From contig NW_027506900.1 of NCBI RefSeq assembly GCF_052324685.1, positions 89,501 to 153,500 on the forward strand: DNA of 64,000 nucleotides, written 5' to 3'. Shown piece after piece: positions 1 to 64,000 of this stretch; within the stretch, counting starts at the first letter, position 1; each line of letters starts with the position of its first letter. The stretch is from Brachyhypopomus gauderio (lineage: Eukaryota; Chordata; Actinopteri; Gymnotiformes; Hypopomidae). The notes under the pieces are model-generated. The model was not told where the DNA came from, made no database searches, and was given only the letters and a program-made list of their open reading frames with translations. Made by a program: the position numbers and the translations under genes.

Positions 1-182
1 CCAATTGCTCCACCCATTTGTCCCGAACATCCATGATGGGAGCAAGTTCTTCATTTACATGCTAAGCATCTCTTGTCTCCCTACTATCAAAGCGGATCAC
101 CCTTGACAATACACGAAAGGTCAGACAACACATAAGTAGCACAAAAAATAGAATGACCAGACTCAACATCCCATAAGCAGGC

Positions 183-1000
183 AGTCGCATCCTCGTTACA
201 GCACACAGCCTTGTTACAGCACACAGCCTCGTTACAGCATGCAGCCTCATTACAGTACACATCCTCATTACAGTACACGTCCTCATTACAGCACGCATCC
301 TCATTACAGTACACATCCTCATTACAGTACACGTCCTCATTACAGCACGCATCCTCATTACAGTACACATCCTCATTACAGTACACGTCCTCATTACAGT
401 ACACATCCTCATTACAGCACGCAGCCTCATTACAGCACACATCCTCTTTACAGCACACATCCTCATTACAGTACACAGCCTCATTACAATACACACCCTC
501 ATTACAGCACACATCCTCATTACAGTACACATCCTCATTACAGCGCGCATCCTCATTACAGCACGCATCCTCATTACAGCACGCATCCTCATTACAGCAC
601 GCATCCTCATTACAGCACGCAGCCTCATTACAGCATGCAGCCTCATTACAGTACACGTCCTCATTACAGTACACATCCTCATTACAGCGTGCGTCCTCAT
701 TATAGTACACATCCTCATTACAGCACGCATCCTCATTATAGTACACATCCTCATTACAGCACGCAGCCTCATTACAGCACGCAGCCTCATTACAGTACAC
801 GTCCTCATTACAGTACACATCCTCTTTACAGCACGCATCCTCATTATAGTACACATCCTCATTACAGCACGCATCCTCATTATAGTACACATCCTCATTA
901 CAGCACGCAGCCTCTTTACAGCATGCAGCCTCATTATAGCATGCATCCTCATTACAGCATGTAGCCTCATTACAGTACACATCCGCATTATAGCACGTAG
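183..1000. repeat. 18-bp minisatellite, about 45 units
   Basis: Tandem array of an 18-bp unit of the form CAGYACRCATCCTCATTA. Unit subtypes (CAGTACACATCC, CAGTACACGTCC, CAGCACGCATCC, CAGCACGCAGCC) alternate, and between about 250 and 420 they form a three-unit, 54-bp higher-order repeat. Because 18 is a multiple of three and the unit has no stop in several frames, long open frames with 6-residue periodicity appear on both strands. They are not taken as genes. Confidence 0.95.
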
Positions 1001-1048
1001 CTGTGGATCCATCTCCATCCAGCTATCACCAAACAACTTCTGAAGTCT

Positions 1049-1050
<2 letters not shown>

Positions 1051-1099
<49 letters not shown>
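1051..1099. repeat. (GT)n microsatellite
   Basis: Uninterrupted GT run of about 24 units, just right of the 18-bp minisatellite. Confidence 0.98.
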
Positions 1100-1100
<1 letters not shown>

Positions 1101-1104
<4 letters not shown>

Positions 1105-2679
1105 ATGTTTTATGTGATGGATGCAACAGCAAGTATTCTATGCTGGGCCCATAACACTACAAATATCACTTTTAAATTAGAATAGACTAAAATAATTAAA
1201 AAATATTTTGTTGTGTTAAAATACAAAAAATTTGTTAAATTTGACCCAAACACTATATAAGGTTTAAGTCCATAGCTTGCTTTTGACAGATGCATTTTGG
1301 TCACCTGAATTTTTGGACTTGTGTTTAAGGTTTTGAATAAACCTCCAGTGACCTCCACTCTCAGAAAGTGCCTTATCCACAGCACCTTAAAGGATAAAAC
1401 CTCAGAATATAACCAGGGTTCCTCTCCCTGTCAAGATGGATTCGAGAGCATACATGTGTCATCCATCCAGCCTCCCGTCCCCAGTCTCAGCCTGTGTTGT
1501 GTAAGTCTGACCTGTGCAGGACACCCACTCACTCTGAGTGCTGACCCATGCCGGACACACAGTCCGAGTGCAGATCCATACACACACACACTCTCCGAAT
1601 GCTGTCTGAAACACATGCCAATGTGAATCAACCCTCTGCTGTAATTACTGCAGCCTTTTCCAGCTCACTGAGCTCCTCTAAGAGTGTGTTATTGAGATAG
1701 GTGCCAACCCCAGCAGAGGCCAGACGTGGTCCCTCCCACCGTCCCCTGTCCTGTGCCCCTCAGTCTGGTGCACAACATGGCAGTTCACATTCAGAAACTC
1801 TGTGCGCTAACCACAGAAGAAAGTCTGATGCCTTCAGTAACCTCAGAGGAAACAGAATATGTTTATTCAGCAATCATTTTGTTATTACTGAGAAGATACA
1901 GACTATTGAAGCATCAAATTAGGCAGTTCAATTTACACTGTAGTAGACACCATACCACTGAAAGGTCTATAAATCAAGACGGGAACGTTAGTCTGTAGGG
2001 GTGTGTGTGAATGTGCTATTTTGTGGCAGGATATCATCTAATAATTTAATGATAATGTTTTTCAGGTCAAAAGCAACAGATCTGGTGTGTTTAGCTCTAC
2101 ATTGTGACAGAAAGCAGTTTACTCATACATGTTTTAATTTGCAACTACTACAGGTTCCTTCAGAAACAGCAGGCATCCTTTCTCTGTCACACATCGCATT
2201 CTCTTAGGACGTTTTTCTTCTTATCCACTTATGTTGTGGATGTGCTCTGTTAGTTGCTAATACTGTACTGGTATAGTAGTACAGAGATAATTCAGCATAC
2301 AAAATCAAATTTTATTTGTTTGCTGTTATGTTGAGAGTATTTTGTAATTTAATAATGTATGCCAAATTAACACATCTAGCTCTATTTTTGATCTTTTAAC
2401 CAACACTAACACACTCAATGCTTTATTGTTGTTAATTACAACTAATTTACTAACAAGTTTTCTTTTCAGATATTGAGGTAGCAGAAATTTTTAAGTTAAC
2501 ATTGCCCCCTGTTGGCCAGTGGATGTATTGAATACTAAGACTCCTGTTCTGAAGTAAACCTTTTAATGCCAAGTGAATGTTTTTATACTGTATGAACACA
2601 CTTTATGTGTGGACACTTTTTAAGACCTCTTTATGGACACTACCCTCAAAAAATGGAATTTGGAAAATGTCTTATTATT

Positions 2680-2682
<3 letters not shown>
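1101..2682. other. No gene recognised
   Basis: AT-rich non-coding sequence with only short frames lacking splice context or familiar domains. Around 2500 there is a GCCCCCTGTTGGCCAG motif of the kind common in vertebrate interspersed repeats, but no element boundaries are visible. Confidence 0.6.

Positions 2683-2729
<47 letters not shown>
2683..2729. repeat. (AC)n microsatellite
   Basis: Uninterrupted AC run of about 23 units. Confidence 0.98.
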
Positions 2730-2731
<2 letters not shown>

Positions 2732-3383
2732 CTGGCATAACCACTATAAAACATATCCAGAACTGTTTGTCTTTGTGTGTCTGTGTATACACGATTAGCC
2801 TTTGTGCTACTATTTGTGATGCTGATGATGCACCTAATTTTCAATCAATGCATTAGCCAGTGACATGGAAAACTGCTCCGTTTTCTATGAAGTGTCAGTA
2901 TTGTCAAATGCAATATGCAACAGTGCCAGGACACCTAATCGCTCAGTCTTGTGTTCAAAACCACTGGCGGTCAAACAATCCATTTTCCTGCCTGCATTGA
3001 TTTTTCAGTTATTTCATCCACAACAAATTGAAGTCTTACATTTTATTATTTTATAGTATCAATTAAGGAAGTGAGGATTACTAATGATATTTAACATTAT
3101 TAGCAAGCCCACACAGTTTCCCCTTAAATCTCTGGCAGGGTAAAACTGTGGAAAACAGCCATAATGATGAGTGTAGATAAGTAGAACCATAAAGCCCAGG
3201 GTCTGTGGTTAATACCTTCAGGATGTGAGCACACTGACATCAGTAAGTCACCTCTCGTTTTTCCTCCGGTCAATAATTTCTGGGGTACAAAAAGCAACTG
3301 CGAGAAAACAAGCCAGCACAGTCGCTCCACCACTCCGAGGTCCTCACAGCAAGCACACTGCCTCAACAGTCTCCACAGTCTCG
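2730..3383 (+). promoter_or_regulatory. Presumed 5' flank and 5' UTR exon of the secreted peptide gene
   Basis: No coding exon is seen. A good splice donor (CTCGTAG then GTGAGT) follows 3383, and a good acceptor (TTTCTGGTAG) lies just before the start codon at 3496. This suggests a non-coding first exon ending at 3383. The transcription start is not determined; a TACAAAAAG stretch near 3287 is only a weak TATA candidate. Confidence 0.35.
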
Positions 3384-3495
3384 TAGGTGAGTTGGACAGC
3401 ATCTCAAGGATCCGGTGGTGTTTCTCCAGAGTTGGTTTTCCGAGGGAAGGTGCCCCTAAGCTGATTTATTTCTTATGTTTCTGGTAGGTTCTACC

Positions 3496-4622
3496 ATGCC
3501 ATGTCAGCTGAGCTTCGTGCAGGCTCTCCTGCTCCCAGCGCTGCTCTTTCAGTACACAGCCACGCTTCCTGCTCTGGGCAGGTAGGACCGCAACTCGTCT
3601 GCAGACTGGAGCCCGTCTCTCCATCTTACATCTCATAATTCTGTTCTCCTTCGTCTTTAGAGAGTTATAGAGAGCTTTAAAAACTCTCTTCCTGTTGAGA
3701 AACTCCAGGGTAAATCTCATGGCTTATAGAAACTGTGTTAATGTGAATGATGGGTAATGGTTTAGGGTTGTGTTTGAGCATCAGTGGGTCTACTACTTTG
3801 CGGTGCATGTTTCTGCTGTCAGGTGAACTGTGTGTTTTCACTGTAGGAGTATGGAGGATGAGGATAGCCTCATAAGAGTGGACAGTCTATCCTGCAGCAG
3901 ATGTTTGTGCACTAGAGACGAAACAGATGCAGGTGGCTCCGCTGAAGAAGATCAAGGGTGGGTTGGAGATTTCCTCGCTTTCTCTATCCACACTAGCACT
4001 GTGGACGAGTCCAGCTTTATGGAACCACATGCCAGACTGTTTTTAAGAAGACACAAGTATTCTAAAAGATTAGTTGAATGATAACTCTACATGTTAATTA
4101 ATGTGCTTAAATGCCGTTTGACTGTATTGCTCAAGTCTGTGGTGAATGGGAGTGTTGTGAAAATACTGTTTATAGGCACAGGGTTGTGAAGTTGCACACC
4201 AGGCAGCTGGGAGACCTGGAGTTCACCAACCGCTACGCTGAGCTACTTAAGTCTAAAGCCAAGCTCTCCTCTCTCTGCTCCTTCCTGCGGCGTATGCAGA
4301 ACAGCAGGAGGAGGTACGTCTCAGTGCGCAGACACAACTGCAGCCGGCGCTCAGTCACTGCTTTAGAACTTTCTGGAAATATCTAACCTGTAGATACTGT
4401 CCTTTTAAACTCTGACCTCAGTGTATTACTGGAACCTCAGATTCAGCAGTTATCCTGATTCTTCTGAGTATTCGTTACAGTGCTGAGATTAAATGTTAAT
4501 CTTTTGAAGGATTTCTGTACATGCTGTTTAATCTCCCCTGTGTTGTGTGCTTTCCCAGTGGAGATACAGAGAGAGTGAACACACTGATGAAGCAGTACAT
4601 GTGTGCCACCATGTACCAGTGA
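3496..4622 (+). CDS. Small secreted peptide precursor, candidate secretin/glucagon-superfamily hormone
   Basis: Four coding exons join in frame: 3496-3581, 3847-3957, 4176-4313 and 4559-4622 (399 nt, 132 residues). All have GT-AG borders in phase 2, which supports the model. Residues 1-28 form a classic signal peptide (MPCQLSFVQALLLPALLFQY...). Exon 2 is an acidic propeptide with two close cysteines. Exon 3 encodes LGDLEFTNRYAELL, in which D, F, T, N and Y have the spacing of the N-terminus of the secretin/GHRH/VIP family (D3, F6, T7, N8, Y10). The usual His1 is missing; a single Arg (HTR) precedes QLGD, and basic pairs (RRM, RRS) follow. Exon 4 ends CATMYQ and is followed by AATAAA at 4736. 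In mammals secretin lies immediately upstream of CDHR5 in the same orientation, exactly as here. The gene model is fairly secure; the family assignment is inference. Confidence 0.55.
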
Positions 4623-4735
4623 CACCCACAACATGCTCATGTCCAACAGTGCAAGATTGAACACAATAACCTGGTTACATTGGATAACTTATCAGACATT
4701 TATGACTATGCAGGACAAACTGCTGTATACTTGAC

Positions 4736-4741
4736 AATAAA
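4736..4741 (+). terminator. Poly(A) signal of the peptide gene
   Basis: AATAAA 114 nt after the stop codon. A duplicated copy lies near 13232 in unit 2. Confidence 0.6.
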
Positions 4742-4875
4742 TATTTCTTTTATCAAATCTGTCATGACTCTCATTAGTCATACACATGGGCATGGTAGTG
4801 GGGGGAAAATTGTACCTGAATACCCAAGGCCTGAGTAGGGACAGGGGCCCATTTTGCTGGTTTACTGGCATTCAA

Positions 4876-5255
4876 ATCAAAATCAAATCAAATTTTATTT
4901 ATATAGCGCTTTTTACAACAGTTGTTGTCACAAAGCAGCTTTACAAGTGCCGAGTCCTAGCCCCCAGTGAGCAAGCCAAAGGCGACAGTGGCAAGGAAAA
5001 ACTCCCTAGTTTTTGCATGAGGAAGAAACCTTGAGAGGAACCAAGACTCAGGGGGGGAACCCATCCTCCTCTGGCCGACACCGGTCACCATGACAACAAC
5101 AACAATATAGACAGAATGTAGACAGAATGTAAAAGATGCAATAATGTCCATTTAGACAGAATATAAAAGATGTAATAATGTCCATCATGGTGTAGGCATC
5201 CGGTTAGGCAGGAGGTGGCCGGCCCAGGATGGATCGCTTGTCTCTCCTCATCTCA
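4876..5255 (+). repeat. Interspersed fish repeat
   Basis: Begins AAATTTTATTTATATAGCGC and contains the familiar fish-repeat wording GAAACCTTGAGAGGAACCAA. A second copy lies at 31441-31765 at a different position relative to the duplication, so both are independent insertions. A 5' scrap also occurs at 6717-6745. No coding capacity or terminal repeats are seen. Confidence 0.7.
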
Positions 5256-5943
5256 TTATTCCTCAAGCAGGTGGGCAGCCATGTGGAGAAATGAAACAGG
5301 GAAAATTAGCTCTGTATGAGGACATGTACAGGACAGGTAAAATTATAAACATTTCTGGAGTGTGGCAGCAACTCCGGCACTAAGTTAAATTATTACAGCC
5401 TAGCTAAAAATTTGTAAGGTCCCACTGACATTGAGAGTGTACAGGGCCCAGTGGTCATACTCACTCTACTGTGGACATCTAGTGAAAATGCTTCTGTAAG
5501 ATTGAAAACTTGTGTGTCTGGGATGCTCTGCAGAAACAAATGGTGCATAAATAGTGTAGACTTTATACAAGGACAACATAGAGGAAAGGACACAAAAAAA
5601 ACTGTTTGACATACATGTTATTCATGCTTGAGGTTATTAGACATTAGACATTTATTAGTTTATATTAGTTGATAAGATTATTCAGAACCTCATGGATTTA
5701 CTGTAACCACCATGAATAAAGGATATATTACAAAGTTAATTTGGTCTGAACTAATTAGCTTGATTACACAGTGTAACCAAGGTAACATTAGCCTAAAATA
5801 TGAAAGGTCACATAAGCTGTTTATTTTAAACATCAGCATTAGCAATTTTTTCATTACAACACATTTACATTTAGTATGTGCTATATGAATATTGGTAATA
5901 AATGCATTTATTTTAAATGACCAAAAATTGCAGTTCTGTCTCA

Positions 5944-6361
5944 TGTCTAGCCCCACCCCCACCTGTCAAGTCTGTTATTGTTTATGTGGCCATGTGATAT
6001 CTGTCAGTCTCTGTCCCTCCTTGTGTTTTGTAACCCTGCCCCTCGTTATTGTGTTCAGGTGTTCCTTGTTTTGTTTGGTGTATTTAAACCCCTTGTTTGG
6101 TCAAGTCTGTGCTGTTCATTGTTGTTTCTACCACAGTCTTATGGTCCATGTTTTTGAGTAGTCCAAAGCGTAGTCAGTGTTGTCTTTGTTGTGTTGTGTC
6201 TGAGCCTTAGTTAAGTGTTGGAAAATGTCTTTGTTTAATTCTCTGTCTAATCTGACCCTGGACTGCCTACATGACTATGATTTTGTTTTGCCCTTTATTA
6301 AACCTCACTCCTCTCAACATTTACATCCACGTCATCGCTCCACGACACCCCAGGCGTGTCA
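5944..6361 (+). mobile_element. Putative solo LTR, unit 1 copy
   Basis: A block starting near TCATGTCTAGCCCCACCC and ending near CAGGCGTGTCA has LTR-like architecture: a TATTTAAA box near 6078 and a TTTATTAAA poly(A)-type signal near 6294. No internal retroelement region adjoins it. The same block is at 30786-31208 in unit 2, so insertion predates the duplication. It is followed by a short (TCC)n run, about 6487-6513. Confidence 0.45.
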
Positions 6362-6762
6362 TTGTCAACTAGTTTAAAGAGCCTGCCAAGAACTTCCTGG
6401 AACTCTCCGAAGGATGCAGGAATCACGTGACCATCAAACCTTTTGAATTTGTGTTAGTGCTCTCAACTGCTCTGCTCAGTGAGACCTACCTCCTCCTCCT
6501 CCTCCTCCTCCTTCTGTTCTCGTGTAATTATGCCCTCTCCTCATTCTCTTCCCCCTACCCTTTTTTTTTATCATTTTTGAAAAAGTGTAATGCGGGTCAA
6601 CTCTAGCACAATATATTTGAACCTCTGGAACACGCAAAAAAATCTGTAAACCAAATCTGTAACCAAATCATATGCCAGTTATCATCTCAAAAGAAACACC
6701 TAAGACATATTTTTCAAGTCAAATTTATTTATATAACGCTTTAAATAAATGCTCCGGTTTAG

Positions 6763-6846
6763 GCTTATAGCACCTGGTATTCCCAGGCGGTCTCCCATCC
6801 AAGTACTAACCAGGCCCAAACCTGCTTAGCTTCCAAGGTCAGATGA
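6763..6846 (-). pseudogene. 5S rRNA-derived fragment (3' part)
   Basis: The reverse complement matches the 3' two-thirds of vertebrate 5S rRNA: GAAGCTAAGCAGG, TTAGTACTTGGATGGGAGAC and GGGAATACCAGGTGCTATAAGC can be read with few changes. The 5' part is missing, so it is not a functional gene. It may be a 5S pseudogene or the head of a 5S-derived SINE. It is flanked by a fish repeat scrap (6717-6745) and a (TA)n run (about 6846-6861), and is absent from unit 2. Confidence 0.85.
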
Positions 6847-6861
6847 TATATATATATATAT

Positions 6862-7483
6862 TATCCAGTTAATCGGGAATGAGATTGGGTCCGGACAGGA
6901 CTGCGTTCAGGTCCGGATCTGGACCGCGGTCCGCCAGTTGAGGACCTCTGGTTTACAGCATCCAATTAGAAGACCATTACAGTAGTCCAATCTTGACGAG
7001 ACAAAAGCATGGACCAGCTTCTCTGCATCAGCTAATGAAAGTAAATGTCTCAGCTTGGTGATATTATGTAAATGGAAAAAGGCAGCCTTAGTGACTCTGC
7101 ATATATGTGTGTCAAATGAAAAATCCAAATCAATAGTGACACCTAAGCTTTTTGCAGTAAATTTAAGTGTCACAGAAAAGCCATCTAGGGTGAGGGGAAT
7201 ATCAGCCCAATTGCTTCTAGCAGCATTGGGTCCAAGAATCAACACCTCAGTCTTATTGGAATTTATTCGAAGAAAATTAGTTTTTATGTCCTGGACGCAG
7301 TTCTCAATTTTGAGAGTAGTATTGATATCATCTGGATTAGAAAATATATACAATATATACAACTGAGTATCATCTGCGTAGCAATGGAAGCTAATACCAT
7401 GGCTACAAATGATATTGCCCAGCGGTAGCATATACAATGAGAATAATATGGGGCCCTATACAGATCCTTGTGGGATACCATAT
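6862..7483 (-). mobile_element. L2-like LINE fragment, reverse transcriptase C-terminal part
   Basis: The minus-strand frame contains the RT catalytic motif YADDTQLY, followed by LRINSNKTEVLILGP, SLGVTIDLDFSF and SSRLDYCNGLL, characteristic of L2/CR1-type LINEs in fish. Just upstream (7440-7480) GIPQGSV and GPILFSLYMLPLG can be recognised with damage. The copy is 5'-truncated and lacks the endonuclease. It lies only in unit 1, so it inserted after the duplication or was lost from unit 2. Confidence 0.85.
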
Positions 7484-8133
7484 TTTACCTTTGTATGTTC
7501 TAAACATTTGTACATTTGTATTTTTCTTGTTTTCTTACTTTTTTTCTGCTCTTTGTTGGTCTGGAATGTTTTTTACTTCCTGCAATACTTTAATAGAAAT
7601 AGCAGATAAGAGAGCAAGAGATGGCACATGTCCTATCGGTATGGATAAGAGTTCCAGTAAAGCAGTGCTGTATTTATAATCTCCACAGTGTGCTAAAGAT
7701 CTCATCTCAGCCCTAAACCATCTCAGCCAGACTTTAGAAATGCATCATACTTAGTGCTGTTTCTCTCTCTCTCTCTCTCCCTTTCATTCTTGATACATAC
7801 TTATGATGGAAACATTGGACATGTGGTATTAGTCTCTCTCTTCTTTTATGGTATGTTTCCACCGATGCCCAACAGTAAAAGCTTGAAGTAACAGTTGCTT
7901 ATGTGTATGGTACATGGTGAAGGTTTGGTACCATTGCATAATAAGTACCTCCACATAGACAGGTATGTAATTGGTGGTGGGGGGGCAGTCCATAGTGTTT
8001 ATGGCCAATAAAGCACAGATAAGGTCTCATCTGAAAGTTGGGTCTGAATCCAGCTGTGTCTTATCCGCCCACACAAAAACAGTTGCATAGATGAGAATCA
8101 GACAGCAGAGACATCCTAATGAAACACGGAGCA
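7484..8133 (+). promoter_or_regulatory. 5' flank of cdhr5 copy A
   Basis: No gene is visible. The stretch is homologous to 32160-32870 upstream of copy B, so both copies carried their promoter region through the duplication. It contains a short (CT)n tract near 7763. No TATA box convincing enough to call is seen. Confidence 0.4.
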
Positions 8134-11100
8134 ATGGATTTAAAACAGCTTAATTTTTCACTTCAAACGGTTTTCTGTCTACTGGTCATGTTCTCTACCA
8201 ACACTTTTGGTCAAACGTGTAAGTGCTGCATGTGCAAATATAATATGTTGGTGTCTAACGTGAAGGTTAAAAAATAGTCTCTAAAGTTTGATTTTGGTTA
8301 ACATTAGGTCTATTGACATACAGCTCAGTTGTAGAAGTGCACAATGAAATCATAAAGGTGTCTTTTATTGATGAAATAATTGGGCCTTTACAAAGAAACA
8401 TGTTCACTCTAAATGATGAAGAAATCTTTCACACATTTGACCTATTATAGGATTTTTTGGGTTGAATTATTTGCATTATTTGTGCTTGCAATGATGTATG
8501 TTGGGCCAATACCAACACCTCAATTAGCCTAATTAAAACAAATCAGAATTTCACGAACAGTACTGTAGTGTAGAGTAGACTTATGTTTAATAGATGTCCA
8601 GGAAATGGCTGACTGTGAATTATAATTTTGTAAATTGTAAATATTTTTGGTAAAATCTCCCACAAATTGTTTTTGTTTTAAAAGTCCATATACAGAACAT
8701 GATCTAGCAATTAAATGTGATTTTGAATCTGAAAAATTTTTTCATCTCTTGTCACAGTGTGCTCAGTTAAAGAAACCGTAGTTTCATTCAAAGAGAACAA
8801 CACTATAGGGGCTGAAGTCACTAGAGTAACCACTGATGAGGGGGTGAGCCTTACTATCACAGTCAACCCAGAGGAGGCTTTTGGCTTAAATGGCAATATG
8901 CTTGTAGCAGTAAAAATACTGGACAGAGAGGTAAGTACACCTTTAATCATTTTCACTTTTGTTTGTAATTTACAGACTGAGAGACATGAAACTGATAACC
9001 CAATACAAAATAGATTATTTTAAAATATAACTTAATATTTCATACATCTATTCTAGTCCATATATGTACTTCCTGTAGGTCTGGTTGTTTGTTTATATAT
9101 TCACCCGTCTCGTTAACATAAATGTTAGGCTTGTTATGTGTATCGTATATAATGTGTGTGTTAGTCGTATTCCGTGCTCATCTTTATTGAGTGTATACTC
9201 TGTGTGACCCGCTATGTGTGTATTAATCGTTACATGTGTATGCTAAGCGCTAACTGTGCAGAAATATTAAATAAAACCTTTGTAAATGAACGCTCTTGGC
9301 ATCCTATACACCCCCTCGCATTATATTATTAATGTTAAATTAACTAGATTATAATTAATTATTTCTGTTTCTATTGCTCCAGTTTCTATTAAATGATTAC
9401 AACCTTTAGCCTACTTGGATTAACAGCTTTATATTAATGCATTTGTTCCAGTCCCCCAAACAACCCGATCTTTTGGTCAAGATAGAGTGTAGAAAGGATG
9501 GTGAAATTCCGGTAGGTTCCAATGTTTGATCACTTGGTTTTTTTCTTTTGTAATTACAAAAGGCTTATTAAGACTGTATCTACAATCACTATTGTTATGT
9601 TGGTGTAAACTTTGATCATGATCTGCTGGTCTCTTCAGGATACTCTGCGAGTGTTTGTGGTTTTGAGAGACATTAATGATAATCCTCCAGTGTTTGCACA
9701 AAGCCAGTACAATCTGGAAGTTGATGAGGTAATGTCACACCCCACATCTACTGGGATTTGTGAGTGCTACTGGTAACTGCCTACTAAACATTTGTGTTGT
9801 TTCTTATGATTAGCTATCCAAAGTTGATACAAGCATTGGTAAAATAGAGGCTACCGACATTGATTTTGACACTCGGCTGTACTATTTTCTTCAGTCTCCA
9901 GAGGTAAAGCCTTGTAATATTTCTGGTTTTATTTCTATTTATATAATTGCTTTACTAAACAATCATGTCAAAGTCTAAACTGTTTCAAATTGTCTGATCT
10001 TAGCCTAAAAGCACTAATACCTCCGTTACTCTCCCTCCCTCTACCCTTCCCACTCTTTTTCCATCCCTTTCTCTCCCAGGATGAATTTAGGCTCAAAAGT
10101 AAATTCGAACCAGTGATTCTAACAAACAAGATCTTGTATCATGACACCACTCCAGAAGTCACATTGACTCTCTTTGCTCAGGTATGTATTATGTATTTTA
10201 GATTCATGAGTAACAGGCATTCTGAGTATAAGTGATATAAGGTCTCAAATAGGTTATTCTAATTGTGAGGTTCTCTGTCCACATACCTGTTGATCTTTAT
10301 GCCCTGAGAGACTGTTGTCTAACCCCATTTCAACTGGGCATTTCAGGACACAGCCTTGAAAACACCTCAGTCACCATCTCACACTGCCTCCACCACCATT
10401 AAAGTCACTGTTGTAGACATAAACAACCGTCCACCATGGTTTCAGCCTTGCACAGAGATCAATGTCAACTCTGCCTTATTCTGCCTCAACTCTGGCTACG
10501 AAGGGACAGTCAACTTAAATGAGCAAGTAGTGCGTACTCCCCACCATACTTCTAATAATGACACTACCCATGTTGCTGGCTGCAGTTATGAGACATGTTT
10601 AGCATATTTTTAATATCTGTCTGCCTAATATAGACCTGCTGATGGAGAGTAAAGTTTATTAGCATAGTCTGTGTTCTCCAAATAAATGAATGAGGTTGCT
10701 TCCGTAATCACAGACTGGTGCTTTGCCATTGGAGCCTGGTCCACTATATGCCATTGATGGAGACAAAGACAGGAACGATCCAATCACATATGAGATTATT
10801 GGAGGTCAGACAACAGATCTGATATTTTTATATTGTGTAATCACAATTAACTCATGTGGTCTAATGTATGTCTGCTCCGTCCAGCATCTGTTGAGTGGTT
10901 TGACTCTGTGTCTGACCTTGAGCAGGAAATGAAAATGGATTCTTCCTTATAAATACTGAGACTGGGAGTATTACTATGCAGAAACCAGTGAATGTAGCAG
11001 GACCTATCATATTGTCAGTCATGGTAAGAAAATGCTTCATTTATAAAATAGGACCACATAAATATGGTATTTATAATAAACATTTTATAAATTGCAGAGA

Positions 11101-12297
11101 TTTTATATCCCTGCATTTTTTCCAATGGTACACTGTGCTGTTCTGTATATATATTCTCATTTGTATTAAAATCAAAGAGTCAAATCACCTGTTAAAATAT
11201 GCAGATCAAAATTGGCTTCATTGGATCGTTTTGGTCAAAACAAACCAAAGATTATGTTACCACTTCTGCATATTAATCCATCCACCGTGTGAATCTAAAC
11301 TCTGCAGGGCTATGAGACACTGAACTCAGATCGGTTTGCCACCATTAGTGTAACTCTAAAGGTGGTGAAGAAGAGCTCACACCCACCTGAGTTTACCCAA
11401 CCCAGTTATGAGGGCTTCATCTCAGAAGATGCAGGTATGGGGAGCCTGGTGTTGCAGAGCAAGACCACCAACAAACCCCTCCAAGTTCAGGCAACAGATG
11501 CTGACTTTGGCAATGTAAGAATTCGACTTCTAGAAATCACATTCCGAATTAAACATTTTTCCATTCCTGTTTAGCCCAACTACGTTCTATGTTAAATCCC
11601 ACCAAATGCAAATCAGATCATAAAAACAGAAAAAGAATTACAAGACTGCACTGGAGCAATATACAAGGCATAAGGTCTTACTGTAGGCTATGTACTGTTG
11701 GATATGAAAAAAAATTTTTACAAAAATATTGCAGTATGGAGGAAATTGGGACTCAAAGGAGACTCTCAGTCTCTGGCCTTTATTGCTCAAAACAAGAAAG
11801 TCAATGACAGAAAATACGAAGGTTCGTCTAGCTAGCGTCCAGGCATAACTCCTCATAGGATTATTTATAGTAAATTTCCAGAGCATCAGACAATGACTCC
11901 AGGGGACCGGGCAAGTCTAACATGTTTAGAACGAGAATAAAGAAAAATTAATGGTTTTCTATAGGCATGATTTAACACAAATTACCTTGACTCTCTATTG
12001 TAGGGAATAAATCCTGACATTACATTTGAAGTTCCAAAAGACAGTGACTTCAGAATTACTCAAGAGGGTTTCATAATCACGACAAGGGTGGTTTCTACTG
12101 GCAATATTACATTACAAGTAAGAATTTCAACTGAACTGGATGACCTTAAATTTCTTAGTTGTTTTTCTTGTACCTTTTACAAAGATGTAAATATAGCTGG
12201 ACAATATCTGGACTTTTCTTTTTGTTATAGATACGCGTAATTGATACCACCAATGATGAATCCAGCACTGCATCTCTGTCTGTAGCAATTACTCCAG
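8134..12297 (+). CDS. cdhr5: cdhr5 copy A: cadherin-related family member 5, ectodomain only
   Basis: Twelve in-frame exons: 8134-8218, 8758-8930, 9452-9511, 9639-9728, 9814-9903, 10080-10181, 10347-10526 (or -10529), 10714-10804, 10926-11023, 11308-11514, 12004-12117 and 12231-12297. They encode a signal peptide (MDLKQLNFSLQTVFCLLVMF...) and four cadherin repeats, shown by calcium-binding motifs: LDRE, DINDNPPVF, ATDIDFDT, DINNRPPWF, DGDKDRNDP and ATDADFGN. No stop or frameshift is present. Mucin, transmembrane and cytoplasmic exons are absent because the duplication breakpoint (12817) cuts the intron after exon 12, which ends in phase 1. Copy A could give a secreted product, be non-functional, or splice onward into copy B exons, whose phase fits. 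In mammals CDHR5 pairs with CDHR2 at microvillar tips. Confidence 0.85.
9090..9310 (+). repeat. LTR-like block in cdhr5 intron 2
   Basis: Contains AAATATTAAATAAAACC near its right end and is repeated in unit 2 at about 41590-41755. It resembles the 3' part of an LTR (poly(A) signal followed by CTTGGCATCCTATA), but ends and target duplication are not clear. Confidence 0.3.
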
Positions 12298-13051
12298 GTG
12301 AGAAGGCAGGATGGCGAGTCGAGAGAAAATATTTTAAGTATAATGTTTTTTAAATGAATGGGTTAACACACAGATGACAACTGACAAACTGCATCCAACA
12401 TGCACACATTTAAACACGTTAACATTAACAAGACACATGTACAACACCGATGAGGCAAGAGAAACGTGTAACGAGTAACACAGATGAAACTACACATGTG
12501 CACACAGGCACACACAAGTGTATACGCACACACACACACAGGAGAGAGGAATCAGGGGTGGTCACCATGACAAACGTGACCTTATGCTGTGGGGACATGT
12601 GATCTCACACAGCGAACATTATAGTTATAATGAAAAACCATGAGAAATTATCCTGGTAATATAAAAAAAATCAATTTAGCCGTTTAAACTAGTCAGACTT
12701 TTAAAACACACCTTAGGTGGGGATTTTCATAAAACATCTCGTATGTTTGTGGGGCGGGGGAGGGGAAGTTTAGGACCAGGTCTCATTCTATCCAGCCAAT
12801 TCAAGAAATGCATTCTCAGACACAACTGCAGCTGGCACTCAATTACTACTTTAGAACATTCTGGAAACATCGAATCTGCACTGTAGATACTGTCTTTTTA
12901 AACTCTGACCTCAGTGTATTATTGGGACCTCAGATTCAGCAGTTATCCTGATTCTTCTGAGTATTTGTTACAGTGCTGAGATTAAATGTTAATCTTTTGA
13001 AGGATTTCTGTACATGCTGTTTCATCTCCCCTGTGTTGTGTGCTTTCCCAG

Positions 13052-13118
13052 TGGAGATACAGAGAGAGTGAACACACTGATGAAGCAGTAGTACATGTGT
13101 GCCACCATGTACCAGTGA
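13052..13118 (+). pseudogene. Orphan duplicate of the peptide gene's last exon
   Basis: Duplicate of exon 4 (4559-4622) with its acceptor (TTTCCCAG) intact. A 3-bp insertion changes AAGCAGTAC to AAGCAGTAGTAC, giving an in-frame TAG. The preceding exons are not in unit 2, so it cannot make a peptide by itself. Confidence 0.85.
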
Positions 13119-13505
13119 CACCCACAACATGCTCATGTCCAACAGTGCAAGATTGAACATAATAACCTGGTTACATTGGATAACTTGTCAGACATTTATG
13201 AATATACAGGACAAACTGCTGTATACTTGGCAATAAATATTTCTTTTATCAAATCTGTCATGACTCTCATTACACAAACATATGGGCGTGGTAGTAGGGG
13301 GAAAATTGGACCTGACTACCCAGGGCCCGAGTAGGGACAGGGGCCCATCTTGCACGTTCACTGGCATTCATAGGGGCCCACTGACATTTAGAGTGGTCCC
13401 AGTGGTTATACTCACTCTACCCTGGTGTCACGCCCAACTCCGCCCCGCTCCCTTGCCCAGCCTTGTCTCCCTGTTTCCATAGTTCCCTCTGTCTGTCAAA
13501 CCCCC

Positions 13506-14909
13506 TGTGACTACCCGATCCATACACCCTGCCCGATCCGTACCGAGCATGCGTGAGAAAATGTGCGCATGCGCGTTGCGATTGGCCGAGGCACGTATCG
13601 GGCAGATATTTTGTGCATGCGTTAACACTTTACGACACTACTAGATGCGAAGTAGTGAACGGAGTGTGTGATCGTACGAGAAGCGTTGTAATAAAAAATG
13701 AAGGATTTCAGATTTTATGGCGAGTTAAAGGAGTATATCTCCCACGGTTTAAATCGACTTGTGATAAAAATATGCGACGTGAAATTCGTCGTGTATCTGA
13801 AAACTTTATAGTTAAAGGTAAGTTGAATTCAAACCATGTTCCTAAGGTAACAGTCGGTCCTGTCGTGGAATATAAAGTTCTTATAAATATGTTTATAAAT
13901 AACAATGGTGGAACGTTTTCTTTTTATGTTAAGATAACCGAATGTTTTACATCGGACCAAACAAAAATTATATGTGTTTGGTTATGTTGACTGAAGAGGA
14001 AAAGAGGTCTGCTCTGATCGAGTGTCATAATAACCCTGTCACCGGTAGCCATCATGGTGTACGAGGCACTAGAGACAGGGTTATTGCCGGTTACTTTTGG
14101 CCTACCTTTTGTTTGGTCCGATGTAAAACATTCGGTTATCTAAACATAAAAAGAAAACGTTCCACCATAGTTATTAACTTTATATTCCATGACAGGACCG
14201 ACTGTTCTCAGGAACATGGTTTGAATTTAACTTACCTTTAACCGGGCAGGTTAGGGAACTGGTCTTGTGACCGGAGGGTCGTGGGTTCGATTCCCAGACC
14301 TGAGGCCATGACTGAGGTGCCCCTGAGCAAGGCCCTTAACCCTCAATTGCTCACTTGTATAAAATGATGTAATAAATAAAAATGTAAGTCGCTCTGGATA
14401 AGGGCGTCTGCCAAATGCCATAAATGTAAATGTAACTATAAAGTTTTCAAATACACGACGAATTTTGCGTTGCATATTTTTGTCACAAGTCGGTTTGAAT
14501 AAACCGTGGGAGATCTACTCCTTTAACTTGCCATAAAATCTGAAATCCTTCATTATTTTATAACACTTCTTGCACCCCAAAGGAATGTTCTCCCCAATGT
14601 AAACAATGTATAAATCTATCTCTCATATATATATACATATTATAATATATGTGTATGTATATATCCACAGTTACAATTATAATAAATATAATTATTATTT
14701 TATTACTATTATTATTTAATGATTATTACTACTACTACTACTATTATTATTTTTAACTGTTTACAAAGGTGTCGTAAAATGTAACGGTAGTGTCGTAAAG
14801 TGTTAACGCATGCGCAAAATATCTGCCCGATACGTGCCTGGGCCATGCGCACATTTTCTCGCGCATGCTCAGTACGGATCGGGCAGGGTGTACGGATCGG
14901 GTAGTCACA
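13506..14909. mobile_element. Ginger-like transposon remnant with about 0.45-kb inverted arms
   Basis: Termini are TGTGACTACCCGATCC and its inverse GGATCGGGTAGTCACA, flanked by C-runs (4-5-bp target duplication possible). The left arm, about 13506-13968, is repeated inverted at about 14107-14909, interrupted by a SINE and an AT-rich insert (about 14565-14765). The loop encodes LTEEEKRSALIECHNNP followed by SHHGVRGTRDRVIAGYFWPT, the His-containing half of an H2C2 zinc-binding integrase domain of the GIN/KRBA2 kind. A GTAAGT donor after SENFIVK (about 13817) and an acceptor before ATAACCGAATG suggest the parent integrase gene had an intron. Confidence 0.7.
14241..14434 (+). mobile_element. tRNA-derived SINE inside the Ginger-like right arm
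   Basis: Contains a Pol III B box (GGTTCGATTCC, about 14284) and a plausible A box near 14252. The 3' tail AAGTCGCTCTGGATAAGGGC through CTGCCAAATGCC is shared by many teleost SINEs and their partner LINEs. It ends in TAAATG repeats and interrupts sequence that is continuous in the left arm, showing it inserted after the inverted arms formed. Confidence 0.85.
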
Positions 14910-15628
14910 CCCCCCTGCCCTCAGAGTTTTCACCTGTTTCTCGTTTCACTTGTGTCCCCTGCCTAGTCTGTCGTTGTCGGTCATTGTTTGTAAGTACCCT
15001 CATGTTGCTTTGTCTCCGTCTGCCTCCTATTTCTCCCTCTGATTAGTTGGTTTCCCCTTCTGTGTTTGTAGCCTGTGCCTCACCCGTGGATTCCTCCGTG
15101 CCCTTCTCCGTACTTTTTAAGTAGTCTCTGTTCCCTTGTTTATGTTCCTTTTCAGTTTACTTTCCTCCCGTTAATTATCTGGTTCTCCTTGTAATATTTT
15201 AGGTTTAGGTTTTAGCTTTACGATTGTTCTCCTTGTCGCTTTTGTGTTTAGTAAATTTATATGTGCAGTTGTCTAGTTATTCTCCTTAGCCTCTTCCCCC
15301 CCGTTATTCCTTCATGTTTTGCTCCTACATGTTTCCCATTTACAGCGCTTCCCTGTTGCCGTGTCTTCCCTTGTTTTTTATTAAAATATTCATTCTTATT
15401 GCTTTATCCTGCGTCCGGCGTCCCCGGCCCCTGATGACGCCGTCCTGGCGTCCCCGGCCCCTGATGACGCCTTCCTTCCTCTCCGGCCCCTGATGACGAA
15501 TGGCCCTTAGAACTATAATTTTTTTATCATTAAAATAGCTAAGTCTTTAAATATCCGAAATATTCAGATCGGTTGGGTGAAGAGACTTTGCCAGGTTTGA
15601 TATTTAGAAACACGGAAAGAACCTAAAA

Positions 15629-16458
15629 ATGCCGGCTACGCGAGCTAATTCAAAGGCTAACTCGGAGGCTAATGCTACAACTGACCGGAGGCCTGATCAG
15701 GACGCCATTCTCCAAGCCATAGCTGAGCTGAGGACTGAATTAGTTTCTAAAGCAGAAACACAATCTGCTGAAATTCGGAACCAGGTGGACCAGCTGAGAG
15801 CAGAAATCTAATTGGTCAATAATACCACAAACGCAAAAAAATGCAGTGTTAGAAAAATGAGTGGTGACACTAGAAGCCTCGGAAACTGACCACTTTGACC
15901 GGGTGATGGCTCTGGAGCGCGACATGGCTAATGTGCAGAGGGAACTCGCCGTTCTGAAAACACGGAATGAGGACCTGGAGGCACGTTCGCGCTGCAACAA
16001 CCTACGGGTTATCGGGATAAAGGAGAGACGAGAAGAGGGCAAGTGCGCAACAGAGTTTGTTTCACTATGCTTGAAGGAAACAGTCGGTCTGGACCTACTC
16101 CCTTTGCTCGACCAGGCACATCGGACGCTGCATGAGAGACCAGCCGGTGACGGTCCACCGAGAGCCTTCGTCATTAGCGGCCACTACTTCCATGAGAGAG
16201 AAGAAATTTTAAAAAATGCTGGCCAAATGAAACTGCTAACCACTGAAGAAGGTGATAGAATCTTCTTCCAACCAGACTACACCCAAGCAGTTGCCTAGTT
16301 CGGTGAGGTATATGCTACGACGCTGTGAGGAAATTCGGTACGGTTTGTGGTACCCGGCACAACTAAGGATAACACTGAGGAATGTCGAGTGCTCACGCTT
16401 CAAAGATCCCAGGCTGGCTAAAAACTTCATCCAGAAGAACCTGAAACTCAAACAGTGA
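15629..16458 (+). pseudogene. L1 ORF1 (RNA-binding chaperone), broken
   Basis: Starts MPATRANSKANSEAN and shows a coiled-coil heptad stretch (AIAELRTELVSKAETQSAEI), then a stop near 15810. Past the break it continues with ALERDMANVQRELAVLK and the RRM-like RSRCNNLRVIGI, LDQAHRT and PRAFVI found in L1 ORF1 proteins. A further shift near 16300 precedes the C-terminal piece (RRCEEIRYGLWYPAQL). Frameshifts and stops make it non-functional. Confidence 0.8.
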
Positions 16459-16896
16459 TTATACAGGCGTTTCTCATAGGGCTACGTCTGAATTGGAGTG
16501 GTATGTTGGACTAGTGTCACACAGACTTTCACCCTTAACAGTAACCTAATTAAGTTGGAGTTAAAGTTTCAGATACCTAAGTTTATTGCACAAATTGTTT
16601 AGTTTTCAAGTTCTCATTTAATAAGGGTGGATTTATCGGAGCCGACTTCTTTTCTAAGATTACTTATTTACTGGTCCATTAACAAGATAGGCAACCTCAG
16701 GAGTGACACTAAATATAATCGTGGTTGTCACGTATAAGACCTTACAAGGCACCAACGGCAAGTGTAGTATCTGGACTGTACATTTATAGAACAAGACAAG
16801 TGTGGGTAACATTTGAGTGTAGCTACGTTATCTGGTACTCTGTGATTTACATAGTTTTCGTGGGGCTCAGCTTCACAAGGTATGCTTTGATGGTTA

Positions 16897-18242
16897 GGGG
16901 AGAGTGGGGTGATTTGTGCCAGGGGGGAAGTTGTGCCACCCCCTGTTTCTAGGGAACCAGAGAAGAAATTGGTTATGTGACCATTAATTTTTGAAAAAAC
17001 ATTCATTTTACTCATCCTGCAAAGAAGAGAGCCTCATTGCATGAGAGGAAAGCACATTTAAGTTCAAAAAACTGTTTTTTGCCTTTCAAAGTAAAATTCC
17101 ATATGATCAAGGATTTTTGATTGTTGTGTCCAAACAGTTATAGAGAAGTATGAAAACATTTTACACATGTTTTAGTACTTTGGTAAGCTACACTATGAGT
17201 CTATGCAGCTAGCATGATGTTAGCCCAAAATTACTGGATGATGCATTTTTTCCCAAATGGTGGGGTTGGGGTGATTTGTGCCATAGGGCCTGGGGTAAGT
17301 TGTGCCAGTGGCACAACTCACACCCACTTATGAATATTTTAAACATATTGTTTTTTTTTTGTAGTTGTACATTGTATTCTTATATTTAATCACTTAAACT
17401 ATGTGACATTCTTAATTTTAGACCCAAAATAGAAATAGGCCATCATGCCACGGAGTTATAAGAGGAAGACATGCAGGGCTTCCACTCTTCTAGAGGACAT
17501 GGACAGAGTAGTGAAGAGGTGGAGAAGGGAAGTCTATTGGTCAGGTGGTGAGGGAGATGAGCATATGCAGGATGTCATTAAAGTAAAACATGGAGAAGAA
17601 AAAGATAGATGGAAAAGAAATAGGATATAAAAGAACTGGACTTATTTAAAGCGTATAGCTTCAACTTATGCAAATGTAAATGTAAACTGCAATGGATCAA
17701 TAAGGGAAAAATTAAGACATATGCTAATTATGCAAAAAAAAAAACGTAATATTTGCTACTGTTTTTGTTTCATTTTGAACTGAACTTTGTTCTGAAGTGT
17801 TAGGCCTTGTTTAAGAAAATGTATCTTTGGTGTGCTCATGTGGCACAATAGGCTTGTAGAAAATTAGCCTTTGATGTTGTAAAGTAACTTTAAATAAACC
17901 TTAAATTAGTCATTTTGTATTGAATTTGTCTAGCTTTTATATAGCATTCCAGTTCTTGAGATCAAAATATATTATTTTACTTCAGTAATCAATGGCACAA
18001 TTTACCCCAATGTATTCTCTCCAATGGCACAACTTACCCCGCACTGGGGGCAAGTTGTGCCACGAGACCACTTTTTTCAAAAAACTTTCGTAAATACTAT
18101 ATTTCACATCCAAAGTGACTGATTCCAGGGATGCACCACATCCTGAAATATATGTACATATTTTAGTTGGATGCATTACTGTCATAGTCTCACTTTAAAG
18201 TCACTTTAAGTAAAAACTGGCACAACTCACCCCACTCTCCCC
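16897..18242. mobile_element. Pogo/Tigger-like DNA transposon, internally deleted
   Basis: Terminal inverted repeats start GGGGAGAGTGGGGTGATTTG on the left and end CAAATYACCCC-type CACCCCACTCTCCCC on the right. Flanking TA dinucleotides (16895-16896, 18243-18244) fit the Tc1/pogo superfamily. A short plus-strand frame at 17445 begins MPRSYKRKT, like the start of pogo-type transposases, and is cut short. Motifs TGGCACAACTTACCCC occur subterminally and form hairpins at about 17290-17315 and 18032-18062. Confidence 0.75.
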
Positions 18243-21200
18243 TATGTACATGTGTTTGGGCCAGGGTGCAGGGCCTGGGTGGGGGGGATATGCAGCCTCT
18301 CATTTGGGGAGAGGCCAGCGAGGTGGGATAGCGAACAATATATGTTTATTTATTTATTTATTTTTTGCTTTTACTTTTTTTGTTTCTACCTCACAATCCA
18401 GCAGAGACCTGTTAGTATGAAGTATACATTACAGTTATGATATTAACAAACTGGAATGTTAAAGGTCTTACCCACCCAGCCAAGTGGAACAAGGTGTCCT
18501 CATAATTATTAAAACTGAAAACTGACATAGCATTCCTGACCGAAACCCACCTGCTCAATAAAGATGACAGTCGACTCAAAAGAAGGGGCTTCCTACAGAT
18601 ATTTCACTCTGGACTGAGTGCTAGATTCAGGGGTACAGCCATTCTCATTCGTAGAAGGATACAATTTGTGCGATCTAAGGTCATTTCTGATAAAAATGGT
18701 CATTATATTATTGTTCAAGGACGTCTTTTTAATTTACTAGTGGTATGTGTTTATGGTCCTAATTGAGATAATTTTTTCAGCACCCTTTTTTCTTTGCTTC
18801 CTTATTTGAATACTCATCAACTGATTCTAGGGATCACTCTAGCAATACAACTCTATCATGGAGTAAATCTGCTGAGGCAATAAACAGCTTTCTTCAGGCA
18901 TATGGGATGGTAGATGCATGAAGATACAGAAATCCTAAGTCTAGACAATATTCTCCGCTGCACACCAGTCATATTCTAGAATAGATTACTTTCTGTTAGA
19001 CAGAAAGCTCCTTCCCCCTCCTGAGGTCAATCACCTATGAGGGCATTGTAATTTCCAATCACAGCCCAATGACTATGACATTCAATGCTCCAAACATTGA
19101 GTTCCCACATTGTACCTGGCGGTTCAATCCACACCTTCTGTCAGAGGAGGACTTTGTTAACTTCATTTCTGCTCAAATCGATTTCTTCCTAGAAATGAAT
19201 CGGTCACCTGGCACTAGTTTTGGTAACCTTCAGGAAACAATGAAAGCATATCTACATGGACAGATTATTGCTTATAATGCCAGAGCAAACAGAAGACGGC
19301 AGGCATGTCTCAGTGAATTGACTGCATTGATCAATGATTTAGACCGCAGAAACTCAGTAGCTCCTTCTGCCGACTTGTGTAGAGAGAGAGTGGCTCTGTT
19401 AACGGAGTTTGACATTCTCTCCAAGCTGAAGAAGCTGAAGATCTATATCTTGGATCTTGTCAAGAATCTTATGAGTTTGGGGAACAGGCTAGTAAATTGC
19501 TTTGCCATCAGTTAAGGCAGTCTGCACATTTGGGCCTAATATCAGAAATTGACGCACCAGAAGGGACAATTACGGATCAGATGGGTATTAATAATCAATT
19601 TAGGAAATTCTACGAAGACCTCTACACCTCTGAAGATTTTGATGAGACACAGTTAGCCGCTTTTTTTGATAACCTCGAGATGCTAATCATAGAATCACAA
19701 GATAAAGTAAATCTCCATCACAATATCTCAATAGAGTACATTGATCAGGCAATTAAAAAGATGAAGAGTGGTAAAACTCCTGGACCAGATGTCTTCCCAA
19801 TTGAGTTTTTTTTATTATTATCGAAACTAGCCCCTCTGTTGCAGGAAGTGTATACAGAGGCACTAGAGCAAAAATCTTTACCCCCTACTATGACTCAGGC
19901 CACAATCTCAATCATTCTTAAAAAATGAAAGGACCCTTTGAAATGTGAGTCCTATCGCCCAGTGAGCTTGCTCTGCTGTGGTTATAAAATATTAACCAAA
20001 ATCTTAGCAAGTAGACTAGAGTCAGCAAAACATATGGTGGTACACCCAGATCAGACTGGGTTTATTTCAGGGCGGCAACTCTATAGTAATTTACGTAGAC
20101 TGTTTAATGTGATACATACATCAAAATCTGGATGTGCAGCAGAGGTTCTTCTATCGTTGGATGCACACAAAGCTTTTGATCAGATAGAATATAAATACCT
20201 CTTGGCAACTTTGGAAAGGTTTGGATTTGGTCCCAATTTTTGTTCCAGGGTCAAAATATTATATGCTATACCCCAGGCCTCGGTCCGCACAAATAATTAT
20301 ATTTTGCAATATTTCCACATTCATAGGAGTACCACGCAGGGATGTCCATTAAGCCCACTTTTGTTCAACTTAGTCCTAGAACCATTAGCAATGGCCCCAA
20401 GAGGTGCAAACAAAGTTATGGGGGAGGCCAGACACACGAAGTATCGCTGTATGCGGATGATCTTTTGCTTTATTATGCTAACCCTAATGACTCCATCCCT
20501 AAATCACTAGAAATCATATCAGAATTTGGTAAAAAAATTCAGGCTACAAAATTAACCTCACTAAGAGTGTGCTTTTCCCAATTAATGATCAGGCCCAAAG
20601 GATGTAATTTGATACTTACCCACTGAAAAAAACTCCAGACTCTTTTAAGTATCTTGGAGTGACAGTAACACACAGATACAAGGATCTATTTGACTATAAT
20701 TTTAAACCAGCTTTTGAACAAGTTAAACAAGACTTAAATTGCTGGTCATTTCTTCCTATATCATTAGCGGGCAGGATTAACTCAATCAAGATGACCGTCT
20801 TGCCTAGGCTGTTGTTCCTGTTTCAAACACTACTGGTTTTTATCCCTAAGTCTTTTTTTCGAGAGCTAGATATGTACATATCTGCCTTTGTTTGGAATAA
20901 AATGATCTCTCGGATAAGAAAGGCATTTTTGGAAAGACAGAAAGAAGACGGAGGTCTGGCACTTCCAAATTTTATACAGTATTATTGGGCAACTAACATT
21001 CATAAAATATTATACTGGGTTTCCACTTCCTCTGATGGACATAGATCGGTGTGGGTGGAGATAGAGCAATGGTCTGCGCATCCAGTGTCCTTATCCTCAT
21101 TAGTTTGTGCTCCGTTGCCACTTAGTAATAAACATCCCTTGGTGTGGGGTCTCCTCCGAATCTGGTCTCAATGTATATGTACTTTTAGACTTAGACAGAC

Positions 21201-21346
21201 TTTGCCATCTCTTCCAATCACAGCTAATGTACTTTTCCCTCCGTCACTCATTGATTCAACATTTAATCTCTGGGCCAATAGGGGTCGATATTTGCAGATC
21301 GTGAATTTGTTAAAAAGCATTTTTCCTCTTTTCCATTGCTCCCAGA

Positions 21347-23386
21347 CAGGGACGGACTGGCCATCGGGCATACCGGGCATTTTCCCGGTGGGCCGACGTG
21401 CTATTTGGGCCGACAGTCCTGACACTTTTTTATCTATTTATATATTGGTCTGACCGGCCCATAAAACAAGTAGATCAGTGGGCCGATTCAGATGGAGGCT
21501 GGCTGATTGACACTTGTCTGGCGAATCACATTAACACACCTTTCGCGACGCTCCTGCTGCCTGCATAAAGCATTTGGCAAAAAAAAAGTCAGCGCGAGAG
21601 TTTACCGGTCCTTAAACACGCTGGTATGCAGCCCATTGGTTATTTTCTTTACTGACACAGAGCTGTACCAATCATATCATCAAACACCCCCTCCTCCATG
21701 CGCCGGTGCGTAGTGCAATCTAACGTTGATTAACATAACGTATGTGAGTATCTGAGATGGAGAAAAAGCGCAAAGGAGGTGCAGAGAAACTACGACAAAA
21801 AAGAAGCTTGAACTTCAAGTAAACGCTGCCAAATGTATAAAAATTACTCAAATGTTTGCCACAGCAGGGCCTTCATCAGCTCCCGTGGCCGATGACAGTG
21901 GTGACGGTGGCCAGTGGACAGAAACATGTACTGAACGTGCGGTAAGCCTGACTCCTTTCAGAGCAGCTATAAAATGAGTAGGGTTAAGCAACCAAACCCT
22001 TTGCCAAATCTGATAAATTGATAAAACATCAATAAAATCATTTTGGCTAATGTTCTATGGCCGAGTTAGTTTGTATTGTAAATGCAAAAGGTAAAATAAG
22101 TGAATAACGTCCTTACCTCTATTATAAGACTTTGTGTACACTGACTGAATGAGAAAATAAGCCTATTTTAGTACTTTTATGTCTTCCATTCTGAACTAAA
22201 TAGTCTTAAATGTGAGAACACTTTTAAAACCTCCATTCACCAACAAAAACAGTACTAAGTCACTCAGCAGGCAGCATTCTATTTTCATTATTATACTATT
22301 AATATTTGTGGGGTGAGTAGTAGGCTAGGCTAAGGCTATGCTTGGTAGGAAGGGGAAATGTTTGGTAGCTTTTATGGAGGTGTTTAGGGACAATGTACAG
22401 AAATTAAAGGAAATTACACTTACTTCCAAGTGCAGGTACTTGCAGTCATGATGAAATGTATTTTTACCTTTTAAATGCAGTATCTCTGATGTTGGGTAAA
22501 CAATGGCAAATGTACTCGGTTTCTCAGTTTGAATAGTTCAACCTTTGCTTTCAATAATTTCCCGTGAACAAAAAAAAAATGGTAATTTTGTTTATTGCCT
22601 GTGCCATATGCCAATGCTGCTGTGTGCCTCTTCACAAATCTTCATAAATCCAGTATTTCTAGGTGTATATTTAAAGCCACCATTCAATTAAACTGAGTTA
22701 CTGGGCAGTTTTCTGATTTTGTTATTAGGCCATTGATTGTTTAACTTGTAAGCCTAGGTTTAGCTACTTTTTCTCCTGGATGTGTTTGGGGCCATTTAGC
22801 CTAGCTGGCTAAAGAAAATGTAGGCTCTAATTAAAGAAAATCTTATTTTTTACAATGACAATTTTTTTTGCCAGTATTATGCCAATGCAGCTGTGTGTCT
22901 GTTTTTCAGATAAAACAACAATAATTAATTCCTTATGTTGAGATAAAAAAAAAAAAACATACATTCATTCTTTTGACTGGGTAAGTTCACAATTTATTGA
23001 GTACTACTCTTGGAAGAGTTAGCATCTGATCCTTTATTTTTCATCTCTATTCTTTCTTTCTCTTGTCTTCCTCCCTGAAACACATAGGCACACCCAGTTG
23101 GATGAATGCTGTATTCATTACTGTGATGGAGTGGTTCAATATGCATTTTCATACTGTTAATAAACAAAACTTTTTGAAAGTATTTAATGATTTAAAAATT
23201 ATTTAATTTCACTCTCACTAATTCCTGTAAACTCATGGCATGGCTTAGGGTACATGGTTTTAAAGAGTGTAAACTGTTGGTATACACATTCAAAAAACTG
23301 AAAAGTGTGAAAAGCGTTATCGAGTGTGAGTGGGCCGGTCTGGTCCAAAAATGCCAGGGCCGATTTTTTGTCCCAGTCCGCCCCTG
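21347..23386. mobile_element. hAT transposon remnant, 2.0 kb
   Basis: Termini CAGGGACGGACTGG and CCAGTCCGCCCCTG are inverted with one mismatch. The 8-bp target duplication CTCCCAGA flanks it (21339-21346 and 23387-23394). A start at 21757 reads MEKKRKGGAEKLR before a stop, like the N-terminus of ZMYM/TTF-zinc-finger hAT transposases. The rest is AT-rich without an intact frame. Confidence 0.9.
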
Positions 23387-23458
23387 CTCCCAGATAATAG
23401 TGTGATAGCTGAATGGTTAGAAAGGGATGTATGACAAAAGGGAGTCGTGAGTAGACTG

Positions 23459-24456
23459 TAGCGGTGTATTCAACTATTCAACAATTTTCATAGTTGAATC
23501 TGATTCGTTACATTTTCCCTTTAGTCGAATCGTGGGTTTTTTTATCTAAAGCACTTTAAACGGGATCCCGTTCTCATTCAGGACTTTTTTCCACTTCAAA
23601 GTAAAAACCTAAAACACTCAGATAAATGAATGAACATGGTAGGTTGGCTTTATTCAGCTTTTATTTAAGTTATTCATTTTTAGTTATTTATTTGTTAATG
23701 AAACGTTAGAGAACATTAACAAAAAAAAAGTCACCGTCAGTGCACATATCGAACTGTCAGACAGGCACTGTGCAAAATGTCATAAATATTTTAAATAAAA
23801 TATGCCTGCCTGAAAATATTTTTAAAATTGCCACAAGACAGCAAAACTTGAAGTAAAAGTTCAAGCAAAAAAAAAGGTTAAAAAGCAAACAAAAAATGTT
23901 TATAGGCCTACTTACCGAAGACGCACCGCGATGAGATGACACGACTGAAATGACATGACATGACTGAAACGGCTGAACTGCTTTTTTTGTGCTTTTTTAA
24001 ATGGTATGCCATGTTGGTTGTTGTCATGTGAAATGAAAGATGTTGATGACATAACTTGCACTTTACTTTGTTTGATTCATCTTTATCTTTTTCAAAATAC
24101 TCCCACACTTTTGAAGTTTTTTTTTGTAGCCATTATAATCTCGGCAGATGCTGACTACTGTAACGTGTTCAGCTCTGCTCATTTGAATTTTGAAACTGCA
24201 GTGTGATTTATTAATGTGTAGTAAGGAAGATGCCTATTTTTAATGCGCACACATCAATTTAAAAATATTTATTAACAGAAATTAGTTTGATTTTATTTGA
24301 CAAAAGGCTATATATAACGAAAACCAAAAACATTTCATGTAAGAACTAATGCTTAGCAGCATCCTTGGGCACCCCCATGCAGTTAGAATGGTACATTCGA
24401 CTATGACGTTCATAGTCGACTATAGTCGAATCAGCGACTATTGCAGGTCACCCCTA
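23459..24456 (-). mobile_element. hAT (BED-finger type) remnant, 1.0 kb
   Basis: Ends TAGCGGTG and CACCCCTA, with 8-bp target duplication GTAGACTG at 23451-23458 and 24457-24464. A minus-strand frame ending near 23908 carries a BED zinc finger: CKLCHQHLSFH followed by AYHLKKHHK-like AYHLKKHKK. The subterminal regions are repeats of the GACTATAGTCGAATC type. Only the DNA-binding N-terminus of the transposase remains. Confidence 0.88.
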
Positions 24457-25458
24457 GTAGACTGTATTATGACATTCAGAGGATTGCACACCCTACACTC
24501 GATCCCATCAGGGCAGCTTGGAGCAAGGACTTTGGTTATGAGCTCTCAGAGGAATTCTGGAAATTGGCAGTTAGGAGGATACATTCAATGTATATATGCA
24601 TAAGACAAGGACTGCTCCAATTTAAAACATTTCATAGGCTCCACCTCTCCAGGAGCAAGCTTGCAAAAATATACCCAGAGGTTAACCCAGACTGCCCTCG
24701 ATGTCATTGGTCCCCTGCTAACTTATTTCATATGTTTACGGAATGCCCAAAGTTGATGGAATTTTGGTCTTCTATCTTTGAGACATTTTCACATATTTGC
24801 AATAAAGAAGTTACTCCTTGCTATCTTTGGTGTGGCCCCAGATAAGGTGGCAAGATCATCTGCCCAAGCGGTAGTGCTGGGCAGTATGACCAAAATTTTA
24901 TATCACTGTATTTTTCAAAATTATATCGGTTTCACTGTATTTGACAGTTTTTTCCCATGATCTGTTAACTGAGATGACCGCCCTCGGTGGAGAGTCTGCC
25001 ACGAACAGCTTAGAACACCCTCCCTGGGAAGACAGGGGAAAACACGTTAGACAAACATACAGGCACGTTAACAAAAACACAAACAGGAATATTAATGAAC
25101 AGAGGCACAAAAGGGAAAAGGGGATTTGGAATGAACACCGGGAGAGAGACAAACACTGGAACAGAAACACACACAAACGGAGCCAGGCTCCACGCCTGTA
25201 GAAGGGCTGTCAGGAAGGGCAATCCTCCCGGAGCCGCAAGCGCTGTCATAGGCGGTCCCTTCCCCGCCCTTGCTGTGAACCCTCCTTGGGGTGCAGCACG
25301 CTTGGCGCACGCGCTGGGTGCAGCGTGATCGGCGGACACTCTCGCCGCCCTCTCACTGAGCGTGCGACCAGTCTCTCTGGCAGCCCCCGTGGGGTGCGCC
25401 GCAGAGTGGTTCTGTGGATGTGCACTCTCCTCTCTCCTTGGCTCCCCTTAGGAAACTC

Positions 25459-26514
25459 TAGGGCTGTCGCGGTGTAAGAATTTCCACTGCGGTAAATTAA
25501 CAGGGCTCCACACCGCGATATGCGGTATTATCGCCATTTTTGTTGTTTTCACAAACATATCCTGATTTAAGTGCTATTATAAACACGTTTTTATTGCAGT
25601 TGTTATTAAGAATATTATATTTTTATAACAAAGCCGACACAGTTGTAGGACAAATTAAACAGTCCTTATTGTTAAATGCAGAGCACGTAAGGCTAATGAC
25701 GCGCAATAAGAACGCTCCTTTACTCTTTCATGGAAACAAAGTCCAGCTTATAGCCTACGATTGATCTGCGCTGTGCAAAGAAGGCAAAAAAACTTGAGCA
25801 CATGAGATCAGAATTCGTTTAAAAAAAAGAAGGAAAACGAAACCCTTCCTTTAGTAATAAAGTCTAGGTTTAGTCCGGCGTTATCATGTCCTTGTTACGT
25901 GCTAGGAAACCAACATGTTCACCTTATGTGGTTTCAGAGAGGATCTAAGTGGGGTAACAATGTTTCCGGCAGCACTAAAAACTCTCTCTGGTGGTGTGGT
26001 CGTTGCACAAATACACATGTACTTGCGGGACACTTTAGAAAGCAGAGGAAATCTAACCTGGTTGTCGCGCCACCAGGCGATGGGATCTGCGTTAGGGCTC
26101 GTGCAGGTAGCTCGAGCTCGGCATGTGCGCGAGCTCTCTTAGTTTCCCCGTTTCACAACAACCTTTCGCGCACAGATTTTGCCTATTGCCTCGTCTAAAT
26201 TGTCCGGCTCTCTCTTTTCATTCGGTTGAAAGCCGAAATGCTCCCAAACTGGCGAAGTCACATTTGGTTTTGCGACCAGAGTAGCCGCAATTGTTTCCAT
26301 AAAAAGGCCACTCAGAAGCAACGGATACGAAAGTTTTTAAATAGTAATTAACATCCACCACACACGCAGCGAAGTGGCTTACGTGTAAAACAAGAAGAAC
26401 CTTGTGGAAAAAAAGAAAACACGAACATCGCGGTGTGACGGTTGCTTGGAATTCCCTGCGGTTGGCAGGTGAATATCGCGGTATTACAATATTGCGGTTA
26501 TTGCGACAGCCCTA
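25459..26514 (-). mobile_element. hAT (BED-finger type) remnant, 1.06 kb
   Basis: Ends TAGGGCTGTCGCGG and TTGCGACAGCCCTA are inverted, and the perfect 8-bp target duplication GGAAACTC lies at 25451-25458 and 26515-26522. The minus strand near 26150-26310 encodes TSPVWEHFGFQPNE followed by ICKIC-like ICARKVVVKRGN, a BED-type zinc finger with one cysteine position changed. The rest of the transposase is missing. Confidence 0.9.
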
Positions 26515-26538
26515 GGAAACTCCACCTCCTCCTGGCGA

Positions 26539-27333
26539 TCACCCTACGGACCTGGCAGTGGGAGCGTTGTCCTCGACCTCCATCTCCTCCTCACTGCCCA
26601 GGCTCCAGCTCATGGGCTCCTCCGGGTTCTCACCCCTGGAGTAGTCCATGGCGCTTCCCTCGGAGTGCTCGGGGGAAACGACCTCTTCTGGCTTCCTCCT
26701 CCCTCTCACGGTCTTGGCAGAGCACTCCGAGTAGAGCGAGCTCCCCTCATCCTCTTCCTCCGTAAAAAGCTCGCTGTCCGTGTACTCAGTAAAACCCGAG
26801 CACACGGAAGGTGGACGGTCTTCTTCCTCCTCGCCCTCACCGTAGTACTCGGTGGGGGTGGAGCCTACGGAGGGGGGATAGTCTTCCTCTTCTTCCCATT
26901 CACCCTCATCGTAATCTACGGTGGGGGCGGAACACACAGAAGGAGCCTGGTCTTCATCCTCCTCGCCCTCTTCTTCCTCCTCACCCTCACCGTAATCTAT
27001 GGTGGGGGCGAAGCACACAGAGGGGGAATAGTCCTCGCCCTCCTCTTTCTCCTCGCCGTCTGATTCCTCCCCCTTGAACTCGCTCTCGCTTCTCCATGGA
27101 GCAGAGTTCGAGGGAGCCTACCCTCAGGGGCAAGAGGTCTCGGGAAGGAGAGGGGTGTCCGCCATCTCGGCGTTGGAGGCTTCCCGAGCCTGACGCAGCA
27201 TGTGCCTGCAGAACGGGTCCTGCTGCATGGTCTCGAGGGGTACGGTGGCGTTGCGGTGCTGGGCAGGGGAAGAGGCATGGTGGTGCCTGCTGGGCCTCTT
27301 CCCCTTCTTGGCCCGGGTGGCGTAGCCTGGCAT
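26539..27333 (-). pseudogene. Acidic repeat protein, module 1
   Basis: Starts MPGYATRAKKGKRPS (start codon 27331-27333), a basic N-terminal stretch with RHHHASSPAQHR, and shifts frame around 27100. It then continues as a strongly acidic region (26539 to about 27095) with four units of about 22 residues, each PPSVCSAPTVDYGEG plus a Glu run, ending TARSVG. I do not recognise the protein. The frameshift may be a disabling mutation or a programmed shift. Its module-2 relative supports the reading as a once-real coding region. Confidence 0.5.
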
Positions 27334-27489
27334 TCTTTGGTTGGCTCGTTGTTCTGTGACGGTGAGTGCGGCTGGAAGGACAAGGCACGAATCCACTCCG
27401 GCTTTGCACAGACCCCCGTTTATTTATTACACACAGCGCGGATGCGCACGTTTAACTATGACACATAGACACAAACATGTAGACTCAAA

Positions 27490-27967
27490 CAACGACTTCC
27501 TCATCGCCCTCACCGTAATAGACCGTGGGGGCAGAGTATATGGATGGAGGAGGGCTCTCCTCTTCTTCCTCGCCTTCACCGCAATCCACGGTGGGATCGG
27601 AGCACACAGAGGGAGCTTGATCCTCACCCTCCTCTTCTTCCTCGCCTCCAGAGTCCTACCCCACGAACTCGCACTCCGGGGTCTTCTCGGTTGCACAGAG
27701 CTCGAAGGCTCCTACCCTCAGCGGTGAGAGGGCTCTGGAGGGAGAGGGGTGACGTTCCCTCCACATCCGCACAGCGGTCTCGCGGAAATAGGCCGCCATC
27801 TCCTCCGTCTTGGCTTCCCGATCCCGAAGCAGCATGATGTTGCACAATGGGTGCTGCTGCATCGCTTCGAGGGTGACTGGGGCTCCGCGGTGCTGTGCAG
27901 GGGAAGAGGCGTGGTGGTGCCTGCTGGGCCTTTTCCCCTTCTTGGGTCGGGTGGTGTAACCTGGCAT
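27490..27967 (-). pseudogene. Acidic repeat protein, module 2
   Basis: Starts MPGYTTRPKKGKRPS (start codon 27965-27967) and is homologous to module 1 through RHHHASSPAQHR and LEAMQQHPLC. The frame ends near 27656. In the next frame acidic units QAPSVCSDPTVDCGEG and PPSIYSAPTVYYGEG follow to about 27490. It has two acidic units against four in module 1, so the unit number is variable. Function unknown. Confidence 0.45.
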
Positions 27968-28394
27968 CTTTCTTGTTCGGCTGGTCTTTCTGTGACGCGC
28001 GACGCAGGGCAAAGGACGAGGCACAGATTCCTTCCGTTCACTCATGGTCACTTTTATTTACACTCACAATTATAGCGCAGTCAGCGCACATAGAACATAT
28101 GAAACACAAACGTGCAGACTTCAGACAAAGACCAGCACAGGACACTGCACGAACGCACATTAAATAGACGAACCACATAAGCCCCGAGTGATTACGAGAT
28201 GAGCCACAGGTGAGACCAATATACACTGAGACACAACCGCACCCACGGAGATACACAGACGCAGACGACTTGACGTAGACAACGTAAACACATGCCCAAA
28301 ACGGAGGAGTCCGGGGCTGTAACGTGACATATTCTGTAACTGGTTAATAAATGTTTCATTTTGTGCAAGTGTATATAATGACTATTACACCATT

Positions 28395-28565
28395 TATATT
28401 TTAGTCAACTAAATTATTTTGATAATTAAAAAAAAAGTCGACTAAAACTAGACTAAGACTAAAAACAAATCCAATGACTAAATTATGACTAAAACTAAAT
28501 GACATTTTAGTCAAAATACCAAGACTAAAACTAAATCAAATATTGCTGTCAAAATTAACACTGGC
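28395..28565. mobile_element. Short MITE-like repeat
   Basis: Made of GACTAAAACTA-type words and ending GTCAAAATTAACACTG, the terminal sequence of a common non-autonomous hAT-type family in vertebrates. The left end is not clear. Confidence 0.5.
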
Positions 28566-28719
28566 TACTTCTAAGCCACAAATCATGGACGGGATCCCCC
28601 GGTGGTTGAACTGGCATGACATAGCTCATAGGGTCTGGAGGAACAGTGCACGAACGTGAGGCTGCGTCGCCCCCACCGCAAAAATTTATCCTGTGGCCGT
28701 TCAACAACAATACCCCATG

Positions 28720-29660
28720 TTAATAGTCTATGACAGCCTTAGCTTTCTTCAGAAAGTTGTCACCGAGGATACACGGATCTAGCACGTCCCCGACCCAAAA
28801 CTTATGCGTCCAAAGCCCCTGCCCAAAGTCAAATGCGGCATCAGTGCGACCCAGCAATTCAAACTGTTCGCCAGTCACTGTAGTTAGTCCCCCCCACTTA
28901 CGTGTCATAACAGAAAGCCCCCCCGGGTAGCTAGCCAGCAGTTCAGGTCTAATCAGTGACACAGAGGACCCCGTGTCTATTAGAGCGGGAATAAAGGTAT
29001 CGCCAAATTTACATGCGATGTGCAAGTCGCGTTGTCCGGCGAATCTCGAAGCAAAGTTTGAGAGTAATCCATAAGGGACAGGAGTCGCCGCACCCCTCAT
29101 CGGGCGGCTCCTTTTTCATTTCCCGCCGCTTTGCACCATGTAGATTTGTGTCCCTGCTCCCTGTATTGCCAGCATGTTAGTTGGCTGATCGCTCGCCGGT
29201 CATATAAACGGGGCCGCCGCGGTAGTCCATCCCTGCCATCACTGGAGAGGATGTGCTCTGCCCTAGATGCCTCTTCCACCGCAGCATCAAGGGAGGTCGG
29301 GTTAGACAGGCGGACGTGCCTCTTCAGCTCGGCCGGTTTGATTGCGCCAACGAAGAAATCCAACGCTAACTGCAGCTGTGCCTCACGCGGGAAAAATGGG
29401 TAGGCCAGGCGGACCAGCAGTGCGATCTCCGATGCCAGAACCCAGAGCCTCTCATCCTGGCCACGGTGGCGTCCAGCCAAAAGCTGCTTTGCCGTCGACT
29501 CATCCGGCTGCTGCCCAAACCTGGTCTGGAGCGCTGTCTTGAGCGGCGCCAGTGCGTGTCTGGCTTCAGCGGGCAGCCCGACCAGAACCCTGAGCGCCGG
29601 TCCCCGGAGTGCCAAGCATAGTTGAACCGCCGTCTCGGCCTTGGACCAAGTTCGTTTCAC
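28720..29660 (-). pseudogene. LTR retrotransposon gag and protease fragment
   Basis: The minus strand reads a gag-like region (LALRGPALRVLVGLP; FGQQPDESTAKQLLAGR) and a damaged zinc knuckle (CWQYREQGHKSTWC, second Cys replaced by Tyr). After a stop at about 29098 comes an aspartic-protease domain with LIDTGSSVSLI at the active site and ILGDNFL at the second hairpin. The order gag, knuckle, protease fits Ty3/gypsy-type elements. RT and integrase are absent and no LTR pair is seen. Confidence 0.75.
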
Positions 29661-30785
29661 AACAAATAGCTATCTGACTGATCAGTTCTCTTGTATTACG
29701 TTAACAAATACGAGCTTCTTGTAATTCAAGGATGAAACATGAGAGAACGCACCAAGTATAAATGCCTCTGCCGCTTGCGCAGGTTCGCGCGAGGTGTGCG
29801 GAGTCGTGCGCTACGGTTAATCCAGCCTATACATGGGCGGTGCAGCAGATTGCTCTTGTTACCACCAGCCACGACAACGTTTGCTCGACTGCATTTGCAT
29901 TAAGTGACTGTTTGGTCCACGTCCGACCTTTAAAACCCTATGTACTTCCTGACAACAGACATGGCTCCTTTCTTTGGCAAAAGTTCCTTTGGGGTATCGT
30001 CTTTTACTTCAATGTTTGGTGGAATTTCTGGTTCAGAACGTTCCCTCGTTTTCAGCAAGCTAGATTAGCGCTCTGTTGCATGTGTGCTTAGCAGCACAGC
30101 AATGAAAAGCGTCCCTTGAGAAACAAGTAACGACCGTGCTGCGTTTCGGACACGTGAAGGCTATTTAAACCTGTGTGGCCGGTATATGAAAAATTCTTAT
30201 GATAACAAAAATAAACACCGGTTTTCGGTGCGAACCGGTATACCGCCCAGCACTACCAAGAGGATTTAATTGCATTTACATACCTACTGGCCCGTCGCCT
30301 CATTCTGTTTAACTGGAAATCAGCATGCCCTCCCACACATGGTCAGTAGGTAAGTAAAATAATGCTCATCTTAAAGCTGGAGAAACTGAAAATTTCAACT
30401 AGAGTATCTGTTCAGAGATTCTATAAAGTATGGCAACCATTTCTGAATTATTTTCATTTAGAAGTCCCCACCAAAGATACTGGAATGCATATGGGTACGG
30501 TTTGACTGGGTATGGATAAACAGTTTTTGTAAGTCTTACATACGACAAATTATTCCTTTATCTGTCATTATTATTAGGATGTCACTGTGAGGGTTGTTGG
30601 TAAGGTTAGCACGGTCTTTAATGTTTAGTTTTGTTTTGTCTGTCAAATATTTTATTTACCTATTTCTTTATTTTTGAGTATGTCTTGGTGATTGTATTGT
30701 GTTTGCAGTTAGCACAAAAACCCAATAAAAACATTTGAAATAAAAAATAAATGCATTTATTTTAAATGACCAAAAATTGCACTTC

Positions 30786-31208
30786 TGTCATGTCTAGCCC
30801 CACCCCCATCTGTCAAGTCTGTTATTGTTTATGTGGCCATGTGATATCTGTCAGTCTTGGTCCATCCTTGTGTTTTGTAACCCCGCCCCTCTTTATTGTG
30901 TTCAGGTGTTCCTTGTTTTGTTTGGTGTATTTAAACTCCTTGTTTGGTCAAGTCTGTGCTGTTCATTGTTGTTTCTACTACAGTTTTATGGTCTATGTTT
31001 GTGAGTGGTCCAAAGTGTAGCCAGTGTTGTCTTTGTTGTGTTGTGTCTGAGCCTTAGTTAAGTGTTGGAAAATGTCTTTGTTTAATTCTCTGTCTAATCT
31101 GACCCTGGACTGCCTACATGACTGTGATTTTGTTTTGCCCTTTATTAAACCTCACTCCTCTCAACATTTACATCCACGTCATCGCTCCACGACACCCCAG
31201 GCGTGTCA
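30786..31208 (+). mobile_element. Putative solo LTR, unit 2 copy
   Basis: Counterpart of 5944-6361, with the same TATTTAAA and TTTATTAAA signals and only scattered differences. It marks where homology between the duplication units resumes after the L1. Confidence 0.45.
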
Positions 31209-31336
31209 TTGTCAACTAGTTTAAAGAGCCTGCCAAGAACTTCCTGGAACTTTCTGAAAGATGCAGGAATCACGTGACCATCAAACCTTTTGAATTTGTG
31301 TTAGTGCTCTCAACTGCTCTGCTCAGTGAGACCTAC

Positions 31337-31377
31337 CTCCTCCTCCTCCTCCTCCTCCTCCTCCTCCTCCTCCTCCT
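31337..31377. repeat. (TCC)n microsatellite
   Basis: TCC run of about 13 units; the unit 1 counterpart at 6487-6513 is shorter. An interspersed fish repeat (31441-31765, related to 4876-5255) sits just beyond it. Confidence 0.95.
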
Positions 31378-31440
31378 AACTGTTCTGCTCGCCTAACTGC
31401 TCTCAACGGATTTGCTCAGTGAGACCTACCTCCTCCTCAA

Positions 31441-31765
31441 TCAATCAATCAAATTTTATTTATATAGCACTTTTTACAACAGTTGTCACAAAGCAGCTTT
31501 ACAAGTGCCGAGTCCTAGCCCCCAGTGAGCAAGCCAAAGGTGACAGTGACAAGGAAAAACTCCCTAGTCTTTTTTTTGCATGAGGAAGAAACCTTGAGAG
31601 GAACCAAGACTCAGGAGGCGAACCCATCCTCCTCTGGCCGACACCGGTCACCATGACAACAACAATTTAGACAGAAAGAAATAAAGAAAAGGAAAATATG
31701 TAATAATGTCCATCATGGTGTAGGCTTATCCGGTTAGGCAGTAGGTGGCTGGCACAGGATGGATC
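31441..31765 (+). repeat. Interspersed fish repeat, second copy
   Basis: Related to 4876-5255, starting AAATTTTATTTATATAGCAC and including GAAACCTTGAGAGGAACCAA. It is inserted within the (TCC)n region of unit 2. Confidence 0.7.
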
Positions 31766-32870
31766 CTCCTCCTCCTGCTGTTCTCGTGTAATTATGCCCT
31801 CTCCTCATTCTCTTCCCCCCACCCCTTTCCACAGTAGTTAATGTTGTTTCCTATTACTGTAAGCTACTGTTTTGTTTCTGTTTTTGTGATCATGCATTCT
31901 GGTTCTGTTTGTGTGTAGTGTTTTGAAAAAGTGTAATGCAGGTCAACTCTAGCACAATATGTTTAGGGGTTTGAACCTCTGGAACACGCAAAAGAAAACA
32001 ACCATCTGTAACAGAATCGTATGCCAGTCATCATCTCACAAGAAACACCATCTAATGTTTCATCTAAGTTCATCTAAGTATTCAGTTGAGTTTGACTCAT
32101 TCCATCACTGATTATAATTTAAATAAAGAACAATTTAATTAATAGAGCACTGACTAACTAACAGAGTATTTTTCTTGTTTTCTTACATTTGTCTGCACTT
32201 TTTTTGGTCTGGAATGTTTTTTTTACTTTCTGCAATACTGTAATATAAGTAGCAGATAAGAGAGCAAGAGATGGCACATGTCCTATCAGTATGGATAAGT
32301 GTTCCAGTAAAGCAGTGCTGTATTTATAATCTCCACAGTGTGCTAAAGAACTCATCTCAGCCCTAAACCTAGAAACCACTTGCATACTGTCATCAAAACA
32401 TTTGTACATTGCATTTAAAGGCTAAAATCAAAACCAGTGACTTTAGAAATTATGCATTCATGTCTTGAATTTGGAGAGAGAGTCCAGGACATGCTGGCTC
32501 TCTCTTTCTCCCTCTCTCTATATTTCATTCTTGATACATGTGATGGAAACATTGGACATGTGGCATTGGTCTCTCTCTTCTTCCTTGGTATATTTCCACC
32601 GATGCCCCTACCAACAGTAAAAGCTTGAAGGTAACAGCTGCTTATGTGTATAGTACATGGTGAGGGTTTGGTACCATTGCATAACAATTACCTCCACATA
32701 GACGAGTATGTAAGTGGGGGGAAAGTCCATAGTGTTTATGGCCAATAAAGCACAGATAAGGTCCCATCTGAAGGTTGGGTCTGAATCCAGCTGTCTCTTT
32801 TCAGCCCACACAAAAACTGTGGCATAAATGAGAATCAGACAGCAAAGACATCTTGATGAAACACAGAACA

Positions 32871-48418
<15,548 letters not shown>

Positions 48419-48630
48419 ACTCCAGTAAACTGCCAGTGAGCACTGAACTCAGCGCCCATCAAAGTATCAGAGATCACTGCTGTGTCTCATCTTTGAAACA
48501 GATCCTCATTATGGAGAATCGTATTATACTAGCTGTATTAAGTACTTATGACGGTGTCAACTATTTTTGGGTGGCTGATTAAAAATGGGCTTTATGTAAA
48601 ATGTAAATAGCTTTAACTGCCTAATACAAT

Positions 48631-48636
48631 AATAAA
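48631..48636 (+). terminator. Poly(A) signal of cdhr5 copy B
   Basis: AATAAA 213 nt after the stop codon at 48416-48418. Confidence 0.7.
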
Positions 48637-48639
48637 AGC

Positions 48640-49433
48640 TGTACATTAGATTATAGATTAGTTATAGATTTGAAGAGTGTAACAAAGTGTGGAGATGAAC
48701 ATATGACTTTCAGATAATATTATTTATCAGTTGCCAAACCAGCTCAGAGTAATAAATGCTCAGATGATGAGTATAATACATCTGTACTTTCATCCGGAAC
48801 AGTTGCAATGGTGGTTGCCCTAGCAACCTTCCACTGTGACTCTGTTTATATGATAAGGTTCTCTGAGAGCTATGTGGAACAGTGTACAAGCGCCTTTGGT
48901 CTCTAATCACAAAATCCATATTCAATCATCATAAACGCCTTATCTCAGAGAAGTAGAGCTTTAATCATTAACCTGAGGTCAAGTTATTGCATTATGATTC
49001 ACCTTATATGCTCTGCTGCTATTTAGTACACTCATGGGTTTTCTGTGCTGTGTCAAATCACATAAATAGTTGTTTTTAAAATGTTCACACAAATGCAATA
49101 AATAAAACAAACATTACATACTCATAAAAGTGTGATATGTCATGCCTTAGGTTCATGATGTGGCCTGGTGCCAATGCCAAAACACTGAACCAAGACGTGT
49201 TGTTCCACTACAACTTCACAGGTTCTCGTCCAGAAAAACTGGTGCAGTTTTAGCCCCGTAATTTTGCTGGTCTGGAACCAACAATTCGTGATGCAAATGG
49301 GCAAAGTCCAAGGTCCAAGCAACTCGTGAAGCTGTTTACCCACCTGACTGCCATTTACAACTAAAAGCACAAGAATGGCAGCAGTGATGAATCATCAGCA
49401 GTCTGGAAGAAGCAAACACATCACTTGTGTTTT
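48640..49433. other. Intergenic, no gene recognised
   Basis: AT-rich stretch after cdhr5 with only short frames. Around 49140-49370 the base composition rises and the sequence looks repeat-derived, but no family is identifiable. Confidence 0.5.
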
Positions 49434-49755
49434 GGCCATATCTGAAGTCTTCTGACTTCTGTTTCTGGATGATGGAGTGGCCATATCTGAAGTCTTCTGA
49501 CTTCTGTTTCTGGATGATGGAGTGGCCATATCTGAAGTCTTGACTTCTGTTTCTGGATGATGGAGTGGCCATATCTGAAGTCTTCTGACTTCTGTTTCTG
49601 GATGATGGAGTGGCCATATCTGAAGTCTTGACTTCTGTTTCTGGATGATGGAGTGGCCATATCTGAAGTCTTCTGACTTCTGTTTCTGGATGATGGAGTG
49701 GCCATATCTGAAGTCTTCTGACTTCTGTTTCTGGATGATGGAGTGGCCATATCTG
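49434..49755. repeat. 45-bp tandem repeat, about 7 units
   Basis: Unit TGGCCATATCTGAAGTCTTC followed by TGACTTCTGTTTCTGGATGA and TGGAG. Two units lack a TCT triplet (42 bp). The minus-strand frames through it are repeat artefacts. Confidence 0.95.
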
Positions 49756-50661
49756 CATATTTAATTGTTGGGCTCTCAAACTAGTGAAACCATTTGTCAG
49801 TTTTAGTTAGCAGGAACTGACATGTGCTCCAGCACTTTGTTGGTGGATAAGTTGTATGAATGGAACTTGAAGCAAGATAACTTGAAAAAAGTTTCCTTTC
49901 TCAGAAGCTAACAGATGCAATTGCACCTGGAACGTTCAAAACATTCTTTAAGGGAGATGTAGATGTACACTGTAAAAAACAGAACTTAAAATTGCTCACC
50001 TTACTATGATTTTTAGTTTAGCTGAGCCAAAAATAATTAATTGCACCATAAACTATAACAAAGTAATTGGATCAGCTTACTTTATTGAGTTTCTTGTTAA
50101 AAGTTGATCTGACCATACAACCTGCATTGTCAAAACATACAAATTGTAGTTGAACCCTAGTTAAGGCCAGGCGAACTCCTCTGCGCATGCTCAATTTGAC
50201 TCCTTAGTTGAGAACGGGGCGGGGTTTGCGATTTCTACCAGAATTTGACTCCGGAAAACTTAAAATGGATTTCACCTGCAGCAAGCAGCGACCTACGCTA
50301 CTCTGAACTGAATATTAACGTCCAAATGTGTTTTGTCATTTGTCTTATATGACCCAACTTCAGTTAGCTATTCTTAGTATTGAATTTAGAGATTTATGTA
50401 CATGTGAAATACACACCAGTCAAGTTTTGTATTTAATAATACGAGACATTTCCCGTATCTGACGTAATCGCGTATCGCGTAATTTGCATAATCGGTTATT
50501 TGCATATAGCTGCAATCGAGGCTGTAGGAGAGACGAAAACATCTTTGGAGTGGCAAAAAGTGAAGAAAAAACACCCCAAACATGTTTTGAACTACAAATG
50601 TGACTAAACCCGCGAGTTTTCAATTGTTATTTTTTTAAAAGCATTCATGTGCCGCGCCAAA

Positions 50662-50744
50662 CAGAATTCTGTCACTAGCCTCGCGAGAACTGCCACCTCA
50701 GTAGTCTGGGTAGCAGTTCTCGCGAGGCTAGTGACAGAATTCTG
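50662..50744. repeat. Perfect 32-bp inverted repeat with 19-bp loop
   Basis: CAGAATTCTGTCACTAGCC continuing TCGCGAGAACTGC at 50662-50693 is matched exactly by its reverse complement at 50713-50744. It could form a cruciform or be a tiny foldback MITE. It sits beside the truncated left end of the Tc1 element. Confidence 0.95.
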
Positions 50745-50775
50745 ATGGTAGAGGTGGGTAAGGGAGATGTAGATG

Positions 50776-52045
50776 GAGGTAGATGGTTAACAGTCACACT
50801 CCAAACTCCACTATTGTGAAGACGAAAGAGCTGTCGGAGGACACCAGAAACTGAATTGTAGACCTGCACCGGGCTGGGAAGACTGAATCTGCAATATGCA
50901 AGCAGCTTGGTGTGAAGAAATCTACTGTGGGAGCAATAATCAGAAAATGGAAGACCTACAAGACCACTACTAATCTCCCTCGATCTGGGGCTCCACGCAA
51001 GATCTCAGCCCGTGGGGTCAAAATGATCAAAAGAACAGTGAGGAAAAATCCCAGAACCACAAGGGGGGATCTAGTGAATGACCTGCAGAAAGCTGGCACC
51101 AATGTTACAAAGGCTACCATCAGCAACACACTACGACGCCAGGGACTCAGATCTTGCAGTGCCAGACGTGTCCCCCTGCTTAAGCCAGTCCATATCCAGG
51201 CACGTCTGAAGTTTGCTAGAGAGCATTTGGATGTTCCAGAAGAGTATTGGGAGAATGTCATATGGTCAGATGAAACCAAAGTAGAACTATTTGGTAAAAA
51301 CACAACTCGTCGTGTTTGGAGGACAGTGAATGCTGACTTGCATCCAAAGAACACCATACCAACTGTGAAGCATGGGGGTGGCAACATCATGCTTTGGGGC
51401 TGTTTCTCTGCAAAGGGACCAGGACGACTGGTCCGTGTACATGAAAGAATGAATGGGGCCATGTATTGTGAGATTTTGGGTGCAAACCTCCTTCCATCAG
51501 CAAGGGCAATGAAGATGAAACGTGGCTGGGTCTTTCAGCATGACAATGATCCCAAGCACACTGCCAGGGCAACAAAGGAGTGGCTTCGTAAGAAACATTT
51601 CAAAGTCCTGGAGTGGCCTAGCCAGTCTCCCGATCTCAACCCCATCGAAAACCTTTGGAGGGAGTCTGTGTTGCCCGCCGACAGCCCCAAAACATCACTG
51701 CTCTAGAGGAGATCTGCATGGAGGAATGGGCCAACATACCAGCAACAGTGTGTGCCAACCTTGTGAAGACTTACAGAAAACGTTTGACCTCTGTCATTGC
51801 CAACAGAGGATATACAACAAAGTATTGAGATGAACTTTTGTTATTGACCAAATACTTATTTTCCACCATTATTTCCAAATAAATTCTTTAAAAGTCAGAC
51901 AAAATGATTTTCTCAATTTTTTTTTTCACATTTTGTCTCTCATAGTTGAGGTCTACCTATGATGTCAATTACCGGCCTCTCTCATCTTTGTAAGTGGGAG
52001 AACTTGCACGATTGGTGACTGACTAAATACTTATTTTCCCCACTG
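50776..52045 (+). mobile_element. Tc1-like transposon, left end missing
   Basis: The right terminal repeat CTAAATACTTATTTTCCCC then ACTG ends at 52045, followed by TA. The matching left terminus is not found upstream of the transposase, where the palindrome 50662-50744 and other sequence lie instead. Confidence 0.85.
50824..51828 (+). pseudogene. Tc1-like transposase, one stop and one frameshift
   Basis: Reads ELSEDTRN, an in-frame TGA at about 50852, then [20 protein letters not shown] (first helix-turn-helix) and [17 protein letters not shown]. The catalytic triad is visible: VIWSDET (51262-), [11 protein letters not shown] and [11 protein letters not shown]. Directly after ENLW about 7 bp are missing, shifting the frame; the ending [15 protein letters not shown] through GYTTKY is read in another frame to a TGA at 51826-51828. 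Length and motifs match about 340-residue Tc1 transposases. Confidence 0.92.
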
Positions 52046-52269
52046 TATCTATGTACAATTACATTCAATAGCAACCAAGCCAAAATGGGGCAAACCAGAA
52101 TCGTTATTAGAATCAAACGGGTACACATGAACCCAATCAAATTACGAAACACCCACACAAAATGCAACTTAATGTCTATCACTCTCTCTCATCAATCTCC
52201 CGATCCACTTCCTCCAACCGGCTCTGTGCAGTCTTTATCCGATGTTGGGGTTACACATCACGTCCTATC

Positions 52270-53208
52270 CACCAATTGATGGGGAATCCAGAGGCAAATG
52301 CAAGGCGAAGGAATTAGGGAAGAGAAGGTGTGGCGGAATCCCGAAGACGACATCGGAGCCAAAGGAAAGACATCAGGTCTCCTGAAGAACCCAATTGATC
52401 CCAGAGGCATGGGCCAACAAGGGGTAGTGCTGTGGCTTGACCTTACCAATGCATATGGGTCGATACCACATAAGCTGGTGGAACTGGCCCTGTGTAGACC
52501 ACATCCCAGAGAAGATACGGAACCTCATACTTGACTATTATAAGAACTTTAGCTTGAGGGTGTCCCCTGGAACCTCAAAATCAGAGTGACATCGGCTGGA
52601 GAAGGGTATCATCACCGGCTGCTCAATCTGTGTCCCTTTTTGCGTTGGCTATGAACATGCTTGTGAAGTCAGCGGAAGTGAAGTGCAGAGGTCCACTGTA
52701 CAGATCTGGTACCAGACAACCCCCAATTAGAGCATTTATGGATGATCTCAAGGTAACTACATCAGTGCCAGGATGCAGGTGGCTTATCCGAGCTATGACA
52801 TGGGCAAGGATGAGCTTCAAGCCTGCAAAGTCCAGGTCCATGAGGAAGGGAAAAGTAACTGACTGGTTCCTATTCACCCTGGGAGACACCCAGATTCCAA
52901 CAGTGTGAGAAAAGCCAGTGAAGAGCCTGGGCAAGCTCTTCACTGGGGACCTGAAGGACACCACTGCACACTAAGGTGCCAGCGATGACCTCAAGGTGTG
53001 GCTTGTGGCTGTGGACAAGTCTGGGCTCCCTGGAAAGTTTAAGGCCTGGATCTATCAACATGACATCCTCCCTTGTCTCCTCTGACCACTGCTAGTTTTT
53101 CAAGTCCCGATTACCATTGTGGAGAGCTTTGAGCAGAAGATCAGCCAGTTCCGATGTAAGCGGCTGGGCCTGGGCCATACTTTGCAAGGCTCAAATGACT
53201 GAATCCAG

Positions 53209-53210
<2 letters not shown>
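52270..53210 (+). mobile_element. LINE reverse-transcriptase fragment, clade uncertain
   Basis: VVLWLDLTNAYGSIPHKLVE (RT motif A, 52426-), then RLEKGIITGCSI (motif B) and PIRAFMDDLKVTTSVPGCRW (motif C with MDD), with frameshifts between. Further downstream SLGKLF and SGLPGKFKAWIYQHDILP can be recovered. The element is truncated at both ends. I can place it among non-LTR-type reverse transcriptases but not in a clade. Confidence 0.7.

Positions 53211-53213
<3 letters not shown>

Positions 53214-53283
<70 letters not shown>
53214..53283. repeat. (GT)n microsatellite
   Basis: About 35 uninterrupted GT units at the end of the LINE fragment. Confidence 0.98.
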
Positions 53284-53288
<5 letters not shown>

Positions 53289-53924
53289 CCATGGAATTGG
53301 GAACAGGTATGAGATCAATATTGAGGCGAGGAGGATCTGGTAAACTGGGTTGTGAAATCCTGGGTAATGGAGAGCTTTGATGCATGACAGTGTGAAATAT
53401 TATTTAATTTATTGAGAGATTATCATTCTGGGGCAGTGTGCTCACATATTTAGTAAGTTGAGTGCAGAGTTTATGCTGTAAGGTCTAGACTCTCGGCTAT
53501 GCTTAAGTACATCTGTGCAGTAAAATTAATTTATTTTTGAAAAGTATTTTAAGTGATTTGTTTGGCTAACTGGAATCCCATTGATTGCATATCGGTAATT
53601 AATTTCATCACTATCTCATATACTTGATAACTGAAGTTTAAGAGATCCATTTAATCTGAAGGGTTATTTTTGCAAAGTTACTTTGAGTTTTTGTTCTGAA
53701 ACTGAATTTTCGATAACTTTTTTACCATGGAGAACAGTTTATTTTGTACATTTTGTGATGGCCTCCACTCATTGAGTATTTCTTACAGTCAATAATAGCA
53801 GCAGAGTTACTTTTGGGAATGTTAAGCTACAGGTTGCGTACTGATAGCCTAACTGCCGAGAATCATATGTACAGAATCATATGTACCCTGTTTCCCAGAA
53901 GGCAAAAAAAGACCAGGAATGGTT

Positions 53925-54572
53925 GTAACATGGGGAGAGTTGTAACACCATCAGTTCCACCCATCACGGATAAGATGATCAATCCAGTGTTTACCCAGTT
54001 CCTCCCTGATCCCACATGGTGAAAATCAAGGCTGGAAACACACACATGTAGATTCCATAGAGAAAAAACTGATTTTGAGGTGAGAAAGTAAATTTGAATC
54101 AAGACTATATTTTGTTTAGTACTTATACTATTGCAGATAAAACCATATGAATTATATTACATTAAACTGTAGTTGCTCAGGTAAATTTTGATGCATTTTT
54201 CCCCTGTTAATTTCAAATCACCTTGCTAATACAGTTAGTTAAACAATGGCTGACAGGGGTGGGGTGGGTTGTAACACAGCTTTATAGCCATCACTTTACA
54301 TACAACTAAGAAAACTTTCTTGATTTTTAATCATTTTAAAGAAAGACTGACAGAGGTGTGCCTGCAAATGTTTTTTAAAAAGCATCTGATGAGGTCACAA
54401 GGAAGGGCAAGTCAGTCAGATCATTTGCAAAGGCACATGGTATGTGCCATGTAACACACACACACACACACTGACATTGTTTATTATTTGACCTACACGT
54501 TCTTTACACAAGTACATTGAATTAGTGTTCATTAAGCATACATATTGTCAAATAAGTTTGTTCTAGTACACT

Positions 54573-54621
<49 letters not shown>

Positions 54622-54815
54622 TGAATAAAACAAAGTGGTTATGTGGTCAGTCACAGAGAGAGAGACATTGTTCTGGATTGTTATTTTATTTAAAAAACTA
54701 TTTTTGAAGCATTTTGCATGGTGTGGCCTGTTTTTGCTTCTTTTGTCTAATTGTTACAACTTACCCCAGCATGTGTTACAACCTACCCCGGTAGTGGGGT
54801 AGGTTGTAACAAGGG
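53925..54815. mobile_element. Pogo-like non-autonomous element with GGTTGTAAC motifs
   Basis: Motifs GGGGAGAGTTGTAACA (53931), GGGGTGGGTTGTAACA (54261), TTGTTACAACTTACCCC (54751) and GTTACAACCTACCCC (54775) recur. The last forms a 15-bp hairpin with 54796-54810. The plan resembles the pogo-like element at 16897-18242, with TTACAAC in place of GGCACAAC. Ends and target duplication are not resolved, and there is no coding sequence. A short (AC)n run lies at 54453-54472. Confidence 0.45.
54578..54616. repeat. (AC)n microsatellite
   Basis: AC run of about 19 units inside the pogo-like element. Confidence 0.97.
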
Positions 54816-54819
54816 AACA

Positions 54820-56480
54820 CCATGTAATCATTCAGACCTGGCTCAAAGGACCATGTTTTAGATGCCTGACTGAACAGTATGGTTTAACACAGTGAGGAAC
54901 ATCACAGAGTGAAAACATGGAGACAGGACGTGGGATGGATGAGATAGCGATAAATGGTAGAGGTGGATGAAGATATAGACGGTGATGGAAGAATGGATGT
55001 GGATTCAGATGGATAGTTGATAAACACTAGAGCAACCATATTCATCTTTTACATACAGTATAAAGTCTTTAACAACATTATGAAAAGAAATGGAGGGATA
55101 GTTACATAACACGACTAAACAGATTTATCATCTTGTAACTCTGCTATACAGTCACCACATGGCAGGAGACCAAGACATCCTGTTCTTCTTCATTATAATC
55201 CCTACTACCTGCCAGAGGGACTGGATCTTATTCAAGGATTTCTAAGTGTGACTGAAAATGACAACTGTCAATATAGTTCCCGATCAAAAGTTAAGCAAAG
55301 TCTGATATGTCTTTAATAACCTTTTTATGAAAGAGTGATCACAGTGTTGCTGTAATACTTTGTACTTTGTATGTTCATGTAGATTGTGCATATTTATCAT
55401 GGGTTTATCTTTTGCTTAATATTTCAAGCCCAAAACAATAATTAAACATGTTTCGTGATGTCACATGGAAACTATCCAATAGTGTATCCAAGAAATAATC
55501 GTATTCTGGTATTGATGCGTTGAAAGGAACTTTTTGAGATCGAAGCAAATTGACCCTCTACATCTAGAGAGCATCAATGCCGTAATTAGTTCCCTTCCTC
55601 TTCAGCTGTCAGAGAGAAAAGCTTCATTCATTCATGTGACGCTGGGTCAGTCTGACCTGCCTCCACAAACGTCTCTTCAGATGATGGATAGGAGAGGCCC
55701 TGGAGCCAAAACAAAGGTGAATTAAAGCCCCCAAAAATAACGAGAAAGAGAAATCAGTCCCATCATGTCTGGGTGAGCTAGCTGCACATACTGCATTTCC
55801 CTGTTTCATCTTGCTTTCTGTGGTAGAGGATTGCTTCTGCTTAACACGTTCATCAGTCTTCTATTGTTCCGAGCTGGATGAATGAGACAAAATGTGCAGG
55901 ATTTTCAATGGCCCTTCAAAACTAAAGCAAGGGTGGTATCCAAGCAACGAGCAAAGTAAAAAGGCTTACAAAACTTCTCTCCAACACATTTTTTTCCCAA
56001 CCTGAAGAGACGTGATCTAAAATCGATCAGCTTTAAAATGAGGAGCACACACAAACTTCAGCCGCACTCAGCTAATGGACGCTAGTTAAGGACGGGCTCC
56101 TGGTGAAGATATCAAATTATACTGAGAACTACTTCCAAGGTTCCAGGTAATTATAGCTCAACCACAAAGGATGTTTAATTCCCTCACCCTAGTTTTCAAA
56201 TCTTTCTATAATTTAAGTTTCACATGCTTTTCTTTTACATTTGATGGGCTGAATTAAATTACTGAAGACAAGACTTGAACTAACAAAGACAGATATGTTG
56301 TCATTGTTTTAAGCTCAGCCAAAACCACTTAAGCTTACTTACCGTATTTATATTTAAAAAAAGTAGCTCATAGTTTTTTTGTGTTTTGTGTGTTTGGTTT
56401 GTTTCAAGATGGTTCATGTTTCTCCATTCAAGTCACTCCCCAGTTTTTCTACATACAACTACAGGTAGAGAAGATCAAAA
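54820..56480. other. Intergenic, no gene recognised
   Basis: AT-rich sequence without exons or repeats I can name. It is the distal upstream region of the aromatase gene. Confidence 0.5.
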
Positions 56481-56483
56481 TTT

Positions 56484-56630
56484 GGTCATTTTGATAAAAT
56501 CTGGTTTTATTTTAAACACAGCATCAAATCCAATATACAAATTTGATGGCTAGCTACCAAATCTTTTCAAATTCCTCTTGTTTTTAAGGACCACACCATC
56601 CAGTGTCAAGGAATAATATTTCAATATAAG
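56484..56630 (+). promoter_or_regulatory. Candidate proximal promoter of cyp19a1
   Basis: Three sites can be pointed out: GGTCATTTTGATA at 56484-56496, matching an oestrogen response element in 8 of 10 fixed positions; TCAAGGAA at about 56606-56613, similar to an NR5A (SF-1) half-site; and ATATAAG at 56624-56630, TATA-like, 85 bp before the start codon. Brain aromatase of fish is known to be oestrogen-inducible, so an ERE would fit, but all three are weak matches. Confidence 0.3.
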
Positions 56631-56714
56631 ATGGAATAATAAGAATAGCGAAGAAATTCAGGATTTCAGAGCACTCGGACGGAGCCAGAAAATCTAACTG
56701 ACACAGTAAGCACA

Positions 56715-59700
56715 ATGGAGGGGATAGCCTTGCAGGTCACGGCAGCATTTCTGCTGATCCTACTCCTCATTTCACTTGCAGCCAGCAACAGAAAAGACAA
56801 ATCCACTGTACCGGGTGAGTTATAACCTGTCTAATGACCATACATTATATAAGAAAATAAATCATGGAATTATCGAGAAATATTTAGATGAGATTCTGTC
56901 ACTGAGATCTCTAGCTGTGATGAGGACCGGGCATGTTGCATTATTGATCAGCGAATGTTCCAGAGAGACCTATATTAAGCACAGAATCAGTGTGTCACAT
57001 ATAGCACTAAAGTAAGGCTACATGACCTTCTACCAGGCCCCTGTAGGCTGCTGGGTCTTGGCCCAACTCTGAGCTATTCAAGATTTCTGTGGACTGGTAT
57101 TGGAACAGCTTGCAATTACTACAATGAGAGATATGGCGGTATGGTTCGGGTTTGGATTCAAGGAGAGGAGACACTTATTCTCAGCAAGTGAGTTGCCTAA
57201 AACGGATATTCCTGTCTGATGCCTCATGTATATTCATATACTGTATAGCTGCATTTAGTCCACTTGTACATTTGTGCATTCATTAAATAGCAGTATTTCA
57301 ATATCAATCTCAAGCCTGAGCATTTCGCCCAGAACATCCCGACAGACTTGTGGAACTGTGTTTCAGAGCATCTGCAGTGTATCAGGTTCTGAAGAGCAGT
57401 AACTACATTGCCAGGTTCGCCAGTAAGAAGGGACTGCGATGTATTGGCATGGATGAGCAGGGCATTGTCTTCAACAGCAATGTATTGCTTTGGAAAAAAG
57501 TACGCACATACTTTGCCAAAGGTACTTTTATCTGACCCCAGATAAATGCTTTGACAAATCTTTCTGTATTGTTAATACATTAGTTGTCACTTAATAATTA
57601 CTACACATTATTAGTTAGTCATTATTAGGTTTTAAACATTTTAAGGAGATGAAACAGTAAAAACTAAAAAAAAGATCCTGGTCCAGAGTCCTGGTGTGAA
57701 TGCACCTCCCACATCTGTGTGTCTGTATGTATGTGTATCGTCGGAGCAGCCTTAAGCGGACCTGGTCTGCAGAAGACCGTGGAGGTGTGTGTCAGTGCCA
57801 CCACCAAGCACCTCAGTGTCCTGAGTGAGCTCACAGACTCCTCCGGCCATGTGGACGTTCTGAACCTGCTCCGCTGTATTGTGGTGGACATCTCCAACAG
57901 ACTCTTCCTCCGTATCCCCCTGAATGGTCAGCCTACAAACACTGTCAGCTGCAAAACATGGCCAGTACTTTTAATGGGAATCTGTTTCTTGGAATAAGGC
58001 GAACAATACGAAACATTTCAATTGGAGCTGATTAACAACACCTGTTTTTAAACACTAGTTAGAGAGGTGTTTGACACCTGTGTTTTATAGCATGACTAAG
58101 AGAGTGTTCAGCTAGCCCTATGTTTTAAAATCTGACCTAAATCACTACAGTTTGAGAGAGTTCAGCTGTGTTTTAAAACAACTGGGCCCATTTTTTAAAG
58201 CTTATAAGTAGAACTGATCCAAAACTTCATCTAACCTGAGTAATTTTACTTCACTGTCTCCTATTTTTCCAGAGAAAGACCTGCTATTGAAAATCCACAA
58301 ATACTTCGACACCTGGCAAACAGTCCTCATCCAGCCTGATGTTTTCTTTAGACTGGGCTGGATGTGTAATAAACATCAACACGCCGCGTTAGTGCTCCAC
58401 GACATGTAGGCCAGGTAATACCAACTCTTTTTGTGTATTTGAACCAGAGCTGCTCTCTTCTAGCAAGGAACTACAAGATGAGATGGGGAACTTGGTGGAG
58501 GAAAAGCGCAAAACCATCAACGCCATGGAGAAACTGGATGAGACTGACTTTGCAACAGAGTTGATATTTGCGCAGGTGCGTTCGTGCCCTGACCACCAAA
58601 TAGACAGCACAGTTACGAAGGGTACGCTGAACAGGATGCAGCCGTGTGCTCGTCTCCTTCAGAACCATGGGGAGCTGTCGGTGGATGACGTGCGGCAGTG
58701 CGTGCTGGAGATGGTGATCGCCGCCCCGGACACGCTGTCTCTCAGTCTCTTCTTCATGTTGGTGCTGCTGAAACAACACCCAGGAGTGGAGCAGCGTCTA
58801 GTGCAGGAGATGCAGGCTCTCCTAGGTAACCCTCTGGGTTCATGGTGGCTTTTGAAGCCGTTAAGCTCCAGGAAGTGATGCCAGTGATTAGGCTCTTTTG
58901 CTCGTGGAGTAAGAGGTGCTTTTCCACGATCATATCTTAGAGCAAACCTGGCTGTGCTTTCAGGTGAGCGGGAGCTGGAGAATGATGACCTGCAGAAGTT
59001 AAGTGTGATGGAGAGCTTTATAAAGGAGTCTCTACGCTTCCATCCTGTGGTGGATTTTATTATGAGGAGAGCACTAGAAGATGACTGCATTGAGGGCTAC
59101 AAGGTGCCCAAAGGGACAAACATCATTCTGAACATTGGCCGCATGCACAAGACGGAGTTCTTCCCTAAACCCGATGAATTCAACTTGGAGAACTTTGATA
59201 TCAATGTAAGTAGTACATAGCGCACATTCTTGTGGATACATACAAACAGTAGAGCACAAAGACAAAGCAAATTTCATGTTAAACTCTTTTTAAAATATTT
59301 TCATTAATGAAAATTAAGAGAAAATATACAAAATTTAGAAAGCATCTATAAATTACATCTTTAAAAAAGCAGGCATGCACTTACAACAGAGTTAGTCGCT
59401 AGGCTTCAGAAAGAACCGAAGGGTGTATATATTTGTACATTACCCAGTAAATATATGCACATCCCATTCCCAGCAGAGCAGTGTTGAGTAGAGCAGTGTT
59501 GAGTTCTGTGCCGAATAGTCGTGTTGAGTAGGGCTGTGTTGAATGCCGTAGTCATGTTGAGTAGGGCTGTGTTGAGTGCCGTAGTCATGTTGAGTGGTCA
59601 TGTTGAGCAGGGCTGTGTTGAGTGCTGTAATCATGTTGAGTGGTCATGTTGAGCAGGGCTGTGTTGAGTGCCGTAGTCATGTTGAGTGGTCATGTTGAGC

Positions 59701-60006
59701 AGGGCTGTGTTGAGTGCCGTAGTCATGTTGAGTGGTCATGTTGAGTTTCCTTCCTCACAGGTGCCGAGTCGCTTCTTCCAGCCGTTTGGCTGTGGGCCAA
59801 GAGCATGTGTAGGAAAACACATCGCCATGGTGATGATGAAGGCCATCCTCGTGACGCTGTTGTCACGGTACACGGTGTGTCCTCGGCCCGGCTGCACTGT
59901 CAGCACCATCAGGCAAACCAACAATCTCTCACAGCAGCCAGTGGAGGAGGAGTCCAAGGACCTGGCCATGCGCTTCATACCCCGCACCCACGCCAACCAG
60001 CCCTGA
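56715..60006 (+). CDS. cyp19a1b: Aromatase (cytochrome P450 19A1), probably the brain form
   Basis: Nine coding exons: 56715-56814, 57037-57187, 57367-57521, 57750-57926, 58273-58387, 58464-58575, 58663-58825, 58964-59205 and 59761-60006 (1,461 nt, 486 residues), all in phase with GT-AG borders and no stops. An N-terminal membrane anchor ([13 protein letters not shown]) is followed by GPxRLLGLGP. The I-helix has VIAAPDTLS, the K-helix KESLR (ExxR), and the haem loop [15 protein letters not shown] with its cysteine ligand. The enzyme converts androgens to oestrogens in the endoplasmic reticulum. [23 protein letters not shown] and AMRFIPR favour the teleost brain paralogue over the ovarian one; this is judged from memory of the families. 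The N-terminus is rather short for the family (about 500 residues). The tail RTHANQP and the stop codon lie in a minisatellite unit. Confidence 0.9.
59480..59745. repeat. 46-bp minisatellite in the last cyp19a1 intron
   Basis: Units of GTCATGTTGAGCAGGGCTGT then GTTGAGTGCCGTA and GTCATGTTGAGTG, about five copies with shorter variants at the left. The last copy runs to within about 15 bp of the exon 9 acceptor (TTTCCTTCCTCACAG), leaving only a minimal pyrimidine tract. Confidence 0.93.
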
Positions 60007-60444
60007 TACCCCGCACCCACGCCAGACATACCCCTCACCCACGCCAGACATACCCCTCACCCACGCCAGATATACCCCGCACCCACGCCAGCCAGCCCTT
60101 ATACCCCACACCCACGCCAGACATACCCCGCACCCACGCCAGCCAGCCCTTATACCCCACACCCACGCCAGACATACCCCGCACCCACGCCAGACATATC
60201 CCTCACCCATGCCGGCCAGCCGATACCCCGCACCCACGTCGGCCAGCCCTGATACCCCGCACCCACACCTGCCAGCCCTGATACCCCGCACCCACGCCGG
60301 CCAGCCCTGATACCCCGCACCCACACCTGCCAGCCCTGATACACCACACCCACACCTGCCAGCCCTGATACCCCGCACCCACACCTGCCAGCCCTGATAC
60401 CCCGCACCCACACCTGCCAGCCCTGATACCCCGCACCCACACCT
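59983..60444. repeat. Minisatellite starting inside the last cyp19a1 codons
   Basis: Eighteen units of a 22- to 29-bp repeat with core ATACCCCGCACCCACGCC. The first unit encodes the C-terminal IPRTHANQP and the stop (CAGCCCTGA). The same CCAGCCCTGATACCCCGC wording then recurs downstream as 3' UTR or flank. Units alternate between CGCCAGACAT (short) and GCCAGCCCTGAT (long) linkers. Confidence 0.95.
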
Positions 60445-61376
60445 ATGTCAATTCTCCTGGCATAACAATGGATAAAACTGTGCACCTCCTCTGGCGCCGG
60501 CCACGTTGTTGCAGTCACACCACAGCACAACAACCTCAACTGAGAGCAGTTTTCTTTTTTGCTGTTGCTTAACATGTCCTTTCACACCTTTCTTTTGGAT
60601 TTGAAACAAAGATAAATATGAACAACTGGACAGTCTGGAAACGAATCGATTGAATTGTAAAAATGCAACAATATGTAAAAAAGGCACAATGACACACTGA
60701 ACCAGTTAATGCTTATTTTAAATGATTGCAGAGTGCTGTAGTACACACTCCCTGGTGCAGTACTGTCATTCCATAATACAGTAGATGTGTTTACATTCAG
60801 ACTGTACTACACTCCGTTAGGCTATAAACTGTTGTACTACTTCATATGAACTCCACTATATCGTTCAACAGGTAACAAATCACTGTATTGCTTCCTGGTG
60901 CATAGGCCAAAGTAACATGTTTTTATTGACTTGTCTGTATGTGTAGTGATTAATCAAACATTTCTTTTTAATGGAAGAGAGAATTTTTCTAACAAATATG
61001 TCTAAAAATAAAAAGCAAACCAGACGTGGGGTGAACTCAATGTGTGCCGTCAGTGATATTAAAATAACACAAATGATGAAAGTAGAAGGTAAACCAAAAA
61101 CAAAGAAAAAAGCTTTAAAATATTAAAAATAATAAATATATTAAATGTTCATTTATAGTAAGACAACACTATAGTGCAGGGATTTAATTAAATCCTAACA
61201 ATGTGAATATATAAAGCTCAGAGAGCTCACACACATATTGCTTTACAGTCTGTCAGTGTTTCAGAGAAGAAACCCAATATCTGCTTCACACACACATGCT
61301 TCTTTCAGCTCTTCTTGGCTGAGCGTGGATGATAACACACTGCGGTGGGCTGGATGGTCCAAAGTGCTCCAGAAGC
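60445..61376 (+). other. 3' flank of cyp19a1 and 3' UTR side of ap4e1
   Basis: No coding exon. AATAAA at about 61008 and 61131-61136 could end the plus-strand aromatase transcript. The ap4e1 transcript, coming from the other strand, also ends in this convergent gap. Confidence 0.45.
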
Positions 61377-63816
61377 TCAGTGTTCTTGCAGAGCTCTCTG
61401 GCAGTGGTAGAGGAGGCAGTCGGGGAAACTGGACAGTGAGGAACGCAGCCACACAGCAAGAGAGGCACCATGTACACGGCAGTGCATCAGACAGGGGGCG
61501 CCGTGGAGCAACCGACAAGCCACAATACCCTCTGAACCTGCAGATTACAGCAAATGTTAAAAAAGTTAAAATTGTGATTTAAAGTTGCACAAACATTTAC
61601 AGTATGTATGAAGGTGATGTATTCATTAACCACAGCTGTTTAAAACTGTACAACACTGTACTGACGGTTCTTACCGATAATGTCTACTATGTGCAGCTGG
61701 AGGCGGTCCTTCAGGACATTGAGCGTGGCTGTGAGAGGCTCGCCAACATCTGTCACCAGTCTCAGGTTCTGCTTCACATCATGAGAGCAGGACAACCACA
61801 GTTTCCCATAATCCTCAGTGTTCAGCACCAGGGGCCTGTAGGCAGCGCATATTTTCAAATTTATCAGATGCCAATGAGACAGATACACTAAATATTCGCT
61901 CACCCATCCAAATTATCGAAATCAGATGTTCCAATCACTTCCATGGCCACAGACATAAAAATAAGCAACTTTGTGAAAGAATGAGTCGCTCTCAGAAGCT
62001 CAGTGAATTCCAATGTGGAACTGTGATAGGATGCTACCTGTGCAACTTTATGTATTATAAGAAATGGAAGTGATTGGGAACAACAGCAACTCAGCCATGA
62101 AATGGTAGACTATGTAAACTGACGGAGCGGGGTCAGTGGATGCTGAAGCGCATAGTGTGAAGAGGTCGCCAACTTTCTGTAGAGTCAATCACTACAGACA
62201 TCCAAACTTCATGTGGCCTTCAGATTAGCTCAAGAACAGTGTGCAGAGAGCTTCATGGAATGGGTTTCCATGGTTGAGCAGCTGCATCCAAGCCATACAT
62301 CACCAAGTGCAATGCAAAGCATCAGATGCAGTGGTGTAAAGCACGCTGCCACTGGGCTCTAGAGCAGTGGAGGCACGTTCTCTGGAGTGACGAATCACGC
62401 TTCTCCATCTGGCAATCTGATGGACGAGTGTGGGTTTGACGGTTGCCAGGAGAACGGTACTTGTCTGACTGCATTGTGCCAAGTGTAAAGTTTGGTGGAT
62501 GGGAGAGTATGGTGTGGGGTTGTTTTTCAGGAGCTGTGCTTGGCCCCTTAGTTCCAATGAAAGGAACTTTGAATGCATCAGCATACCAAGACATTTTGGA
62601 CAATTCCATGCTCCCAACATTGTGGCAACAGTTTGGAGCTGGCCCCTTCCTCTTCCAACATGACACACACAATAATGTTCCGAGATTTGGATGTTGCGTA
62701 CTGACAATCACGCTGTCTCATCCAAATACCCCCCGCTCCAATTTTATTTGTTGATAGTGGCACACTCATTGACTAGACACGTTAAAGTTGGCACCCCGTT
62801 CTATAGGATCAAGATCTCGGGACTGTGAAGGCCAGCGAAGCAAGAAAAACTCGGTTCTGGAACCAATCCATGACTATAAGACCCACGTGGTATGCTGCAT
62901 TGTCCTAATAGAAGTGTCCTTCTGCCATTGGGTAAACATCTGCCATGAAGGGATGAACTTGGTTGGCTACAATGCTTAGCTAATCTCTACTGTTCAAACA
63001 TCCATGTATCAGAGGACCCGGTGTGTGCCAAGAAAGCATTCCCCAAATCACTACTCCACCTCCACCAGCCTGAACTGACATAAAGGGCTCGTTCATTCAT
63101 GTTGCTTGCACCAAACCCTCCGACCAGATGATGTTTCTCCACTGCCGAGTGATCAAACGTTTGTGCTCTTTGGACAGAGATGCCACTTGAACTGGTCGGC
63201 CTCTGTTGTAGCCCGTGTTCTCTGAGGAGCGATGAACTGGGAGAGTAGACACACCAGTTGGAGCGCTGGCGTTGGGCTGCTATCTTCTCGACTGTTCCCC
63301 ACAACCATCTGACGTGCTCCTCAGACCCACTTTAATCATCGAGCCGTTTTCTCCGTAGGAGAACACCCACCCCTAAGACTGCCCTGCCCTCGTACGACTT
63401 TTGTGTTCTTCCCGCTCTGTTGCAAGACAAGCCTAAGTCAAGCCCTCATGAACGACATTCAAATGAACAATTCTGTCGCCCACTTTGACAGTAGAACAGA
63501 GTAACACAAAGTCCACAAAGTAACGTCCTGCTAATGGCATGCACGATAATCAGTGCATAGGCTGAAAATAATCAATGATCAGAATCATTTTGTAATAAGT
63601 ATCCCCAGGACTGCAGTTGTCATACCTGATGAAGTCAGCTGTGGAGAGCTTGCCAGAGAAGGGCAGGGTTTGTGTGGGTCCAAGCTGCGTTTGGTAGGAC
63701 ACCGTGCCACTGAAGGGGACATGAGTGTGAGGACTCTCCATGAGGAGAGTGTATCGGCACACAGATGAAGTCCTGCCGGCCACACACTCCATCACGTTTC
63801 CTCTTAGGCTGGCCGT
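61377..63816 (-). CDS. ap4e1: AP-4 complex epsilon subunit, 3' exons (ear domain), partial
   Basis: Three minus-strand exons, 63816-63626, 61835-61675 and 61537-61377, join in frame with GT-AG borders and stop at 61377-61379. They encode [39 protein letters not shown] then [27 protein letters not shown] then [20 protein letters not shown], and the C-terminus [15 protein letters not shown]. This matches the C-terminal appendage of AP4E1 as I know it (DFIRPL, FGKLWLSF, DVKQN, CLLHCRVH, DYLLYQCQK). The AP-4 adaptor sorts cargo, including ATG9A, at the trans-Golgi network. In mammals AP4E1 and CYP19A1 are near neighbours, which supports the call. The 5' remainder lies beyond the window; sequence 63830-64000 could include a further exon but none is certain. 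The intron 61836-63625 holds Tc1 debris. Confidence 0.85.
61915..62755 (+). mobile_element. Degenerate Tc1-like element, 5' two-thirds
   Basis: The plus strand reads [17 protein letters not shown] (61981-), a characteristic start of one teleost Tc1 group. After many breaks it continues with [16 protein letters not shown]-like text (62390s), [19 protein letters not shown] (62446-), [20 protein letters not shown] and FLFQHD (second catalytic Asp). The C-terminal part with the last catalytic acid is missing. Stops and shifts throughout. Confidence 0.85.
62765..63545 (-). mobile_element. Second degenerate Tc1-like element, opposite orientation
   Basis: The minus strand carries damaged Tc1 transposase text: [20 protein letters not shown] (about 63070-63015), [16 protein letters not shown] and a NAAYH region where the second catalytic Asp segment belongs, ending near 62770. 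It belongs to a different Tc1 group from its neighbour. Ends are not resolved, and it may have landed on, and replaced, the missing 3' part of the first element. Confidence 0.7.
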
Positions 63817-64000
63817 CTGGGAGGAAGTCAAAACAGGTGAAAGGTTAAAGTTGCATTCAGCAAGGACTTTCATGGTTTTCTGAGATGTTGTCAGTTTGGT
63901 GGGTGCAGTCATAGGTCTGGATGAGCCAACTGAGCACTGCCATCTTTTGTGTGCTTTGTAACAAAACACAAGTGAATCAATCACACCATCTCAAAACTTG

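Follow-up and report, generated by a model that had tools for sequence, protein, structure and literature searches.

A probable teleost secretin (sct) gene between drd4 and cdhr5 in Brachyhypopomus gauderio, with a candidate fish-conserved peptide in its third exon

The gene lying between drd4 and cdhr5 in Brachyhypopomus gauderio is very probably the teleost orthologue of the secretin gene, sct. We base this assignment on its position and orientation, the phase-2 geometry of its exons, the lack of another secretin among the genome hits, and the existence of a published zebrafish sct. The preliminary description had proposed a diverged teleost secretin; as far as the gene is concerned this proposal stands, but its third exon is probably not the positional counterpart of mammalian secretin, and more likely encodes a second sct peptide that is conserved among fishes. 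Because the zebrafish gene has already been published, the present one is a further species example rather than a discovery. The locus adds another species in which sct is intact beside its expected neighbours and in which a receptor-like gene lies beside tmem37. The window, that is, the whole stretch of 64,000 nucleotides analysed here, comprises positions 89501-153500 of contig C56 in a genome of 796.5 Mb, and coordinates below refer to the window unless another contig is named.

Secretin is one of the earliest hormones to have been discovered; what became of it in bony fishes stayed an open question for decades. In 2011, it was regarded as absent from or unidentified in teleosts (PMC3084839), a view repeated in the preliminary description and outdated since December 2025, when Morash and colleagues reported zebrafish sct, si:zfos-2372e4.1 (PMC12714231). 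According to that report, the gene was identified through a gar bridge to elephant shark prosecretin together with synteny, and was aligned with orthologues from cavefish, fugu, gar, and other species (PMC12714231). The report describes only limited homology in fish sct where human secretin aligns and places a fish-conserved region of ~20 residues C-terminal to it, from which pyroglutamate-starting peptides were found in zebrafish enteroendocrine cells (PMC12714231). By this published description, zebrafish sct (ENSDARG00000099233) and the present gene are alike in their SCT chromosomal neighbourhood and in encoding a secreted prohormone, and also in having a Gln-starting peptide C-terminal to the secretin position and no clear classical secretin (PMC12714231).

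The local gene order is deaf1(+) - drd4(-) - sct(+) - cdhr5(+). Upstream of sct, the deaf1-like gene on the plus strand carries a SAND domain (65.7 bits), and an N-terminal fragment of the dopamine-receptor gene on the minus strand best matches D4 among solved structures (72.1 bits, against 66.9 for D2). Downstream and on the same strand as sct, where a cadherin gene had been claimed, the first, partial copy of a cdhr5-like gene indeed occupies 8132-12300 (+); its exons, joined, translated, and bounded by eye, contain two stretches matching the Pfam Cadherin family (68.4 bits). The candidate therefore sits where SCT is expected, between DRD4/DEAF1 and CDHR5 and on the strand of CDHR5, and the orientations agree with those around human SCT. 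The genes MUCDHL (=CDHR5), DRD4, and DEAF1 are described as common to the surroundings of SCT in human and chicken (PMC2880984).

The coding part of sct consists of four exons, all on the plus strand. Exon 1 (3496-3581) contains the start codon and a signal-peptide-like N-terminus, judged hydrophobic by eye, and ends in phase 2; exon 2 (3847-3957, phase 2-2) encodes an acidic propeptide with a CxxCxC motif; exon 3 (4176-4313), likewise phase 2-2 and of hormone type, encodes LGDLEFTNRYAELLKSKAKLSSLCSFL; and exon 4 (4559-4622), which shares its first codon with exon 3, encodes SGDTERVNTLMKQYMCATMYQ before the stop, with its coding part at 4559-4619 and the TGA at 4620-4622. When joined, they yield a product of 132 amino acids interrupted by three introns, all GT-AG and all in phase 2, and translation thereby bears out the coordinates, frame, and exons of the phased four-exon precursor described earlier. 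An AATAAA polyadenylation signal follows at 4736-4741 (+).

Splice sites were rated with a simple score that uses consensus frequencies, and are given as percentiles among the 3918 GT and 3979 AG sites of the window. The three sct donors fall between the 97.9th and 99.0th percentiles, that of exon 1 at the 99.0th. Among the acceptors, that of exon 2 reaches the 97.1st percentile and that of exon 4 the 97.7th, but that of exon 3 is mediocre (73.4th). A probable 5' UTR intron (3387-3487, +) is suggested by the splice scores of its donor, 3387 (99.8th percentile), and of its acceptor, 3488 (99.0th); since both score highly, the gene probably has an additional 5' non-coding exon and thus five exons altogether.

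The geometry of exon 3 was compared with that of this fish's own secretin-family genes by scoring candidate splice sites inside the open frame around 15 Hormone_2 hormone exons. The best acceptor is in phase 2 in 14 of these 15 exons, and the best donor in all 14 that have one, the 15th exon lacking a candidate donor; among these best sites several have low scores, and the donors of the two PACAP copies may not be real, as the frame there continues to a stop. Exon 3 starts 31 nt before position 1 and extends 23 nt beyond position 28, offsets identical to those of the GLP2-like exon of this genome, and, set against the 15 family exons, it forms a single hormone exon between phase-2 introns. Mammalian, bird, and frog SCT share with it the position between DRD4 and CDHR5, the D3, F6, T7 pattern, and a phase-2-flanked hormone exon, with the qualification that phases were compared with this fish's own family genes only. 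This geometry is stronger evidence than the motif for the putative secretin-family membership of exon 3.

The motif LGDLEFTNRYAELL was found at 4207-4248, where the preliminary description had placed it, and its residues D3, F6, T7, N8, and Y10 agree with the family pattern D/E3, F6, T7, Y/L10. Profile searches of the precursor and of exon 3 matched no Pfam family at E values up to 10, so the membership check proposed earlier gave no Hormone_2 match either. A search of PDB sequences with exon 3 returned three matches, the best of which (a PRESAN protein, E 0.84) is attributable to chance. We also built a family profile from this fish's own 15 Hormone_2 peptides, which score 17.6-60.3 bits when left out one at a time; the best window of the precursor, LGDLEFTNRYAELLKSKAKLSSLCSF, reaches about 0 bits; in 20000 shuffling trials, P was 0.026 with the propeptide and 0.011 with exon 3. 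The VIP/PHI, PACAP/PRP, and GHRH genes of this fish resemble sct in their 2-2 exon phases and in F6-T7-N8-x-Y10, as in the GHRH-like HADAIFTNSY, but differ in that their nine peptides score 33.8-60.3 bits in the leave-one-out test. The D3-F6-T7-N8-Y10 spacing invoked as an argument for the family is thus present but weak when taken alone, given the lack of a Pfam match and shuffle P values of 0.01-0.03. The gene structure and the genomic position are beyond chance; the motif by itself is unconvincing.

Searching the genome with the precursor gave seven matches at E values up to 10, comprising the four exons, a copy of exon 4, and two chance-like hits, one on contig C188 (E 3.56; seen in translation only) and one in a repeat element on contig C90 (E 5.49). 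This repeat element also occurs in the window at 33.2-34.9 kb, where one frame, which contains stops further on, reads at 33763-33861 a 16-residue stretch resembling exon 3. A derivation of exon 3 from the repeat was considered and rejected, because the protein likeness comes without DNA likeness and is chance as far as tested; it nevertheless advises caution about trusting such short resemblances. Elsewhere in the genome, two degenerate secretin-family peptides were noticed at C3:22305044-22305127 and C22:2831803-2831886, namely a GIP-like peptide with a Tyr start and a PRP copy without F6-T7, and these indicate that family hormones can diverge far in this genome.

How exons 2 and 3 correspond to the secretin exon of mammals can be read in two ways, both of which accept that the gene is sct. 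Exon 2 here stands where mammals have their hormone exon and is probably a relic of it; no Hormone_2-like window was found in this exon (shuffle P 0.44). Since the fish-conserved region is reported to lie C-terminal to the region of human secretin (PMC12714231), we infer that exon 3 corresponds to the second peptide and exon 2 to the decayed secretin exon. The alternative would make exon 3 a direct, strongly diverged descendant of the mammalian secretin exon, and exon 2 a spacer that was added or arose by rearrangement. It would account for the best family-like window falling in exon 3 and not in exon 2 (shuffle P 0.011 vs 0.44) and for the hormone-exon offsets of exon 3, but it sits poorly with exon 2, which is itself phase 2-2 and placed as the hormone exon is in mammals, and with the published C-terminal placement of the fish-conserved region (PMC12714231). 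We therefore regard it as rather improbable and favour exon 3 as the second sct peptide.

A lineage-specific gene for some unrelated secreted peptide, lying at the secretin position by chance, would fit the failure of family profiles to match, the weakness of the family similarity, and the similar resemblance of an unrelated repeat to exon 3. Such a gene would, however, have to share with SCT its position and strand, a secreted architecture, and a hormone exon of phase 2, and the zebrafish gene at this position is connected with elephant shark prosecretin through the gar bridge as reported (PMC12714231), which makes this explanation very improbable.

If the precursor is processed as its basic residues suggest, exon 3 yields the 28-residue peptide QLGDLEFTNRYAELLKSKAKLSSLCSFL (4204-4287, +; residues 76-103), preceded by a single Arg and followed by Arg-Arg. 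Its N-terminal Gln is pyroglutamate-capable, and the QLGD start emphasised in the preliminary description agrees with the pyroglutamate-starting zebrafish Sct peptides reported from the fish-conserved region (PMC12714231). Position 1 of the family pattern is Leu, preceded by this Gln, and neither His nor Tyr occurs there, as the earlier observation of a lost His1 had it; the end of the predicted peptide, SFL-RR, contains no amidation Gly and hence no amidation signal of the GKR type expected of secretin proper. Mammalian, bird, and frog SCT differ in possessing both His1 and an amidation site, and also in that the probable mature peptide here is encoded by exon 3 and includes a Cys; in frog SCT the amidation site is given as GKR (PMC3084839). 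Beyond the signal region there are five Cys (residues 45, 48, 50, 100, and 127), and these, together with the missing His1 and amidation Gly, count against a classical hormone. The helical moment of the peptide did not stand out from shuffled sequences (P 0.88 for the whole peptide, 0.57 for its core), and since two true family peptides of this genome behaved likewise (P 0.94 and 0.97), the measure carries no weight here. An AlphaFold model of the precursor, computed without an alignment, was discarded as being of no use for the signal peptide or the fold (mean pLDDT 38.5, pTM 0.29).

A genome search for Hormone_2 (PF00123) placed 15 of 41 matches above the cut-off, with 150 of 365 candidates scored. 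By sequence, we take these 15 to represent two gcg genes, one gip, one ghrh, two vip, and two pacap. No separate secretin gene was found among them, and none on C56; a true secretin elsewhere in the genome, named beforehand as a finding that would speak against the proposal, thus did not appear among the above-cut-off hits. With 150 of 365 candidates scored, the exclusion of another secretin is strong but not complete.

A teleost secretin receptor was reportedly described as an orphan by Cardoso in 2014. Our search for the HRM domain gave 55 genome matches at E values up to 1. From one of these, at ~18.77 Mb of contig C4, manual extension gave 409 amino acids of a receptor, with both termini missing and the HRM and 7tm_2 domains nearly complete. 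Among solved structures, the closest match to this sequence is the human secretin receptor (376.6 bits), followed by PAC1 (361.7), VPAC2 (338.2), VPAC1 (337.1), and GHRHR (295.4); for a fragment of 81 residues, PAC1 scores 89.3 bits and the secretin receptor 88.3. Given this narrow lead of PAC1 on the fragment and a 15-bit lead of the secretin receptor overall, sequence alone does not decide the identity of the receptor. The receptor gene adjoins TMEM37 (205.3 bits) and an exon of acyl-CoA-binding protein (ACBP) within C4 ~18,758,400-18,769,200, and SCTR is reported to be close to Tmem37 in every species analysed in that study (PMC3084839). The C4 gene is thus secretin-receptor-like and lies in an apparently conserved SCTR neighbourhood. 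In zebrafish, sctr is placed in intestinal best4+ cells, which are CFTR-high according to the abstract of a preprint (PMC12724568).

Taken together, these observations suggest how the gene may act. The sct product would be a secreted prohormone that loses its signal peptide; cleavage after Arg75 and before Arg104-Arg105 would free the 28-residue exon 3 peptide, whose Gln76 would cyclise to pyroglutamate. As a divergent hormone of the secretin family, this peptide would represent the second, C-terminal product of sct, the one conserved among fishes. Released from enteroendocrine cells, it might signal through the retained Sctr on the gut epithelium and thereby raise cAMP and the secretion of bicarbonate or chloride. 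The pairing of the exon 3 peptide with Sctr is offered tentatively, as we consider it somewhat less probable than its opposite. Chicken SCT, as described by Wang 2012 and cited in the zebrafish report, similarly has room for two peptides in its precursor, but differs in that both of its peptides activate SCTR (PMC12714231); here the exon 3 peptide alone looks family-like. A bolder version takes pGlu-LGDLEFTNRYAELLKSKAKLSSLCSFL, ending in a free acid, for the true fish Sctr ligand: a secretin-family hormone with a pyroglutamate cap in place of His1 and amidation, descended from the second of the two peptides that an ancestral sct encoded; we consider this doubtful. If a His1-less peptide did activate Sctr, models of class B receptor activation would need revising, and sct and the receptor-like gene form a concrete, testable ligand-receptor pair.

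Part of the locus has been duplicated in tandem. The unit, 8.5 kb long, runs from sct intron 3 into cdhr5 and is present at 4329-12818 and again at 12817-45125: intron 3 sequence from 4329 onwards recurs from 12817, and the last cdhr5 position matched, 12818, corresponds to 45125 in the copy, so that the second unit directly follows the first in head-to-tail orientation. The match consists of 11 pieces of 83.7-96.6% identity (mostly 88-97%) with insertions between them. Because the piece pairing 5897-6512 with 30746-31359 breaks the order, some pieces may be dispersed repeats. The second unit begins with a copy of sct intron 3, exon 4, and the 3' UTR (12817-13370, +; 92.8% identical), in which exon 4 has an additional in-frame stop, TAG, and is not preceded by exons 1-3, and continues with cdhr5-like exons at 34948-45125 (+; 88.6-91.5% identity to 8422-12818 in three pieces). 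As a result of the duplication the 5' part of cdhr5 is present twice; the main sct gene is undisturbed.

This broken second exon 4, the loss of His1 and of the amidation signal, and the weak acceptor of exon 3 might be taken for signs of a decaying sct relic without a functional peptide, a reading that we consider highly unlikely because the frame stays open through four phased exons, a receptor-like gene has been kept, and zebrafish sct is reported to yield processed pyroglutamyl peptides (PMC12714231).

Several other features were noted in the window. A minisatellite of ~45 copies of an 18-bp unit, CATCCTCATTACAGCACA, occupies 188-996 and is open in several frames. By eye, open reading frames at 19000-24842 resemble LINE-type reverse transcriptase, those at 37714-41371 an LTR-retroelement polyprotein, and those at 50855-51703 a Tc1-like transposase. 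Cytochrome P450 exons are present at 58888-60003, the first of which best matches aromatase, CYP19A1, in the solved-structure search (122 bits).
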